Virus record (IMG/VR): IMGVR_UViG_3300010885_025649
Coordinates: 148,498-212,497 of that record
Reading direction: 5' to 3' (one strand)
Origin: a virus
Length of the DNA: 64,000 bases
The position numbers and the translations under genes were made by a program. Shown piece by piece: positions 1-64,000 of this stretch; the stretch's first letter is position 1; every line of letters begins with the position of its first letter. The notes beneath the pieces were generated by a model. The model saw only the letters and a program-made list of their open reading frames with translations, did not search any database and had not been told where the DNA came from.

Positions 1-15
1 CCCTGGAAGCAATCC

Positions 16-303
16 TTAATCTTGTTTAGGTCGATCAGTTTTATAATAGTTCTCCAAGAACATATCTGCAGTATAATCAGGAAAGTACCACCGGATAAAA
101 GCTTCAAAGAAGGCAGGATCTGTATTCTCCTGAAACCATTCTTCTTCTTTGCCATTAATCACCAAGACAATACCATTCCCTTCACAGAAGAAGTGAGTGA
201 TGGAAGCTTTGGTAATCACCGTAGCGTATTGACCCTCCCCCAACCAAATAAAGGCAGCAGGGTGATCATGGTCACTTACAGTAAATCGCATTGGTATGTA
301 CAC
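16..303 (-). CDS. Hypothetical protein, 95 aa
   Basis: Small acidic protein that I do not recognise. It is rich in aromatic residues in its second half, where WYFPDY and ENYY can be seen. A GGAGG Shine-Dalgarno sits five bases before a GTG codon at 301-303, so I chose that start. A TTG four codons upstream and an ATG four codons downstream are alternatives. It is the most distal gene seen in the minus-strand small-gene block. There is no signal peptide or membrane segment. Confidence 0.6.
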   Translation of the reverse strand: MYIPMRFTVSDHDHPAAFIWLGEGQYATVITKASITHFFCEGNGIVLVINGKEEEWFQENTDPAFFEAFIRWYFPDYTADMFLENYYKTDRPKQD

Positions 304-457
304 AGCAACCTCCAAGTAACGTGTATTAGAGGATTAACGTACCTCCAGAAGACTCTTACGAATCAACGCCGAATGCTAGATAGCAAGAGCACCCACACGA
401 TTGCAGCTTAATCTGTGAGGTTAGACTCAGGTCAATCAGGTGACCTTTAAATTGATC

Positions 458-853
458 TTAGCCTGGGATGGAGAGATACTCCCCATTCCCGAAGCGCTTG
501 ATCTGTTCAGGCAGCTCATCCAGAGCTATAGTTGGCCAATAGGGTTGTAAAACCCCCAAAGCTAAAGCGGCCTCCCACACCGCTTTATTATCAACCAAGG
601 GTAGCGTGACCAACACCTTGTGGTGCGCCGGGATGTCTTTGAGGTCTGATGGGTGACGGAGATAGAACTCCGCTCCCAGGTCTTCATCTTCGTCGAGATT
701 GGTGTGCCCTGGGCAGGGCTTGAATACCACCTGGGTCTGAGGATTCTGGCGGCGTGCCTCCTCCTCAGCTACAAGTTCACGGCTACGGACTTGAATGCGG
801 AGCTGGCGCTCCAATGGATACTCAGACATGATCTCTTGAACTGTACGTCCCAC
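458..853 (-). CDS. Hypothetical protein, 131 aa
   Basis: Soluble protein of unknown function. The first 35 residues are charged and probably helical (EYPLERQLRIQVRSRELVAEEEARR), followed by an acidic stretch (NLDEDEDLGAEFYLRHP). The start is GTG at 853, preceded by GGAGAAG with a short spacer; an ATG nine codons in (MSEYPLERQ) is also possible. The 142 bases separating it from the gene at 16-303 hold no further frame that I would call. Confidence 0.6.
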   Translation of the reverse strand: MGRTVQEIMSEYPLERQLRIQVRSRELVAEEEARRQNPQTQVVFKPCPGHTNLDEDEDLGAEFYLRHPSDLKDIPAHHKVLVTLPLVDNKAVWEAALALGVLQPYWPTIALDELPEQIKRFGNGEYLSIPG

Positions 854-972
854 GAGTCTTCTCCAACTAGAGTTAGTAATGACCCGTCTCAGTATCGTCC
901 CCCAGGCGAGGCCGGATCAAGCGCCCTGGGTGTACGGCTAGGAGTTAAAGGCATCCAAGCTAGCCTGCTAAA

Positions 973-1260
973 CTAAGAGAAACTGTCTAACATAGCCTGC
1001 ACAGCAGCATAGTCCTCTCCCATAAGCTGCTGTAACAGCGGCTCATAGTTAGAGTTACTATACCAACCTGCCAAAGCAAGGCTGAGGGCTTGACGTTGCC
1101 GACTACTCAGGTGAGCAATGTCTGCCTCACAAAGGCAGATATCTAGTAGGCCAGCTTGACCAAAAACATTATCCCACAGAGGGAATGCTACCGCTGCAGG
1201 CCAACGGCGGCATCCGGTCTCCTTCTGGATCTTATCAATCAACTGTTCAACTAATTCCAT
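973..1260 (-). CDS. Hypothetical protein, 95 aa
   Basis: Unknown, probably all-helical small protein. The second half (SSRQRQALSLALAGWYSNSNYEPLLQQLMGEDYAAVQAMLDSF) reads as two or three amphipathic helices. The ATG start is clear, with GGAGATCATC just upstream. Downstream on its strand (854-972) is a GC-rich inverted repeat, CCCAGG against CCTGGG at about 900-930, which could act as a weak terminator. Upstream lies the tRNA-like element at 1328-1389. Confidence 0.65.
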   Translation of the reverse strand: MELVEQLIDKIQKETGCRRWPAAVAFPLWDNVFGQAGLLDICLCEADIAHLSSRQRQALSLALAGWYSNSNYEPLLQQLMGEDYAAVQAMLDSFS

Positions 1261-1327
1261 GATGATCTCCTAAAGTAATGTAAACAAGTATTATTAATTC
1301 AACTCCCCTAGGAGAGCATGTAACCAA

Positions 1328-1389
1328 TACCCCAGTCAGGAGTCGAACCTGACTGACTGCCTTTGCTAGAGGGAGTCACCGGATGGGGT
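1328..1389 (-). ncRNA. tRNA-like element lacking a D-arm
   Basis: Reading the minus strand, a 7-nt stem (ACCCCAT with CTGGGGT, one mismatch) encloses two hairpins. The first is TGACT/AGTCA over a loop region containing CTAGCAA. The second is a perfect stem over the loop TTCGACT, which matches the T-loop consensus including the closing G-C pair. An unpaired A follows the acceptor-like stem in the discriminator position, but no CCA is encoded and there is no D-arm. It is either a degenerate tRNA, a tRNA mimic, or chance. It lies in the 149-base gap between two small genes. Confidence 0.35.
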
Positions 1390-1409
1390 TGGTGCTCTGT
1401 CATCTACAG

Positions 1410-1793
1410 TTAATTCCGGTAGAACCCTAAGCACCCAATGGGCTTAGGCTCAGTCGCACTCTTGTACACAGTGCCTCGAACAGTAAGTAGACGATCTGTG
1501 CGCAAGCCTAGCGCTTTACACGCGCTAACGTATAAGGCAGAGACCACGTAGTAATGATCGGTATCTTGTGGATAAGCATCCACCGATGTAAACTCAAACG
1601 TTTTGCATGGTATACCATAGACCGCCTCTGTAAAGCGTTCCTCTTGTTTAGCATTGAGGAGGGTACCCGATGGCTCAATAACTTGTGCAGCCACCTGACC
1701 ATCTTTTACAAGTAGCTTCCGAATCGAAGCATCAAATACAGTACTGTCCTCACGAAACAAGTTGATAATGTGCGGGGTCATGTTGTTGATCAT
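1410..1793 (-). CDS. Hypothetical protein, 127 aa
   Basis: Unknown soluble protein with mixed strand and helix character and no recognised motif. The ATG at 1791-1793 follows AAAGGAGCTGAC, a strong Shine-Dalgarno at normal spacing; a second in-frame ATG five codons later is less well placed. The 111-base leader upstream (1794-1904) holds two strong hairpins, CCTTGG/CCAAGG and GCAGG/CCTGC. Confidence 0.65.
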   Translation of the reverse strand: MINNMTPHIINLFREDSTVFDASIRKLLVKDGQVAAQVIEPSGTLLNAKQEERFTEAVYGIPCKTFEFTSVDAYPQDTDHYYVVSALYVSACKALGLRTDRLLTVRGTVYKSATEPKPIGCLGFYRN

Positions 1794-1904
1794 GTCAGCT
1801 CCTTTAAAGCAAGGTTTGTTCGCAGGGTTAGGAAACCTGCTCGCCTTGGTCGGTCCAAGGACGGCTCCTTTTATTTAAAGCCCGTGGAGTCAGGGCTGTT
1901 AGAT

Positions 1905-2216
1905 CTAAAGGATGTAACCATCCTTAGGCATGTTAGCCTGAAGGAATTCCAGAATTCGCTGCTGCTGTTGCTGCGTGGTTTTGGGGAAATGATTAAAGAT
2001 AGGTCGGCGCCCATCTTTGTTGTGGATAGAATCCACTCTGACAACAATTTGAGAATCGTTCTCCTCAAGAACCCCGCTTGTCTTGTACATCCCACCCCAA
2101 AGGTGGGGGAAGTACCAGGTTATAGCTTCCATCTCCAACGTCGCACCATTGAAACGCAGCTCGCTAATCCGAGCATTATCCCGTTCAACTAACTGTAAGT
2201 CAGTAACAATGTTCAC
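1905..2216 (-). CDS. Hypothetical protein, 103 aa
   Basis: Unknown. The N-terminal half looks beta-rich and the C-terminal half has a Gln-rich helix (FPKTTQQQQQRILEFLQANMP). It starts with GTG at 2216 behind GGAGAGCATC. On the minus strand the stop is followed by AGCCC/GGGCT and an A/T-rich tail, which could terminate transcription. Confidence 0.65.
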   Translation of the reverse strand: MNIVTDLQLVERDNARISELRFNGATLEMEAITWYFPHLWGGMYKTSGVLEENDSQIVVRVDSIHNKDGRRPIFNHFPKTTQQQQQRILEFLQANMPKDGYIL

Positions 2217-2345
2217 GATGCTCTCCTTATCCCGTATCGTGGGTATCCGCCAGTCAGGTCAGACTGGATGACCAGGGCTTAGGACCTGGACCCCAGCAGG
2301 TGCTAGGGTGACCTTCATGCCTACCGGAGCAGGCACCCTTCGGTA
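2217..2345 (-). promoter_or_regulatory. Structured leader of the 1905-2216 gene
   Basis: This 129-base gap carries successive inverted repeats on the minus strand, including CCAGTC/GACTGG, CCAGG/CCTGG and GGTGCCT/AGGCA, and ends in a GGAGAG ribosome site. It is longer and more structured than a simple spacer needs. I cannot assign it to a known riboswitch class. Confidence 0.3.
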
Positions 2346-2534
2346 TTAAGTTGCAGATTCAATAGTATATTGAAGTTTATGAGCTATTGCGTATGCTATA
2401 ACTCCTTCAGCTTCCTTTTCATCAAGAGCGCACCGATCCTCATAATGGCTAGTTAGCCAAAAGCACCGCTCTGATAAAGTAATAACCCAACCATTCAAGA
2501 CTTTGTTCCCCACCAACAAAATGGCGTATTTCAC
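2346..2534 (-). CDS. Small hypothetical protein, 62 aa
   Basis: Short protein with a hydrophobic beginning (KYAILLVGNKVLNGWVITL) and a Cys-containing middle (ERCFWLTSHYEDRCALDEKEAEGVIAYAIAH). The start is GTG behind GGAGAGCGCT. No family is recognised. Confidence 0.55.
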   Translation of the reverse strand: MKYAILLVGNKVLNGWVITLSERCFWLTSHYEDRCALDEKEAEGVIAYAIAHKLQYTIESAT

Positions 2535-2544
2535 AGCGCTCTCC

Positions 2545-2805
2545 TTTTGTTCCGCAACGTGCTTAGGGGCGCATGCACAATAAGCCCTCAGTCCAGCAAC
2601 ACCAAGGGGTGCTGCTACACCACAGCGCTCCGGGGTTTACCCCTGTCATGCTGCAATGCTGGAGGCCCGAGCCGTACTCCTGGCCAGACCTCCAAAACCC
2701 TCAAGAGGATTTGGCTGTTAACCCTCAGGGGAGCCAGCCCCCCAGGAGGAAGGCTGTTTGGGCCGAAGGCGAAGACTGAGGGCGAAACTTCGGGTCGGTA
2801 CTAAT
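2545..2805 (-). ncRNA. GC-rich structured intergenic region, possible RNA
   Basis: A 325-base gap lies between the 935-aa polymerase-like gene and the small gene at 2346-2534. It contains no credible gene but is dense in inverted repeats: CCGAAG/CTTCGG enclosing about 20 bases, GGGG/CCCC pairs with short loops (two separate), GGAGG/CCTCC, and AGCA/TGCT around CACC/GGTG. It is richer in G and C than its flanks. It may be an untranslated leader of 2346-2534 or an independent small RNA. Confidence 0.3.
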
Positions 2806-2811
2806 AAAAGG

Positions 2812-2849
2812 GTCGGTAGACCCTAGGGAAACTAGGATAATCTACCGAC
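2812..2849 (-). terminator. CCTAG-core covarying hairpin, copy 1
   Basis: Outer stem GTCGGTAGA/TCTACCGAC around the inner stem CCTAG/CTAGG with a five-base loop. It sits just beyond the stop of the 2860-5667 gene and is followed on the minus strand by CCTTTTATTAG. First copy of the family described in the findings. Confidence 0.7.
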
Positions 2850-2859
2850 GCGTTAAGTG

Positions 2860-5667
2860 TTAGTCAATGCCTAGGTCAACCACACGGTTATATTCTGCTA
2901 CAACTTGTTTCTCCACCCCAAGGGTCAGAGCCACAAAGTAGAAGAAGCCTAGGTGTTTGATGCTACCTTCTCCTTGTTTAACCTTATCTGCTGTAAGAGC
3001 AGTAAAGTACAGGAGTTGGTCCTCAGAGAAGCCAAGAGTGTAAGCTTGAAGCTTATGCTCAATAGCAACCATGAGCGCACCATAGTTAGCCCCTTGAGAC
3101 ACTTGATCAAGGAGGATACGGTAGTCCACCTCAATAGCCTTATAGGCAACCCGAACATCTTCATACTCATCAGTGGGCAGAGCTTGACCCATGATCTCCC
3201 AGCGAGAGAGGTTAGAGGTCAAGGTATCCACATCAAGTACAGGATGCTCAGTCAAGTTGGTGAGGGTTGACCACACGTAGTCTGCTACGTGACCATAGCC
3301 TAGAGAACGAATCTCCGCCAAGTGGGGAGACAATTTCTCATAGGTGGTAGCTTCTGCCACAGCCAAAGCCCGTGCTTTGGTAGCAGTAAAGCCTTGATCA
3401 CGCAGCTCATTAACCCGATCTACCAGCCCATGATCTTTCCACACTTCCTTAAGGTGGGAAATAGCACTAAGGATTGGGCTGATATCTTTGTAGGGCATTT
3501 CACCCACGCCACCCAAAGCTTTCCACAACTTAGTAGCTTCAAGACGAAAGGCATGTAAGCTCAAAGAGCTATCAACCGTCTTCTTCATGCTGTTGAGGAC
3601 CGCTTGGATGTAACGAGCGAACTTGAACCTGATAGATGGCACCGCGCCTTCAGCACCGCTATCATCACCTTTGGTAAAGGCGGCAATCAGACCTGCACTA
3701 TGGTACAGGAACATCAAGGCCTTACCGAGGTTAACAGCGACGCCCACTTTAGCATCCCCTTCTTTGACCACCATAGCCATGACGTTCTTCCACGTAGAGT
3801 CTCCACTATTGGAGTGCTCAGTCTTCGTGGTAAGCGAACCATGGTTGCTGATGCGGGTATCATTTAGGGTAAGGAACTCAGGTAAGATCCCCCCTTCACA
3901 ATCCCCGTCAAAGTCACCTTGAATTTGCCCTTGAGTATAGGGAGTCATCAAGAACGCTGTTTGCTCGCCATGATCAATGACCTTTAAGGCCACCCAGCTA
4001 AAGTCAAACAACGCGGGTGCGCGATGGAAGATCATCACAGAACCCAGGGGGTATTTCCCTTTCAGTTCTGCTGGAACAATTACTTCATCATCTTTAATCC
4101 CGGTGTGGGGTAGGATGGGAAGATTGTATCCAGGCAAGCGATGAGTCAACATACGCTTCTTGAAGGCGTTAGTGAACTCGCTTGTGACATCTTCAAGGAT
4201 GGACTTGGCCAGCGGAAGACCAGCAGCTTGCATACGTAAGGCTAAACCTTGCGTACCAAACTGAGAACCGGCCTCATGCTCTTTGGCCAACGTGAGGAAC
4301 TTGCCCTCATCCCAGAGCTTAGCCATCGCTTGCACCTCTGCAAGAGAGGATACATGGTAGGCAGCTTTTAACTCAGGGTGGGCAAGAGTATCCATGAAGC
4401 GCAGATCTACCCCAAAGTTCAGAAGAGTCTGACGGGGATTAATCCACACGTTCATGATCAACAGTTCCTCAGGTTTGAGGGTGAGCTGATCCCCGTGCTT
4501 GGGCAAAGCGGCACCTTTTGCGCATTGGGTGAAAGCCTCCACAATAAAGCACAAAGAAGCCTCAGGATTGATCTCACGCGCCGCTGCTACCAAGCGTTTC
4601 TGCTTGTGATCAGTAGGCTTATTGATCATACCTTTGGCATTCAACATGCCGTGGTTAAGGAGAGCCGTACCTTGAGCAGGCGTGCAGGTATGCCCCACAG
4701 CCTCAAAGATTTGCTCATCATCAACCACTAACGCAAAGGGGCCATCCATGCTGACCTTGTATTTAATGCCAAGCTCTTTCGCGCTGACAAATACAATGTT
4801 AGCCAGGGAATGAAACAGGGGCGCACCAGGACGAAGGAGCGTTCTAGCCAGTTTATTAGCTAGGGCTGCATCCTCAGTCTGCTGAGGTTTATCTGTCCAC
4901 ACATAGGTCCCAGATGCACCTTTAACCCCTAACAGGTATGGGTGATTAGGGAACGCTGCATGAGCATGCTCAGCAACAGGAGCCATGAAATGCTCTTTGC
5001 CTACATAGGCTTGAGTCAGTTCCGCGCTTTCGATCTGGTACGTTGAAATAGGCTTGTTGGCCCGCACCGCTTCTGCCTCAGCCTTCTTAACGGCCTCATG
5101 ATCTTTGAGGACACTAGCTTTATAATCAAACATGTCAGCGCCCGTAGGACGACCAACTTGTTGAGTAATCAAGCCATTCTCAAACACCATAGGTTTGTAC
5201 CATCCGGCCGCAAATGGGTCAGAGGTTTTAACCTTAGGCAACGGTTTCTGTGGCTGATTGAACGCACCCTTGGTAAAGCTGATGCTATCTTTCCGCGTTA
5301 CTTCAGAAGCATGTGCTTCTTTTTCACACGGGAATTTCACATCAGCATAAGCCCGAGGGAAGGGGCGCTCTTGCTGAGTCCATGCGCGCACTACGCCGTT
5401 GTGGAGCTTCTTAACGCTAACAATCTTATCCAGATTACCATCAGCTTCGATCTTATACAAGATCTTAGCGACAGAGCTGAATGCAGACTGCGGCATTTTG
5501 AAGCCGTCAATAAAGAGGATAGGGTTACCCCGATCATCCCGGACGATTTCCACAAGGTGCGACGAGATAGCCTTCTTGTAGAAGAAGTCAATCACGTAGC
5601 TGCGTACAATCTCATCGGTCTCGGAGACCAATTGAATGCGCGCTTTGACGTTCATGGTTTTAGCCAT
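2860..5667 (-). CDS. Single-chain RNA polymerase-like protein (beta-prime DFDGD), 935 aa
   Basis: Residues 549-589 match the catalytic double-psi beta-barrel of multisubunit RNA polymerase beta-prime: a RAPAL segment (canonical NRAPTLHR) followed 36 residues later by GDFDGD (canonical NADFDGD). The three Asp of DFDGD, residues 585-589, would bind the catalytic magnesium. At 935 aa it is far shorter than bacterial beta-prime and lacks its other landmarks, so it most resembles compact single-chain polymerases of the YonO/crAss-like type. I did not find a convincing beta-type barrel by eye. The ATG follows AAGGAGAATACC. It is preceded on its strand, 38 bases away, by the Ala/Lys-rich gene, suggesting co-transcription. 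Likely role: transcription of a set of phage genes. Whether it is active alone is not known. Confidence 0.8.
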   Translation of the reverse strand: MAKTMNVKARIQLVSETDEIVRSYVIDFFYKKAISSHLVEIVRDDRGNPILFIDGFKMPQSAFSSVAKILYKIEADGNLDKIVSVKKLHNGVVRAWTQQERPFPRAYADVKFPCEKEAHASEVTRKDSISFTKGAFNQPQKPLPKVKTSDPFAAGWYKPMVFENGLITQQVGRPTGADMFDYKASVLKDHEAVKKAEAEAVRANKPISTYQIESAELTQAYVGKEHFMAPVAEHAHAAFPNHPYLLGVKGASGTYVWTDKPQQTEDAALANKLARTLLRPGAPLFHSLANIVFVSAKELGIKYKVSMDGPFALVVDDEQIFEAVGHTCTPAQGTALLNHGMLNAKGMINKPTDHKQKRLVAAAREINPEASLCFIVEAFTQCAKGAALPKHGDQLTLKPEELLIMNVWINPRQTLLNFGVDLRFMDTLAHPELKAAYHVSSLAEVQAMAKLWDEGKFLTLAKEHEAGSQFGTQGLALRMQAAGLPLAKSILEDVTSEFTNAFKKRMLTHRLPGYNLPILPHTGIKDDEVIVPAELKGKYPLGSVMIFHRAPALFDFSWVALKVIDHGEQTAFLMTPYTQGQIQGDFDGDCEGGILPEFLTLNDTRISNHGSLTTKTEHSNSGDSTWKNVMAMVVKEGDAKVGVAVNLGKALMFLYHSAGLIAAFTKGDDSGAEGAVPSIRFKFARYIQAVLNSMKKTVDSSLSLHAFRLEATKLWKALGGVGEMPYKDISPILSAISHLKEVWKDHGLVDRVNELRDQGFTATKARALAVAEATTYEKLSPHLAEIRSLGYGHVADYVWSTLTNLTEHPVLDVDTLTSNLSRWEIMGQALPTDEYEDVRVAYKAIEVDYRILLDQVSQGANYGALMVAIEHKLQAYTLGFSEDQLLYFTALTADKVKQGEGSIKHLGFFYFVALTLGVEKQVVAEYNRVVDLGID

Positions 5668-5705
5668 GAGTTGGTATTCTCCTTACTAGTGATAGCTTAG
5701 TTGAG

Positions 5706-6281
5706 TTACGCAGCCAATTTGACTGCAAACGCAACAAGGCTAGCAAAGGTGTCTTTGGTGACAACCTTTTTAGCTGCAGGCTCCTTCACTTTAGTAGCAG
5801 AAGCTACCGCAGTAAAGAGTGGCACGGCCACCATTTTGATTTGGCGAGCCGCCCAAGCAGCCGCAGATGCAGCTACTTGTTTGCGTGCCACGCTGGCCGC
5901 TACTTGAGCGCGACGGACTTGCGCCCGCGCAGTCAATACCGCCTGAGCCTTGCGGCACAGTTTGGTGAGCTTATTAACCAACTTGGCTACGGTAGCACCC
6001 AGCAAGCGCTGTTGCGCCCACTGGTACATACCTTTAGTAGCCAGGGCTTTAAGCCCCTTGTTAGCCCGGGCCAACACGGCTTTCACCGCATTGGTTGGTA
6101 GGCTCGCCACGTTACCGTGGAAAGCCCCTTGTTCCGCAACTGCAAGGGCAGCACGAAAAGTAACCGATTTGGCCAGAGTGGCCTTAATGCTGGCCGCTTT
6201 AGCGACCTTTAAAGCCGTAGCTGCAGAGCAGCCACGGAAAGCCACCATATAGGCGGCTAAGTTGTTAACTGTGTTTGACAT
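5706..6281 (-). CDS. Ala/Lys-rich basic protein, 191 aa
   Basis: Very alanine-rich with many Lys and Arg and few acidic residues, a composition like histone H1 or bacterial HC1-type DNA-binding proteins. Helical stretches such as LTKLCRKAQAVLTARAQVRR are followed by a tail with KVKEPAAKKVV. No fold is recognised. The ATG follows AAAGGAGCGAATAAACC. It lies immediately upstream of the polymerase-like gene, so a nucleic-acid-binding or template-compacting role is plausible, but this rests on composition and context only. Confidence 0.65.
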   Translation of the reverse strand: MSNTVNNLAAYMVAFRGCSAATALKVAKAASIKATLAKSVTFRAALAVAEQGAFHGNVASLPTNAVKAVLARANKGLKALATKGMYQWAQQRLLGATVAKLVNKLTKLCRKAQAVLTARAQVRRAQVAASVARKQVAASAAAWAARQIKMVAVPLFTAVASATKVKEPAAKKVVTKDTFASLVAFAVKLAA

Positions 6282-6380
6282 GGTTTATTCGCTCCTTTAA
6301 AGTAACGGGTTACCACAACCCACACGCCCAGAAGGAGGGGTGCAAATAAAAAGTCGGTAACCAAAAGGAGCAACCACATA

Positions 6381-6422
6381 CACAATAACTATTGAAGCTT
6401 ATACTTGGGTCGTTCTAAGGGG
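6381..6422 (-). repeat. Dispersed ~42-bp repeat, copy A
   Basis: About 80% identical by eye to 7566-7607. The shared core on the plus strand is ATACTTGGGTCGTT, with ACACAATAA to its left. In both places it overlaps the 3' end of a micropeptide frame that starts behind GGAGG. Confidence 0.5.
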
Positions 6423-6487
6423 CCGACCAAACCTCCACGGTCAACAGCAATCACCAAACCGAGCTCAACACTGCTAACAACAGTCAT
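6389..6487 (-). CDS. Micropeptide, 32 aa
   Basis: A 33-codon frame begins at an ATG behind GGAGGATTAGAC, an excellent ribosome site. The peptide is MTVVSSVELGLVIAVDRG and onwards, mildly hydrophobic at first, then Gly/Pro/Lys. Its 3' end lies in a roughly 42-base segment repeated near 7566-7607, where another micropeptide ends. Function unknown. Confidence 0.45.
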   Translation of the reverse strand: MTVVSSVELGLVIAVDRGGLVGPLERPKYKLQ

Positions 6488-6547
6488 GTCTAATCCTCCT
6501 TCAAGAATAGGCAGAGAGAAGGCTCCCTGCCTACAAGTTAAAGGAGT

Positions 6548-6844
6548 TTATTTGGCAACAAATTCCCTGCAACCTCTATCTACACTGTGCGGATTAACCG
6601 CACACGACAACGCGGAGCTAAAGCTGTAATACTTACAGCCATAACAAGGCCTTAAAGCCTTTACAATCTCCCAGTCTTCCTCCGAACAGTAGCCTGAGGC
6701 TAGAAAGAAACTAACCTCCTGCTCCGCATACTCAGCTTGACGCTCTTCCTCTTGAGCACAGAGAAGGGCAAGGGCATCAGCCATAATCTCCCCTTGAGAT
6801 TGATCTTTGATTCCCTGTGCTTCAGCGTGTGTGTAGTAACCCAT
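6548..6844 (-). CDS. Cys-rich C-terminal module protein, 98 aa
   Basis: Acidic helical N-terminus followed by a four-Cys ending: PCYGCKYYS, LSCAVNP, GCREF. The same arrangement closes the proteins at 7950-8372 and 10602-11057, so this is a shared module, probably a small zinc-binding unit (inference). The ATG is preceded by GGAGATGCACC. Partners unknown. Confidence 0.65.
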   Translation of the reverse strand: MGYYTHAEAQGIKDQSQGEIMADALALLCAQEEERQAEYAEQEVSFFLASGYCSEEDWEIVKALRPCYGCKYYSFSSALSCAVNPHSVDRGCREFVAK

Positions 6845-6909
6845 GGTGCATCTCCATTACGCCACAAATCGAGGTGGCTAAATAAAGAGTCGGTATATAC
6901 AGAAAGAAA

Positions 6910-6947
6910 GTCGTTAACTCCTAGGGAAACTAGGATAAGTTAACGAC
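6910..6947 (-). terminator. CCTAG-core covarying hairpin, copy 2
   Basis: Perfect outer stem GTCGTTAACT/AGTTAACGAC around CCTAG-GGAAA-CTAGG. On the minus strand it is followed by the tract TTTCTTTCT, then GTATATACCGACTCTTTATTTAG. Sequence-identical to the copy at 15373. Confidence 0.75.
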
Positions 6948-6955
6948 TAGATTAA

Positions 6956-7261
6956 TTAAGCGGTGTAATAGTCAACTACAACCAAATTGCCTTTCAAGAA
7001 GGCAACAAGATCATAGTACTCGCCTTTATTAACATAAATCAAAACCTTCTTAGCCCCAAGAGCCAAGAAAGCTTGAAGCATTTCGCATGCGGTTGCATGT
7101 GAGAGGTTTTTGAACTTGGTGCGATTAGCACCAGTGTTGTAATCTTGCTTAGCCGCACGGAAGCGATTATGCTTGAGGACTAGCACTTGGCGATCCTCCA
7201 CCTCTGAAAACGAGATGCAAAAGGTCAACGCTGGGGTGATAACATTATGTTCTTGTAACAT
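6956..7261 (-). CDS. Hypothetical protein, 101 aa
   Basis: Unknown soluble alpha/beta protein. The frame extends 14 codons upstream, but that part is the repeated leader. The ATG at 7259-7261 behind GGAGAGACAC matches the start used by other leader-bearing genes here, so I prefer it. A basic middle (KHNRFRAAKQDYNTGANRTKFKN) precedes a hydrophobic end. Confidence 0.65.
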   Translation of the reverse strand: MLQEHNVITPALTFCISFSEVEDRQVLVLKHNRFRAAKQDYNTGANRTKFKNLSHATACEMLQAFLALGAKKVLIYVNKGEYYDLVAFLKGNLVVVDYYTA

Positions 7262-7312
7262 GTGTCTCTCCAATAAGCCGCCTTTAAAAGAGGGCGAACT
7301 CAAATAAAGAGT
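7262..7312 (-). promoter_or_regulatory. Class A repeated leader
   Basis: Minus strand: CGACTCTTTATTTGAG, then a short stem (GCCC.../GGCGGC) around CTCTTTTAAA, then GCTTATTGGAGA and the start codon. Near-identical leaders precede the genes at 7337, 7729, 10602 and 11175. Confidence 0.65.
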
Positions 7313-7328
7313 CGGGGTTTCCCCCGAC
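7311..7328 (-). terminator. Short GTCGGGG/CCCCGAC hairpin
   Basis: Compact member of the intergenic hairpin set, without the CCTAG core: GTCGGGG, a short T/C loop, CCCCGAC. It abuts the CGACTCTTTATTTG unit of the next leader. Confidence 0.55.
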
Positions 7329-7336
7329 TTGTTTAT

Positions 7337-7504
7337 TTAGATCTTACCATTCTTAAGAATGGCCTCCTCCCATTCTTGCATAGCCATCCCGAAGACGATC
7401 TCCTGATCATCTTCAGGCGCAGCAGCGGCTGCTGCATATGCTTTGCACACTAGCATAAATAACAACCACTGCTGAGCAGTGGGAGTTACACAATAAACTC
7501 TCAT
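7337..7504 (-). CDS. Small hypothetical protein, 55 aa
   Basis: A 56-codon frame with ATG at 7502-7504 behind a GGAGA site in a class A leader. It has a hydrophobic beginning (WLLFMLVCKAYAAAAA), then an acidic segment and a Glu/Lys helix (MAMQEWEEAILKNGKI). It could be a short membrane-associated peptide. The repeated leader and flanking hairpins support it as a real gene. Confidence 0.55.
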   Translation of the reverse strand: MRVYCVTPTAQQWLLFMLVCKAYAAAAAAPEDDQEIVFGMAMQEWEEAILKNGKI

Positions 7505-7556
7505 GTTCTCTCCAATAAGCCACCTTTAAAAGAGGGTAGCTCAAATAAAGAGTCGC
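7505..7556 (-). promoter_or_regulatory. Class A repeated leader
   Basis: Same order of elements as at 7262-7312: CGACTCTTTATTTGAG, the CTCTTTTAAAGG core, and TTATTGGAGA before the ATG. Confidence 0.6.
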
Positions 7557-7565
7557 GTTATCACA

Positions 7566-7607
7566 CACAATAATTATGGAACTCTATACTTGGGTCGTTA
7601 TAGGTAG
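7566..7607 (-). repeat. Dispersed ~42-bp repeat, copy B
   Basis: Partner of 6381-6422. It overlaps the end of the 25-aa micropeptide frame. The two copies differ mainly at the stop region, so the two peptides end at different places. Confidence 0.5.
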
Positions 7608-7675
7608 GCAACAGCCACACCAACGCTAGCGTTAACCAAACTAAACATGTAACAACTAATCAAAAGCCTGCTCAT
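7598..7675 (-). CDS. Hydrophobic micropeptide, 25 aa
   Basis: A 26-codon frame behind GGAGGGTTAATC. The peptide (MSRLLISCYMFSLVNASVGV and onwards) is hydrophobic throughout with one Arg near the N-terminus, consistent with a single membrane helix. Strong ribosome site but very short. Confidence 0.45.
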   Translation of the reverse strand: MSRLLISCYMFSLVNASVGVAVAYL

Positions 7676-7728
7676 GATTAACCCTCCAAAGTAAGTGGGA
7701 GGAAGGCCCCCCACTTTAGACAGGTTAA

Positions 7729-7872
7729 TTATTTCTTAGCTGCGGCAGCTTCTTCATCACGCTCATCTTGAAGCCATTGCTCCCAGTAAGCATCCATCTG
7801 GAGCTTATGAATCCACAGATTCCAAGCCAGTGTGTGGTTCACCAACTTGACAATCATCTTCACTTTAGTCAT
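7729..7872 (-). CDS. Small hypothetical protein, 47 aa
   Basis: ATG at 7870-7872 behind a class A leader with a GGAGA site. An amphipathic, Trp-rich helix (NHTLAWNLWIHKL, DAYWEQWLQ) is followed by an acidic then Ala/Lys tail. No family recognised. Confidence 0.55.
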   Translation of the reverse strand: MTKVKMIVKLVNHTLAWNLWIHKLQMDAYWEQWLQDERDEEAAAAKK

Positions 7873-7917
7873 GGTACTCTCCAATGACTCACCTTTAAAA
7901 GAGGGCAAGTCAAAGAA
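7873..7917 (-). promoter_or_regulatory. Class A repeated leader, diverged
   Basis: Contains the CTCTTTTAAAGG core and a GGAGAG site. The CGACTCTTTATTT unit is altered here to CGACCTTTTCTTT. Confidence 0.5.
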
Positions 7918-7942
7918 AAGGTCGGGATTTCTCCCAACCTTT
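7916..7942 (-). terminator. Intergenic hairpin (GGTCGGGA/TCCCAACC)
   Basis: Stem AAAGGTCGGGA/TCCCAACCTTT with a T-rich loop. Its single plus-strand C/A mismatch becomes a U-G wobble in minus-strand RNA. Confidence 0.55.
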
Positions 7943-7949
7943 TAATCAA

Positions 7950-8372
7950 TTAAACAGTGTAATCACGGCACAAAGTGCCAAACCCTAGGGGGTTTACAGT
8001 ACACGGAAGCCGCCACTCCCCGGTGGCGTATTTACACGCCTCACAGGGATTAGGTTCCTGTTCCGCACACCAACGGTTGTAAGCTTCTACCGCATCTGGC
8101 TCAAGCTGTTCATCTTGAGCAAGGTGGTAGGCCTCCCGGCGCTCTTGCTCCGTCAGCTCCCGCGGGTCTAACCATGCGTCATAAGCGGGAGAGTTCTCCC
8201 AAAGACACATAGCGATTTCTTCCCGAATCGCCCGTTGGCGATCAGTGAGCAGACGAGTTGGAACTCCGACCCAAGGATCTTGCAGCACAGACTGCTTAGC
8301 AGCCCAGCGCTCAAAATCCCAGTGGTTTTGGTTGACCAAAACGATCTTGGTAGCCTGAGTAACTTTAAACAT
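7950..8372 (-). CDS. Cys-rich C-terminal module protein, 140 aa
   Basis: The body is rich in charged and aromatic residues (WDFERWAAKQ, LTDRQRAIREEIAMCLWE), then the four-Cys ending NPCEACKYATGEW, LPCTVNP, LCRDYTV. It shares this ending with 6548-6844 and 10602-11057. The start is the ATG of MFKVTQ behind AAAGGAGCGCAA; the same MFKV opening and leader occur at 9123-9377 and 11175-11813. Confidence 0.7.
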   Translation of the reverse strand: MFKVTQATKIVLVNQNHWDFERWAAKQSVLQDPWVGVPTRLLTDRQRAIREEIAMCLWENSPAYDAWLDPRELTEQERREAYHLAQDEQLEPDAVEAYNRWCAEQEPNPCEACKYATGEWRLPCTVNPLGFGTLCRDYTV

Positions 8373-8435
8373 TTGCGCTCCTTTAATAGTGGAGGACAAA
8401 TAAAGAGTCGATAATACTTATCCTAGAAAAGAAGT
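8373..8435 (-). promoter_or_regulatory. Class B repeated leader with upstream box
   Basis: Minus strand: CTTCTTTTCTAGGATAAG, TATTAT, CGACTCTTTATTTG, TCCTCCACTATTAAAGGAG, then the start. The same class precedes 9123-9377 and 15634-15840. The TATTAT at fixed distance from CGACTC looks like a -10 box. Confidence 0.55.
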
Positions 8436-8471
8436 CGGCAATCCCTAGAGAAACTAGGATAGATTGCCAAC
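8434..8471 (-). terminator. CCTAG-core covarying hairpin, copy 3
   Basis: Outer stem GTCGGCAATC/GATTGCCAAC; the one plus-strand mismatch is a wobble on the minus strand. Inner stem CCTAG/CTAGG with loop AGAAA. Directly after the stop of 8477-8989. Confidence 0.75.
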
Positions 8472-8476
8472 TCAAA

Positions 8477-8989
8477 TTACCACTTCATGGTAGCCTTAGA
8501 CCAGCCATCCGGAGCTGCATCTAATACTTCCATCAGATCTCCCGCCAGGTGGTAGCTAGCAGGAGAGGGCTTTCCAGAAGGCAAGGTCAGCTTCTGAGGC
8601 TCTTCAGCCTCGAAGTCAACCTGAAGAAATAAACGCACCATTGCATCTATTCCTATAGCTTTGGAAAGCCGAAAGGGAGGTAAGTTGCCCCGGTACGAAA
8701 CCGGCGATAGCGTCACGTCAACGCCAATCACACGATTCTCATACTGAAAGACCACATCAGCACCGTATACCCAATCCAGAATGGACCGGGCAGAACAGGT
8801 GTTGATAGGTCTCCCAATGATCCCCTCCAAGCTTTTCAGCTTACGAACACCTAAGAACCGCTGAGCGGTAGCTAGAAGTTCGACTTCGCTTGGACGAGGC
8901 CATGAGGCAAAGGTAGAGGGATGCAGCTCAATCAAACGAATGAACTGCAACTCAACTACCTTAGGATCGTAATACCCATCTTGGGACAT
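8477..8989 (-). CDS. Hypothetical protein, 170 aa, possibly nuclease-like
   Basis: Soluble protein. The segment GADVVFQYENRVIGVDVTLSP (about residues 75-95) resembles the core of PD-(D/E)xK-type nuclease folds, with an Asp, a short turn and then a strand carrying VDVT, but the usual Lys is not evident, so this is weak. ATG at 8987-8989 is preferred because GAGGAACTCGT lies just upstream; a frame extension of 15 codons has no ribosome site. Confidence 0.6.
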   Translation of the reverse strand: MSQDGYYDPKVVELQFIRLIELHPSTFASWPRPSEVELLATAQRFLGVRKLKSLEGIIGRPINTCSARSILDWVYGADVVFQYENRVIGVDVTLSPVSYRGNLPPFRLSKAIGIDAMVRLFLQVDFEAEEPQKLTLPSGKPSPASYHLAGDLMEVLDAAPDGWSKATMKW

Positions 8990-9077
8990 ACGAGTTCCTC
9001 TTGTATTGTGCCAACTCTTGGACGACCACACCAAGAGTAAGAACTACTGACACAGGATTGTAGGACTCAGAAAGAAA

Positions 9078-9115
9078 GTCGCTAACTTCTAGGGAAACTA
9101 GAATAGGTTAGCGAC
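9078..9115 (-). terminator. CCTAG-core hairpin, copy 4, with compensatory change
   Basis: The inner stem is TCTAG/CTAGA rather than CCTAG/CTAGG, a paired double substitution that keeps the helix. Outer stem GTCGCTAAC/GTTAGCGAC. Strong evidence that the RNA fold is selected. Confidence 0.8.
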
Positions 9116-9122
9116 TAATTAA

Positions 9123-9377
9123 TTACGCGTAGTAACGGCAGGAGCTGCCATTAGCACGGGCGGTACGGCCCGCACGATCAAACTTGACGCGGCTTTTGCC
9201 GTCACGGTTGTTTTTGCTACGGCTAAAGCAGGAACGGCAAGCGCTGGGATTACCCCAGAACCCGCCGTCAAACTTGGCATCGCCTGCCAAGAAGGTTCCG
9301 GAAGCAACGTAATAAAAGAAGGTGTTACCACCTTTCCCGTATACGTAGCTTTCCTCATCGTGAGTAACTTTAAACAT
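9123..9377 (-). CDS. Small Gly/Arg-rich protein, 84 aa
   Basis: Opens with MFKVTHDEESYVYGKGG, has an aromatic, Gly-rich middle (FFYYVASGTFLAGDAKFDGG) and a basic Ser/Arg/Cys-rich end (ACRSCFSRSKNNRDGKSRVKF, GSSCRYYA). Three Cys residues could bind metal. The ATG behind GGAGTGCAA is chosen; the 27 codons upstream in frame are leader. Nucleic-acid binding is possible from the charge. Confidence 0.6.
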   Translation of the reverse strand: MFKVTHDEESYVYGKGGNTFFYYVASGTFLAGDAKFDGGFWGNPSACRSCFSRSKNNRDGKSRVKFDRAGRTARANGSSCRYYA

Positions 9378-9425
9378 TTGCACTCCTTTAATAGTGGAGA
9401 ACAAATAAATAGTCGATATATACAG
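9378..9425 (-). promoter_or_regulatory. Class B repeated leader
   Basis: Minus strand: CTGTATATATCGACTATTTATTTG, TTCTCCACTATTAAAGGAG, then the MFKV start. The box here is TATATAT. Confidence 0.55.
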
Positions 9426-9429
9426 AAAA

Positions 9430-9456
9430 GAAGTCGAGGGAAGGCCCCTCAACTTC
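9430..9456 (-). terminator. Intergenic hairpin (GAAGTCGAGGG/CCCTCAACTTC)
   Basis: Eleven-base stem with loop AAGGC. The one plus-strand mismatch is a wobble in minus-strand RNA. Followed by TTTTCTGTATATAT on the minus strand. Confidence 0.6.
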
Positions 9457-9461
9457 ATTAA

Positions 9462-10034
9462 TTAACGTTTACGCGCCGCCCGAAGGTGGAATACAAAACG
9501 ACTGGGTAAACGATAGCGTTCTGTAAGCGGATCACTCAGGACTGAGATCAGAAGATCCCAATCCCTCTTGGGTAGGGAAGCCACCTTAGGCATTATATCA
9601 AATAACACCCCTGCATCACAAACCCTCCATCTATACCTGATGAAGTTCAGATCTCCATCAAGAAGGTATTCTCTACGCAGGCAAGGTTTTACCTTACCAT
9701 TGTAGTAAACAGAGATTACTCCTCCATCCCGGCGAATGCCAAAGTATGCATTTCTCATTTGTATGAGAATGTATACTAAAGCATTAATTAGCATAAAGTG
9801 CGCATGCACTCGCCCATTATACTTGAAGGGAACTTTAGGCCCCACATCAAATATAATGTCAACATCTGGAAGAAACCCATAGTGGCAGGCTTCCCAAGCC
9901 GTGGCCACCCCGGAGATGGGGAGCCACACCAACACATCCCCTGTAGACAGGGTTACTGTCCGAGTGATTTCAAAATCAAAGGGACACGAAATAAACTGAG
10001 CATACTGCTCATTTGAAAGCATGTAGTGTTTCAT
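9462..10034 (-). CDS. Hypothetical protein, 190 aa, paralogue of 11175-11813
   Basis: Unknown. The ends of this protein and the 212-aa protein at 11175 align: LPKRDWDLLISVLSDP, PSRFVFHLRAARKR here against SKREYDTLIGILSGP, PKDLVARLRAARKA there. A weaker copy of the W..L...L segment occurs in 12701-13249. There is a hydrophobic stretch in the middle (HFMLINALVYILIQM). GGGAG lies 11 bases before the ATG. Confidence 0.65.
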   Translation of the reverse strand: MKHYMLSNEQYAQFISCPFDFEITRTVTLSTGDVLVWLPISGVATAWEACHYGFLPDVDIIFDVGPKVPFKYNGRVHAHFMLINALVYILIQMRNAYFGIRRDGGVISVYYNGKVKPCLRREYLLDGDLNFIRYRWRVCDAGVLFDIMPKVASLPKRDWDLLISVLSDPLTERYRLPSRFVFHLRAARKR

Positions 10035-10107
10035 GGCTTTTTAAACTCCCTTTAGAGTACAGGTAACCACACCTGGAGTCCACAAAAGGGATGAACTCAG
10101 AAAAGAA

Positions 10108-10143
10108 GTCGTAGCTAGCCCCATCATGGCGTTCAGCTACGAC
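10108..10143 (-). terminator. Intergenic hairpin (GTCGTAGCT/AGCTACGAC)
   Basis: Perfect nine-base outer stem with an inner CCAT/ATGG element in place of the CCTAG core. Followed on the minus strand by TTCTTTTCTG. Confidence 0.6.
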
Positions 10144-10234
10144 TATCTTAGATATACTCTCTCCTATGCGGTTATTGCAGTAGTACGAGAGCTTCTGTTC
10201 CCAGGCTTATTCAGCCCGATGTATAGAGAAACTC

Positions 10235-10429
10235 TTAGCGGATGTAGATCCGTTTCTGAGTTTTCTCTACTGTGCAAGTTGCGCTATTAAACGCAGGATC
10301 GCACAGGGTATACAACAGTTGATATTCTTGGCGAACATCTTTGTACTGTGTATTACCTACATACACACTATATCCTTGGTACATGACCAAGTGGATAAGT
10401 GTGCTTAGAGAGATTAGTAATGGGTGCAT
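10235..10429 (-). CDS. Small protein with N-terminal hydrophobic segment, 64 aa
   Basis: The first 20 residues (PLLISLSTLIHLVMYQGY) are hydrophobic and could be a signal anchor. The rest is polar with two Cys. ATG behind GGAGTTAGTA. Its 126-base leader holds TTCTCT/AGAGAA and the CGACTCTTTATTTGAG unit. Function unknown. Confidence 0.55.
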   Translation of the reverse strand: MHPLLISLSTLIHLVMYQGYSVYVGNTQYKDVRQEYQLLYTLCDPAFNSATCTVEKTQKRIYIR

Positions 10430-10555
10430 TACTAACTCCGTAAGTCCCTCCGAGTAACGTCCTTAGGGGTCTACGTATCCGCTATTAATTCTCTTCGACA
10501 AGAGAACCACAGGTTAAACCCGGAGTTGACGGATAAAGTGCAACTCAAATAAAGA

Positions 10556-10593
10556 GTCGGAACTTCCTAGGGAAACTAGGATAAAGCTCCGAC
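10556..10593 (-). terminator. CCTAG-core hairpin, copy 5
   Basis: Outer stem GTCGGAACT/AGCTCCGAC with one minus-strand wobble, and CCTAG-GGAAA-CTAGG inside. Identical to the copy at 11133. Here it directly abuts the CTCTTTATTTG unit with no separate pyrimidine tract or box. Confidence 0.75.
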
Positions 10594-10601
10594 TATATCA
10601 C

Positions 10602-11057
10602 TTAAACTGTGTAGTCACGACACCCCTGCCCAAAGGCCAGGGGATTTACGCCACAAGGGAGGAGAGCCTCCCCTGTGGCGTATACACAGCCCTTGCAAAG
10701 GTTTTCCGACTCCGGATATGCCGGTGGCGGACTATATAATTGGTATGCCGGGTGAAGGGCAATATTGCCCTCAAATACCGGTGGCAGATCTTGCCACCGG
10801 TCCTCCCACACCCATACCGTTATGTGACATGCCCAGAAGGGCAGTAACGGTATGGCACCGTCTGCATCCTGCACAGGCAGGATGACCATATAATTATTAA
10901 ATTGCGGATCCTGATAGTGGATCCGAACGCGGGGAGTTTCCCTCGCCTCAATCTTAGCCGTGCTAAGATTAAGGTTGGCTTGGGCTTTCGCCCGTTTTGC
11001 TGCATACGCAGCGTATCCGGGAAACGTAGCCAATGTAGCCAGGTTGGTACGTGCCAT
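10602..11057 (-). CDS. Cys-rich C-terminal module protein, 151 aa
   Basis: Basic Ala-rich N-terminus (FPGYAAYAAKRAKAQANL), a beta-rich middle, then the four-Cys ending NLCKGCVYATGEA, LPCGVNP, GCRDYTV shared with 7950-8372 and 6548-6844. ATG at 11055-11057 behind the class A leader's GGAGAGACAC. The module is probably metal-binding; the bodies of the three proteins differ, suggesting module shuffling. Confidence 0.7.
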   Translation of the reverse strand: MARTNLATLATFPGYAAYAAKRAKAQANLNLSTAKIEARETPRVRIHYQDPQFNNYMVILPVQDADGAIPLLPFWACHITVWVWEDRWQDLPPVFEGNIALHPAYQLYSPPPAYPESENLCKGCVYATGEALLPCGVNPLAFGQGCRDYTV

Positions 11058-11110
11058 GTGTCTCTCCAATAAGCCGCCTTTAAAAGAGGGCAGCTCAAAT
11101 AAAGAGTCGA
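11058..11110 (-). promoter_or_regulatory. Class A repeated leader
   Basis: Near-identical to 7262-7312. It includes the stem GCTGCC/GGCGGC around CTCTTTTAAA immediately before TTATTGGAGA, so the hairpin sits right next to the ribosome site. Confidence 0.65.
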
Positions 11111-11132
11111 TAATACTTATCCTAGAAAAGAA

Positions 11133-11170
11133 GTCGGAACTTCCTAGGGAAACTAGGATAAAGCTCCGAC
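11133..11170 (-). terminator. CCTAG-core hairpin, copy 6
   Basis: Same sequence as the copy at 10556, but followed on the minus strand by TTCTTTTCTAGGATAAG, TATTAT and CGACTCTTTATTTG, the full spacer. Confidence 0.75.
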
Positions 11171-11174
11171 TTAG

Positions 11175-11813
11175 TTATGCTTTACGAGCAGCACGAAGGC
11201 GCGCCACTAAATCTTTAGGCACTTGACGACAAGGACCAGACAAGATACCTATCAAGGTATCATACTCTCGCTTTGAAAACGCGTCCATCCCAGCGATTAG
11301 CCAGGACTCTCCATCGGGACGTTCAACCCTCCAACCGGTGTTAACCGGCACTGGGGACCAAGTCCACCAGCTACCATGAGGTAAGGTAGACTTATGCAGC
11401 AAGGCATAAATCTTGTTACCCCGCTCTAAGTAAAGCGTGTTTCCACTAATTTCTAGCCTCAAACTAAACCTGACCAAGATCTTGATCACCGTGGCAAGGT
11501 GCCACTTATATACGTAAAGCTTAACATTGTAGCGGTTAATCTCCGGTGGCTCAACGGGAGCCAACATTACTGCGGCTACCCAAAGGAGGCAGCGCACCGC
11601 TGCTGGAGGGCAACTTACACCCTCCGCATAGTACGAGCCAGGGGCTAGACACCCCGGAATTTGTGATACCTGTAGGAGAGCGGTATAGCCCTCCTTGGGA
11701 ATGAGTAGAATAACTCGACCCATGGTTGTGGGCACGACGGCCCTCACATTAAAGTCAAACATCCCGGTCAGGATGGACGAAACTTTTTCTTCGGTCACGT
11801 TTACTTTAAACAT
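11175..11813 (-). CDS. Hypothetical protein, 212 aa, paralogue of 9462-10034
   Basis: Opens with MFKV, has a hydrophobic central part (VRCLLWVAAVMLAPV) and ends with PKDLVARLRAARKA, matching the 190-aa protein at 9462. Unknown function. ATG at 11811-11813 behind GGAGACATCAAG. The duplication within a cassette block suggests gain by recombination between repeats. Confidence 0.65.
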   Translation of the reverse strand: MFKVNVTEEKVSSILTGMFDFNVRAVVPTTMGRVILLIPKEGYTALLQVSQIPGCLAPGSYYAEGVSCPPAAVRCLLWVAAVMLAPVEPPEINRYNVKLYVYKWHLATVIKILVRFSLRLEISGNTLYLERGNKIYALLHKSTLPHGSWWTWSPVPVNTGWRVERPDGESWLIAGMDAFSKREYDTLIGILSGPCRQVPKDLVARLRAARKA

Positions 11814-11889
11814 CTTGATGTCTCCAATAAGCCGCCTTTAAAAGAGGGCGAACTCAAATAAAGAGTCGATAATACTTATCCTAGAAAAA
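11814..11889 (-). promoter_or_regulatory. Class A repeated leader with upstream box
   Basis: Minus strand: TTTTTCTAGGATAAG, TATTAT, CGACTCTTTATTTGAG, CTCTTTTAAAGGCGGC, TTATTGGAGA. Confidence 0.6.
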
Positions 11890-11920
11890 CTGTCGAATGT
11901 AGTGCTAGTACATCCGACAG
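11890..11920 (-). terminator. Intergenic hairpin (CTGTCG-ATGTA stem)
   Basis: Twelve-base stem, CTGTCGAATGTA with TACATCCGACAG; the single mismatch is a G-U wobble in minus RNA. Seven-base loop GTGCTAG. Followed by TTTTTCT. Confidence 0.65.
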
Positions 11921-11976
11921 CTTGGTGGTCAGTTATTTAGATTGTCTATCCTCGCAGACCTACGAGGGTTAATTGG

Positions 11977-12420
11977 TTACGGGCTATCCGCGCATAAATC
12001 TTCAATGATGCTTAATACATCATCAAAGTCCTGTGCAGGAAATACAACCCCTAACGAAGTGATGACAGCCCAATTAAAGCCATCATGTTCGTAGAAGCCG
12101 TACACACCCAACTTAAATGTGCCGATAACGACATCTAAGCTAAGTGGTTCCACCACAGGAGGTGCCACAGAATAACCCATAAGTACCTGTCCCCAGATGC
12201 CCAGGTCCGTGGCATAACCCTGAATAGCAGGATTAAGCCCATCGCCATAGGCCCAGTGCAGATGCAGGTCTTCAATAACCTCATGAACGGTAATACGAGT
12301 ACCATCCTTGAAGGCCTTGAATCCCCACACCTCACCTTGTGGGTTATAGATTTGCTCAACAGTAATGTTAAGCTCCTCTACAACCCCAACTGGTGGCAGG
12401 AAGAAATGGAGTTTATCCAT
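11977..12420 (-). CDS. Hypothetical protein, 147 aa
   Basis: Acidic soluble protein with no recognised motif; it ends in a helix (DFDDVLSIIEDLCADSP). The frame could extend 20 residues upstream (a basic segment), but AAAGGAGAAC directly precedes the ATG at 12418-12420, so I take that start. Confidence 0.6.
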   Translation of the reverse strand: MDKLHFFLPPVGVVEELNITVEQIYNPQGEVWGFKAFKDGTRITVHEVIEDLHLHWAYGDGLNPAIQGYATDLGIWGQVLMGYSVAPPVVEPLSLDVVIGTFKLGVYGFYEHDGFNWAVITSLGVVFPAQDFDDVLSIIEDLCADSP

Positions 12421-12521
12421 GTTCTCCTTTCTCCCGCGTGCAGATAACCAGCTAGTTATCCTACGTCTTATGGAGTTCAATCAACAAATAAAGAGTCGAT
12501 AATAATTAATCTAGAAAAGAA

Positions 12522-12557
12522 GTCGCTAACCCCTAGAGACTAGGATAAGTTAGCGAC
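12522..12557 (-). terminator. CCTAG-core hairpin, copy 7, short loop
   Basis: Outer stem GTCGCTAAC/GTTAGCGAC and CCTAG/CTAGG inside, but the loop is only AGA, two bases shorter than in the other copies. Confidence 0.7.
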
Positions 12558-12564
12558 TTAACTT

Positions 12565-12639
12565 TTAGAAGCTAAAGTACGCGATGATCATCGCTATAAT
12601 AGCGATGAACAAAGAACCTTCAGCAATCTTCTTCAACAC
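12565..12639 (-). CDS. Membrane micropeptide, 24 aa
   Basis: GTG start behind GGAGGTGATTTCT, a near-perfect ribosome site. The peptide is two Lys followed by a hydrophobic run (SLFIAIIAMIIAYFSF), a classic single transmembrane helix. It is bounded by family hairpins on both sides, supporting a real gene. Confidence 0.55.
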   Translation of the reverse strand: MLKKIAEGSLFIAIIAMIIAYFSF

Positions 12640-12674
12640 AGAAATCACCTCCTTAGGTGTGTACCTAAAGAAGA

Positions 12675-12695
12675 GGTCGGGGTATTCCCCCGACC
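12675..12695 (-). terminator. Intergenic hairpin (GGTCGGGG/CCCCGACC)
   Basis: Perfect eight-base stem with loop TATTC, followed on the minus strand by TCTTCTTT. Confidence 0.6.
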
Positions 12696-12700
12696 TACTA

Positions 12701-13249
12701 TTAATCTTTACTAAACGTTAAGACACCTCCAGTATCAAGGTAGATACGAAGGATTTCCCAATCGCTTTTATACGATAGGTGTGGAAGGAGTTTTTGAAGA
12801 TCTCCTTTCATACCCATACGTATAAGCAAATCTGGGGTTTGGAGCCACGAACTCCAGTTGAGTTGGTTTGTGCAGTGACTAAACCAATCATTATCTAAAT
12901 TGCCCGTACGAGCAAGTTGACTGATTTGGGAATCAGTCAAGGTGTAAAACTTCTTATCCCGCGCTTTAAGCGGGACAATGAGTTTCCCGGGTAGAGCATT
13001 AGGCCCCACCTGTGCAGCAACTCTCTGCTGTACCCGGATCTCCCCTAAAGGAGTGCCCACGATTCCCCACCAAAGATGGAACAAATCATGAACAGAAGGT
13101 ACTGCTGCCCCCTGTTCAATGTACCACTGACAAAGGGAACCCCCCCCTTGTAGTCTAAATAACTTTATGGGACATTGTTGCTCCGCGTCATCAACGCGGA
13201 TAAACAATAGCGAGCCCATCCGGTGACCACTCTTCTTAGATAATCCCAT
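12701..13249 (-). CDS. Hypothetical protein, 182 aa
   Basis: Unknown soluble protein. The ending SYKSDWEILRIYLDT resembles the W..L...L segments near the ends of 9462-10034 and 11175-11813, so it may be a distant third paralogue. ATG behind GAGAGGATC. Confidence 0.6.
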   Translation of the reverse strand: MGLSKKSGHRMGSLLFIRVDDAEQQCPIKLFRLQGGGSLCQWYIEQGAAVPSVHDLFHLWWGIVGTPLGEIRVQQRVAAQVGPNALPGKLIVPLKARDKKFYTLTDSQISQLARTGNLDNDWFSHCTNQLNWSSWLQTPDLLIRMGMKGDLQKLLPHLSYKSDWEILRIYLDTGGVLTFSKD

Positions 13250-13303
13250 GATCCTCTCCCTGGAGTACCTCTACGAAATTGTAGAGCAGTAGTCCAAGAA
13301 AAA

Positions 13304-13330
13304 GAGTCGGAGGTTGCTAGCCTCCAACTC
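13304..13330 (-). terminator. Intergenic hairpin (GAGTCGGAGG/CCTCCAACTC)
   Basis: Ten-base stem with one minus-strand wobble; loop TTGCTAG. Followed on the minus strand by TTTTTCTTGG. Confidence 0.6.
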
Positions 13331-13339
13331 TTTATTTAC

Positions 13340-13735
13340 TTATTGCGGTGGGAATTCAAAGAACTCCACGATGGTAGTCAACGGGAGGTGCACCCATTTA
13401 GAGTAATGCACCTCCGTTAACATAACATTTGACGCATAGGGCAGGGTGCCCTCAGTCATGGAGAGTGTAATATGAGGGTGCGTGTTATCGCACACCTCCT
13501 GGATCTCCTCAGGAAGGAGAACTGACAGGGCTTGCACCCTATCATCGTGGTGTGACAGCATAGCTGTCACAATAAGCTGCTGACCAAGCAGGTGTTGATA
13601 GCCGACGCTATCAACCCCGAACTTGAGCGTGCAATGGAAGTGTTTAGCTTCCACTGGAAACTCGAAGTTCACAGCAGCTTTGACTGCTGCGATGGCCTCA
13701 GCAGTCAAAGAAAGCCAAAGAATTCCCTTTGCCAT
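13340..13735 (-). CDS. 2H phosphoesterase-like protein, 131 aa
   Basis: Two His-x-Thr motifs in hydrophobic strands, FHCTLKF (H34, T36) and PHITLSM (H87, T89), match the 2H phosphoesterase superfamily signature. The 51-residue spacing is on the short side. Members hydrolyse 2',3'-cyclic phosphates or 2'-5' links; phage members include RNA-repair enzymes and Acb1, which destroys CBASS cyclic nucleotides. Substrate here is unknown; counter-defence or tRNA repair are both reasonable. The ATG at 13733-13735, behind AGGTG, is preferred to an upstream GTG. Confidence 0.7.
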   Translation of the reverse strand: MAKGILWLSLTAEAIAAVKAAVNFEFPVEAKHFHCTLKFGVDSVGYQHLLGQQLIVTAMLSHHDDRVQALSVLLPEEIQEVCDNTHPHITLSMTEGTLPYASNVMLTEVHYSKWVHLPLTTIVEFFEFPPQ

Positions 13736-13776
13736 GTCATTCACCTGGGGTGTGAAAGATTTGCCCCAGAAAAGAA

Positions 13777-13814
13777 GTCGGTAATCCCTAGAGAAACTAG
13801 GATAGATTACCGAC
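13777..13814 (-). terminator. CCTAG-core hairpin, copy 8
   Basis: Perfect outer stem GTCGGTAATC/GATTACCGAC around CCTAG-AGAAA-CTAGG. Compared with copy 3 the outer stem changes on both sides. Confidence 0.75.
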
Positions 13815-13820
13815 AGCTAG

Positions 13821-14168
13821 CTACAGGTAGACCCTGCAGTTAGTCAGGAGTATAGGATACTCCTCTCTTAACCAATCTCGATCCTCCTCTAAAAGAGGGA
13901 CAGGATCCTCATTATCAATACGATAATGAGTGGCACGATTGCACACCTCATCACCGTTCATTATATCTTCAACAATGTAACCATCTAAGGTTACAAACTC
14001 ACTGTTAAACATGGAGCAAAGCTCCTGTGTAATATAGCTCTTACTCCTAAAAGGAGTAATGGGGCCTAAGTCCCCATTGTTAATTTGATCTCTCTCGACT
14101 GTATCCCGGGTAACTTTACCCACAGCCAGTAAACAAAACTCATAGGCCTCAGCAGTAAACTTGATCAT
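13821..14168 (-). CDS. Hypothetical protein, 115 aa
   Basis: Acidic soluble protein with two Cys and a helical N-terminus (EAYEFCLLAVGKV). No family recognised. ATG behind GGAGGTTCACC. Confidence 0.6.
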   Translation of the reverse strand: MIKFTAEAYEFCLLAVGKVTRDTVERDQINNGDLGPITPFRSKSYITQELCSMFNSEFVTLDGYIVEDIMNGDEVCNRATHYRIDNEDPVPLLEEDRDWLREEYPILLTNCRVYL

Positions 14169-14231
14169 GGTGAACCTCCTTGACAGAGAGGGGAACCACC
14201 CCGAGATCTTTAATAGAGGATCTCAGAAAAA

Positions 14232-14273
14232 GAGTCGAAGACTATAAGAGGAGGCTCTTACAATCTTCGACTC
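14232..14273 (-). terminator. Double-stem intergenic hairpin
   Basis: Outer stem GAGTCGAAGA/TCTTCGACTC and an independent inner stem TAAGAG/CTCTTA with loop GAGG: same two-storey plan as the CCTAG family with an unrelated inner stem. Followed by TTTTTCT on the minus strand. Confidence 0.65.
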
Positions 14274-14276
14274 CAG

Positions 14277-14615
14277 TTAGGCATCATAAACAAGGGTATT
14301 ACCCCCAGCTTTCTGAAAGCCTAAACTTAAGAAGGCCAAGCTCCGATGCTCAGCCAAGCCATCCCCCTCATAAGGAATGGCCATTACTTCAACCCCAGCC
14401 AAGGGGCCAGCGGTCCATTGGCTGAAGGTACGACAAAGCCATCGTACAATCCGGACTTTCGTCCTAACTTCAGCACTAACAATAGTATAACTATTATTAA
14501 TGCTAAAGCTAATAGACCCCGAGCTTGCAGTCCCACGGAACTCAAGCTCAACGGCAACCCCATCAATTAGGGTTACCGCTTTGATAATGTCTAGTTCCAT
14601 ATTAGAAACTATCAC
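14277..14615 (-). CDS. Hypothetical protein, 112 aa, GNAT-like ending
   Basis: The ending YEGDGLAEHRSLAFLSLGF parallels CDGDGHHSVRCKFLDSLGF in the protein at 14914-15306, so the two are paralogues. The LGF ending recalls the last helix of GNAT acetyltransferases, but the acetyl-CoA loop is not visible. The start is uncertain: GTG at 14615 or ATG at 14600, neither with a clear Shine-Dalgarno. The hairpin at 14628 lies only 12 bases upstream. Confidence 0.5.
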   Translation of the reverse strand: MIVSNMELDIIKAVTLIDGVAVELEFRGTASSGSISFSINNSYTIVSAEVRTKVRIVRWLCRTFSQWTAGPLAGVEVMAIPYEGDGLAEHRSLAFLSLGFQKAGGNTLVYDA

Positions 14616-14627
14616 AACAGAAAAAGA

Positions 14628-14647
14628 GTCGAGGCAGTTGCCCCGAC
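14628..14647 (-). terminator. Short intergenic hairpin (GTCGAGG/CCCCGAC)
   Basis: Seven-base stem with one minus-strand wobble, followed by TCTTTTTCTG. Confidence 0.5.
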
Positions 14648-14691
14648 ATCTTAGTTAGAATTTCTTACCCGCGCTAACTACGCGGACACCC

Positions 14692-14847
14692 CTAAAGTCC
14701 AGCCCCAAGCTGGTCTAGGGTGATGAACCCTAGCCTCCAAGCTTGAAGCCAACAGTTGGAAGGGGTGCACTCCTCAACTGTTGTGAACATCTTCACTACC
14801 AACTGGCGCTCAGCATCAGTCAGTAACAAAGCTAACTGTGGGCACAT
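14692..14847 (-). CDS. Small hypothetical protein, 51 aa
   Basis: ATG at 14845-14847 behind AAGGAGGTGATTCTTT. An amphipathic helix (LALLLTDAERQLVVKMFTTVEE) precedes a Cys/Trp-containing part. Its stop is followed on the minus strand by CCGCG/CGCGG. Confidence 0.5.
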   Translation of the reverse strand: MCPQLALLLTDAERQLVVKMFTTVEECTPSNCWLQAWRLGFITLDQLGAGL

Positions 14848-14883
14848 AAAGAATCACCTCCTTAAGGTTATGCTCACAGAAAA

Positions 14884-14914
14884 GAAGTCGAAGGGAAGGC
14901 CCTCCAACTTCTTT
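14884..14914 (-). terminator. Intergenic hairpin (AAGTCGAAGGG/CCCTCCAACTT)
   Basis: Long stem with two non-canonical plus-strand positions, both wobble pairs when read as minus-strand RNA. Loop AAGG. Confidence 0.55.
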
Positions 14915-15306
14915 TAGGTGATAAGAAAATAACTATCACCATACTCGGCAAAGCCGAGTGAATCAAGAAATTTGCAGCGGACACTGTGATGGCCATCACC
15001 ATCACAGGGAAACGCGCAAACAATGGTGTTTGCGGGGAGACCCGCGATGTGTGCTTTTACAGCACGGTACGCGGTACGGACCGCGCTTGTTGGGACGACG
15101 CTGTGGTTAGCAGCATTGTAACCAACGGAGCCATTAACATCTGCATCGAGGACGATGCAGCTGACGTAATCATCACCGAAGAAGTCTTCGGTGACGAAGA
15201 AGTTGACGCTAAGCGCGCCAACGGTGATATCAGCATTGAAGCTGACATCAACAGGAGTATTAGATACTCCTGCTTTGAGATTAGTAAGTTGGCGAATGGT
15301 ATTCAT
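14914..15306 (-). CDS. Hypothetical protein, 130 aa, paralogue of 14277-14615
   Basis: Beta-rich first half, then a helix (TAYRAVKAHIAGLP) and the CDGDGHHSVRCKFLDSLGF ending shared with 14277-14615. ATG behind AAGGAGGGGGGGA. A truncated GNAT-like fold is possible but unproven. Confidence 0.6.
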   Translation of the reverse strand: MNTIRQLTNLKAGVSNTPVDVSFNADITVGALSVNFFVTEDFFGDDYVSCIVLDADVNGSVGYNAANHSVVPTSAVRTAYRAVKAHIAGLPANTIVCAFPCDGDGHHSVRCKFLDSLGFAEYGDSYFLIT

Positions 15307-15372
15307 TCCCCCCCTCCTTCTGTTACCCAGATTAGGTAACTCAAATAAAAAGTCGGAGGATACAGAAAGAAA

Positions 15373-15410
15373 GTCGTTAACTCCTAGGGAAACTAGGATA
15401 AGTTAACGAC
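15373..15410 (-). terminator. CCTAG-core hairpin, copy 9
   Basis: Sequence-identical to the copy at 6910. Followed on the minus strand by TTTCTTTCTGTATCCTCCGACTTTTTATTTG in two parts: a pyrimidine tract, then the box and CGACT unit. Confidence 0.75.
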
Positions 15411-15417
15411 TAGTCAC

Positions 15418-15540
15418 TTAAGGGCAGCGATAAACGATGCAGATGGCTGCATCGAGAGTAGCCAAATACAGGGCTAATCCAACGTTGACAAGAATCGCGG
15501 CGAGGGCCGCGATTAAAATATCCAATGCGTATTTGCGCAT
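15418..15540 (-). CDS. Membrane micropeptide, 40 aa
   Basis: ATG behind AAGGAGACACC. The N-terminus (MRKY) is followed by a long hydrophobic run (LDILIAALAAILVNVGLALY), one transmembrane helix, and a short tail with two Cys. Bounded by family hairpins. Confidence 0.55.
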   Translation of the reverse strand: MRKYALDILIAALAAILVNVGLALYLATLDAAICIVYRCP

Positions 15541-15602
15541 GGTGTCTCCTTGTTACCCAGATTAGGTAACTCAAATAAAAAGTCGGTATATACAGAAAAG
15601 AA

Positions 15603-15626
15603 GTCGGTAACCAAGGGGTTACCGAC
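15603..15626 (-). terminator. Intergenic hairpin (GTCGGTAACC/GGTTACCGAC)
   Basis: Perfect ten-base stem with loop AAGG, followed on the minus strand by TTCTTTTCTG, then TATATA and CCGACTTTTTATTTG. Confidence 0.65.
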
Positions 15627-15633
15627 TATGAGA

Positions 15634-15840
15634 TTAGAATCCAAGGGCGCTAAGGCCATCTTGGATTGTCTTGAGTCTAGTTGGGGTGGTACGATACCCC
15701 CCTGCTAGACAGACAAGATGAAAATATAAATCTGGGTTTTTTGTACAAAACGGATTTGCCGAGTATACGGTATCCACCGAAGGGGTGAACACGGAAACGG
15801 AAACGGAAACAATCAAAACAAAACGGATTAACTTTGACAT
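15634..15840 (-). CDS. Small exported protein, 68 aa
   Basis: Typical signal peptide: Lys/Arg near the start, a hydrophobic core (FVLIVSVSVSVF), and a possible Ala-x-Ala-like cleavage near VYSA before a mature part with two Cys. The VSVSVSV run is encoded by three tandem GGAAAC units (plus strand). ATG behind AAGGAGTTCAA. Probably periplasmic or membrane-attached; function unknown. Confidence 0.55.
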   Translation of the reverse strand: MSKLIRFVLIVSVSVSVFTPSVDTVYSANPFCTKNPDLYFHLVCLAGGYRTTPTRLKTIQDGLSALGF

Positions 15841-16063
15841 TTGAACTCCTTAATAGTGGAGGACAAATAAAGAGTCGAGGCACAGAGGCTCCCAGTGTCA
15901 AGGGTATGAGCTAAAAAATCTAGACGAAAACACATATATGCCGGGGGGGTATAGCAAGTACATATATGGCCTATTCAGAAAATTTCTAATTTTTTGGTGG
16001 GAAGTCGGAATTTCCCGATTCGAATCTGATATGGTTAGAAAGTATACACCGGAGAGTTGCCTT
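15841..16063. promoter_or_regulatory. Divergent intergenic region at the composition boundary
   Basis: Separates the minus-strand small-gene block from the LOV gene. The left part is a class B leader (TCCTCCACTATTAAGGAG on the minus strand). The right part is A/T-rich and includes GGGAA...TTCCC around 16001-16016 and the GGAG site for the LOV gene. A promoter is likely, but no clear -35/-10 pair stands out. Confidence 0.35.
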
Positions 16064-16807
16064 ATGCCATTTTTAAATACCCTAATCGGATTCCTATCCG
16101 AGAATACTAACGGTGGGGTTATTGTAGATGTAACTCAGAAAGATTCACCAATAATCTACGTGAACAAAGCTTTTGAAGAACTTACAGGATATAGCGCTAC
16201 AGAAGTAATAGGAAAGAACTGCAGATTTTTACAAGGCGGCGACAAGAATCAAGTCGGCATTCTACAATTAGGATTAGCGATTAACCAAGGAATAGGCTGT
16301 AAAGTATTGCTCCGCAATTATAGAAAAGACGGCTTAATGTTTTGGAATGATTTAGCAATCACGCCAATCAAAGATGACGAAGGAAAGGTAAAATATTATA
16401 TAGGAATTCAATCCGATATAAGTGCAAGATTAGAAGGAACAAGAAGTTCTCAGGATACTTTAATCAAGTTCACTAAACTGGACATGGAGTTATTACAGAT
16501 CCAAAGAGACATAAGTAATCTATTAAAGATTGTACAGATTGGAAATGGTAACCCGAGTTTAATTCGTAGAGTGGACAAAGTGGAAACAAGATTAGATGAC
16601 GTGCAAAAAGATATCTCTGAGTTAAAAGCTTTATATATAAGTGAAAGTGAATCTATCAGAGATACTTTAGGAACAATAGTAGAGAACACGCAGACTAATA
16701 AGGGCACAACCAGTGCAGCAATAATTACAGCAATAGCCACAACAATCATAGGATTACTAACTATTTTTGGTCCTCAATTAGTAACCTTATTACATTTAGT
16801 TAAGTAA
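16064..16807 (+). CDS. LOV blue-light receptor with coiled coil and membrane anchor, 247 aa
   Basis: Residues 12-120 are a LOV (PAS-type) domain with every hallmark: GKNCRFLQG with the photoactive Cys53, NYRKDG with N85, FWN with N95, and IGIQSD with Q116, the residues that bind FMN and form the cysteinyl adduct. One of the two usual phosphate-contacting Arg is replaced. Residues about 140-205 are coiled coil (RRVDKVETRLDDVQKDISELK), and 215-247 form a hydrophobic membrane segment. The coil-plus-anchor resembles XhlA-type phage membrane proteins (inference). The ATG at 16064, behind GGAG, is preferred to a longer frame starting at 15938. No kinase or DNA-binding output domain is present. Confidence 0.85.
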   Translation: MPFLNTLIGFLSENTNGGVIVDVTQKDSPIIYVNKAFEELTGYSATEVIGKNCRFLQGGDKNQVGILQLGLAINQGIGCKVLLRNYRKDGLMFWNDLAITPIKDDEGKVKYYIGIQSDISARLEGTRSSQDTLIKFTKLDMELLQIQRDISNLLKIVQIGNGNPSLIRRVDKVETRLDDVQKDISELKALYISESESIRDTLGTIVENTQTNKGTTSAAIITAIATTIIGLLTIFGPQLVTLLHLVK

Positions 16808-16831
16808 CCTTAATACCCGATATTACTTTCC

Positions 16832-19800
16832 TCAAGTAGTCATTACAGACATATCATTCCCGGCCACATCTTGGAAGTGGTATTCATATTCCTGATTATT
16901 AATAGAACTAAGATAAGAAGTCTGATTTAATTCAGAATCATCATATTCATCAATAGAATCAGTAATAGAGACCTCCGCGATATTAAGAACATCAGACTCT
17001 CCAGCAGAGTTAATAAGCTCAAGCCGATATCTTTCAGCTTGGGCTTGTTCATATTCATTCTCAATAGCTTGAGCAGTCAAGGAAGTAACAGGGGATTCTT
17101 CTCTAGTAGCTGTCCGGACAGCCATAGCCGCAGATAACCCCGCGGCAAGCGCACCAAACGCGGCAGTAATAAGTCCGGATCCCATATTAGCAAGACCACG
17201 AGAAGCAAGTTCTCCAACATTAGTACCTTCTTTCCCTATAAATTTAGCAATAGGTGTTGTAATAACATCAGATAGGATAGTACTACCAACAATATTTCCT
17301 GCAAGACCGAGGGCATAGCCCCCTAAGATTTCATGTCGGGTATCACTATCAGACATATCCCTCATAGATTTAACTGCAGAGGTAATATCCGAGGCCATCA
17401 TAAAAGCGGATCTCATAGGAGCGAAAGTATTAGAAGACATAAGGCCATGACCAACAGATCTACCTAATTCAGCAGGATCAGTATTAGACTCTCTACCTAA
17501 AGCGCCACCAACAATAGAAGCACCGATAGTAGTAACTGCCAGCATACCATATCCAAGGAATCCCATAGGAGTATTATTAGACATAGCATTTTTAAAGTTT
17601 CTAATAAGGCCACTAGGAGGATTAATATGTGCGCGCAGTTCATTAGATTGCGCTAATCTAGTAACCATTTCATTAGCTTCATAAGGATTCATTTGTTTAA
17701 TATTATTATGTAAAGCATTAGAGAGATCCACAAGATTTTGATTATGTTCATTAGAATCTGGTGCTGAAGTAGACTCATAAGCAGCTTGTGCAATAAACAT
17801 CATAGTTTCCTTAGCAGTTTGTCCAGAGATACCTAATCTAGAAGCATCACTAATAGCACGATCAATAATAAGTTTTCTACCTACAATTCGTTTAGCCGTT
17901 TCATAATCAATTACTTTGCTTTGTGGTCCAGCACTAGTAGAATATTCATGAGTATAACTTGCAGTACTGGGGTCAGTACCAATCATACCCGTAGCTCTAA
18001 TATAAGAAACACCATTAACAATTTTACCAGAACCATTAACATAAATTTCCCCTGGGAAAGCTCTAGGACCATGGCTAGAATATTCAAGAATTTTATCAAC
18101 AGCATCACTAAAAGTCTTAGTCTTCATAGTCTCATCAATAGAGGCTCTAAAGCCAGACATAATTTCTTTAATATTTACATTATGTAATTTACCTCTACCA
18201 AGGATATCAGTAATAGTAGTACCAGCACCTTCACGGCTAGCAAAGTTTACTGATTCCGTAATAAGGGCTTGACCAATATGTGCAGCGGCCAAAGCCAAAT
18301 CACCAATATCAGCTTTACTTTCAGTAGTTAAAGCTTTCTGAACCCCATACATCTTTTGAATATTAAGTAATCCTTTATGCATAAGTTCATTAACTTTATT
18401 ACGGGCATCAGGAACAGAAAGGGGATCAAAGTCAATAGAACCCAATCCAGCTTCACCAAAAGGAGCAATAGTATTACTAGTATTAATACGACTAGCCATA
18501 AGTTCACGCTCATTTAAAGTAGAAGTAACAAACTTAAATAGATCATGATACTGGTGTGCTTGTAGAACTCTATTCATAGTATCTTGAAGATCCTTAGTAT
18601 AAGTAACAGTACCAGTAGTATCAGTAGCAAAAGCTCTAAGAGCAGCAATATCAGAATTATTCATTGCCGATCTACCCAGACTATCTTCTGCAAGCGTAAC
18701 CAACCGGGTAATCTTCTCACTACTCCCTCCAGTAACTAATTCTTCATCTAAGGTTTGGAATAAGTTAGCCGCAATTCTACGAATAGTTTGCAGTTTAGTA
18801 TGAGGAACTTCTTTAGCAAAGTCATGAGCAATTTCATCACTACTAAGAGATCCCACATGTGCTGCAAGAGCACCATAGCTTAAATTTGTAAGGATTTTAT
18901 TAGAGATAGATTCTGTAAGTGGAGTACCGGCATTACCTTGGACAGCAGATATATAATCTGCAACAGGATTAAGAAGCCCAGTAGCTTGAACAGCTTGATC
19001 AAGAGCTGCAGGTTGCAACTTAGTTTTAGTAGGCTTGTCTTCATAAGCATTCTCATACAATTGATTTAATGCAGTATACATTTCGCTAGGAGATACTCCG
19101 GTAGCAGCATTAGGTTTAATACCTTCTCTTCCCAGCATTTGCATTTGATAAGCAATACGAGATACAGACTCAATCGTTCTAGCTTTAGCTTTACCCATAC
19201 TATCCGCTTGTAAAAACTCATGACTAAATATATGAGAAGTAGTATCATAAAGCATACCCATATACTTAGTAGCCACTTGAGCAGTTTGTTGAGTAGCAGC
19301 CGCGGCTATATTTTGAGGCATAATAACAGGGAACATTAGTTTAAGGTAACTATTAACAGTTCCTTCATTAGCAGAATACGCAGCCAAATGTTGGCTTAAG
19401 GTTGGATTACCTTGTATAGTATTAAGTTTATCTTCAACAGAAGCAGATTTAAAAGCTGCGGCGCCTGCCGCTCCAAGTTCTGTTGAGACAACAGTTTCAA
19501 ACTCAGCACTATGAAAGTGATCAATAATTTTAGTAGTAGATTCATACTGTGCTCTACCAAACTTATTAAGAAGAATAGAGTCTTCAATTGTTTGGGCATT
19601 AAGTCCAGAAAGAACTCTTGATTGACGTTTGAAGGTAGCTAAGATATTAGTATCAGAGGTAACATTTGCTGTTACTTGTTCATGAAGACTAACAATACGT
19701 TTATCCTCCATAATTCTTTCAGCAGTTTCTTCAGCAGATGTTGGGCCAAGTACACCATAAAGTGCATCATAAGTACTATGAACCGCATCAACTCCTGAAG

Positions 19801-22800
19801 TACCATAAGGAATAACAGTAGTATTTACCGCTTGTCCAGCGCTACGTAATCTATTAGTAGAATCTGTTACAGCTTGACTAATATCTGTAGTAGTAGGTGT
19901 TCTACCCAGGCGTCTACCAATAATAGCATCACGTTCAGCCATTGCTTGTGCGCTACTAGTAAGAGCTTGAATGGTAGCCATATCCCCGTCATAATCCCCT
20001 TGCTGGTAGCCCATAGCAAACTTAGACACGAATATACTATCAGAATTATTCGCGAATCCTAGCTGCACTCCGCGTCTTCCAGCAGCACGATTATTAAGAG
20101 TTCTCAGAGTAATAACCTTCAAAGCGGCGGGGGCAACACCCTGAGGTGCTCCTGCTCTTAGGAACATACTAAAGAATCTATCACTATATGCATCCACCTT
20201 AAGCATACTAAAAGTGTCATTAATAACACCTAATAGATTACGATCATAGCCTTGTTTAGTAGTAGGATCTAAGATACCATAAGATTCCGCATGATGACGA
20301 AGACTATAGCCATTAAGTTTAATATCATCTAATATAGAACTGCCAGCAGTAGAACCAACCAAAGTACTCTTTAGAGTAGTTTCATCTAAAGTAAAGGGAT
20401 TTGTAACAAAAAACTTAGGGTTAGTATAAGTATGAGCTTTAGTTAAAATATCAAACCCACTATCTAAGATTTCTTGATCTGCTCCCCCAGAGTAATAAGA
20501 TTTATTAGATTTAGCTTTAGTAACATAATCATTCACCACACGTAATGCAGGATTAAGTCCCAGAGCAATTTCTCCCAACTTAACCTGATTAGATTCCATA
20601 GTAACACCAGAACCCCCGGCCGCTCTATGAATAGTGGTAGATAAGTATTGTTGATAAGTATCAGAATCAAGTAGGTTAGAAAGCGCTGTAATATAATTCC
20701 TCTTAGCCTCATTAAGAGATTTCAGGTAAGAATACTCTTCAATAGATAACCCGTAGTTAATAAGCTTTTTACCATTAGCATTACTAACATTCTGACTCAT
20801 ATATTGAATCTTAGACATATTAGTATCAGGATCTATTTCCTTTAAGGAAGTCGGCATTTGGTTAAAGACTTTAGTAATCTCTTGTTGACTTAGAACAAGT
20901 CTATTAATATATTGATCTGCATTATCTCTATTAGGATTTACATTAATAGATAATTGTTTAAGTTGTTCTGCTCCCAGTACAGGAATAAGTTCAAAGTCTA
21001 AGATAGTAGATTCAATATTTCTATGTACTCTAACTGCATTAGGAATAGCGGCCCCTAATTCAAATGTAGGAATCAGGACAGTACCCTTCTGCCTTGCGGC
21101 AAGTACTTCCTGTCTATATTTATACATATCAGTTTCATTAATTCCACCTGCTGTTCTATCTGCCGCAGAGGTATTAACTAAGGTTTGTATTTTAGTATTT
21201 AAATCTATTTTATTAGTACTAGATAATACATAACCAACAGCAGATTCTTTAGCTGATCTATACATAGAATCATACAAACTATGAATAGCCATAGCTTGAT
21301 TTCTTGTCTCTTCATTTACGACCAAGTGAGTAAGATCTAATCCACCATGCCATTGAGTATCAAAGGCAGGAGCAAATTCAGTTAAGCCTTGACTAAAAGC
21401 GCCGACAAGGAACATTCTCCCAATAGCTTGTTGAGTTAATTGTCTTAAGAGACCTATCTGTGATTGTTCACCGACAAGATCAGCAAAGGGAGTATTAGCA
21501 GTAAAGCCAAGGTGATCTGAATCATTAGCATAGTGTTCATATAAAGAAGCGTACTGACTAAACATATTAGCAGAAGTCTTGCGGCCAAATCTGGTATCAT
21601 CTGCTCTAAAGGTATCTTGAGATAAAGTAATCAGATTAAAGTTAGGAATAATCTGTTGTAATCTTTGTAGAGCTGTATTATCTTTTGGTTTAGCCCCGAG
21701 CATTTGTCCTAATACAGAAGAGACTAAACCATCTAGTTCCTCATTAGCTGGGATTCTACTAGCTCTAACTTGTGTTTTAACCTGAGTATATAAAGAAACA
21801 GCTTCAATCAAGTAATAAGTAAAGTCTAATTTATGAGCTTGTGCTTGTTTTGCAGGAAGGATAAATCCAAACTTCTGACTTTGAGGACTCATTACTTCTG
21901 TATAAGCCTCTTTAAACAACTGATTAATATATTGTGCAGGATCAGCATGTTGTATAAACTGATATAATTCATTATAGAAACCATGAGGAGACCCCGCAGT
22001 ATAATAACTTTGCATAGCTGCCTTGACTTCAGGAGGTGTTTTATTATAGAAATCAATTTGCTCCTTAGACATTTTATTAACTAAACTTTCAGTAAGCTTT
22101 TTAACATCCTCAATAACTTCTTGAGTAAGTGTCTGCAAATGTTTAGTAGAACTATGTGTTTGAAGATTTCTTAATTCCATAATCTTCATGAAATCATCTT
22201 CATTAGTAGCCATTAACGCGCCATATCTAAGTTTAAGGGCACCAGACATTTTAGGTTGTGTCCCATACTTAAACTGTTTAGGAGATACAAGTCTATTAAT
22301 AAGAGGGCTAGCTGTTGCCAAAGATCCCTTAAGTTTTGTTCTAAAGTCAGCACCATCATTAACAAAGAGTTTATCTTCATCAAAGACATCATTATTCATC
22401 AAGACATCTTGAACAGCATTACTAAGTCTAAGGAATCTTCTAGCCCCAATACCTCCATAAATACCATCTAAGGCATTTGCTTGCGTTTCGGCATAAGTTC
22501 TATTCATACCTGCGGTAGGACCTTTAGTATCAAGCAATCTAGCAGTAGGATTAGTATAAAGTTTAGCTTTAAAAGTGACAGCAGTATTACCAGATTGTTC
22601 TGGATCCACATTAATCATAACAAACTGCATTTTAGCGCCGGTTCTATTTTCAGCTAAGTTAGGAACTTCAACAGTAAAACCTGCCCCCATACCAACAGAT
22701 TTCTGTAGATTAGTAACAGCAACTTTAAATTCATCTTCAGTATAAAAGTTACCCGCAGTAACTAAATCTCTTAGTTTAGTAACTAAGTTATTATGTGTGT

Positions 22801-25800
22801 TTTGATCTGCGGTTGTTTTATAGGGTTGGAATCTGATAGTAAGATCTACTAACCGCACTTGTGTAGTATCTAAAAGATCATAACCTATTTCAGGATTAAG
22901 TCCGGCCTCACCAGTCGTAAGTGCAACCACTTGCAGTGGTTCCCGAGGTCTTTCTATAGCAGCAAGCTGAGCTAATCTTAAAGCATCACTAGCTTCACCA
23001 TAACCCATATGATAAACGGGTTCAGGCAAACCTGTTTCTCTAAACTGATTAGTAGCAGGATTAAACTGCCCATATTGATAAGAGAATCTAGGCGAAGCCA
23101 AGTTCTTAGTTCTTTGTCCTAATTGCCCAATAGATTTATGTGCTGTAAGAACGGCAACCATAGGAATTCTAAAAGGAGTTCCCGCGGCAGTATTACCGGT
23201 AACATCATCAAGTTTGTCATAAGCCTGCATTCTAAAAGCAGCTTCCATAGTAAGAATAGAAGCAGCAGGATCTCCAATCTGAGTAATAGCTCCAAGCTTC
23301 TTAGCTTTATATCCTTTAGTTAATTGGCTTTGCATAGACAGAGAATACATAGTCTCTGAAGTACCATCAAGGTTATAAACAACTCCTTCAACTCCTGGAG
23401 AATCCGGACTAACTGGAGCCACTTTAATAACTTGTTCATTAGTAGTAAATAGATCATCATACATAAAAGGTTGATACTTATTACTATCCCCAAGTTGAGA
23501 ATACCCCATAGTTTTAGTAGGGATAGGAACAGAAGCTTTAGTAAGCATTTTAAAGATAATACGCATCTCTTCGGTATTAAATCTACTCAGATCTTCGTTA
23601 GTTCCGGTAGATTTAATAATTCTATATTTCATCAAGCGCATTTTATCAACAGTATCAGTAAGAGTAAGATCAGGATTATCCAATGCTCTATCATAAGCGC
23701 GTAATCTTTGTACCAATTGATATTCCGCGATCTGTCCTAAAGCAATAATAGCTTGAGCGGAATTAAGTTTAACAGTTTGATTAGCCCCAAAAGTTCTACC
23801 AGCAATAACACGTTCTTTATCTCCGGTATTAATAAGCATACTTGAGATTAAGGTGTCATATTTCTGCATATAGATATCACCTTTTTCAGTGAACCCAATA
23901 TCATAGTTAAATACATCTTCCCCTGCATATTTAAGTCTAATTCTAAGACCTGATTGCGGTATTCCTGGTAAATGTTCTTGCATAAAGAGTTTAGAATTTA
24001 ATCCACCCTTTTGATTAAATTCCATAGTTTGTCTAATAAGCTCACTAGCTTTATTCCAAGAAGCTTTAGTACCAAATGCTTGTCTAGCCGCATTATTAAA
24101 CTCCGCAGTACTACTATAAATAGGACTACGACCACTAAGGGTATCTTCTCTAAAGAGTCCAAGTTCTTGTAGTCCTGATTTAAGTTGCCCTAATAATTGT
24201 GGATCATGTGAGTCTTTATTACCAATAAACAAACCAGTCTCAGTATTACTGCGCAAAGCTCTAGCACTAATATTAGCCGAGGTCATCAATCCATATTGGG
24301 CATCACCATACTGATTAGTAACCAACATACTAGTTTGGTGTTGAAATCTTTGTGTAGACGAAAATCTAATCTTCCCGGCGGCAACAAGTCTATCAAATTC
24401 CCCGGGGTTAGTAGTATCAAAATATCGTCTAGCTTGTTCTAATCTAACATCCCCCCCAAGTTCTAATGGAGATCCCAGCATTAAAGTAAATCTATCTGTA
24501 TTTAAAGCCTTAAGTATCTTAGTACTTATACCCGAAATAGTATTAGAAGATAGATCTAACTGATTAGTTAGTAAGTATCCTCTAGAAGTGCCCTCATCTA
24601 AGACAGTTTGTAATAATTTATCCAGAGCAAGTTCATTAAGGTTACTACCCGTAGTACCAATAGGCCCTCTAGTATCTATAAGAGCAGTAGTTTGATATTT
24701 AGTAACTGCATCTATAGCATCAGTAACCAATAATTGTTGATACTGGGTACCAAGGCTAGCTCCAGTAAACACAGATTCCACCCCAGCGCTATATTGTCTA
24801 ATCTGTTTACCAACCAAAGTACTATCATTAAGCAGATTAGAGCCATGTAAACCAACAAACATTTGGTTAAACTGTGATGGATTAGTATAAGGTTCAGACA
24901 TTCTACCAGTAGCACTAGGAGTTAAGTTCTGTTTACCCAACCCAGCAAATGCTATAAGTTGCCCATCCCCATACACAGATATATTCTTTTGGTGTTCAAT
25001 TCCGCCACTAGAACCACTACTAAGATCTTCATGGAAAACCCCAGAGGCACGAATCATATCATCAATAGCATTTACATTTCCACTAGTAAACGCATCCAGA
25101 TAAGTTCTACCCCCAACAATAGATCTTAAAGCATCACTATTAAGAACAATAGAGCCACCCCTACCTTGTTGTAAGAATGCTAGATTAATATCTAGTTTAC
25201 CCCCATATTCAGCATCAGCCAATTGTAATAAGTTCTTAGCCATAGCAAAGACTTCCAAGTTACCTGAGGTAATACTACTAGAAGGTGCTTGCACAGTTAA
25301 GTTAATAGTTAATTTATTAAGGCTATTCTTAACAGTACTTCTAGGATTAAGTAGATAATCTGTAGCTGCGATCAGCATTTGATTAATCTGCCCTTCTTGT
25401 TGGAAGAAGGAGCTAAAGATAGTCGCTTCACTAAAAGCAACAGGACCAATACCCGCAGCAGCAAACACATTAGCAAAGCTAGCTAAAGTAGGAGCACTAA
25501 GAATACCAGTAGGAGTTTCAGTAACATTTAGTAGAGATCTAAACCCCAAAGGATCCTCATTAAACTTAATACCTTTACGAACACTAGCAATACCCACAGT
25601 ATCAAGCAAGAAGTGATTAGCCATAACAACCTGCATAGCACTAGAAGCAATGGCACTCATATTCAAATAGAAGTCATCATTAGCAAGCCTATCTGAGTCA
25701 AGAGTATTAATAGCAACTCCAGACTTAGTATAGAAATTTCTAAGTTCAGAGCTATAACTTTCTACAGGTTTAAAGAATGGTTGTAATGCACGTTTAAGTC

Positions 25801-26398
25801 TTCTATTAGGTTCTTGAGTAGGGTCAAAGTAATTAAATGCATTAGTGCCGGCCTCCATAAACAAGCTCAAACCTTCTCCTAAAGTTTGTCTATAAGATTG
25901 AACTTCAGCAGTTTCTTGGAATTGATAAGCATCCGCAGCTTCAATATTAGCTTCCAAATCTAAGAATGCCGTTTCAGAGGCGGAGCTACCAGCTCTATCA
26001 ACATGATATTGTCTAGCAGCTTGACTAATAGCAGTAGCTAAATCCTTATTACTACTCATTGCAGTAAGTCTGAACTTTCTAATAGTACTACCATCAGGAG
26101 CTAATTCGCTTTGCACAACTAAGCGATTATCTACAAAGTAATTATCTTGCCCAAATGGAGACGCACCTCTACGATAATAATAGGGGTTACTATCCCCGGA
26201 CATATCAGTACCAGGAGACTGGAACATCTTATCTCTAAAGACGCGTCTATTAGCATTTCTAGTATCATAGACCCCAGCAATACCTTTATCAATAAGCGCA
26301 GCAACATTATCATCAGAGGTAATGGCATAACCGCCCTGATAATACTGTCCTGTTATTTTATTCAAGAAACTATTATTGCGCATATAGTTAACTAACAA
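16832..26398 (-). CDS. Giant PLD-like/RNA polymerase fusion protein, 3188 aa, probable virion RNA polymerase
   Basis: About residues 455-725 read as a phospholipase-D-type double motif: H469xK471 followed by AGLGKQNL, then H687QT followed by TSANISARALRSNTETG with N709 and E720. The second motif has Thr where Lys is usual. At 2081-2139 a RAGAPQGVAPAALKV segment and GDYDGD (Asp 2135, 2137, 2139) match the beta-prime catalytic barrel. The last 350 residues include Gly/Ala-rich hydrophobic stretches that could insert in membranes. Size and a site beside the structural genes recall N4-type virion polymerases and crAss-like gp66. It may be packaged and injected. No separate tape measure is seen in the window, so a tape-measure function is possible. 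Confidence 0.8.
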   Translation of the reverse strand: MLVNYMRNNSFLNKITGQYYQGGYAITSDDNVAALIDKGIAGVYDTRNANRRVFRDKMFQSPGTDMSGDSNPYYYRRGASPFGQDNYFVDNRLVVQSELAPDGSTIRKFRLTAMSSNKDLATAISQAARQYHVDRAGSSASETAFLDLEANIEAADAYQFQETAEVQSYRQTLGEGLSLFMEAGTNAFNYFDPTQEPNRRLKRALQPFFKPVESYSSELRNFYTKSGVAINTLDSDRLANDDFYLNMSAIASSAMQVVMANHFLLDTVGIASVRKGIKFNEDPLGFRSLLNVTETPTGILSAPTLASFANVFAAAGIGPVAFSEATIFSSFFQQEGQINQMLIAATDYLLNPRSTVKNSLNKLTINLTVQAPSSSITSGNLEVFAMAKNLLQLADAEYGGKLDINLAFLQQGRGGSIVLNSDALRSIVGGRTYLDAFTSGNVNAIDDMIRASGVFHEDLSSGSSGGIEHQKNISVYGDGQLIAFAGLGKQNLTPSATGRMSEPYTNPSQFNQMFVGLHGSNLLNDSTLVGKQIRQYSAGVESVFTGASLGTQYQQLLVTDAIDAVTKYQTTALIDTRGPIGTTGSNLNELALDKLLQTVLDEGTSRGYLLTNQLDLSSNTISGISTKILKALNTDRFTLMLGSPLELGGDVRLEQARRYFDTTNPGEFDRLVAAGKIRFSSTQRFQHQTSMLVTNQYGDAQYGLMTSANISARALRSNTETGLFIGNKDSHDPQLLGQLKSGLQELGLFREDTLSGRSPIYSSTAEFNNAARQAFGTKASWNKASELIRQTMEFNQKGGLNSKLFMQEHLPGIPQSGLRIRLKYAGEDVFNYDIGFTEKGDIYMQKYDTLISSMLINTGDKERVIAGRTFGANQTVKLNSAQAIIALGQIAEYQLVQRLRAYDRALDNPDLTLTDTVDKMRLMKYRIIKSTGTNEDLSRFNTEEMRIIFKMLTKASVPIPTKTMGYSQLGDSNKYQPFMYDDLFTTNEQVIKVAPVSPDSPGVEGVVYNLDGTSETMYSLSMQSQLTKGYKAKKLGAITQIGDPAASILTMEAAFRMQAYDKLDDVTGNTAAGTPFRIPMVAVLTAHKSIGQLGQRTKNLASPRFSYQYGQFNPATNQFRETGLPEPVYHMGYGEASDALRLAQLAAIERPREPLQVVALTTGEAGLNPEIGYDLLDTTQVRLVDLTIRFQPYKTTADQNTHNNLVTKLRDLVTAGNFYTEDEFKVAVTNLQKSVGMGAGFTVEVPNLAENRTGAKMQFVMINVDPEQSGNTAVTFKAKLYTNPTARLLDTKGPTAGMNRTYAETQANALDGIYGGIGARRFLRLSNAVQDVLMNNDVFDEDKLFVNDGADFRTKLKGSLATASPLINRLVSPKQFKYGTQPKMSGALKLRYGALMATNEDDFMKIMELRNLQTHSSTKHLQTLTQEVIEDVKKLTESLVNKMSKEQIDFYNKTPPEVKAAMQSYYTAGSPHGFYNELYQFIQHADPAQYINQLFKEAYTEVMSPQSQKFGFILPAKQAQAHKLDFTYYLIEAVSLYTQVKTQVRASRIPANEELDGLVSSVLGQMLGAKPKDNTALQRLQQIIPNFNLITLSQDTFRADDTRFGRKTSANMFSQYASLYEHYANDSDHLGFTANTPFADLVGEQSQIGLLRQLTQQAIGRMFLVGAFSQGLTEFAPAFDTQWHGGLDLTHLVVNEETRNQAMAIHSLYDSMYRSAKESAVGYVLSSTNKIDLNTKIQTLVNTSAADRTAGGINETDMYKYRQEVLAARQKGTVLIPTFELGAAIPNAVRVHRNIESTILDFELIPVLGAEQLKQLSINVNPNRDNADQYINRLVLSQQEITKVFNQMPTSLKEIDPDTNMSKIQYMSQNVSNANGKKLINYGLSIEEYSYLKSLNEAKRNYITALSNLLDSDTYQQYLSTTIHRAAGGSGVTMESNQVKLGEIALGLNPALRVVNDYVTKAKSNKSYYSGGADQEILDSGFDILTKAHTYTNPKFFVTNPFTLDETTLKSTLVGSTAGSSILDDIKLNGYSLRHHAESYGILDPTTKQGYDRNLLGVINDTFSMLKVDAYSDRFFSMFLRAGAPQGVAPAALKVITLRTLNNRAAGRRGVQLGFANNSDSIFVSKFAMGYQQGDYDGDMATIQALTSSAQAMAERDAIIGRRLGRTPTTTDISQAVTDSTNRLRSAGQAVNTTVIPYGTSGVDAVHSTYDALYGVLGPTSAEETAERIMEDKRIVSLHEQVTANVTSDTNILATFKRQSRVLSGLNAQTIEDSILLNKFGRAQYESTTKIIDHFHSAEFETVVSTELGAAGAAAFKSASVEDKLNTIQGNPTLSQHLAAYSANEGTVNSYLKLMFPVIMPQNIAAAATQQTAQVATKYMGMLYDTTSHIFSHEFLQADSMGKAKARTIESVSRIAYQMQMLGREGIKPNAATGVSPSEMYTALNQLYENAYEDKPTKTKLQPAALDQAVQATGLLNPVADYISAVQGNAGTPLTESISNKILTNLSYGALAAHVGSLSSDEIAHDFAKEVPHTKLQTIRRIAANLFQTLDEELVTGGSSEKITRLVTLAEDSLGRSAMNNSDIAALRAFATDTTGTVTYTKDLQDTMNRVLQAHQYHDLFKFVTSTLNERELMASRINTSNTIAPFGEAGLGSIDFDPLSVPDARNKVNELMHKGLLNIQKMYGVQKALTTESKADIGDLALAAAHIGQALITESVNFASREGAGTTITDILGRGKLHNVNIKEIMSGFRASIDETMKTKTFSDAVDKILEYSSHGPRAFPGEIYVNGSGKIVNGVSYIRATGMIGTDPSTASYTHEYSTSAGPQSKVIDYETAKRIVGRKLIIDRAISDASRLGISGQTAKETMMFIAQAAYESTSAPDSNEHNQNLVDLSNALHNNIKQMNPYEANEMVTRLAQSNELRAHINPPSGLIRNFKNAMSNNTPMGFLGYGMLAVTTIGASIVGGALGRESNTDPAELGRSVGHGLMSSNTFAPMRSAFMMASDITSAVKSMRDMSDSDTRHEILGGYALGLAGNIVGSTILSDVITTPIAKFIGKEGTNVGELASRGLANMGSGLITAAFGALAAGLSAAMAVRTATREESPVTSLTAQAIENEYEQAQAERYRLELINSAGESDVLNIAEVSITDSIDEYDDSELNQTSYLSSINNQEYEYHFQDVAGNDMSVMTT

Positions 26399-26499
26399 CT
26401 TACTATACTATATAGCAAAAGTATGGTAATATCTAAGGATGCGCAGATTACACAAGGCGCAGGTACTAAAATAAAACTAGTTTACAACGGACACACAAA
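26399..26499. promoter_or_regulatory. Divergent promoter region with TATACTATATA
   Basis: A 101-base gap between the giant minus-strand gene and the plus-strand late region. The 11-mer at 26404-26414 recurs exactly at 46384-46394 and as its reverse complement at 32697-32707, always upstream of an operon-like start. Confidence 0.5.
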
Positions 26500-26919
26500 A
26501 TGAGAAAGGATAAGTTTTACAAGATCACGCTACCAACCGGGTTAGTAATTGAATTCAGAGAACCATTATTCAAAGAAGTAGAAACATTAAAGCATCAGTG
26601 GAAGAGCAAATTAGCAGCTAAGCAAATTGTATTAACCGATTTAGTTCCGGCCGCATGCATTGAAACTATTAATGGACAAGCTCCAGAAGAGCCAGATCCT
26701 ATTGCATTACTAAGCACAATGGTATACAGAGATGTATGTGCTTACACTAACTTCTTCAATGGAATGTGTATGCCTCCTGACTTGGCCAAACAGATTGAGG
26801 AAGCAGATTACAATAGTTTTTTCGAGACGGGGGAGATCAACTTCCAGACCAAGAACAACTTCGAGACTTCCGATGGCAAAGAGACCGTAGTCGTCAAGAA
26901 AACCGCCCAGAAACCTTAA
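26500..26919 (+). CDS. Tail assembly chaperone-like protein, short form, 139 aa
   Basis: The N-terminus (KFYKITLPTGLVIEFREP) has the pattern of phage tail assembly chaperones of the Mu gp41-like type: a strand, a turn, then FREP. The rest is helical. The frame contains a TTTTTTC slippery heptamer at codons 107-108 and overlaps a -1 frame that opens immediately before it. That arrangement is typical of the G/GT chaperone pair. It precedes the portal gene, an unusual position. Confidence 0.65.
   Translation: MRKDKFYKITLPTGLVIEFREPLFKEVETLKHQWKSKLAAKQIVLTDLVPAACIETINGQAPEEPDPIALLSTMVYRDVCAYTNFFNGMCMPPDLAKQIEEADYNSFFETGEINFQTKNNFETSDGKETVVVKKTAQKP
26817..26823 (+). other. -1 ribosomal frameshift site TTTTTTC
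   Basis: Zero frame reads AGT TTT TTC, a canonical X XXY YYZ site. The -1 frame has a TAG at 26814-26816, just before the heptamer, and is then open to the TAA at 27414-27416. The overlap (26817-26919) is noticeably less AT-biased than its surroundings, as dual coding would cause. Confidence 0.75.
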
Positions 26920-27416
26920 GTAAATATCGGCATAATCGTATAACCACTTGGGAAAAGAGAGTATTTCCTACACCTGTACAGTTTGCTCATCTTTCCCCAA
27001 TTGGCCCAATATTCCCGGAAGTAACTATATTAGATGGAATCTTCTACTTTGTATATAGTCACTTCTTATATAGACGAACTACAAAGTTTCGAGATAACAA
27101 GTACGATTTAACCAGGGCAATACAAGAAAGATTAATTGATGACTATATAAATAGTTATGAGTTGCGAGATCTATATGAAATAAGTAAAGGTTGGGGAATG
27201 CCTGCTTTTGCTGAGCCATTAACTGAGTTATCATATTTCTTAGTAGCCGCATTAAACTCAATACATTTAGAATATGTAGCAAAACTAAATAGACAGAAAC
27301 AGGAAGAAGAACAAAAAATATTTAAGAAGTTTGAAGAAGTTAATAAACCTGCACCTCAAGGTCCACCAAGAGTTGAGAGTGCATTAACCAAAGTACATGT
27401 ACGAGGATTAAGTTAA
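26817..27416 (+). CDS. Frameshift extension of tail assembly chaperone (long form ~305 aa)
   Basis: The -1 frame has no stop from 26817 to 27416, adding about 197 residues after the first 108 of the upstream frame. The extension is a coherent sequence: a basic linker, then VFPTPVQFAHLSPIGPIFP, a hydrophobic/aromatic part, and a Lys/Glu/Gln helix near the end. There is no independent start with a ribosome site in its first two thirds. The stop touches the ATG of the portal gene. Long-form chaperones recruit the tape measure in other phages. Confidence 0.7.
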   Translation, partial: FFRDGGDQLPDQEQLRDFRWQRDRSRQENRPETLSKYRHNRITTWEKRVFPTPVQFAHLSPIGPIFPEVTILDGIFYFVYSHFLYRRTTKFRDNKYDLTRAIQERLIDDYINSYELRDLYEISKGWGMPAFAEPLTELSYFLVAALNSIHLEYVAKLNRQKQEEEQKIFKKFEEVNKPAPQGPPRVESALTKVHVRGLS

Positions 27417-28919
27417 ATGGCACAAAGAGGAAGGCCTAAAGGCAGTACCGTTAGAAATAATAACTCATCAGAGTTTGATTTTAGCGCAATGAATAAGCCA
27501 GTCTCTGGGGCAAAACAAGTAGGTACAAATCTAAATCCATTTAATGCAAGTCTAGTCCAAAGTTATTATAGATTACCTACGAATGCGATTCAGAGTTATA
27601 TATACGCAGCAACAGTAGAACCTACTATTCACGGAGCATTAGAATTAATCATCCGTAGTTTAGTAGGTGCTATTGGTAGTTATGAACACCCCAATAAAGA
27701 AATACAAGATTTTGTTAGACAGAACTTATTAGAATTAGATGAAAGTTTAAGTAATATCTTTTATAACTTAACCTATAATAATTTAACTGCGGGATATGCA
27801 GTAGGTGAGAATATTTGGGCTTTAAAGAATGAGCAATGGTGGTTAAAGAATGTAGCTTGTTATCACCCTGCATCAATATTCTTCAGTGTTAACCACAGAG
27901 GAATTCTAACAGAAGGTGAAGCCAGTTTATTCGGCCCCTATACTACTGGAGTTTGGCAGCATCAATTCATGGGTACACCAATGAGACTACCCAGAAATAA
28001 ACTAATAATCACCGCTCACAAGAAAAGAGATAATAATTATTATGGGGAGTCAGCTATCAAACCCATATATAATCATTACTTAGCTAAAGGTCAAGTACTG
28101 CCCATGCAGTTAGTAGCATTAGATAGATATGGTAGTCCATTAATCCATGCTAATGTACCTGCAATGCCTACAACCAGAATGTTAGAAGATCCAATTACTA
28201 AAGAGATTCGTCCTATGAGTATGGCAGAAGATCTAACAGAGAAAGTTAGCAATCTACAAACCGGTAGTACTATTGTTACAGAGCAGCCGCCAGGAGCTAA
28301 CATTCAACCAATCAAGATTGAAGCTATTACAACCAGTAATAACTTTGGTAAGTCTTTTGATAATGCTACCCAACAATACAATAGAGAAATCTATAGAGGC
28401 TTATTAGTTCCGCAGTTATTATTAGAAACCCAAACCGGAGTAATCGGACAAGGCGGGGCACCAATACACTTTGAAGTATTCAAGATTATGTTACAGAGTT
28501 TATATGAAGAAGTAATGGGGCCATTTCTAAGAGAGACTATTGGATCATTAGTATGGTATAACTTTAATGAGCGTAATCCGGGTAGCTTTCCTTTTATGCA
28601 CAAAGATATTGCTACACAAGAACGCATTGCAGCATTACTAAAACAAGCTGTAGTGGATGGATTCCTAGACTACAATAATATTCAAGATCTAGATTATGGC
28701 AGAAGACTATTAGGATTACCACAATCTAATACGGATGAATTAGCCTCACATGCTAAACAGGTAAGAGATAGAACTAGTAGCAAGCCTGAAGAAATTAAAA
28801 CAGCAGGACAAGTCTTGAAGCAAGGATTAGCTGCACAAGACTTTACACCAGAACAGATACAAGCAATCTATCATTGGTTAGAAGAAGCATTAGATTTAAA
28901 TAAGGAAGAAGAAGAATGA
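27417..28919 (+). CDS. Portal protein, 500 aa
   Basis: Portal architecture: an alpha/beta body with LPTNAIQSYIYAATVEPTIHGALELIIR near the start, a central variable part, and the segment LLETQTGVIGQGGAPIHFEVFKI followed by helices, as in DUF935/Mu gp29-type portals. It forms the dodecameric DNA gateway at one head vertex. Directly after the chaperone extension; its stop overlaps the next gene's ATG. The C-terminus is a Glu-rich helix. Confidence 0.75.
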   Translation: MAQRGRPKGSTVRNNNSSEFDFSAMNKPVSGAKQVGTNLNPFNASLVQSYYRLPTNAIQSYIYAATVEPTIHGALELIIRSLVGAIGSYEHPNKEIQDFVRQNLLELDESLSNIFYNLTYNNLTAGYAVGENIWALKNEQWWLKNVACYHPASIFFSVNHRGILTEGEASLFGPYTTGVWQHQFMGTPMRLPRNKLIITAHKKRDNNYYGESAIKPIYNHYLAKGQVLPMQLVALDRYGSPLIHANVPAMPTTRMLEDPITKEIRPMSMAEDLTEKVSNLQTGSTIVTEQPPGANIQPIKIEAITTSNNFGKSFDNATQQYNREIYRGLLVPQLLLETQTGVIGQGGAPIHFEVFKIMLQSLYEEVMGPFLRETIGSLVWYNFNERNPGSFPFMHKDIATQERIAALLKQAVVDGFLDYNNIQDLDYGRRLLGLPQSNTDELASHAKQVRDRTSSKPEEIKTAGQVLKQGLAAQDFTPEQIQAIYHWLEEALDLNKEEEE

Positions 28920-29197
28920 TAAAAGAATATAAAGAGTTTCTACAAAAAGCAATGAATTCAAATACTTTAATAGGTCTAGATACTGTGGAATATCCTGGGT
29001 TAAGATTAATGAATATCTTAACTTTAGGTAGAGAAACCTTTGTAGCAAATGTTATCTGTGCAAAAGACTTAAAGACTTATTTATATAGAGTAATGTTACC
29101 TTATACAGCTATTCAAAGTGTAATATATTATCCTGCAACTTGGGAAAGTTTATTTGGGGATGATGATTTAGAATCAGAAATTGAATACGAGGATTAA
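28916..29197 (+). CDS. Hypothetical head-operon protein, 93 aa
   Basis: Starts at the ATGA overlap with the portal gene. Soluble, beta-rich, ending in an acidic stretch (GDDDLESEIEYED). Tight coupling to the portal suggests a structural or assembly role. No family recognised. Confidence 0.6.
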   Translation: MIKEYKEFLQKAMNSNTLIGLDTVEYPGLRLMNILTLGRETFVANVICAKDLKTYLYRVMLPYTAIQSVIYYPATWESLFGDDDLESEIEYED

Positions 29198-30142
29198 GTG
29201 AATATCATTGATGAAACCACAGCAATAGAACTTATTAAAAATATCCAATTACTTTCTAACACAGAGCAATTAGATATTATTAATAAGTTCTATTATCGTT
29301 TAAGTAATCATATGAATCCTACAGAAGATATTATTGCAGCAACAGCAGTATTAGCTAACTACTTAAGAACTAAGAATAATAAATTAGATATCTTTACAAA
29401 CTATCTGGCAAAGAGGCAAAAAGTTCTCTTTATATGCACCTCTACAAGGTATGAAAAACACAGCGGGGATATTCCCAAGAGTACTGAACTTGCATATATT
29501 GTGCAACGTAAACTTGGACAAGACAAGGTGACTGTGATGGATGCATATAAGCTGAACATTTATGTCTGCGAAGGTAATGTGTCAGCAAGGGAAGGAAACA
29601 ATTGTGGTGTAAAAGAAGCCAAGCTTATAGATAGCACAAAGAATCCCACAGGCTATCATAGGTGTTGGGCTTCTATAAATAATCCCACAGATGAATTATG
29701 GAAGATCAGTAAAGCTATATTTGAAAGTGATGTTATAGTATTCTGTTTATCAAATCGCTGGGGTAGTGGTTGTGCAATATATCAAAAGATTAAAGAGAGA
29801 TTAAACTGGATTATTAATAGAGTAGACACCTTAAAAGAAACTCCGATAATAATTAATAAAGACTTAGGATTAATAATCACAGGACATAACTGGGGCACAG
29901 AAGAGTTACTTCTTAAAGAACAACAAGTGTGGAATATGTTTGGATTTAATACCCCTAATGAGCTACAGATTAGTTATCAATTTAGTAATGATATTACTAC
30001 AACAACTCCAGAAAGTTATTCAGAAACATATAAGAAGTTTGAACAAGTCTTTAATGTTAATTTAATAACAAATGATTATTTAGCAAGAATTATAATAAAT
30101 CCATACACAGGATTAAAACAAGATGGAGCCGATTTAAAATGA
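29198..30142 (+). CDS. NAD(P)H-dependent FMN reductase-like flavoprotein, 314 aa
   Basis: After a helical N-terminal extension of about 75 residues comes a flavodoxin-like fold: the first strand VLFICTSTRYEKHSG (FMN phosphate loop), then KLNIYVCEGNVSAREGNNCGV with Cys spaced as in iron-sulphur flavoproteins/NADPH-dependent FMN reductases, and AIFESDVIVFCLSNRWGSGCA followed by KIKERLNWII. It would bind FMN and reduce it or a partner. GTG start behind GAGGATTAA. Why it sits between portal and protease genes is unclear; it may be a virion component or a metabolic gene. Confidence 0.65.
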   Translation: MNIIDETTAIELIKNIQLLSNTEQLDIINKFYYRLSNHMNPTEDIIAATAVLANYLRTKNNKLDIFTNYLAKRQKVLFICTSTRYEKHSGDIPKSTELAYIVQRKLGQDKVTVMDAYKLNIYVCEGNVSAREGNNCGVKEAKLIDSTKNPTGYHRCWASINNPTDELWKISKAIFESDVIVFCLSNRWGSGCAIYQKIKERLNWIINRVDTLKETPIIINKDLGLIITGHNWGTEELLLKEQQVWNMFGFNTPNELQISYQFSNDITTTTPESYSETYKKFEQVFNVNLITNDYLARIIINPYTGLKQDGADLK

Positions 30143-30333
30143 TAACAAGAAAAGGATTAAATGTCCAAGCAAGAAAGAATACAAATAATAAATATCAAGC
30201 TTATTTATATTGGGAGAACAGGCCTATTAGTATTAAAGCTTTAAGTGAAGAAGAATTTGAAACCGAAGCAGATGTATTAATAAACTTTAAAGATAAGATA
30301 AAAGATATTAAACTTAAACATAGGGATTTATAA
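30139..30333 (+). CDS. Small hypothetical protein, 64 aa
   Basis: Overlaps its neighbours by four bases upstream (ATGA) and one base downstream, so translationally coupled. Basic beginning (MITRKGLNVQARKNTNNK), likely a small beta-sheet. No family recognised. Confidence 0.55.
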   Translation: MITRKGLNVQARKNTNNKYQAYLYWENRPISIKALSEEEFETEADVLINFKDKIKDIKLKHRDL

Positions 30334-31775
30334 TGAACAGTTTTGAATGGAATGGCTTAACTATAGTTATTGAATATAACGAAGGGGATATTCGCTTTGG
30401 CCGATATTGGTCTTGTAAGTATGGTTATATAGAAGACTACTTAGGAGAAGATGGTGTAGAGTTAGATTGTTATGTTGGAGATAACTTAGATAGCCCCAAT
30501 CTATTTTTACTACAGCAAGTACGCTTAGATGGTACTCCGGATGAATCTAAAGTAATGATTGGATTTAATGATATTGATGAGGCTAAACAAGCTTATATTA
30601 GATGCATGCCTGTAAGATTCTTTGGGGGCATTAAACCAATTAGTTTTGATAGCCTTGAATATTTTCAGAACAAGATCTATACAACTACTCAACCGGTAAG
30701 ATTTATTATTGATTATACTGTTCCTAATACTATAGAAGGAATTGATGCATATTTTGCAGATCCATTCTGTAAGGAATTAACCCAAGCACAGATCGCAGCT
30801 ATTGCGGATAGCCCTGCAATGTATGAATGTTATTCTAATACTGTCTTTATAGATAAAGCTATCCATGCTAAAGCTGTAGCTAAAGCTAAGAATAAGTTTG
30901 ATGTATGGCCTAGTGCATATGGCAGTTTATACATGACCAAATTATACAAAAGTATGGGAGGAAGATTCCGTGCGGAGAAGAACTCAACTAATGCTTTAAG
31001 TAATACTACTATTAGTTGGTCTAGTGGTTGGCAAGTATTAAGTAATAAAGGAGAAGTCTTAGAAGTAAAAGACAATACTACTAGACCTAAATGTTTATCT
31101 TATGATACCTGGAAAGCATCTATTTCTCCGGAGATCCTAAGTGCTTATACTACAAAGTATGAAGTTCAAAGTAATACCGTAGAGTTAAAAACCCGTGCTG
31201 AAAAATACTCATCTTTATCAGAAGAATTATTAAGTATGTTTAATTTAAGTGATGGTGAAGATGACGATGCAGATTTACTTGAAGATTATATCCATCACAA
31301 CTGCACAGATTATACATATGATCAATTAGCAGAGATGCAAGATGAAGATCATATTCTTAATACTTTAATGGAATTATACGGTACAGAATATAATGATAGT
31401 GAAATAGAAGGGCTGGAAGAAGAGTTATCTGCGAATTATTATATTCCTAGTAAGTACAAAGATAAAGAAAGTGGAGGACTAACCAATAAAGGCATCTCGT
31501 ATTCCAATAGGAAGTTTGGCACCAAGTTAAAAGCAGGAGTGCAACACAAACCCCGAAGTCCTGAAGAGTTTCGTCGTCAAGGATTATTCTTAACTAGAAT
31601 GTATGGTCCTAATTCACATGGCCCTTTAACCAATGCAGATGGTACTCCAACCCGCCGAGCATTACAGGCAAAGAAGTGGAATAGTAAGATTCCTAAAACG
31701 GCCGATGATGTTAGGGTATTATATAAAAAAGGCAAACGGTTATTAGAAACTTATAGTAGATTAAAGGATAAATAA
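30333..31775 (+). CDS. InPase-like / DUF6321-type fusion protein, 480 aa
   Basis: Residues about 5-110 match the inorganic-pyrophosphatase-like domain found in phage head proteins (YGYIEDYLGEDGVELDCYVGD, then DESKVMIGF). Around 195-215 is FDVWPSAYGSLYMTKLYKSMGG, the VWPSAY pattern of DUF5872-type phage domains. The last 110 residues (KFGTKLKAGVQHKPRSPEEFR, GPLTNADGTPTRRA) match a DUF6321-like domain. An acidic linker joins them. Fusion of the three is unusual. Probable head morphogenesis role; whether the InPase part is active is unknown. Confidence 0.6.
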   Translation: MNSFEWNGLTIVIEYNEGDIRFGRYWSCKYGYIEDYLGEDGVELDCYVGDNLDSPNLFLLQQVRLDGTPDESKVMIGFNDIDEAKQAYIRCMPVRFFGGIKPISFDSLEYFQNKIYTTTQPVRFIIDYTVPNTIEGIDAYFADPFCKELTQAQIAAIADSPAMYECYSNTVFIDKAIHAKAVAKAKNKFDVWPSAYGSLYMTKLYKSMGGRFRAEKNSTNALSNTTISWSSGWQVLSNKGEVLEVKDNTTRPKCLSYDTWKASISPEILSAYTTKYEVQSNTVELKTRAEKYSSLSEELLSMFNLSDGEDDDADLLEDYIHHNCTDYTYDQLAEMQDEDHILNTLMELYGTEYNDSEIEGLEEELSANYYIPSKYKDKESGGLTNKGISYSNRKFGTKLKAGVQHKPRSPEEFRRQGLFLTRMYGPNSHGPLTNADGTPTRRALQAKKWNSKIPKTADDVRVLYKKGKRLLETYSRLKDK

Positions 31776-32689
31776 TGCATACCGGAACAACTGTTGCAGT
31801 AGAAGAAGCTCCAGATTCTATAGCACCTGGACAAGATAGTGAGGATTGTCTAAGCACAAACTATAAGAAAGTATTTAATAATGATCAGTTATCAAAACTT
31901 TCAGATAAAGTAACTGAGGCATTAACTATTCACATGGGATTAAAAGAGATCTTAACTAATACTGAAAAGTTAAGTGAAGAATATAGTAATTACTTAGCAA
32001 AGACTTTAACATTAACTAATCAGCTATTAAGCTTAGGTATTAATCAAGATTTAAGCCAGCTAAGTAGCTTAGGTAAAAGTAATCCAAAGAATCAATTTAA
32101 TTTTATAGCAACTAGTTTACAAGCAGTAAGTACAGAATTGCAGGAATCACTTAGTATTAATGTTCCTGGTAGTGTTTATACAATGACCTTAGATAATCCG
32201 CTACCAGATCAAACTCCTTTAGACAATGAACCGGCTAAGCCACAAGAAGATGCATTATTCAAAGTGCAAGAAGAGATGGATTCTAAACAAAATGGTTACG
32301 ATAAGACTGGCTTAAAGAGTTTATATACCGGGCAACAATTCTATAGTAATTTAGTGGATGCGGCTGATTATAATTGTGGATTTGACGAATGCCCATTATT
32401 TAGTTATAGTATGGATGTACTCGGGGTACCAGAAGATGAGGTAGATTTAAGTACATTCGTATTAAGTAAACTAGATGGTAGTGCTAGAAAAGCTTTAGCT
32501 GCCAGTGAATTTGGATTACCCAAAGAGCGTAGGTTTCCTTTAAATGATAAAGCCCATGTATTAGCAGCCTTACGCATGTTTAAGTTAGGTAAGAATCTAA
32601 GTGATGCACAAAAGAGCAGTCTAAAAGCTAAGATACATGCTAAAGCTAAAGAGTATGGAATTGAAGTAGCAAGCGCAGAAAAACCCTAG
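31775..32689 (+). CDS. Head-operon protein with DUF6582-like ending, 304 aa
   Basis: The first two thirds are helical and acidic with Ser/Thr/Gln-rich linkers. The last 55 residues (FGLPKERRFPLNDKAHVLAALRMFKLG, then KIHAKAKEYGIEV) follow the pattern of the DUF6582 domain often seen next to phage prohead proteases. Overlaps the previous stop by one base (TAATG). Confidence 0.55.
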   Translation: MHTGTTVAVEEAPDSIAPGQDSEDCLSTNYKKVFNNDQLSKLSDKVTEALTIHMGLKEILTNTEKLSEEYSNYLAKTLTLTNQLLSLGINQDLSQLSSLGKSNPKNQFNFIATSLQAVSTELQESLSINVPGSVYTMTLDNPLPDQTPLDNEPAKPQEDALFKVQEEMDSKQNGYDKTGLKSLYTGQQFYSNLVDAADYNCGFDECPLFSYSMDVLGVPEDEVDLSTFVLSKLDGSARKALAASEFGLPKERRFPLNDKAHVLAALRMFKLGKNLSDAQKSSLKAKIHAKAKEYGIEVASAEKP

Positions 32690-32727
32690 CAATTAGTATA
32701 TAGTATAAAGAAGTTAGAGAAATAGTA
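32690..32727 (+). promoter_or_regulatory. Promoter-like TATATAGTATA
   Basis: The 11-mer at 32697-32707 is the reverse complement of the element at 26404 and 46384. It lies 20 bases before the protease/scaffold ATG. Confidence 0.45.
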
Positions 32728-34017
32728 ATGGCAGACAAACTACCAGATTTGAAAATCCCAGTTGCCAGATTAGGTACATGGCACCACCCCCGTTATGGCA
32801 GAGTTTCCTTCCGCCAATCCGACTTCAATGACATGAAAAGGAACTTTACTAATAGTGAGGCGGGGTTTAAACCTTATTTAACTTATGGACATGTACAAGG
32901 TGCTCAGGAACATTTAGAGAAGTATCCACCTACAATAGATGGATCTATTTCTAGAGGCACTTTAAAAGAATTACTACAAGAAGGGGATGTATTATATGGA
33001 ATCTTTATTCCAACAAATCAAACAATTGTTGATCAGATTAAAGAGTCTGGATACAGACATGCTTCTGGGGAATTTACAAGAGGTGCTATGTCCAAGAACA
33101 GTGGTCAGAATATTGGTACATTATTAACAGCAGTCGCATTAACCAACGCACCATACTTACCAAACTTACCTTTAGCAACAACGCTAAGCATAAGCACAGA
33201 TTACCCCAAGGATTTTATGCTAAGTTCTTATACAGATGAAGAAGTTCTAACCTATGGAGCTTCTGTTTTAGAAGAACTGTCAATGTTATTAAGCAGTAGT
33301 CAAATAAACGAGGACAAAATGGATTTAAACGCAGTAAGAGTAGTCGAAGGCCACGAACAATTAGATGGAGTTATTAAGCCTCCAACACTAGACGGCCCTA
33401 ACGTTCCTAAATATCCACCAAACGCAGACATGGCCCCAGTAGATTATCCAATCCTTCCTACTCAAGTACAGCAAGAAAATGTTACTACTTTGAGTGCGAA
33501 TCCATTTGCTGCCAAGCCTGCTGATGAAAAAGCTAAGGATAAAGATATGGAAGACAAACTTGAGAAAATGTCTGCAGCAATCGCAACATTAAGTAGTACT
33601 GTAGCTACATTATCTCAAGCCAACGCTAATTTACAGACCCAGTTAAGTAATACTCAGCAAGAAGCCTCAAGATTCACTCAGTATGAAAGAGAAGCTAATA
33701 GAGCAGCAATCAAATCTCAATTGTTATCTGAAGGTATTCCTTTAGGAATGGTTGAACAAGTATTTAGACTTGCTACCAGTTCATCTTCAAATACTATTAA
33801 GTTATCTAATGGTGCCGACAGTGACTTATTTGCTTGGGGTGTTGACTTGTTAAGATCTATTCCTTCTACCATGAGAGTAAATCCTAGCCAAGTTGGTCAG
33901 CAATTAAGTAGTAATGCCGTAGCTCAAGGTCAAGAAAACATCTTCGCAAAAGTGGTTAGTCCTGAGCATGCTGAAGCATTACGTAAAGTAAAGATTAATT
34001 ATAACGGAGTATACTAA
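32728..34017 (+). CDS. Prohead protease with scaffold domain (Mu I-like), 429 aa
   Basis: The N-terminal about 165 residues match Mu gpI-type proteases: LGTWHHPRYGRVSF, NFTNSEAGFKPYLTYGH, GYRHASGEFT, NIGTLLTAVALTNAPYLP. The C-terminal half is a Gln/Ala/Ser coiled coil (DKLEKMSAAIATLSSTVATL), the scaffold expected to be cleaved during capsid maturation. Placed just before the capsid gene as usual. Confidence 0.8.
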   Translation: MADKLPDLKIPVARLGTWHHPRYGRVSFRQSDFNDMKRNFTNSEAGFKPYLTYGHVQGAQEHLEKYPPTIDGSISRGTLKELLQEGDVLYGIFIPTNQTIVDQIKESGYRHASGEFTRGAMSKNSGQNIGTLLTAVALTNAPYLPNLPLATTLSISTDYPKDFMLSSYTDEEVLTYGASVLEELSMLLSSSQINEDKMDLNAVRVVEGHEQLDGVIKPPTLDGPNVPKYPPNADMAPVDYPILPTQVQQENVTTLSANPFAAKPADEKAKDKDMEDKLEKMSAAIATLSSTVATLSQANANLQTQLSNTQQEASRFTQYEREANRAAIKSQLLSEGIPLGMVEQVFRLATSSSSNTIKLSNGADSDLFAWGVDLLRSIPSTMRVNPSQVGQQLSSNAVAQGQENIFAKVVSPEHAEALRKVKINYNGVY

Positions 34018-34019
34018 CA

Positions 34020-35177
34020 ATGGCTGAATTAGCAACAGGCTTATATACACCATTTACTAGTCAAGGTGACATTCTACAAACGGGTACTACACAACTAACT
34101 GAACTTGCCCGTTCTTACGAGCAGCTTGGTAGTAGTAGTGTTTTAGATATTTTCTTCCCTGTAAGAAATGTCCCAGAATATAGAGTTAATATTGAACGTA
34201 AGAAATTCGGTGTGGGACTTTCCCAATTAGTTGATCCAGTATCTCGTTCTAGTTTCTTGCCAAAAGCTAAGTTTGAAAGACTATCTGTAGAACCTTTAAC
34301 TATTAAAGAAGCAGGTACAATCTCTCAATACGATATCAACACTGCTCGTAGAGTTGGTACTTTGAATGAGACTGCTGGATTGCTAAACATTGTAGAATTA
34401 GTCCAAATGTTAGTTATGCGCAGAAACAACTTGTGGAACTTGTTAAAGTCTCAAGTATTACTTGGAACCATTAATTATAGTGATCCTTCAAGAGGTGTTA
34501 CTAAAGTCATTTCCTCAGGTATTCCTTCTGGTAACTTTAGAGATATTGTTACTAACTATGGAGCTTCTGGAGCATGGTCTCAATTAGATACTGCTAGAGT
34601 GATTAGTCAGTTGTTATTTGAATACACAAGATTGCTAGAATCTGGTAAGGCGCAACCTTCTCACATTATTATGCATCCTAGACTAGTAACTATTCTAACC
34701 ATGAACCAAGAGATTCGTGAGTTAGGTTCTAGAGAATATCACACTCAAATGGGATTAGTTTCCTATGAGAATGGTAGATTAGCTGGGTTGGCAGGTTTGC
34801 GTATTGTAGAACAGCAAGGTATTTATGAAGATCCTGCTGATAACACTGTAAAGAGTATTTGGCCTATTAACCAAGTAGTTATCATTTGTAAGACTTCTTT
34901 TGATAGTTCAGCAATTGCTCCCACTGTAGGTAGAATGCACTATACATTATCTGAAGCTCCTGATGGACTTCCTGGAATGTATATTAGAGTTAGTCCTCCT
35001 AACCAAATCCCTGAACCTCAAGGTATCTCTATTGAATTAGGTGATTCTGGATTGCCTTTCCTAGTGTATCCTGAATGGGTAGCTGTATTGACTGTTGATA
35101 CTGCTGCTGCGCTTAACGCCATTATTCCTAGTGCTGTTGCGAATAACGTTGCAGTTCTTGGTCCTAACAGTAAGTAA
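34020..35177 (+). CDS. Major capsid protein, 385 aa
   Basis: Position after the protease/scaffold gene and a length typical of HK97-fold capsid proteins. The N-terminal region up to about residue 90 could be an arm; the middle carries a long helix (IVELVQMLVMRRNNLWNLLKSQVLLG), the spine-helix pattern, and a P-domain-like end. Stronger codon bias towards T-ending codons than neighbours suggests high expression. I assign it mainly by context. Confidence 0.75.
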   Translation: MAELATGLYTPFTSQGDILQTGTTQLTELARSYEQLGSSSVLDIFFPVRNVPEYRVNIERKKFGVGLSQLVDPVSRSSFLPKAKFERLSVEPLTIKEAGTISQYDINTARRVGTLNETAGLLNIVELVQMLVMRRNNLWNLLKSQVLLGTINYSDPSRGVTKVISSGIPSGNFRDIVTNYGASGAWSQLDTARVISQLLFEYTRLLESGKAQPSHIIMHPRLVTILTMNQEIRELGSREYHTQMGLVSYENGRLAGLAGLRIVEQQGIYEDPADNTVKSIWPINQVVIICKTSFDSSAIAPTVGRMHYTLSEAPDGLPGMYIRVSPPNQIPEPQGISIELGDSGLPFLVYPEWVAVLTVDTAAALNAIIPSAVANNVAVLGPNSK

Positions 35178-35197
35178 CAATAAGGTAGGTAAAACAA

Positions 35198-35833
35198 ATG
35201 CCAAATATCACATATCTGCAACAATTAGGTTCTGGCGATCAACAAAGAGTAAACTCCTTAGGTACTTCTTACGGTATGATCAGTGGTAACAGTGGGATTC
35301 TAATTGGTCCTGAATGCAGCATTACTTCTAATGCTTTAACTGTTCCCGATCTTCAAATCAAGTTTGAAGGACTTGTATATTTTATTACTGGTGCTAACTA
35401 CACAACTACATCTGTACTTAATGGTTATGCTTCTGCTCCTGATACCCACTCTGGCGGATACAACGTTTATATTCACCCTAAGTTGGCAGCAACTGGGTCT
35501 GAATTACTAGACGCCACCACTCCACTAGAAGTTAAGATTGCTAGCTTTGCGTTTGCAACATATCCTACAGGAACGTCAACCTATAACATAGCTAACGCCA
35601 CTGGCCCTGCTGGTGTACTAGCAACCCTTCCTGGAAGTTATCCTGCTATTCAATATGATTCATTTAACACAGCGAATCCTATTCCTGAAGCTAACGTGTT
35701 TACTTCTGATGCAGTCAATGGTACCCGTAGAATTAGATACTACTCTAGAGATATTCTATTGTGCAAAATCTATCTAAATGCTAGTGGACAAACTGTAGTA
35801 GTAGATAACAACGCAAGACAAGTCACAATCTAA
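35198..35833 (+). CDS. Possible capsid decoration protein, 211 aa
   Basis: Ser/Thr/Gly/Asn-rich beta protein directly after the capsid gene and before a strong terminator; such genes are often decoration or head-fibre proteins. The middle (VYFITGANYTTTSVL, YNVYIHPKLAATGS) resembles phage fibre beta-domains. Not recognised by family. Confidence 0.5.
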   Translation: MPNITYLQQLGSGDQQRVNSLGTSYGMISGNSGILIGPECSITSNALTVPDLQIKFEGLVYFITGANYTTTSVLNGYASAPDTHSGGYNVYIHPKLAATGSELLDATTPLEVKIASFAFATYPTGTSTYNIANATGPAGVLATLPGSYPAIQYDSFNTANPIPEANVFTSDAVNGTRRIRYYSRDILLCKIYLNASGQTVVVDNNARQVTI

Positions 35834-35851
35834 GCTAAACAATGCTATAGT

Positions 35852-35890
35852 ATGGGTGGTAGGGGGAGACCTTATCACCCATTTTTATTT
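35852..35890 (+). terminator. Rho-independent terminator
   Basis: Twelve-pair stem beginning ATGGGTG and closing CACCCAT, loop GGGAGA, followed by TTTTATTT. Ends the protease-capsid-decoration unit. Confidence 0.85.
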
Positions 35891-35901
35891 AGGAGTATTC
35901 T

Positions 35902-36303
35902 ATGTATTATGTAAAAGTATTAGTACCAATTCCAGAACAACCCTCTTGGGCTGTAGGAAAGATTATGCAAGTATCTGCTAGAAGTTATAATGAAATATTA
36001 TCTGATCCTAAGCTAAGAGCTAAGTTTGAACCACAACCAGTTAAAATAGCTACACCTTCTTTAAGTACTAATACTTTAGATTACTTAATAGATACGTTAG
36101 CTCATACTGCAGAACAACAAGTCACACAAACAATAGAACAAGAACTATCTCAAGTAGTAGCTGATATTGCTCCTGCAGTTAAACCAGTAGAAGATGTCAT
36201 TGATATTGTTAATAATCCTGTAAACGCAGTGGTATCAGAACTATTCCATCTTATAGATCCTAAGATTAAATCTCCTATAGATGATTTGATTAATCCTAAA
36301 TAA
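35902..36303 (+). CDS. Hypothetical structural-region protein, 133 aa
   Basis: Short beta part (MYYVKVLVPIPEQPSWAVGKIMQVS), then a Gln/Glu/Val-rich helical part (TAEQQVTQTIEQELSQVVADI). TAGGAGT precedes the ATG. It might be a head or connector accessory. No family recognised. Confidence 0.55.
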   Translation: MYYVKVLVPIPEQPSWAVGKIMQVSARSYNEILSDPKLRAKFEPQPVKIATPSLSTNTLDYLIDTLAHTAEQQVTQTIEQELSQVVADIAPAVKPVEDVIDIVNNPVNAVVSELFHLIDPKIKSPIDDLINPK

Positions 36304-36320
36304 TAAGGATATAATATTAA

Positions 36321-38129
36321 ATGCAAGATATATCAAGGTTTAGACTTACAGTAAGTTTCCCAGATATAACATCTGGGTTAACTGTTACTGATATGCAATT
36401 AACTATTAATATGGTACGTAGTCTAAACGTAGTATTTAGTAGTACAGTTAGTCCTACAGATGCTGAGATACAGAATATTATAGTTAACTTTGGAGACCCT
36501 CAAGTAGCAATCTACTTACAAGCTTGTCAAGATGTAAATGGAAAGTATTTATTTGCAGATTACAATTCTTTATCCGGTGCTCTACAGAATAACCAGAGTT
36601 TAAGAGATGGTTTAAGAGCAGCGACTGCTCATTTCTCTGCAGCTTATTTAATCAATTCTAAAGTTGGTCAGATTGAACAGCAACAAAAGATTGCTAAGCA
36701 GCATGAAGATACAGCTATTAGAATACTAACCCTATTACTAAAACCACAAGTACTTACTACTATGAATACTTCTAGTAGTACTACAGGAACTGCTAGTGAT
36801 TATGTTAGTATGTATTTCTCCATGGCGCCTCAAGTAATCTTTAATAATAATATCCTAAATGATTTAGTTCCATATCCGTATATAACCTTAGTAAGAAATA
36901 AACAGAGAGCACAAGCAGTATTAAACTACGGTGGTAGAGTAAGTACTGTTGAGTTTGCTAATGGTGATAATAGTATTGATATTATTAGTAAGATCTCAGA
37001 TCAAATTAATAGTGAACCCAATCTAAACTTAATCACAGTACCGCATCAAGATAACGATACTCCTACTACTATAGTTAAGTTTGGTTATAGTTCTATTCAA
37101 GACTTTAGTGCAGATCAACAAAGTATACTATTAAGTGCACAGAATTATATGCCTGTTAGTATCGATGAATTAAGAATTCATGGTAGATTATTAGATGCGC
37201 TACAAGATACAGAAGCGGTTACAATATATCTACAAAGATTAACTAATGGCAAGGGGACAATAACCTTAGGCAGTAACACAAGTTTTGATAATATATATAC
37301 AGTTACAGGAACCAGCACTTTATTTACCCAAGAAGTTAGTTTAGGCGATTCCATTATAGTTAATGGCAATACATATCAAGTAGTTAATATAACCAGTGAT
37401 ACAGACTTAGAGATAAAGAGTTTATCAGGAACTCCTAGTTTTACCGCAGCCAGTTATACAATACAAGAACCCGGAATACCAGAAGTAGTTTATGGAACAC
37501 AACACGATTATAATACTTTAACTAAGACTGGACCTTATGGATTACTAATCAATATAACTAATTCTAATGGTACAGTAGTTACCACCAATACTAATGCTAA
37601 TAGTGTAATTAATACATTCTATTTCAGCGGCACTACCACAGCCACGCGTACTTTACAATATAGAATATCTACGACTCCTAGTGGGGCAATACCTCCTCAA
37701 GGAATCTATACAATAAATGTTACTACAGGCACTACTGCAGAGCAATTAGTATTATTATTACTTAATGATATTTACAGTAACAGAAACACTAATTTCCTTT
37801 TAGGAGCATTAACTAGTATCAGCACTGCTATACAAATGACAGGTTTCAGAAGAACAGATCCACAGTATCAATTAATCATAGATATATTAGTAGTACCTAC
37901 AGGAATAACATTTGCTAGAGGTACTACAAGTGTTGTTAGAGGTTCTTTTAGTACAAGTGCTAAGAGTTTAATACTAGATACCTCTTTAGCTGCGGGTAAT
38001 GTAAGTAATGATGTTAGTCCAAATACAGGAATTCCTGTAGGAACTTTAATATCTAAATATAAACCAAATAGTGATATGCAACGGGTATTAGATCGAATTA
38101 ATGATTCTTATGGATTACGAGGCTACTAA
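36321..38129 (+). CDS. Connector-region structural protein, 602 aa
   Basis: Unknown. Helical first 150 residues, then beta-rich. Residues about 327-375 (GTSTLFTQEVSLGDSIIVNG, then ITSDTDLEIKSL) are a small beta-module that also occurs in the sheath and in the gene at 62045. Between the capsid and sheath genes, it could be an adaptor, neck or tail-completion protein. It is long for such a role, as several structural proteins here are. Confidence 0.5.
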   Translation: MQDISRFRLTVSFPDITSGLTVTDMQLTINMVRSLNVVFSSTVSPTDAEIQNIIVNFGDPQVAIYLQACQDVNGKYLFADYNSLSGALQNNQSLRDGLRAATAHFSAAYLINSKVGQIEQQQKIAKQHEDTAIRILTLLLKPQVLTTMNTSSSTTGTASDYVSMYFSMAPQVIFNNNILNDLVPYPYITLVRNKQRAQAVLNYGGRVSTVEFANGDNSIDIISKISDQINSEPNLNLITVPHQDNDTPTTIVKFGYSSIQDFSADQQSILLSAQNYMPVSIDELRIHGRLLDALQDTEAVTIYLQRLTNGKGTITLGSNTSFDNIYTVTGTSTLFTQEVSLGDSIIVNGNTYQVVNITSDTDLEIKSLSGTPSFTAASYTIQEPGIPEVVYGTQHDYNTLTKTGPYGLLINITNSNGTVVTTNTNANSVINTFYFSGTTTATRTLQYRISTTPSGAIPPQGIYTINVTTGTTAEQLVLLLLNDIYSNRNTNFLLGALTSISTAIQMTGFRRTDPQYQLIIDILVVPTGITFARGTTSVVRGSFSTSAKSLILDTSLAAGNVSNDVSPNTGIPVGTLISKYKPNSDMQRVLDRINDSYGLRGY

Positions 38130-39346
38130 TGAAACCTTTAATATTAGGCTTAACTAAAATCAACTTTACTACTAACACCTTTCCAATAGTACAGTTTTAT
38201 GGAATTAACTTTACTAATATACAAACTATACAAGTTTATAATCTTAGTGGAATTACTTTTAATATAATTAAAGAATCTTTACAAGATAACTTCTTTGAAG
38301 CAGTTGCAGTAGTAGCTTTACCTAATGGCTATACGCCTGTATATGCAACGGGATATGTAACTGTAGTAAATAACTTAGGAGAAGAAAGTAATACAGTTCC
38401 TATAAATATAACTAAGACTACAGATTTAATAACTACACAAGATTTAATCTATAATACTTTATTAGGATTAGCCAACAATCCTTTATTAACCAGTCCTCCA
38501 TTTAAAAATGCTGATGGTACCGATCAATATCCTGATCCAGCCACTGGAAAGAATTATGTATTGTCCACCATTAGAGATTACGCAGGATTTGCTCCTGATC
38601 CGGGATTAACCCTATCTGTATATCCTTATTCAACTAGAGAGAATAAACTCTTACCAGCTATTACAACAAACACTGGGACCTATTATAAAGACTACACATT
38701 AGCAGGAAATAAAACTCTTGGACAATGTAAAGAGATAACCATGTTAGTAATTGAATTAAGATTAACTGGGCCGGCATTAGATAATCAAACTACTATAACA
38801 ACAGCATCTGGAAAAGTAACACAGAAGTTAGACACATATGAAGGTGTAATAAGAGCTTACACAGAACTAATCAGAAGAATCTTACAGTATGATTTATTTG
38901 GGATTAACAACTTAGCCAAAGCTACCACATTAATTAAAGTAGATTATAAGAGTTCTAGCCCTTTTACTGACTCAGGTATTTATTTCCACTTAGTAGAAAT
39001 GTATTGGGAAGTAGAATTGTTCAAGACTAATTATTATGCATATACAGTTCCTGCTACTACAATTGATATTCAGTATAGTTTAGATGATATCTACCCGAGT
39101 ACTTTACCAGCTAACAGTATTATAACAATTACACAATTAGCAACTACCATACCATTACCAAGTCAGTGGTTACCAGGAAACACAACACAATACAACAGCA
39201 GCTTTACATTTATATATACAATAGGAGATCCTGGACTTGCAGGAGCTTTTACATCAGTTAATATAACTTGCCCAGATAATACAGGGTATTTATTATATTA
39301 TGACAACAGTGGTTTACTAATAAACAAGACTATTACAACAGGATAA
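38129..39346 (+). CDS. Neck/tail-completion-region protein, 405 aa
   Basis: Overlaps the previous stop by one base. Begins with a strand pattern (ILGLTKINFTTNTFPIVQFYGINFTN) like an Ig-type domain; the middle has LDTYEGVIRAYTELIRRILQYDLFG, reminiscent of tail terminator proteins. Immediately before the sheath gene. Function inferred from place only. Confidence 0.45.
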   Translation: MKPLILGLTKINFTTNTFPIVQFYGINFTNIQTIQVYNLSGITFNIIKESLQDNFFEAVAVVALPNGYTPVYATGYVTVVNNLGEESNTVPINITKTTDLITTQDLIYNTLLGLANNPLLTSPPFKNADGTDQYPDPATGKNYVLSTIRDYAGFAPDPGLTLSVYPYSTRENKLLPAITTNTGTYYKDYTLAGNKTLGQCKEITMLVIELRLTGPALDNQTTITTASGKVTQKLDTYEGVIRAYTELIRRILQYDLFGINNLAKATTLIKVDYKSSSPFTDSGIYFHLVEMYWEVELFKTNYYAYTVPATTIDIQYSLDDIYPSTLPANSIITITQLATTIPLPSQWLPGNTTQYNSSFTFIYTIGDPGLAGAFTSVNITCPDNTGYLLYYDNSGLLINKTITTG

Positions 39347-39350
39347 TCAT

Positions 39351-42300
39351 ATGGCAACCGACCAAAGAACTCCACGGGTATTAATTTCAGAACCAACTAA
39401 TACAATAGTTGCTCCACGTACGGTAAATTTAAACCGCATTGGAGTTTATGGCAGGTTTAGAAGAGGCCCTGCAAATACCCACACAACATTATCATCTAGA
39501 GATACCTTTTCTCGTAGATACGGAATTGATACAAACCCAGGATCCCTATGTGTACAGACCGCATTTGATCAAGGTGCTGGTGACTTTGCTATTTATAGAA
39601 TTGTCCCAGGAGCTAGTGCAGCTACCGCCACTATTACCCTAACAGGAATTGTTGGTACTGCAGGAACTCAAGATGTTGCCTTATGGCATTATAAAAGTGG
39701 AGATACTAGTGGTACTGGTGTTGTAGTTGCTTATGCAGTAACCTCAATTGGGGAAACCGCTGCAACTATTATGAACAGATTAGTTAGTAATATTAACGCC
39801 AACCCTGTAACCGTTGGAAGATTAAACGCCGTGTATAATAGCACAGCTACTCCAAGTATTACTTTAACTACAACTACTATTGGTGCCGCTGCAAACACTG
39901 AGCAGTATTATATAGCAGTAGGAAGTAGTGGATTAAGTGGAGCGACACCAACATTTGCTAGTGGAGGCTATACCTTTAGTGGTGGAGCTAATGCCGCTAC
40001 TGCAGGATCTATTACTTTATATGATGCTACTGGCTTGTTACCTTTAGTAACTATCACAGATGTATCTGTAGGATACTCTAACTTAGTACTTACTGTTACC
40101 GCTGGTATTGGTAGTAGTAAATGGAACCTAACAGTACAAGATCAAAGTGCTAGTAATAACACAGTAAGTACTGTAGATGCTTTTGGTAACCCTATTGTTA
40201 GTAACGTTACTCAAAGTGGAAGACAAGAAGTATATACCGGATTAGATTTCCTTAACTTAGATATTCTAGGATTTATGCAGCAATTTGATAAGTCTGAATA
40301 TATCAAAGCACAATATGTTGGTAGAGGTGGACCTAATGCTGCTGGCCCTAATGGAATTAGTGATATTAACTTACGTCCTACAAGAGCAGGAAAGCAATAT
40401 GCAGTAAGTCTTACAAGAGGTTATAGACCTAATACTCAAGATGACACCGGGTATACCTTTGTTAAATCTTTAATAAGTGTAAGCCAAACAGTAAGAAATG
40501 CATTTAATCCTACTACCACAACTACTACAACTTTTACTCAAGGTATTGATTATAAGTTGACTGGTAATACCGTTGATTGGTTGTATGATTCACTAGATCT
40601 AGCACAACCAGGAACAGTTACAGTTACTTCTGCTAACTACTATCAAGTAATTGGTACTAATACAACCTTCTTAACTACGTTTAGTGTTGGTAACTTAATT
40701 AAATTTAATAGTGTCTCTTACACAATCGCTAGTATTACTAATGATTTATTATTAACTCTAACAACTCCTGCTGCCGCCACAAGTGGAGCTTCTTATGTTA
40801 GAGATGATAACAGCACAGTTAACGAACCTATTAACGCGACCTCTATGATTATGCCTGCAGTAGGCAGCACAGTAGCCGCAGCTAACTCAGGAGCAGGTAC
40901 TGGCTCTTTAACTAACGCCACTACTTATTACTACGTAGTATGTGCAGGAGATGCTGGTGGATATACTACTTTAGGAACTGTGGTTAACGTTGCTGCTACA
41001 AGTACAGGAACTATTAACTTAACCTGGACTGCAGTAAGTAATGCTACTAAATACAGAGTATTCAGAAAGACTACTACTATTTCTGCTGGTGATACTTCAG
41101 TAAGTTACTATGATATTCTTAGTGGAACTACACTTAACTACTTAGATACTAACGCTGCCCCTACAGGAACTGCTACTGTTCCTTCTTCTAACACAACTAC
41201 CGGAGTATTAGCAGCAGTTACAGGACTAAACGCAGCTACTACATACTTCTATACTGTTTGTGCTTCTCCTGATAACGTAAACTTCACTACTATTAGTGGT
41301 AACGTACCAAGTGCAGTTGTAAGTAGCACAGGAATTGTAAACGTGACTTGGCCTATTTCTGCTGGTGCTAACTACTACAGAGTATTCAGAAAGCCAACAA
41401 CTATTATTAGTGCAGGTGATACTACTATTGGTTATTACACAATTACTGGTGGAAACATTACTACACTAGCTGATACTTTAGGAAGTCTTAATGCTACTAC
41501 TGCCACAGTTCCTAGTACTAATGGTACCGGGTTAGCTACAGTACTTAGCACAACTCCTACTACTGTTACAGGAACTGGTACAGCCTTTATTAACCAGTTT
41601 GCAGTTGGGGATACAGTTACTATTCGTACTAGAGCTTATAGCGGGGCTGCAACGCCTTTAGTATTAACCGCTACTACAGATGGAACTACTACTACAGTAA
41701 CAGCACAACAACCTTATGCTTTTATTAATGCTAGTAACGTACCAGTAATTCAATTAGGTGATATTATCAGAATTGGTTCTGAGAATCGTAAGATTACAGC
41801 TATTACAAGTGCAACCGTAGTTGTAGTAGATTATGCATTCGCAGCTAACACTACCCAACCTTTATACATTGTACAAGATAGAGTGATTACTGCTATTGGA
41901 AGTAACACTTCCTTAACTGTAAGTTCTGCCTTTACTTACTTTGGAGCTAACTTAGCTTATGAAATCCTACGTAGAGAATTCTATACAGCTAACATTGTTT
42001 CTTGTAAAGACACAACAGTTGTAACAACTCCTTTATATGGTGGAAGTGATGGTCCTTTACCAAGTGCTCAAGATTATATCAATGCTATTAACACCAGTAA
42101 CACTTATAACTTGAACTATATTGTAGTTGGTGCTGAAGCAGGAATCGTAGATAACTTTAACGTACATGCTGCACAAATTACTGCTGTAGATAACTCTGTA
42201 GAACTAACCGGATTACGTATTGCAATCTTACAAGCTCCTAAATCTTGGACTACTACAGATACAATTGTAAGTAACTCCTTAACTTATGCACAACCAAGTG

Positions 42301-42923
42301 TATATAAAGGTGGAGCAGTAATGGTTTATAGTTGGCACACATATACAGCACAGACTTCTGTAGCTCCTCTTAGTGTTCCTGGTAATGGTTTCTATGTAGG
42401 GCACTTAGCAAGTACACCTTTCTATGTAAGTCCTGCTGCTCGTAGATCCAGTCCTACTATCAAGAATATTGTAGATACCACTCTAACAACCTCCCAAGAT
42501 TACTACAATGCTATTGCTGATGCAGGCTTCGAAGCCTTAATCTTAGACCCCGCTATTGGTCAATATCACTGTTTAACTGGGAAGACTACTTCTACTGATT
42601 CTAACTGGGTATATATCTCTGTAAGACGTGTATATAACGTATTACGTGAGAACATCTACTTTGCGTTAAGTTGGGTTAAATCTGAACCAGCAAGTACACA
42701 AAACAGCTACTACAATAGAATTAATGACTCTGTAGATAATATCTTACAAAATGCTAAGAATCAAGGGATTATTGAGGCATTTGTACCAACAACTTCTACT
42801 GCTAGTAGTTCTGACAGAGCGGCCGGGATTGTTAAAGTCTATACATCTATTACCCCTGTATATCCTGCAGACTTTATTAATCTTGAGATCAATCGTAGTA
42901 TCCCATTAGCAATCAATATTTAA
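39351..42923 (+). CDS. Tail sheath protein with FN3-like insertions, 1190 aa
   Basis: The N-terminus (TPRVLISEPTNTIVAPRTVN, IGVYGRFRRGP) and C-terminus (YISVRRVYNVLRENIYFALSW, YYNRINDSVDNIL, PADFINLEINRSIPLAI) are those of contractile sheath proteins. It is two to three times the usual length. The insert (about residues 430-790) holds two FN3-like repeats, each with ATTYxYxVCA and a later YYRVFRK or KYRVFRK motif, flanked by two copies of the small GTxTxF...VGD beta-module. The insertions probably project from the sheath. Contracts around the tube during injection. Confidence 0.85.
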   Translation: MATDQRTPRVLISEPTNTIVAPRTVNLNRIGVYGRFRRGPANTHTTLSSRDTFSRRYGIDTNPGSLCVQTAFDQGAGDFAIYRIVPGASAATATITLTGIVGTAGTQDVALWHYKSGDTSGTGVVVAYAVTSIGETAATIMNRLVSNINANPVTVGRLNAVYNSTATPSITLTTTTIGAAANTEQYYIAVGSSGLSGATPTFASGGYTFSGGANAATAGSITLYDATGLLPLVTITDVSVGYSNLVLTVTAGIGSSKWNLTVQDQSASNNTVSTVDAFGNPIVSNVTQSGRQEVYTGLDFLNLDILGFMQQFDKSEYIKAQYVGRGGPNAAGPNGISDINLRPTRAGKQYAVSLTRGYRPNTQDDTGYTFVKSLISVSQTVRNAFNPTTTTTTTFTQGIDYKLTGNTVDWLYDSLDLAQPGTVTVTSANYYQVIGTNTTFLTTFSVGNLIKFNSVSYTIASITNDLLLTLTTPAAATSGASYVRDDNSTVNEPINATSMIMPAVGSTVAAANSGAGTGSLTNATTYYYVVCAGDAGGYTTLGTVVNVAATSTGTINLTWTAVSNATKYRVFRKTTTISAGDTSVSYYDILSGTTLNYLDTNAAPTGTATVPSSNTTTGVLAAVTGLNAATTYFYTVCASPDNVNFTTISGNVPSAVVSSTGIVNVTWPISAGANYYRVFRKPTTIISAGDTTIGYYTITGGNITTLADTLGSLNATTATVPSTNGTGLATVLSTTPTTVTGTGTAFINQFAVGDTVTIRTRAYSGAATPLVLTATTDGTTTTVTAQQPYAFINASNVPVIQLGDIIRIGSENRKITAITSATVVVVDYAFAANTTQPLYIVQDRVITAIGSNTSLTVSSAFTYFGANLAYEILRREFYTANIVSCKDTTVVTTPLYGGSDGPLPSAQDYINAINTSNTYNLNYIVVGAEAGIVDNFNVHAAQITAVDNSVELTGLRIAILQAPKSWTTTDTIVSNSLTYAQPSVYKGGAVMVYSWHTYTAQTSVAPLSVPGNGFYVGHLASTPFYVSPAARRSSPTIKNIVDTTLTTSQDYYNAIADAGFEALILDPAIGQYHCLTGKTTSTDSNWVYISVRRVYNVLRENIYFALSWVKSEPASTQNSYYNRINDSVDNILQNAKNQGIIEAFVPTTSTASSSDRAAGIVKVYTSITPVYPADFINLEINRSIPLAINI

Positions 42924-42933
42924 GGAGTTCATA

Positions 42934-43605
42934 ATGTCTATTTTAAGTAAAGCGCCAGGGAATGCTGAATTAGTCCCATTTTCTGGATATGATTGTCAAG
43001 TATGGCTAGCAAACCAAGCAGATGGTAAACCAGTATTAGTGGGTGAATATACCTCTGGTACATTTACCATCAGAGATGCTACTGAAGCATACTTAACATT
43101 CAACCAAAGAATCCCTATGTATCTAAACGGAGAGATTCAGATTGCATGGGTATTAGAAAGAGGACTATTAGATCTAGGAATGATTCAAGAGATCTTTGGG
43201 GAAACCCAAATGACAAGAGCAGATAGATTTAATAGAGGTCCCAGATTCTCTTTAACTTTTAATGTAAATGCAGATGACTTATCTTCTAGTGGTTTAGTAT
43301 CAGGTAGTCCCGAAGGCTCCGGTGCTCAATCTAACACCATTGATTTCTCTAAAGGGGGCTATGTTAATAATAACCCTAATGATTTAAGCTTCGCAGAAAG
43401 ATACCCAGGATCTCCTACTACGGGTGCATTAAGACCCAGATCTACATCTTCTAGACTTAAATTAGAGATGTGTAAATCAGATAGTTTTTCTATGGCAGCT
43501 ATGTCAGGCCGACCTGTAGTAGCTACTCAGATTCAAGGACTAGCTGAAGGTTGGAAAATATTAGAGGGTAATAAAGGTTATAGTCCTCTTGGCCCCTTGT
43601 TCTAA
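42934..43605 (+). CDS. Tail tube protein, 223 aa
   Basis: Directly after the sheath gene, as expected. The motif CQVWLANQADGKPVLVGEYTSGTFTI recurs in the next two genes. Forms the inner tube through which DNA passes. Followed by a terminator. Confidence 0.75.
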   Translation: MSILSKAPGNAELVPFSGYDCQVWLANQADGKPVLVGEYTSGTFTIRDATEAYLTFNQRIPMYLNGEIQIAWVLERGLLDLGMIQEIFGETQMTRADRFNRGPRFSLTFNVNADDLSSSGLVSGSPEGSGAQSNTIDFSKGGYVNNNPNDLSFAERYPGSPTTGALRPRSTSSRLKLEMCKSDSFSMAAMSGRPVVATQIQGLAEGWKILEGNKGYSPLGPLF

Positions 43606-43629
43606 AGTTCGTAATCATAATCCTATATT

Positions 43630-43660
43630 AGACACTGTAGCAATGCAGTGTCTATTTTTT
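43630..43660 (+). terminator. Rho-independent terminator
   Basis: Perfect stem AGACACTG/CAGTGTCT with loop TAGCAATG, then ATTTTTT. Confidence 0.9.
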
Positions 43661-43696
43661 ATGTTATACTTTTAAAGTAATATATAAACAACAACA

Positions 43697-44089
43697 ATGG
43701 AAGAATCTAAAGACTGGAAAGTTTGGGTAAGTAATACAGAAGGGACCACGTTAGTAGGAGAATATAAGACAGGAACTTTTACTATTTACTGTAGTGTAGA
43801 ACAAGAAATAATGACTATGGAAAGTAGAATACCTAAATATTTAGCCGGGGAAAAACAAATAAAATGGAAACTAGAAGACGGTAGTTTAGATCATGATTTA
43901 ATTACTAAGTTACGCCCCGAAAGAAAATATAGTTCAGGAATACGATTCTTTATTACAGGAAATACTATAAACGGGCCAGTAAAGTTATCATCATTAGCCT
44001 CAGATTACTTTAATATTTCTGGTGAAGAGAAGGTATTAGATAGCACAACCATTGTTGGCTATGCAGAAGAATATGATATAATACAATAG
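43697..44089 (+). CDS. Tail-tube paralogue, 130 aa
   Basis: Shares the tube core: WKVWVSNTEGTTLVGEYKTGTFTI, then RIPKYLAGEKQIKWKLEDGSLD, aligning with the main tube protein but lacking its long insertion. It could be a tube initiator/terminator or tail-tip protein. It has its own upstream region after the terminator, so it may be expressed at a different level. Confidence 0.65.
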   Translation: MEESKDWKVWVSNTEGTTLVGEYKTGTFTIYCSVEQEIMTMESRIPKYLAGEKQIKWKLEDGSLDHDLITKLRPERKYSSGIRFFITGNTINGPVKLSSLASDYFNISGEEKVLDSTTIVGYAEEYDIIQ

Positions 44090-44110
44090 TAAATTAAGGT
44101 AATAATAACA

Positions 44111-44983
44111 ATGCTTACAAATTGCAAGATCTGGGTATATTCCAAGAAAGGTTTATGTACAGGCACATCAACATTAGTTGGTAGATATGAAAAGGGAAAC
44201 TTTAGTGCTGAGATTGTAGAAGAGGCCTATCTAGACCTTAGTAAAAGAGTACCTACATATTTGGGCGAGGTAAAAATATATTGGGAATTAGAAGATGGAA
44301 GTTTAGATACAGAACAAATCCTTAAGTTATCTCAACAAGATCCAACAATCAAATTCTTTATGACAGCTTGTACGGATGCCCCTATAACATCAGTCTCAGG
44401 CCTCCCATCCGAATCTCCTGGAATACTTAAACCAGGAATACTTGAATTTATTGAATGTAAATCTGATAGTTTCTTTGATCGGAACAATAAAGGCATTACA
44501 TCTATTAAGGGCACCGCTGAAGGTTGGACAGTAGTACATGATATTAAATTTAACCTAGATTGTTTAAAAGTAGATAACTTAGCAACTAGATTATCTAAAG
44601 GTGAAACAGTAAAAGAAAGAGGGCACTTCAAAGTTTGGCTTAGCTTACGAGATATGCCTTGTGAAGTATTAGTGGGAGAATATAAGATTGGAGAAGCAAA
44701 GTATAATGTAGATTTAGGAGAAGACAATCCAGATCCCTTAAGTAAATCTTCCTTCAAGACTAAAGTTAGTTGGAGATTTAGAGATGGCGAATTAGATTAC
44801 GAACTTATTAATTGTTTACTAAAAAGAGCCAAGTATTATAATAGTCCTTATGAATTTTATATCATAGTAAATAGAAATAAACTATTTAATTTAGAATCTG
44901 AATTCCTTACTGAAGAAGCTGCTAAAGAAGCCAAAGAGAGTAAACTAATTACCGGAATTGCTAATGGTTATCAGAAACTATAA
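44111..44983 (+). CDS. Double-domain tail-tube paralogue, 290 aa
   Basis: Two tandem tube-like domains: residues about 1-140 (CKIWVYSKKGLC, LVGRYEKGNFSAE, VKIYWELEDGSLDTE) and about 175-290 (FKVWLSLRDMPCEVLVGEYKIG, KVSWRFRDGELDYE). Dimer-like tube proteins can adapt a six-fold tube to the baseplate or tail tip. The gene is intact, ending just before the TnpB element. Confidence 0.65.
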   Translation: MLTNCKIWVYSKKGLCTGTSTLVGRYEKGNFSAEIVEEAYLDLSKRVPTYLGEVKIYWELEDGSLDTEQILKLSQQDPTIKFFMTACTDAPITSVSGLPSESPGILKPGILEFIECKSDSFFDRNNKGITSIKGTAEGWTVVHDIKFNLDCLKVDNLATRLSKGETVKERGHFKVWLSLRDMPCEVLVGEYKIGEAKYNVDLGEDNPDPLSKSSFKTKVSWRFRDGELDYELINCLLKRAKYYNSPYEFYIIVNRNKLFNLESEFLTEEAAKEAKESKLITGIANGYQKL

Positions 44984-44989
44984 TTTAAC

Positions 44990-46326
44990 CTTATTCTGGA
45001 CTCAATCCTACTTCATCTGCTCGTGTGGCGGGGTCACTATTGACACCCTCAAAAAGTACATCTAGAACCAAGGGAAAGAAGCATGAGAATCACCTACCAG
45101 TACCGGATGCGCCCACCCCCTAACCAAGAAGCCACAATGCTTGATTGGTTAGAACTGTTACGGAAGCAGTACAACTACCACTTGGGTGAGCGTCTGGACT
45201 GGGAACGGCTCAATAAATGCCCTGTAGACCGTTGCTCTATTATCAGTTGTCCAATTGCCCCACCCAAAGACAGACCTAGCTATTACAGCCAACAAAATGA
45301 CCTACTCAATACCAAGAAGCTGTTTCCTGAGTACAAAGCTATTCACTCTCAGGTACTTCAAGATTGCGTAAAACGTATTGACCGCACTTGGCAGCGATTC
45401 ACTCAAGGGGACAGTAACGGTAAGCGGTCAGGCCGTCCTCGATTCAAAAGCAAAGGCCGCTATCACTCATTCACTTACACCCAGATGAAACCAGGATGCT
45501 TGGATGGGAAACTGCTTACCCTGCCCAAGCTGGGAGTCATCAAGCTTATTTTGCATCGTCCCATCCCAAACGGCTTTGTTATCAAAACCGCTACCGTCAC
45601 GCATCGGGCGGACGGGTGGTATGTGTCCTTATCCTTGCTCTGTGATGATGTGCCCCTTTTGGCTCCAGACCCAAACCCAGAAAATACGATAGGGATTGAC
45701 TTAGGGCTAAAGGCGTTCCTGGTCACACCTGAAGGTGAAGAAGTTGCTATTCCACAACATTACCGCAAAGCTGAGAAGAAGCTAAGGCGCATACAACGTC
45801 AGCTATCCAAGAAGAAAAAGGGCAGCAACAACCGCAATAAAGCCCTACGCCGGGTTGCCAAATTGCAGCAACGCACGGCTAACCAACGTAAAGATTTTCA
45901 CCACAAGACAGCTTCTAATCTTGTGGTAAAGCATCAGGTCATTGCTCATGAAGACCTGAACATCAAAGGCTTGGCAAAGTCCAGACTAGCCAAGTCAGTC
46001 AATGATGCCGGATGGGGTCAATTCCTGTCAATTCTCGCTGTCAAAGCTGCAAATGCTGGACGGATGACGATAGCAGTGAATCCAAACGGCACAAGTCAAG
46101 AATGTTCTAGCTGTGGAACGCACGTCCCCAAGACCTTAGCCGACAGGTGGCATAACTGCCCTAGCTGTGCCCTGAGTCTTGACCGTGACCACAATGCAGC
46201 CCTGAACATCAAACAAAAGGCGGTGGGTCATCCCGTCTCTGCTAGGGGAGGCTTCCAGGATGCTGGGCCAATGAACCTAGAAGCCCGCTCTATACCGCTT
46301 TGCGGTTAGAGTCGGGAGTATGTCAC
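44990..46326 (+). mobile_element. IS200/IS605-family TnpB-only element
   Basis: A visibly more GC-rich block in an AT-rich region, carrying only tnpB. The right end after the stop reads AGTCGGGAGTATGTCAC, ending at 46326, and is preceded by a CTCTA-ACCGC/GCGGT-TAGAG hairpin (46288-46311), like right ends of cyanobacterial IS605-type elements. The left end is not sharply visible (somewhere in 44984-45060). No tnpA is present. No structural gene is broken by the insertion. Confidence 0.7.
45083..46309 (+). CDS. tnpB: TnpB RNA-guided nuclease, 408 aa
   Basis: N-terminal helix-turn-helix-like part, then a RuvC fold with GIDLGLKAF (Asp), HEDLNIKGL (Glu) and LDRDHNAALNI (Asp), with the zinc ribbon CSSCG/CPSC between the last two. 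All catalytic residues are present, so it is probably active: a guide-RNA-directed DNA nuclease that helps IS605-type elements persist. The guide RNA would come from the 3' end of the gene and the bases after 46326. Codon use and GC differ from its neighbours. Confidence 0.9.
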   Translation: MRITYQYRMRPPPNQEATMLDWLELLRKQYNYHLGERLDWERLNKCPVDRCSIISCPIAPPKDRPSYYSQQNDLLNTKKLFPEYKAIHSQVLQDCVKRIDRTWQRFTQGDSNGKRSGRPRFKSKGRYHSFTYTQMKPGCLDGKLLTLPKLGVIKLILHRPIPNGFVIKTATVTHRADGWYVSLSLLCDDVPLLAPDPNPENTIGIDLGLKAFLVTPEGEEVAIPQHYRKAEKKLRRIQRQLSKKKKGSNNRNKALRRVAKLQQRTANQRKDFHHKTASNLVVKHQVIAHEDLNIKGLAKSRLAKSVNDAGWGQFLSILAVKAANAGRMTIAVNPNGTSQECSSCGTHVPKTLADRWHNCPSCALSLDRDHNAALNIKQKAVGHPVSARGGFQDAGPMNLEARSIPLCG

Positions 46327-46346
46327 TAAACTAAATAACACTTTAA
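46200..46346 (+). ncRNA. Predicted TnpB guide RNA (omega/re RNA)
   Basis: By analogy with other TnpB elements the RNA scaffold overlaps the end of tnpB and the right end, including the 46288-46311 hairpin. The guide would be about 16-20 bases starting at 46327, which is the phage sequence beyond the insertion. Extent is inferred. Confidence 0.45.
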
Positions 46347-46347
46347 G

Positions 46348-46368
46348 ACTAGGCCCTGCCTAGTTTTC
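46348..46368 (+). terminator. Rho-independent terminator
   Basis: Stem ACTAGGC/GCCTAGT with loop CCT followed by TTTTCT. Just downstream of the TnpB element; probably the original terminator of the tube-paralogue unit. Confidence 0.75.
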
Positions 46369-46383
46369 TAGTATTAAGTAGGA

Positions 46384-46413
46384 TATACTATATACAAACA
46401 GCTCAGTGAACTT
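46384..46413 (+). promoter_or_regulatory. Promoter-like TATACTATATA
   Basis: Same 11-mer as at 26404-26414, 20 bases before the ATG of the hub gene. Confidence 0.5.
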
Positions 46414-49400
46414 ATGAAAATATATAATGATCGCGCTAGACATAATGGTACTAAAGACACCCCTGTATTATACAGAGGAATGAACCCGGGAATAACTTGT
46501 AGCCAAGGCGGTAATGACGCATTAACTCCTAAGTTTGTCTTGGTAGGAGTTGATAGAAGTTCTGATAACTTATTAAGCTCAGCTTATCCACAGATACAAG
46601 CCCTATGTAGTAAAGTATTCAATGGCCCCGTAGATAAATATGGGCAGTATTTAATAGCAGGCCAAATGGGAACCTTCAGATTCCATTCTGCTGTAGTAAG
46701 AATGACAAGATTCTTTGCAGTATCCAGTGCAACTATTACTTTAAGCATAGATGCAGATCAATATAATAAAAGCTGCGGTGGATTAAATACATTACAATAT
46801 GATGATCTTAAAGAAGCTACTAAGATAGACTTAAGTAATGTAAAACTTAAGACTGATAGTAGTGCGTCGATAAAAACCCAAACAGCTACTTCAACAACAA
46901 CTCTTCCACCATTTTTATACACATTATATCCAGACCTAGAAGTAAGAATCTTTGGTGGCTATAGCAAAGATAAATATGTAGAATCTACAGATTGGATGGA
47001 AGATAATTGGCAGTCTACAGATTCGGAACTAGCCCCAATATTCTGGGGAGTTATAGATACAATTAGTGTAAGTATCCAAAGCACGAATATATTCATTAGT
47101 CTAAACTTAAGAGATAATATTAGATACTTTGTAGATACTAACTTAGTACAAGAGATTTTGCCCAGTAAAAATAATACTGCAGGTAATAGCCTAACTAGAT
47201 TTGAAGTATTATCTTCAGTAATTTTAAACACCTTTTATAGATCTTCAGATGCAAGATTAATAAGTTCTTCCATTGATACTAATAATCCAGATGCTATAAT
47301 TAATCCTATTGGATTTAATCTTACCGATCCTGAAACAAGAAGGAAAGCTGTAGGAGCTACTGCTAAAGATGGAGGAACATTATCTGGGAATGCCCCAGTA
47401 TTTACCAAGGAGCAAACGCCAGAACGAATTCCACAATATACATTTACAGCATTACCAAGACCTGTATACTTACAACCGGCTGTAGCTTTTGTTAGTGGAA
47501 GTGGCGGCAACTTAATTCAATGTGCAACACTACCAACAGACCCTGAGGTTAAGAAAGCTTTAACAGATAACAACACTAAGACACGAGGAGAGTTATTAAC
47601 TTTAGCAATTAGTAACTCAACCCAAGCAGATACAACTAATATAAAGAAGTTAGCTGCTTTTAAAGCCGCCTTCTTAAGCAATATATATCTTGCTAAAAAT
47701 AGTGTGTTACAAACCCCATCTTTAGACTTACTTAGCACAGGTAACGCCACGGGCAGCTACTCTCAAGAAAGTCAAATAAGCGCAGCCAAAGGTATAACTA
47801 ATAATAATGGTGACACCTTTCAAGATGTGTTTACAAAAGCTAATAGCGATACAACCAGATATAGTACTGAGACTTTACAAACCATATTTACAAATGGTAT
47901 TACAGCTTTTGATTCTTTAAAAGACAAAACATACACGTCAGCATTAAATAAGAAACCACCTAGTAATTTTGGCTCTGGTACCTTAACTAAAGCAGATCTA
48001 ATAGCTTATATATTAGATACTAAAAGCGTAGACTTACAACAGAACACTCAAAGCTTAAGTGATACAGTACAAACTTATACTTATTTAAATGAAGGTTCTG
48101 CCCCACCGCCTAATATAGATACCGTAGCTCAAACCATGGGGAATTACATCGTTACTAAAGGCTTCGCCCAATTATCAATGGTAGACCCGGATGATGTCAA
48201 GAACTACTTTCAGTATCAAGCTTTGGGAGATCCCTATAGATTAGATAAGATAGGATTACCTCCATTTGCTTTTATCTATACTCAGCGCAGTTATATCTCA
48301 GGTGATAGCGCCACACCTAATTTATTCAAGGTAACTAACAAAGCACCTATAGATGTATTAAAGCACTTAGGAACTACTGAAGCGGTACCCACAGAGTTCT
48401 TCTTTGATCATAGAACAGGACATTACTTTTATATTCCTAAAGCTAGCGCATTTGACTTTAATATAAGTAATGATGTTAAGCAGTATTTAAATAACTCAAG
48501 TCAGCTATCTACTTTAGGTGGACTTATTACAAGCACTAATGAAACCTTGGCTAGTACTACAGCAGATAGTACTACACAAGATGATGAGGTAACTGCAGCC
48601 CAAGCCACTATTACTGAAGCTAATAAGCAAGGGTTTGCAATTACAGGTAAAGATGGTAAAACTATTTACAAAATTAGACCTATAACGACCAACGATCTAA
48701 CCTACTTTTCCCAAGTGGCAACCCCAGTAGACAGGCTACCAAATAAAGATCCCTCTACAATTTATTACACAAATGGTGGAGGATTCCTAGAACCTAATAG
48801 AAATATACAAAGAATTAAATCAGATCCCACAGGAAATAACTATGATGCTTTTATTTTAGATCCCGCAGCAAAAGTAACAGATACTCTTTATGAACAAACT
48901 ACAGATGGCAGTAAAAAACCATTAGGCTCAGTTTTATCTGTATTACGTACCTCACCATTTACGCATTTTACTCTTACACCAACAGATAAAAATAATCCAA
49001 TAGTGCAGCAACTAAAAGATGCCACAGATATAGTTAATAAAGCTGCTACAAATAAAACACAAGCTAACCAAACAATAAGCAAACTAAATAAACAGGTTAG
49101 TGATTACAAAGCCCAACAAGATACTATAACCAAACAGCAAGAAGCTTTACTAGCAGCCAATCCTGATCTAGCAAAGACTCTAACTGCCCCGGCTGATGCA
49201 ATCCCCAGACACTATTATGCTGTACTAGAGGATACTCAGATTAAAGATCTAAGAGATCCCTCAGGTAAATCTAGTGTAATCATTCCTAAATCAGTTAGTA
49301 ATTGTAAAGTAGAATGGTCTTCTTTTGGTATGAAGACAGATATCCACATGACTAACCAGAAAGGAATTAATAATGGAACACTACAAGGTGTTGGTTTACA

Positions 49401-49944
49401 CGCAGGAATTATTATAGATGAAAGAGCCGGGATACCTAACTATGCCATCCCACCCAGAAATGTATTTATCTTTGATGAAACTGCTGACGAGAACATGACA
49501 AACGAGAACTTTGCAGTAGTTATGGCTATGGCTAGACTATGGGGTAGAGATACTAAAGTAGCTTTAATAACTATTCCTGGAGATCCCGGAGTTATTATTG
49601 GAGAAACAGTTAAGTTATACAAGACTATATTAAATACTAATAATATCTTACAGTTATCTGCAGAAGCTAATAAAAGTGTTAATGATCAGAATGCTAGATT
49701 ACATGCCAGCGGATGTAACTTAGGACAAGGTGTTACTAATGCCGATAGTAAAAATCAACTTACTACAGTAGTCTATCAAGCTGATGTGCAAGGACTATTC
49801 GTTAACTTAAGTGATAGTCATAAAGATCCTTATACCACAACCGAAGAAGGTTATACGTATAGAATAGAAGCAGTGTCTCACATTTATAGACCTAATACAG
49901 ATGTAGGATTTGAAACCCAGCTATCTTTAATTGAGGTGATTTAA
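46414..49944 (+). CDS. Baseplate hub-like protein, 1176 aa
   Basis: An early segment (VRIFGGYSKDKYVESTDW, then APIFWGVIDTISVSIQSTNIFISLNLRDNIRYFVD) has the hub-domain pattern of T4 gp27/late control gpD: a beta-domain with phiGxI, then a second. The C-terminal 150 residues (KVALITIPGDPGVIIGETVKLY, EEGYTYRIEAVSHIYRP) resemble the closing hub beta-barrel. The middle is a long Gln/Asn/Thr-rich insertion with a coiled-coil stretch. Unusually large for a hub. Overlaps the next ATG by one base. Confidence 0.65.
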   Translation: MKIYNDRARHNGTKDTPVLYRGMNPGITCSQGGNDALTPKFVLVGVDRSSDNLLSSAYPQIQALCSKVFNGPVDKYGQYLIAGQMGTFRFHSAVVRMTRFFAVSSATITLSIDADQYNKSCGGLNTLQYDDLKEATKIDLSNVKLKTDSSASIKTQTATSTTTLPPFLYTLYPDLEVRIFGGYSKDKYVESTDWMEDNWQSTDSELAPIFWGVIDTISVSIQSTNIFISLNLRDNIRYFVDTNLVQEILPSKNNTAGNSLTRFEVLSSVILNTFYRSSDARLISSSIDTNNPDAIINPIGFNLTDPETRRKAVGATAKDGGTLSGNAPVFTKEQTPERIPQYTFTALPRPVYLQPAVAFVSGSGGNLIQCATLPTDPEVKKALTDNNTKTRGELLTLAISNSTQADTTNIKKLAAFKAAFLSNIYLAKNSVLQTPSLDLLSTGNATGSYSQESQISAAKGITNNNGDTFQDVFTKANSDTTRYSTETLQTIFTNGITAFDSLKDKTYTSALNKKPPSNFGSGTLTKADLIAYILDTKSVDLQQNTQSLSDTVQTYTYLNEGSAPPPNIDTVAQTMGNYIVTKGFAQLSMVDPDDVKNYFQYQALGDPYRLDKIGLPPFAFIYTQRSYISGDSATPNLFKVTNKAPIDVLKHLGTTEAVPTEFFFDHRTGHYFYIPKASAFDFNISNDVKQYLNNSSQLSTLGGLITSTNETLASTTADSTTQDDEVTAAQATITEANKQGFAITGKDGKTIYKIRPITTNDLTYFSQVATPVDRLPNKDPSTIYYTNGGGFLEPNRNIQRIKSDPTGNNYDAFILDPAAKVTDTLYEQTTDGSKKPLGSVLSVLRTSPFTHFTLTPTDKNNPIVQQLKDATDIVNKAATNKTQANQTISKLNKQVSDYKAQQDTITKQQEALLAANPDLAKTLTAPADAIPRHYYAVLEDTQIKDLRDPSGKSSVIIPKSVSNCKVEWSSFGMKTDIHMTNQKGINNGTLQGVGLHAGIIIDERAGIPNYAIPPRNVFIFDETADENMTNENFAVVMAMARLWGRDTKVALITIPGDPGVIIGETVKLYKTILNTNNILQLSAEANKSVNDQNARLHASGCNLGQGVTNADSKNQLTTVVYQADVQGLFVNLSDSHKDPYTTTEEGYTYRIEAVSHIYRPNTDVGFETQLSLIEVI

Positions 49945-50606
49945 TGATTATAGATCCAAGCCTACCCCAACCATTAGATAACCCCAAAGGGTTAATGACT
50001 TTGTGGAATCGTCTAGGTGATAATGAATATAACCATAAACATGATATGGGAATATTCCCGGCTATTATTATTGATAACAGTAATTGGCAACGCGGCGTAT
50101 ATCTTATAGCCAACTTACAAATAGCAGGGAATAAAACTTATGCTGTAGATACTACACAGAATATTAGTTTTGGCTCTGGGAGTAATAAAAGAATAGAACT
50201 AAATACTAAAGTAGTTGTAAACTGTAATGGTTATAATAGTAATGGTGAATATTATATTGTTGGGATTATCCCTTCAGTAATTCACATGAATAGTGATAAG
50301 ATAGATACTAGTAGCGCCACCACTAATGCATTACCTTATGTACCTGAGATAGAGAACTCTAATAATCATATAGAGGTTAAATCAGGAGATCTATTTAGTG
50401 GAACCAACTCTCAAGTATCTTTATCAGATGGTGTTAACTCTTCTACATATCATAGAGGAACTAAATCAGAGAATATAGAATCAGGACATATAGTTATGAA
50501 TACAGGATTCTGTATCCCCGCCCATGAATATTTAGCTACTGATATGGTACAAGTAAGTCAAAGTAATATAAATCTTAGTAATAAATTGAGTTCATATGTG
50601 GAATAG
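49944..50606 (+). CDS. Baseplate OB-fold/spike-base-like protein, 220 aa
   Basis: Residues about 38-110 (FPAIIIDNSNWQRGVYLIANLQ, KVVVNCNGYNSNGEYYIVGIIP) look like the OB fold at the base of gp5/VgrG-type spikes. Follows the hub gene with a TAATG junction. The C-terminal part is Ser/Asn-rich. Family inferred from pattern and order. Confidence 0.5.
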   Translation: MIIDPSLPQPLDNPKGLMTLWNRLGDNEYNHKHDMGIFPAIIIDNSNWQRGVYLIANLQIAGNKTYAVDTTQNISFGSGSNKRIELNTKVVVNCNGYNSNGEYYIVGIIPSVIHMNSDKIDTSSATTNALPYVPEIENSNNHIEVKSGDLFSGTNSQVSLSDGVNSSTYHRGTKSENIESGHIVMNTGFCIPAHEYLATDMVQVSQSNINLSNKLSSYVE

Positions 50607-51993
50607 TACAATAGATACAGAATTAAAGAGAACAAATGATTTGACTGTACTAACTAATAGTCTGCAGCCAATTATCTTAAGCATTCTACAAAGTTATAAC
50701 TTTGTCCCTATTATTAAATATATAGAAACTAATACTGCCACCGGTTATATAGGAGATCAAACTAGCTTTATAAATACTTTAAGTAATTATACAAAAGCAC
50801 AATATGATTTATTATATCCAACTAAACGAGAAGTAGACAGCACATATTCTTCGAGAAGTTCTAATATATTTAACCTGACTAATAGTGTAACGGCAACTCC
50901 TTATGCAACTATTGAACAAGATAACCAACATAGAAAAGATAACATTAATAGAACTAACCAGTTAACTTTACATTTAAGTTCTAAGCAAAGAGCTATTAGT
51001 GATATTTGTAATACAGTAGTTAATAGCTTTGATTTAGATTTAATAGATTACACTAATGCAATCTTAGAAAGCATTATTAAGCTTCAATGTTTGCAGAACT
51101 TATGTTTAGATTTAGATGGAACTATTGCTAATGAAACCTTACATTCCAAGCGCACTTTTAGTTTAGATACACATGAATATAAAGATTTGCAAAGCGGATT
51201 ATATGCTAACCAAACTTTGTATTGGAAAGGTAATCTAATATATCTAAGCGGATTACAATTATTAAGCTTTAATCAAACTACTATAGATGGATTAGTAGGA
51301 AATCTTATAGGTAAAGTATTAAATGGAATCTACTTAAAGGATTTACAAACCAATACTTATAGCGCTAAACAATTAATAGATAAGGCTAATAATTATTTAA
51401 TAACTGTGTGGCAACCTATAAAAGATCTACTAACTACTCACCAACAAATCTTAAGCACAAAGACTCCAAGTGATACTTATCAGAAGTTAGTTGATGGTAA
51501 CATTCCATATCCTCCAGGAACACTAACTATAGATGACTATTTATATGTAGCCTTTAGAAATGAACTAACAGATTCACAAAGAGTAGATTTAAGAACTTGG
51601 TATATATTCTGGAATTCAGATAATTATTATTTATCTGCCCAAAGCGCAGTAGATAACTATTTATATCCCAGTGGGTTCGTATATACCGTAACCGCGCTTC
51701 TAGTTATCTATTTATATTTATGTAAATTAACTCCGGCTAATATTCCTACATATCTAAATATAATGAATGATTTAGTTAATTATTATGGGATATCTTTACC
51801 ACAAACAAAGAGTTATTATTCAACTGTTATAAGCAGATTAACTCCAAGTACTAGTTATGATAGTTTATTTAAACTCTTTAGTATCTTATTAGCTGGAATA
51901 AACACACAATTAGGTGGGGAGCATATAGTTATTCAAAGCTTAACTACTATACATTCAGGAAGTCAATCAGGAGAATTATTAAGCTATGATTAG
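50596..51993 (+). CDS. Baseplate-region protein, 465 aa
   Basis: Mostly helical, rich in Asn, Thr, Leu and Tyr, no recognised motif. It overlaps the preceding gene by 11 bases and the following one by 8, so it belongs to the same operon. A structural role in the baseplate is likely from position. Confidence 0.5.
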   Translation: MWNSTIDTELKRTNDLTVLTNSLQPIILSILQSYNFVPIIKYIETNTATGYIGDQTSFINTLSNYTKAQYDLLYPTKREVDSTYSSRSSNIFNLTNSVTATPYATIEQDNQHRKDNINRTNQLTLHLSSKQRAISDICNTVVNSFDLDLIDYTNAILESIIKLQCLQNLCLDLDGTIANETLHSKRTFSLDTHEYKDLQSGLYANQTLYWKGNLIYLSGLQLLSFNQTTIDGLVGNLIGKVLNGIYLKDLQTNTYSAKQLIDKANNYLITVWQPIKDLLTTHQQILSTKTPSDTYQKLVDGNIPYPPGTLTIDDYLYVAFRNELTDSQRVDLRTWYIFWNSDNYYLSAQSAVDNYLYPSGFVYTVTALLVIYLYLCKLTPANIPTYLNIMNDLVNYYGISLPQTKSYYSTVISRLTPSTSYDSLFKLFSILLAGINTQLGGEHIVIQSLTTIHSGSQSGELLSYD

Positions 51994-52573
51994 TAATAGA
52001 CAGAATATAACAAATGGTTTAAATAACATAAGTATTAATGCTATGCAGCAAAGCAATTCATTAGTACAAATTAGTGGTGAGATAAGTAGAACAGAAGCTA
52101 TTAAGAATAAGCTAGATAGTATGTTAAGTAGTGCTAAGAGTTATGTAACCTTACCAACTATTACACAAGTACAAGGGTATAATGATACACAATACTCTGC
52201 TTTATTTACTGATATCGGATTAGAAAAGAACAATACAAGTTACGGCCGCACATTAATTTATGATAGCAAAGCAGATAAAGTTAATGAGTTAACTGATAAC
52301 GCCACTGCAGGTATAAGTAGTCCGGAATATGTAGCAGCAATATCTTCTAATTATTCAGCAGATGTAGTTGATGAAGCCTTATATAAGAATGTATTACCTA
52401 ATCAGCCTATAGATACCATGACACAGGTGCAAGCTAATATGTCTAACTCTGATACTACTTCAAGTAGTAGTGATAGTTCAACAGCACAAACCATAGTTAA
52501 ATCTACATTACAGTTAAGTTTAGCAACATTGAATATAAATAAATTAAATCTTATGGGATTAACCTATGGCTAA
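51986..52573 (+). CDS. Baseplate-region protein, 195 aa
   Basis: Helical with a Ser/Asp/Thr-rich low-complexity stretch (SNSDTTSSSSDSSTAQ) near the end. Overlaps both neighbours by eight bases. Unknown. Confidence 0.5.
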   Translation: MISNRQNITNGLNNISINAMQQSNSLVQISGEISRTEAIKNKLDSMLSSAKSYVTLPTITQVQGYNDTQYSALFTDIGLEKNNTSYGRTLIYDSKADKVNELTDNATAGISSPEYVAAISSNYSADVVDEALYKNVLPNQPIDTMTQVQANMSNSDTTSSSSDSSTAQTIVKSTLQLSLATLNINKLNLMGLTYG

Positions 52574-53510
52574 TATTACACAAACATCTGCAGAAATAGC
52601 ATCACCATCAACTGAAGGTAATAAGATACAGACTGCTTTATTAGAAGCTACTGATAAGAAACACTTGGATCAGTTAGAGAATGCTGGATTATTATTGCCG
52701 CAGTATGCACAGACGCTACGAGATGAATTAAGTAGAATTAAAGATCCTTTAGTACCTCTTACAGATACCATATTAAAAGATGTATTAGGGCGGTCTATAT
52801 TTAATTACCATAAGTTAGGATTAGAAGCTTTAGGAAATACCTATGAGGCTAATAAGATAGAAATAACTAGCAACCGCCATATACTTAGTAGTAATAGTAT
52901 GACCTTAAGTAGTGATTCCTTATTATTATTAACCAGTCCTATACTACAGACACAATCTTTAGATTCAATAGAAACTATTAGTAATACTAAATACAGTGAG
53001 ATTCATTTAGAATGGGAACAGTTAGGTACCAGTATTAGTTCTATAAATGGCTTTAAAATATTAAATGTTGGTGGTAGTTATACATCTATATTAGGAGTTA
53101 ATTATAGCAGTTCTATTGGTAATAATTATACAGAGATTATCCAAGGACAACAGAGTATAAGAGTATTAGGAAGTCCTACTGCAGATAGCTCTTTAGATAG
53201 TTCTCTAGCCGCCAAGTATAGTTATGCTAAGGGTGTAGAGGTATTAATACAAGACACCTTTAAACGCGAAGTAGATGGCACTGAGACAACATTAAATGCA
53301 GATACAGTTACCAGAACTTATGAAGCTGATTACAATACCGAAGTTAAAGGAACTAGAACAGATACTTTAGATGTGGACTATAACATAGAAGTTAGTGAAG
53401 ATTATAATCTGGTAGCGGATACTATAAATATCACAGGTAATAACCAGATTACTTTACAAGTAGGAAGCACAGCAATTAGAATCAGAAACGGCGCCATTTA
53501 TATAGGATAG
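52566..53510 (+). CDS. Central spike beta-helix protein, 314 aa
   Basis: The last 90 residues are a repeat of short strands (YEADYNTEVKGTRTDTLDVD, NIEVSEDYNLVADTINITG) ending in GSTAIRIRNGAIYIG, the triple-stranded beta-helix pattern of gp5/VgrG/Mu gp45 spikes. The earlier part has similar repeats (NRHILSSNSMTLSSDSLLLL). Partner of the PAAR tip encoded at 55942. Confidence 0.65.
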   Translation: MANITQTSAEIASPSTEGNKIQTALLEATDKKHLDQLENAGLLLPQYAQTLRDELSRIKDPLVPLTDTILKDVLGRSIFNYHKLGLEALGNTYEANKIEITSNRHILSSNSMTLSSDSLLLLTSPILQTQSLDSIETISNTKYSEIHLEWEQLGTSISSINGFKILNVGGSYTSILGVNYSSSIGNNYTEIIQGQQSIRVLGSPTADSSLDSSLAAKYSYAKGVEVLIQDTFKREVDGTETTLNADTVTRTYEADYNTEVKGTRTDTLDVDYNIEVSEDYNLVADTINITGNNQITLQVGSTAIRIRNGAIYIG

Positions 53511-53516
53511 AAACAT

Positions 53517-54167
53517 ATGTCATCATGTAGTCAACAGTTTAATAATTTAATTAACGCGGCTGTACAAGATGCAGCCAACTTTGTAGTACCAATAGTAGCA
53601 GATTACTTTCAGCCTTTAGCAGATAAATTGTCTAGTTTCTTTAATCAAAACAAAGGATTAGACTTTGCTAGTATTCAAAACAATATAAATGATTTTATTA
53701 ATACGAATATTACAGACACAATTAAGCAGTTAAGTAAAGACCTAACTGCAGCAAATACAAGTATTAATAAATATATTCAACAGCAAATAAAAGAGGCTTT
53801 AGATAATGTATATAGTACAGTAACAGATAGCATTACATCTTTATTTGGGAAAGCTTCTTTAGATTATTTAGCTAATAGTTTACCCGCATTACAAAGCACC
53901 TTAGGATGTTTACTTACTGATCAATTAGGGCCATTAAATGATTTACTAAATGCTAAAGATAAACTAGTAGATGATTTAACAACTGAATTAGCCAATGGAA
54001 CTAATCTATTAAATACAATTACTAGTTATACTCCTCAACCAATGATTAATACTGCGTTATCTAATTACATGGCTATTCCTGGAATTCAACAAGCAGAACA
54101 AGTAGTTAAAACAGCTTTAGATAATAGATTAAAAGGTAAAGCTATAGTAGCCACAGGTAACCCTTAA
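53517..54167 (+). CDS. Baseplate-region helical protein, 216 aa
   Basis: Helical protein with heptad-like stretches (NDFINTNITDTIKQLSKDLTA). No recognised family. Last gene of the plus-strand baseplate run; converges on and overlaps the endolysin stop by four bases. Confidence 0.5.
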   Translation: MSSCSQQFNNLINAAVQDAANFVVPIVADYFQPLADKLSSFFNQNKGLDFASIQNNINDFINTNITDTIKQLSKDLTAANTSINKYIQQQIKEALDNVYSTVTDSITSLFGKASLDYLANSLPALQSTLGCLLTDQLGPLNDLLNAKDKLVDDLTTELANGTNLLNTITSYTPQPMINTALSNYMAIPGIQQAEQVVKTALDNRLKGKAIVATGNP

Positions 54168-54805
54168 GCAAGTCCTAAGGCTTGTTTAGCATGTGCCCAG
54201 CAAACAATTCTATCAGTTTCTCCATTAGTACCACCATTAATAGCTCTACCTATTTGCTTAAAGGAATTAAGATCTTTCTTATCCGCCAATTCATTTAGTT
54301 CACGAGTATACCAGAACCAACCTGCGCTCATACAAGCAAATCTTGGTGTAGCTAATAAATCAGGACTCATTACTAAAGTTAGCTCTGAGGGAATTAGTTT
54401 GCGCTTAAATAATTCTCTAGATAGAAAAGTATAATTAGCTTTACCTGTAAGCTGAATTAATCCACGCCCCCTATATTTATAGCCATCAGTAGGAATTGTA
54501 TTCCCCATACGATTGGCATAAACTATATTAGCAATCTTATCTGGTTTACGGGCATTTACTAGCGCTGTAGCATAGTTAAAGTATTTAGGGAATGTCTTAA
54601 GTAATCCCTGCACGCCATAGTTAAGATTCTCTACAACTGCTGTAAGAGCAGCGCTTTCATGTGCAATCTGTGCTAAGAATGCAGCTTGTCTATAAGAAGT
54701 ATTTATCTCGAATACAATACAAGTCTCATTAATAAATGGTAAATACTTATCAGCATTAGCATCAGAACATCTAATAGCCTGCATTAATTGTTGTTTAGTT
54801 ATCAT
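54164..54805 (-). CDS. GH19 chitinase-fold endolysin, 213 aa
   Basis: Glycoside hydrolase family 19: AFLAQIAHESAALTAVVENLNYG supplies the catalytic Glu pair (E50, E59), and YKYRGRGLIQLTGKANY is the family signature. Phage members cut peptidoglycan glycan strands. No signal peptide or binding domain. The ATG overlaps the stop of the 29-aa membrane peptide (ATGA), so the two are translationally coupled. Confidence 0.85.
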   Translation of the reverse strand: MITKQQLMQAIRCSDANADKYLPFINETCIVFEINTSYRQAAFLAQIAHESAALTAVVENLNYGVQGLLKTFPKYFNYATALVNARKPDKIANIVYANRMGNTIPTDGYKYRGRGLIQLTGKANYTFLSRELFKRKLIPSELTLVMSPDLLATPRFACMSAGWFWYTRELNELADKKDLNSFKQIGRAINGGTNGETDRIVCWAHAKQALGLA

Positions 54806-54891
54806 TTTTGTATCTCATTCATAGTGTATATATAAATAACCGCTGTGATTATAACAAGAGCAGCCGCGGTAAGTCCTAATCCATAAACCAT
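54802..54891 (-). CDS. Single-pass membrane peptide next to endolysin, 29 aa
   Basis: ATG behind AAAGGAGACTAAT. The peptide is MVYGLGLTAAALVIITAVIYI and a short polar tail, one transmembrane helix. Overlaps the endolysin start by four bases. Size and context suggest a holin or lysis helper, though 29 aa is shorter than any pinholin I know. Confidence 0.6.
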   Translation of the reverse strand: MVYGLGLTAAALVIITAVIYIYTMNEIQK

Positions 54892-54909
54892 ATTAGTCTC
54901 CTTTATTAT

Positions 54910-55935
54910 CTATAAAGTAATTATAGTAGTTAAAACAGATTGATTCCAGAAGTATAATCTGGGATGTCCTGAAGCAGTTTCATCAGCAACAACATAAACT
55001 AATCTAGGAGATAAACCAATAACTCCTACAGTAGCTAAAGCATAAGTATTAAATTGAATTAATGGAGTTGCATTAACTATTCTAGAATCATCTCCAGCAG
55101 CTACAGTACCGATAGTTGTACCAGTATTCTTACTAGCCGCATCTCCTAATGGAACCGCTCCATTAACATTATCCCCTAAATTAACTGTACCAACTGGAGC
55201 ATTAGTAACTACTAAATCATTAGCTGTGCTAGGAATATTAGTAGGAATAACATAATCCAATTGCGCAGGTAATACAGTTACATTAGGTAATTGTGTTGTG
55301 CTGAGAATAGTCTGAGATTGATCTTGTAACCCACCTCCATAAGCGCTAATAGTTAAGTTAGTAAATGTGGTTAATAGTGGCAACACAACAATAACTGTAA
55401 TAGTATTCCCAGTAATAATAGTCTTACCTGATATAGGAATACCATTAGCATTAATACTAGAAGTGGTATTGGTAGAAGTTATTGTAACTGCTTTAGTATT
55501 AGTATTTAAAGTAATTACTGGAGATGTATAAGTATTAGTTAGTGCATTATAAGTCCAACCAATAAAGCTAATATAAGTTAAAGTCTGTAATAAGTTATCC
55601 GGGTAAGTATATTCTTGTCTAGTTAATACAGAATTTACTGCATATTGTGTAGTGGCCACAGAAGTATCTAATGCATAATTAATAACTGAGTAATCTCTAT
55701 AAACAGAATAAGTAGAACTATTTAATCGTTTAATCTTAGCTGGTTGAATATCCTGGATTAAACTTCTAGTCTTACTAATAAGAATATCTGTGCTGCCAAT
55801 ATATTCATCCGTTCCTTGTGTATACCGGATTCCTAAAGTAGGTTCTAATTCTACTTGTGTATAAGTTTGATATTGTGTATCTGGGGTAATAATATTAGCA
55901 CCGACAATATCATTACCATCAACATATAAAGCCAT
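54910..55935 (-). CDS. Tail fibre protein, 341 aa
   Basis: Carries the fibre trimer hallmark PLGDAASKNTGTTIGTVAAGDDSRI (about residues 262-286, shown in two parts: PLGDAASKNTGTT, GTVAAGDDSRI). The N-terminal half is beta-rich with a likely baseplate-attachment part. On the minus strand between the lysis genes and the PAAR gene. Probably contacts the host surface. Confidence 0.7.
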   Translation of the reverse strand: MALYVDGNDIVGANIITPDTQYQTYTQVELEPTLGIRYTQGTDEYIGSTDILISKTRSLIQDIQPAKIKRLNSSTYSVYRDYSVINYALDTSVATTQYAVNSVLTRQEYTYPDNLLQTLTYISFIGWTYNALTNTYTSPVITLNTNTKAVTITSTNTTSSINANGIPISGKTIITGNTITVIVVLPLLTTFTNLTISAYGGGLQDQSQTILSTTQLPNVTVLPAQLDYVIPTNIPSTANDLVVTNAPVGTVNLGDNVNGAVPLGDAASKNTGTTIGTVAAGDDSRIVNATPLIQFNTYALATVGVIGLSPRLVYVVADETASGHPRLYFWNQSVLTTIITL

Positions 55936-55941
55936 ATTATA

Positions 55942-56202
55942 TTATCCTATTTGAACGTACATACCTTTAATCTGTTTACCACCACAGGGATGTTGATCTC
56001 CAACTCTATGTGCTTTAGCTCCTACTATAAATACTCTAGAAGACCCTGTACTAGCTTTAACACCGCAACAGGTAAGATTATCTACACTTCTAGCTGCTGC
56101 TTTACCACCTACAAATACTTTATTCTGTGTAACTAGAAGTAATCCCGGGCAGCTATTACATGCCCCTTTAGATTCTCTAGTTAATGTGTAGCCGAGTCGC
56201 AT
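55942..56202 (-). CDS. PAAR-like spike tip protein, 86 aa
   Basis: Length and pattern of PAAR proteins: KVFVGGKAAARSVDNLTCCG and SSRVFIVGAKAHRVGD. Cys and His residues (CCG, HRVGD, HPCGG) could bind the tip metal. Caps the central spike. GGGAGGTTAAATC precedes the ATG, inside the end of the upstream gene. Confidence 0.75.
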   Translation of the reverse strand: MRLGYTLTRESKGACNSCPGLLLVTQNKVFVGGKAAARSVDNLTCCGVKASTGSSRVFIVGAKAHRVGDQHPCGGKQIKGMYVQIG

Positions 56203-56423
56203 GATTTAACCTCCCACACATGAGAAGAAATCTCCTGTGCTACTTCTGCTGGACTAGTTGCTAAGTATACACTGTTATCTTTAGGCTCACCTATAATAAT
56301 ATATCCTGTAGCTAATAAAGAAGCATTGCCTTTAATTGTGATTACCAAACCATGATCTTCCTCAGTAATATCAAGTTGATTTAATAGTCTAAACAACTTT
56401 ATTATGTTATTAAATAGTTTCAT
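56181..56423 (-). CDS. Hypothetical protein upstream of PAAR, 80 aa
   Basis: Start chosen at MKLFNNIIKLF; a longer frame adds 24 hydrophobic residues, but that part lies in the divergent promoter region. The first 20 residues form a basic amphipathic helix, the rest is small beta/alpha. Overlaps the PAAR gene by 22 bases. Unknown. Confidence 0.5.
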   Translation of the reverse strand: MKLFNNIIKLFRLLNQLDITEEDHGLVITIKGNASLLATGYIIIGEPKDNSVYLATSPAEVAQEISSHVWEVKSCDSATH

Positions 56424-56479
56424 CCGAGATTCCCATGTATAATTAATATATAATACATTATACATTACATAGACTAAAA
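56424..56479. promoter_or_regulatory. Divergent promoter region
   Basis: Very AT-rich 56-base gap between minus- and plus-strand operons, with overlapping TATAAT/TATACAT-like hexamers (around 56440-56470) in both directions. Confidence 0.4.
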
Positions 56480-57544
56480 ATGGTAGCAACAACATTATTA
56501 GATCAATTAGGCACAGATATTAATTGGGACGGCGATATAGGGATAATAACTAGAGATACTACAAGTGGTTATATAGATTTAACCTCATTAGTAAGCTTAG
56601 TAAAAGGCCCCGTAACAAACTACGTATATGTATACCAAGTAATAACAATAACCCCTACCAGTACATATTTAGGAATTATCAACGCGGCTATACAGAACTG
56701 TAATTATGAAGTTATTAATGATTACTCTTTAGTTGACGGTAATAATAACCCTATACTTTCAGTAATAGCCGATAATATAACTACAACTAGTAGTTTAACC
56801 TTGACACTAAATCTGGTAGCTGCAGCATATACAACTCCAAGTTATACAGTTAAATTACTTGGTAGTACTGGCAATGATATTACATCTCAATTCACAATTA
56901 ATATTGGAGTTGTTAATCAGGAAGTAATCTTACAGCAGCCCATAACTATAACCGCTTTAAGTAGTCAGAACATAGTTGGAAACATTAATATACTTACAAG
57001 TAACTTTCAGTACGGCGCCTATATGATTAATGCTATTAATAACTACACTTATATTAGTGATACGTTAACTAATACTCCAGTAACAGTTAACTTATATATT
57101 AAAAACGCAATAGCAAAGACTTTAACTTATACATTACAAATAGTAGATACGCAAGCTTATACAATAGTAGATTTATTAACTATAAGTGGATTAGAGAATC
57201 TAGATAAAGCTTTATTAAGGCGGCTAAATACACCACAAACATATATAGGTAGATTCATAGGAAGTATAGATGGATTAAGAACAGTAGACTTTAACTATGG
57301 TAATAGTTTGTATAATATCTTAAGTGAGCCACAAAGCGCAGCTAATTTCACAGATATACAGAATAGTATACGGAATGCATTATTAGCAGATCTTAGAGTA
57401 AGTACTGTTGATGTAAGTTTAACCTCACCAGCTCCAAGTAATGGACAGTTATTAATAAATATAAACTATGCCATTAGTGGAACCAATTCAACCAAGAATT
57501 TAGTTATTGGTTTTAATGGTAATAGTTTTGTAACAGTTTCATAG
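56480..57544 (+). CDS. gp25-like baseplate wedge protein with N-terminal extension, 354 aa
   Basis: The last 115 residues have the gp25/W pattern: LLRRLNTPQTYIGRFIGS, VDFNYGNSLYNIL, IRNALLADLRVSTVDVSL, LLININYAI. The preceding 230 residues are Thr/Asn-rich beta sequence not found in usual gp25 (about 130 aa), probably an added domain. Followed in order by J-like and I-like genes, as in Mu and P2. Confidence 0.7.
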   Translation: MVATTLLDQLGTDINWDGDIGIITRDTTSGYIDLTSLVSLVKGPVTNYVYVYQVITITPTSTYLGIINAAIQNCNYEVINDYSLVDGNNNPILSVIADNITTTSSLTLTLNLVAAAYTTPSYTVKLLGSTGNDITSQFTINIGVVNQEVILQQPITITALSSQNIVGNINILTSNFQYGAYMINAINNYTYISDTLTNTPVTVNLYIKNAIAKTLTYTLQIVDTQAYTIVDLLTISGLENLDKALLRRLNTPQTYIGRFIGSIDGLRTVDFNYGNSLYNILSEPQSAANFTDIQNSIRNALLADLRVSTVDVSLTSPAPSNGQLLININYAISGTNSTKNLVIGFNGNSFVTVS

Positions 57545-57556
57545 GAGTATAAATTA

Positions 57557-58624
57557 ATGGTAGATTTTTTAACATATGATCAAATGTTTAGTGGTGTTGA
57601 GAATAACTTAAAGACTCAAGCACAACCACTAACAGATTTTAACCAAGGGGCTGGACTAAGAATGCTAGTCCAAGCATTTGTAGCCACATTAAGTTTAAGA
57701 GAAACAAGATTAACTGAATTGCAGAAGTCCTTTTATATCAAGACTGCAACAGGCACAGATTTAGATAATAGATTAGCTGACTTTGATTTCTATAGAATAG
57801 GTGGTAGTTATAGCACAGGAGCAATAACTATAAGCGGTACTGGTATTAGCGGCAGTATTACTATTCCTGCTAATAGTCTATTAATAGATCCTAATACTCA
57901 ATACAGATATAGAACTAGTGATTTAGTATCCCTCTCTAATAACATATCTAAGACAGTTAATGTAACTGCAGAAGCAGAAGGATTCCTGAGTAATCAAAGT
58001 GTCGGAACTTCATTAAGCTTTGTTTCGTATCCCACAATAACCGCTACGGTAAGCACAGCTATAACCGCAGGTAATATTACAGAAACAGATGCAGGATTTG
58101 TGCAAAGATTCATTAGTTATATAACTTCATTATCTAAATCTACTAAAGATGCAATCTTAAGTAGTGTACTCGGGGTTTCCGGAGTAGTAAGTGCTTATGT
58201 AGATAATATAACTAGTGTTCCCGGGGCATTTAATGTATATATAGATGATGGCAATGGCACAGCTAGTCAAAGCTTATTAGATTCAGTAGCTACGGCAGTT
58301 GGAACTGTAAGCGCTGCGGGAACTTATTATACTGTAAAGGCTATTACACAAGTACCAATAGTAGTAACTCTTACAGTTAAAACTACTAATACTTTAGATA
58401 CTAATTTATTAAGTAACATAACTACTAATCTAACCACATTATCTAACAGTTTAGTAATAGGGCAGACCTTATATTTAAGTCAGATACAACAAGCTGTAAT
58501 GAATACTACAAGTACTTCTAGTGTTATCTTAAATGCTACTATTAGTTCACCTCTTACAGATACTATAATAGATAATACTAAGATTATTAGATTTAGTAGT
58601 ATAGGAGTAAGTTATGCAAGCTAG
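57557..58624 (+). CDS. Baseplate J-like protein, 355 aa
   Basis: The beginning QPLTDFNQGAGLRMLVQAFV and IKTATGTDLDNRLADFDFYR is the gpJ/gp6-like signature; later SLSKSTKDAILSSVLGVSGV and VYIDDGNGTAS continue the family. Forms baseplate wedges with the gp25-like and I-like proteins. Overlaps the next gene. Confidence 0.8.
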   Translation: MVDFLTYDQMFSGVENNLKTQAQPLTDFNQGAGLRMLVQAFVATLSLRETRLTELQKSFYIKTATGTDLDNRLADFDFYRIGGSYSTGAITISGTGISGSITIPANSLLIDPNTQYRYRTSDLVSLSNNISKTVNVTAEAEGFLSNQSVGTSLSFVSYPTITATVSTAITAGNITETDAGFVQRFISYITSLSKSTKDAILSSVLGVSGVVSAYVDNITSVPGAFNVYIDDGNGTASQSLLDSVATAVGTVSAAGTYYTVKAITQVPIVVTLTVKTTNTLDTNLLSNITTNLTTLSNSLVIGQTLYLSQIQQAVMNTTSTSSVILNATISSPLTDTIIDNTKIIRFSSIGVSYAS

Positions 58625-59723
58625 TAATTTAATAGATACCGATTATCTAACAGCAGACTTTCTACAAGCAGTTAAGTATTACATACCTACAAACACTAGT
58701 TTTAGTTGGTTTGATATTACTACACCTCAATTAGATTCTCTACTAACAAGTCTTGCAGAAACCTTTGCTAAACAAGAAGAGCGAAGATTACTACTAAGAT
58801 TTAATACTTTATTAGAATATGCTAAAGCTTCTGATTTAGATACATTAGCTGCAGACTTTAATATAACCCGGCTAGCAGATGAGACTGATGCTAAGTTCTA
58901 TAGCCGAGTAAAGTTATATATCTTAGGTGAAAGATGTACAGTAAGTGGTATTAGTGCATTTATAAAATCAATTGGTTATTTAGATACAGAGTTTACTATT
59001 ACAGAAAGCTGGAGAAGTCTTAAACCGGTTGATGGTGATGTAGGAGTTGTAAGTCCTAAACGAGATGGCTTTAGAGCTGACTATGATATTACTCCATATG
59101 GAAATACTATTCAGCCAGGATATATACAAATAGCTTTAGTTACTCCCAGTACAGATGATCCCAGATATGAATCCTTATTAGAACTACTTGATTTAGTTGT
59201 AGCAAGTGGAGTCAAAGTAACCTTCACCATGCTTAATCTTAGTATTCTATCAAATACTTTAAACACATTTACTATTACAACTACTCCAACAGTAATTATA
59301 AATACAGAAGAAGCAGACATATTTACTAATGAGTTTAGTGCAGAGTTTGCTAGTCAGACTAATAACTTAAATATCTATATGTTTGATTCTGTAACTCCAA
59401 TAACTGCCACTATAACTAGTGGGGATTATATCAAAACATTTACACTTAGTTTAGATAGAACAAACTTGCCAGATACAGTTACATTTAGCGCACAAGGATT
59501 ACCTGCCGGGGCTAGTGCTAGTTTTACTCCTATGACTACAAATGGGAATACCACAACAGTTACATTAACTTTTAGTCCTGGAACTGCCACAGGTACTTAT
59601 CCAATAGTATTAATAGCAAATGCAGGAAACAAACAAGCACAGATAAATGTAAATGTAACCAGAACTGGTGGAACTTTAACAGGACAACCAATGGGATTAT
59701 TACTAGCATTCACTTATAGTTAA
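58614..59723 (+). CDS. Tail protein I-like with Ig-like ending, 369 aa
   Basis: The first 200 residues follow gpI: QLDSLLTSLAETFAKQEERR, LEYAKASDLDTLAADFNITR, YSRVKLYILGERCTVSGI. After it comes an added beta-domain (LPAGASASFTP, TATGTYPIVLIANAG) of the Ig-like type common in surface proteins. It links the baseplate to fibres and may add adhesion. Confidence 0.7.
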   Translation: MQASNLIDTDYLTADFLQAVKYYIPTNTSFSWFDITTPQLDSLLTSLAETFAKQEERRLLLRFNTLLEYAKASDLDTLAADFNITRLADETDAKFYSRVKLYILGERCTVSGISAFIKSIGYLDTEFTITESWRSLKPVDGDVGVVSPKRDGFRADYDITPYGNTIQPGYIQIALVTPSTDDPRYESLLELLDLVVASGVKVTFTMLNLSILSNTLNTFTITTTPTVIINTEEADIFTNEFSAEFASQTNNLNIYMFDSVTPITATITSGDYIKTFTLSLDRTNLPDTVTFSAQGLPAGASASFTPMTTNGNTTTVTLTFSPGTATGTYPIVLIANAGNKQAQINVNVTRTGGTLTGQPMGLLLAFTYS

Positions 59724-59735
59724 AGGATATTTAAC

Positions 59736-60644
59736 ATGACAGATACAATAAGAACACAGACAGATTTACTAAGCTTATTCGCCGCAGCACAAACTCCGGG
59801 ATCTATTAATTCTCAAGATATGAGGGATACAATTGTTACATTATTTAATAGAGGTCGCCAGATCTTATTATCTAACGTAACCTATTATGTTAGAACAGAT
59901 GGTAATGATAGTAATAGTGGTTTAGGTAATGATGCAGGCAGCGCTTTCCTCACAGTTAATCAATTTATAAATACTGTAACCACCTTAGAGTTAAATGGGT
60001 ATACAGTAACCTGTCAATTAGCTGATGGAACTTATACAGTACCTATAGTATTAAAGGATTATAATAGTCGGGGTTCAGTAGTAATCCAAGGAAATATCAG
60101 TAATGCTTCTAGTGTAATAATCCAAACTACTAATGCTGATTGTATTAGTGCTACTAATATTCAAAGCGCCTACACTATTCAATATGTAAAGCTAAGCACA
60201 ATAACTTATGGTAGTTGTATTAGATTAGATAATAGTGTCTTGAATATTAATAACTTGAATTACGGAACTGCAGTAACTGCGCATAATATGTTAACCAAGC
60301 ATTCTATATTAAATTGTGGCAACTTTGCTATTAGTGGTGGAAGTGCTTATCATTGGTACTTAGATACAGTTAGTAGTGTATATGCTACAGGAATAACAAT
60401 AACAATAACTAATGTGCCCACCTTCACAGTTTTTATTTATGCTATACATAATAGTATGGCTTATTTAACTTCACTAACAATTAATGGAACTGCCGCAGGT
60501 ACCAGATACACTGCTTTTAGAAATGCTACAATATTTACTAATGGGGGAGGCCCAACATACTTACCAGGAAATATAGCAGGAACCCCAGTATCAAATGGCA
60601 CAGCAGCTAATTATCTAACCTCACTATATGGATTATATGTCTAG
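59736..60644 (+). CDS. Tail spike/fibre with beta-helix, 302 aa
   Basis: The N-terminal 45 residues could attach to the baseplate. Then YYVRTDGNDSNSGLGNDAGSAF is the start seen in pectate-lyase-like right-handed beta-helix spikes, followed by repeated short strands. No catalytic residues can be assigned by eye. Confidence 0.6.
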   Translation: MTDTIRTQTDLLSLFAAAQTPGSINSQDMRDTIVTLFNRGRQILLSNVTYYVRTDGNDSNSGLGNDAGSAFLTVNQFINTVTTLELNGYTVTCQLADGTYTVPIVLKDYNSRGSVVIQGNISNASSVIIQTTNADCISATNIQSAYTIQYVKLSTITYGSCIRLDNSVLNINNLNYGTAVTAHNMLTKHSILNCGNFAISGGSAYHWYLDTVSSVYATGITITITNVPTFTVFIYAIHNSMAYLTSLTINGTAAGTRYTAFRNATIFTNGGGPTYLPGNIAGTPVSNGTAANYLTSLYGLYV

Positions 60645-61239
60645 TATATTTGTACAGCGCAATCAATTAACTAATATTAGTTTAGTAATAAACAAGGCTA
60701 ATTACAATGGGCAAGTAACTCTAAGTGTTAGTGTTAATAGCCCACAGATTGAGGTATTTATTAGTGAGATAATTACAAGTAGCAATAGAGTTAGATTAGC
60801 TGTATTAGCTCAAGCTGCCCCTGGAGTATATACTCTAACTATAAATGCAACAGGTACAGGAGTAGTCATACAACCCATAATTATATCAATGACAGTATTA
60901 GGGAACTTTAATCCGACTATAATTAGTACAAATACTATTTATCCTGTAATACAAATAAATGGTATAACAAAGTTTACAGGAGTAATTATTAAAGGTAATA
61001 CTAATATTGTTGGAAGTATTAAAAGCACTAATACTATATATCAGAACACAAATGTAATAAGTATAGTTAAGAATACTAATATAATTACTAAGAATGCTTT
61101 AGAGGGAATAACCACACTTACAGGAACCATTACAGTTATTCCTTATGGTGGTGCTTTAAATGGTGTTACCAGAACCACCGGTATAATTAGTAAGAATGCT
61201 TTAGAAGGAGTTATTAAGTTTACTGGGGTAATCAGTTAA
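60637..61239 (+). CDS. Fibre-region Ig-like protein, 200 aa
   Basis: The first 90 residues resemble an Ig-like adhesion domain (QVTLSVSVNSPQIEV, APGVYTLTINATG). The rest is made of short repeats including two copies of KNALEG and several KxxTNI-type units. The ATG overlapping the previous stop (ATGTCTAG) is taken; an ATG three codons upstream is possible. Confidence 0.5.
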   Translation: MSSIFVQRNQLTNISLVINKANYNGQVTLSVSVNSPQIEVFISEIITSSNRVRLAVLAQAAPGVYTLTINATGTGVVIQPIIISMTVLGNFNPTIISTNTIYPVIQINGITKFTGVIIKGNTNIVGSIKSTNTIYQNTNVISIVKNTNIITKNALEGITTLTGTITVIPYGGALNGVTRTTGIISKNALEGVIKFTGVIS

Positions 61240-61298
61240 CATTTACCAATAGATTAAAGATATACTAAAACTACAACAATTAATTTATAGGACAAATC
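61240..61298 (+). promoter_or_regulatory. Possible promoter, TATACTAAAAC
   Basis: Contains GATATACTAAAAC at about 61259, related to the TATACTATATA element, upstream of the next gene. Confidence 0.3.
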
Positions 61299-62021
61299 AT
61301 GGCCGCAATAGCAACAAATTCTTGTATAACAAGAGAGAACAATATTTACTTTAGCAATGCTTTAACTGTTACACCTCCCGATAGAACCAAGTTCTATGTA
61401 GCCCTATTAAACTTCACCGCATTTAGTAATACCATAACTTCTACCGGATCTGGTACCAGTTTAACTCTTGGAGTTACTATCGGGACTAACTTAGTAGTTG
61501 GTTCTAGAGTTAGATTTACCACTACTAATACTTTACCTGCTCCTCTAGCACTTGCCACAGATTATTATGTAGTAAGTTTCCCGGGTGGTACCGGTGGTAG
61601 CACATTAACAGTATCTTTAACTCCCGGTGGATCTGCAATTACCTATACTACAACTGGTGCTGGAACTCACACTTTAACTGAGCAAGCTCCCAGTAGAATA
61701 GATACAATGGCGCACTTTATCAGAAGTGAATTACCTGTAACTAATGGTTATGCTAGAGCAAACGTAGTATTTGCCACAGCTACATTTGATACAGTAAACC
61801 TAGTAGCTTATCCTGCAACTGCGGTAGCAAGTTTTACTGCTACAACTGCTTATGCATTTAACACAGTAGTTCTTCTAGAAGATGCTAGTGCTACTGTAGG
61901 AAGTACTACTGGTGGTGTTACCTTCTTTGATAATACTATTACTGGTACTGTACCAACAAGTGGACTAAGCTTTAACATTACTCCTAGAACCGCTAATAGT
62001 AATACTTTAACTGGGGTTTAA
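61299..62021 (+). CDS. Tail fibre-related beta protein, 240 aa
   Basis: The part VRFTTTNTLPAPLALATDYYVV is a small beta-domain common in phage tail and fibre proteins. The protein is Thr/Gly/Ala-rich. T-ending codons are more frequent than in neighbours, hinting at high expression. Role unproven. Confidence 0.55.
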   Translation: MAAIATNSCITRENNIYFSNALTVTPPDRTKFYVALLNFTAFSNTITSTGSGTSLTLGVTIGTNLVVGSRVRFTTTNTLPAPLALATDYYVVSFPGGTGGSTLTVSLTPGGSAITYTTTGAGTHTLTEQAPSRIDTMAHFIRSELPVTNGYARANVVFATATFDTVNLVAYPATAVASFTATTAYAFNTVVLLEDASATVGSTTGGVTFFDNTITGTVPTSGLSFNITPRTANSNTLTGV

Positions 62022-62044
62022 TACTTTATAAGTGAGATTATATA

Positions 62045-64000
62045 ATGGGAACAGCAATACCAAATTACTATAACACCTTTGATAGAACTAAAGGCTATAA
62101 TGAGCTTTTATTTATTAGCGGTGTAGATAGATATTTACAAAGCAGAGAACTAAACGAATTACAAAGTATTATTAAAGATCAGATTAAATTATTAGGAGAT
62201 AAGTTATTCCTCCAAGGTAACCCTATTATGGGATTACAAGTATCTATTACCTTTGATAATACTAATGGAACAGGCACAGTAACTTTTAGTGGAACTACAG
62301 TAACCGGAAGCGGGACTAATTTCCTAACCTTCTTTAGTCCTAACGATAAGATTAAGATTGGTTCTAATATAGGTGTAGTAAGTAGTATTACTAGTGATAC
62401 CACATTAACTTTAACCGCAGCTATTCCTACAATTACTGTAGGAACCAGTTATAGTAAGCAGAATAACTATAAAGCATTAATTAATGATGGCCTTGTATAT
62501 TACAATGGAACATTAATTAATTACACAGCTAATGGCAATAAGGTTGCATTAACTGGTGTAGGTACAGAGATTATTGGATTGATTCCTACTAATACTACTA
62601 TCACAGAAGTAGAAGATCCCAGTTTAAGAAACATTGCTATTGGAACTCCCAGCTTAGGATTTCCAGGAGCATATAGAAATCAATTAACCTTAACTGCTGG
62701 GAAGAATACAGCCAGTAATACTCCCAATGCAGGGATGGTAGAACTCCAAACTATTCAAGATGGAACATTAGTAGTTAATACTTTAGTTACTACTAACCTC
62801 AACTCTAATTATGTTACTAGAGCAGCTTTAGATGATATCTTAGCTGTAAGAATATATGATTTATTTGGGCATGTAATTACCGAAGGATTTAATTGTAAAC
62901 TACAGACTTCAACGAATACTAATAACTTTAGATTAGCCGTAAGTCCAGGAAAAGCTTTAGTTAGTGGTTATGAAGTTATTAATAATGAAACTCAATATAT
63001 AGAATTACCAAAAGCTTTAGATACAAGACTACAATCTCAGGAATCTCATGTATTTAATACTACTAATGCTAGCGGGTATATTAACTTTAAAGGACAGATT
63101 CCAGACAGCGGCACTATAAAAATAGTAATTAATAATATTCTAGTTAATAATAAAACCACTACTGTTACTATTAATTACCCGGTAAGTAATCTAACCATTC
63201 TTAGTCTGCGGCAATTGGTTAATAATCTAGTAGCACTTCTTAATGGCACAGATCAAAGTCTTACAACAATATCTTCTGGTAATAGTGATACACCGACTAC
63301 TATTTATGGTGCTTTAAGTAATCAATTTAGTTGTTCTGCAGATGATTTAACTCTAGGTCAACTTAATATTAAGCTATTACATAGTGGTAATAACAATATA
63401 AGTATCACAGTAACCACACCTTATTCTAGTGGTAAGCAACTTAATCAAAGAAATGCTGGACTATTATGTGATGGTTCCTTTGCTACCTTAGGTACAGGTG
63501 TAGCACAAATAGCAGGTGGATCAGGTTCTAGGACTATAGCTTTAAACCTAACTCCAGTACAAAGCATAACCAGTGTTACCGGATTAGTGCCTGTATCTCA
63601 GACATTAACTAGAGGGGCCAGCACAGCAGATTTACTGGGCAATACACCTGTAGGAACTATTACTAGTGTTACTGCTAAAGATATAGCAGCGGTTACAGAT
63701 TTATCTGCTAGTAGTGCAGCTACTGTATTAGATGTCACAAGTACTATTGTTGGTTATGACCTTATAGTTAATATGAAAGGTAATCAACAAAAGCATCCAA
63801 TCTATTTAACTATTGAGAACTTAAGTGCAGGAGCTACTATAATTAGTACTCCTAATGTAACTACTATTAGTGGAGTTACTTGTGTATTAGTTACCCCTAA
63901 TGATTTAGGTGGTAAAGCAGGAACTAATGTATATTTCACTACTACCAGCGCGCCTGTAAGTTTCACTAGTAGATGCTTAGTAGATCAAACTAATATTGAT
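62045..64000 (+). CDS. DUF4815-type tail protein, partial (first 652 codons)
   Basis: The frame opens at ATG 62045 and is still open at the window end. The N-terminus YYNTFDRTKGYNELLFISG and RYLQSRELNELQSIIKDQI matches the DUF4815 family of phage tail proteins. At about residues 76-140 an insertion (VTGSGTNFLTFFSPNDKIKIG, SSITSDTTLTLT) is the same small beta-module seen in the sheath and at 36321-38129. Probably a baseplate-fibre connector. Confidence 0.7.
   Translation, partial: MGTAIPNYYNTFDRTKGYNELLFISGVDRYLQSRELNELQSIIKDQIKLLGDKLFLQGNPIMGLQVSITFDNTNGTGTVTFSGTTVTGSGTNFLTFFSPNDKIKIGSNIGVVSSITSDTTLTLTAAIPTITVGTSYSKQNNYKALINDGLVYYNGTLINYTANGNKVALTGVGTEIIGLIPTNTTITEVEDPSLRNIAIGTPSLGFPGAYRNQLTLTAGKNTASNTPNAGMVELQTIQDGTLVVNTLVTTNLNSNYVTRAALDDILAVRIYDLFGHVITEGFNCKLQTSTNTNNFRLAVSPGKALVSGYEVINNETQYIELPKALDTRLQSQESHVFNTTNASGYINFKGQIPDSGTIKIVINNILVNNKTTTVTINYPVSNLTILSLRQLVNNLVALLNGTDQSLTTISSGNSDTPTTIYGALSNQFSCSADDLTLGQLNIKLLHSGNNNISITVTTPYSSGKQLNQRNAGLLCDGSFATLGTGVAQIAGGSGSRTIALNLTPVQSITSVTGLVPVSQTLTRGASTADLLGNTPVGTITSVTAKDIAAVTDLSASSAATVLDVTSTIVGYDLIVNMKGNQQKHPIYLTIENLSAGATIISTPNVTTISGVTCVLVTPNDLGGKAGTNVYFTTTSAPVSFTSRCLVDQTNID

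Follow-up and report, generated by a model that had tools for sequence, protein, structure and literature searches.

Giant portal-adjacent proteins of Ma-LMM01-type myoviruses join a PLD fold to a likely RNA polymerase

Giant phage polymerases and the window locus

Giant fused virion RNA polymerases (RNAPs) have precedent (PMC10770324). The virion RNAP gp66 of phi14:2, a crAss-like phage of Bacteroidota, is a single chain of 2180 aa encoded in a structural-gene neighborhood, with an R-x-P-x-x-G motif ahead of DxDxD (RIPNQGQS...GSDFDID) and no known PLD domain. In Thermus phage P23-45, a two-barrel RNAP lies within the giant virion protein gp96 (FRNPVMGHG...GVDFDGD), where its partners are a tape measure and a metallopeptidase, and a smaller protein of the same phage, gp64 (616 aa; NRRPDLPTG...GADYDGD), is a non-virion RNAP. 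YonO of SPbeta, an unfused single-chain two-barrel phage RNAP of 839 aa with a DNDGD motif, functions in late-gene transcription after induction.

The window that we analyzed, a stretch of 64,000 nucleotides, is the final 64 kb of a virus record of 212,497 bp. It encodes a protein that shares with gp66 the giant single chain, the motif pair, and the structural-gene neighborhood, although the window family has DxDGD where gp66 has DFDID. The motif order is also that of gp96 and gp64, but the partner domain here is of PLD type, and neither gp66 nor gp96 has significant sequence similarity to the window protein. The gene and its neighbors are as follows.

16832-26398, minus strand: giant gene, open frame of 3188 aa, with a TTG start or an ATG at residue 6 (nt 26383)
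26500-26919, plus strand: small conserved gene between the giant gene and the portal gene; homologs adjoin the giant gene in L051, L052, and L120
27417-28919, plus strand: portal protein, adjacent marker gene (phrog_113, 5.6e-21); homologs adjoin the giant gene in relatives

The uninterrupted frame described in a sequence-only reading of this DNA was confirmed over all 3188 codons and lies on the minus strand, a point which that reading had left out. Each motif that it had named was found where it had been placed (H469-Q-K471; H687-Q-T689, N709, and E720; RAGAP at 2081-2085; GDYDGD at 2134-2139). A second contig, IMGVR_UViG_3300009154_002711, encodes a protein 100% identical to the window protein.

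The capsid and sheath genes of the window phage have distant relatives in the Microcystis phages Ma-LMM01 and MaMV and in Microcoleus phage My-WqHQDG. By these sequence relationships the source virus is a myovirus distantly related to Ma-LMM01, and, since the genes are related to those of Microcystis and Microcoleus phages, its host is probably a freshwater cyanobacterium. The tail sheath (39351-42923, plus strand, 1190 aa) seems to carry a large insertion, as the Ma-LMM01 sheath (∼775 aa) matches its two ends only, and a transposase gene (45083-46309, plus strand; phrog_506, 9.5e-108) lies amid the tail genes. A tape-measure role for the giant gene was also considered; nothing pointed to it, and a separate large tail gene is present at 46414-49944.

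A portal-adjacent family of giant genes

Ma-LMM01 is a lab-grown model phage of bloom-forming Microcystis. Its gp080 (UniProt A0A7J4), a protein of 3562 aa encoded on the minus strand at the same genome place, contains HPKFFVSDRAALIGTMN and NLGDFDGD and resembles the window protein in its portal-adjacent position, double HKD, K..Q..QR.KN motif, R..P.G-DFDGD pair, and giant size. Unlike the window protein, gp080 has both HKD sites intact, and direct BLAST similarity between the two is nil, their link running through intermediates. Indeed, with the window protein as query, BLAST and tblastn against phages, PHROG, and Pfam gave no direct significant match beyond the identical copy, so that intermediates were needed to reach the family. 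We gathered the family with gp080 and its relatives as queries and then with the window-phage portal protein, and we dropped the many matches to the DxDGD pattern that belonged to short, unrelated open reading frames or to phage beta'-like proteins of another kind.

Twenty distinct giant genes were collected, of about 2850 to 5000 codons, one of them split in two. In the window, and in every relative for which both genes were read, the giant gene has the portal gene as its neighbor, and the portal-protein search by itself recovered additional giant genes. The K..Q..QR.KN motif together with R..P.G followed by D[FYW]DGD was common to all 20, and an N-terminal double-HKD PLD domain was found in 19 of them. 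L120, L147, and L148 are interlinked by full-length BLAST matches (36%, 26%, and 25% identity), and this group is tied to the Ma-LMM01 clade by weaker yet significant matches (L147-L042, E 3e-4; L148-L151, E 2e-6). An HMM built from the three matched the window protein at residues 2076-2148 (RAGAP..GDYDGD) with an E value of 2.5e-5 in a search of 56 sequences, the best of 50 shuffles giving 0.31. In the 20-sequence alignment, the window protein is collinear with the family through further conserved blocks, with its K-motif in the expected order. These sequence comparisons place the window gene in a conserved family whose giant multidomain products are encoded by Ma-LMM01-type myoviruses. GTDB genomes, scanned with the family, yielded no relative.

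Some relatives depart from the common layout. The split giant gene (L156:2178-6590, minus strand, and L179), in a contig of 135,938 bp, encodes 1471 aa with the PLD and K-motif and 2231 aa with DxDGD. The giant gene of L170/L183 has the K-motif and DFDGD and lacks PLD motifs, which indicates that the PLD module is separable. Beside the portal gene of L142 (2917-9333, minus strand) lies a gene for 2139 aa that has the family's C-terminal domain in common and lacks DxDGD, K-motif, and PLD, and L144-L146, whose portal is 36% identical, have no giant open frame nearby.

The PLD-type region

The N-terminal part of the window protein contains the following features.

24179-25501, minus strand: PLD-type double-HKD region, about residues 300 to 740 (Pfam PLDc_2; alignment to family members with a predicted PLD fold)
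24926-24994, minus strand: HKD motif 1, H469-Q-K471 ... G-K-Q-N491-L-T (from sequence; family consensus H.K....[DEN]....GS.NLT)
24239-24340, minus strand: HKD motif 2, IRFSS-TQRFQH687-Q-T689 ... S-A-N709 ... E720, with Thr for Lys (Pfam match here)

For the family, the PLD-type domain proposed by the sequence-only reading is supported. Pfam PLDc_2 was matched in 8 of 10 members (best E value, 4.7e-8), and an alignment of 17 relatives showed no change at the His or the Lys of either HKD motif. An AlphaFold model of a Ma-LMM01-type ortholog (residues 175-1374) had a pLDDT mostly of 75 to 94 over the PLD region, and a Foldseek search with it returned solved double-HKD PLDs, with Streptomyces PLD at an E value of 7.6e-6 (probability, 1.0) and further matches to human PLD1, PLD4, and vaccinia F13. 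This model predicts that the PLD fold is present in the family, which shares with that superfamily both the fold and the two HKD motifs.

The window protein itself is more divergent. Its PLDc_2 match is weak (E 0.022 for the whole protein and 0.003 for the region), and PLD HMMs of clades A and B did not detect its PLD region above shuffles, so that the assignment here depends on Pfam, motif, and position. HKD motif 2 aligns to IRLADTFGRFQHAKG of L147 and relatives, with T689 at the Lys position, in agreement with the earlier remark that this Lys is missing and that activity is uncertain. HKD motif 1, which that remark had passed over, is degenerate too: Tyr476 occupies the usual D/E/N position and G-K-Q-N replaces G-S-x-N. 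Because of both changes, catalysis by the window PLD is doubtful. The window domain thus differs from known double-HKD PLDs by its absent second Lys and by its fusion to a putative RNAP. That it attacks host DNA, as was also suggested, is speculation.

The candidate polymerase region and its role

Four further features lie downstream of the PLD-type region in the protein.

23102-23137, minus strand: K1088-SIGQLGQR-T-K1098-N motif, found in 20/20 family members (L148 variant, QRFGN)
19982-20158, minus strand: candidate catalytic DPBB-A segment, R2081-AGAP-QG ... GD2135-Y-D-G-D2139 (alignment and clade HMM)
19109-19156, minus strand: block QMLGREGIKPN (family QQLLRDSIKPK), about residues 2415 to 2430, with R invariant and D and K nearly so
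17099-17551, minus strand: Gly/Ala-rich hydrophobic C-terminal region, about residues 2950 to 3100, with a weak hydropathy peak

In the 20-sequence alignment, the invariants of the C-region (R, D, D, G, D, G, R) are all kept in the window protein. RAGAPQG corresponds to the R-x-P motif upstream of the Asp triad, whose R is invariant and whose P and G are near invariant in the family. A hydrophobic strand follows DxDGD in the family, as it does in the validated RNAPs gp96 and gp64, while the spacing from R to D is ∼54 to 70 residues versus ∼38 to 45 in known RNAPs. R..P.G with DxDGD would be the signature of a catalytic double-psi barrel, in which the three Asp would hold Mg2+. The K1088/K1098 motif might represent the lysine site of DPBB-B, but this is a guess; a second barrel was not recognized in the family, and AlphaFold confidence was low around the K-motif.

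We assessed these motifs against 5000 shuffles of the window protein. K.{2,4}Q.{2,3}QR.KN and R.{1,3}P.G.{45,60}D[FYW]DGD never occurred, R.QH.[KT]..[ST].N..E occurred in 2, and D[FYW]DGD alone occurred in 20. The loose pattern H.[KT]...[ST].N would mean little by itself, as 2408 of the shuffles contained it; it is their conservation in relatives that makes the window motifs meaningful.

The RNAP active site seen in the sequence-only reading is thus supported by invariant motifs, their order, and collinearity, but not by profiles or by a confident structure. Profile searches of Pfam, PHROG, and PDB sequences gave no significant match to any RNAP, neither Pfam nor PHROG matched the window protein to an RNAP of any sort, the T7-like single-subunit kind of N4 included, and the PDB sequences matched by the C-region profile, coiled coils and similar, were set aside. 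At DYDGD, the window protein weakly matched phrog_2986, annotated as "RNA polymerase beta subunit" (E 0.046). HHalign comparison with gp66 and YonO, the check put forward by the earlier reading, gave no significant similarity, and the same was true of gp96 and gp64. The AlphaFold model of the DxDGD region of a Ma-LMM01-type ortholog was of low confidence (pLDDT, 59; pTM, 0.36), and Foldseek returned noise matches only. Many RNAP families have no significant similarity outside a small region around DxDxD (PMC10770324), and the missing profile match is for that reason not decisive.

This mixed evidence bears on a different reading, in which the giant chain is a PLD-bearing virion or pilot protein of large size and its DxDGD is a structural metal-binding loop and no polymerase site. 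The failure to find an RNAP profile or fold match would fit it, as would the mostly helical prediction downstream of DxDGD in the low-confidence AlphaFold model, the related C-terminal domain without DxDGD at the same place in L142, and the large size with its hydrophobic C terminus, where the window protein has one weak hydropathy peak (residues 3074 to 3094) and several relatives have comparable ones. Calcium loops of the FG-GAP type have a G and a later D after DGD, whereas a hydrophobic stretch stands there in the family; moreover, DxDGD occurs once, without repeats, after an invariant R..P.G in 20/20 members, and proven RNAPs carry the same signature. We therefore regard a metal-binding loop as somewhat unlikely and the giant protein as likely to be an RNAP, judging from its sequence. 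The conserved fusion of PLD and RNAP-type regions is real at the sequence level, with the RNAP part likely.

As a whole, the locus is best explained, in our view with moderate confidence, by a single-chain phage RNAP, perhaps carried in the virion, with a PLD-fold module that would act or bind during entry. From the N terminus, the chain would comprise a PLD fold bearing the HKD motif pair, then a long stretch with the K-motif, a DPBB-like segment, and a hydrophobic C terminus. By analogy with the virion RNAPs of crAss-like phages and P23-45, the protein may be a late product that is packaged close to the portal and leaves the virion with the DNA to start transcription of phage genes. At entry, a phosphodiester in lipid or nucleic acid would be the substrate or the ligand of the PLD-fold module; the module of the window phage, its catalytic residues lost, may only bind. 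The packaging step, which draws on this analogy and, indirectly, on the place of the gene next to the portal gene, is held with less confidence than the polymerase identity. A literature search for Ma-LMM01 virion proteomics found none. Only tentatively do we propose the fuller version, in which Ma-LMM01-type cyanophages begin transcription with virion-carried single-chain RNAPs of a new family that bear a PLD-fold domain for entry.

A single-chain two-barrel phage RNAP within a giant protein is a known kind. What had been called a new architecture is a fusion conserved in ∼19 phages, whose PLD part is already recognized in the UniProt name of the Ma-LMM01 protein ("PLD phosphodiesterase domain-containing") and whose RNAP half is apparently unreported. 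The gp080 family falls in phrog_31006, of unknown function, and gp080 has no RNAP annotation. In the literature searched, mostly nonsubscription papers, the PLD partner and the occurrence in Ma-LMM01-type phages appear, provisionally, to be unreported. Ma-LMM01 promoters have been described as host SigA-like, a point against the RNAP reading, with all genes inferred to be read by a SigA-type host RNAP and the origin of the three expression classes left open (PMC5780444), and its relative MaMV-DH01 was stated to be without an RNA polymerase (PMC9927357). If true, the RNAP reading would depart from the view of these phages as wholly dependent on the host RNAP, and the fusion would give phage polymerases a new partner domain. 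Since the conserved DxDGD giant protein occurs in these phages, the question of Ma-LMM01 transcription is directly testable in culture.

The window phage encodes two further DxDGD proteins.

2860-5667, minus strand: second DxDGD protein, 935 aa, HRAPALF..ALKVI..QGDFDGD (sequence; phmmer)
L206:3347-6877, minus strand (record ∼137346-140876): third DxDGD protein, ∼1170 aa, WRYP...ADFDGD (sequence)

The 935-aa protein, with HRAPALFDFSWVALKVI...QGDFDGD, had no PHROG or Pfam match; phmmer aligned the same segment weakly to the largest subunit of plant Pol V (E 0.04). From its motifs it is likely a second, separate single-chain RNAP. With these proteins the phage resembles P23-45, which pairs a giant fused virion RNAP with a small non-virion one. 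Known phages split the work among RNAPs, and the giant gene is divergent from the portal operon in the window and in several relatives; both points suit a variant of our preferred explanation, not exclusive of it, in which the giant protein is a non-virion RNAP made after infection for middle or late genes. We consider this variant unlikely, as the protein is far larger than YonO (839 aa) or gp64 (616 aa) and the other two DxDGD proteins already have the usual non-virion size.

The extra DxDGD proteins, like the lost Lys of the second HKD and the degenerate first HKD, could also mean that the window gene is decaying, with its PLD broken, its polymerase perhaps nonfunctional, and its job passed to the 935-aa and 1170-aa proteins. 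The frame is, however, wholly open, every RNAP-side invariant is retained, and a second contig holds an identical copy, all of which make decay quite improbable. Among the relatives, G013 also encodes a DxDGD protein of 1242 aa, and in Ma-LMM01 gp080 alone was seen.
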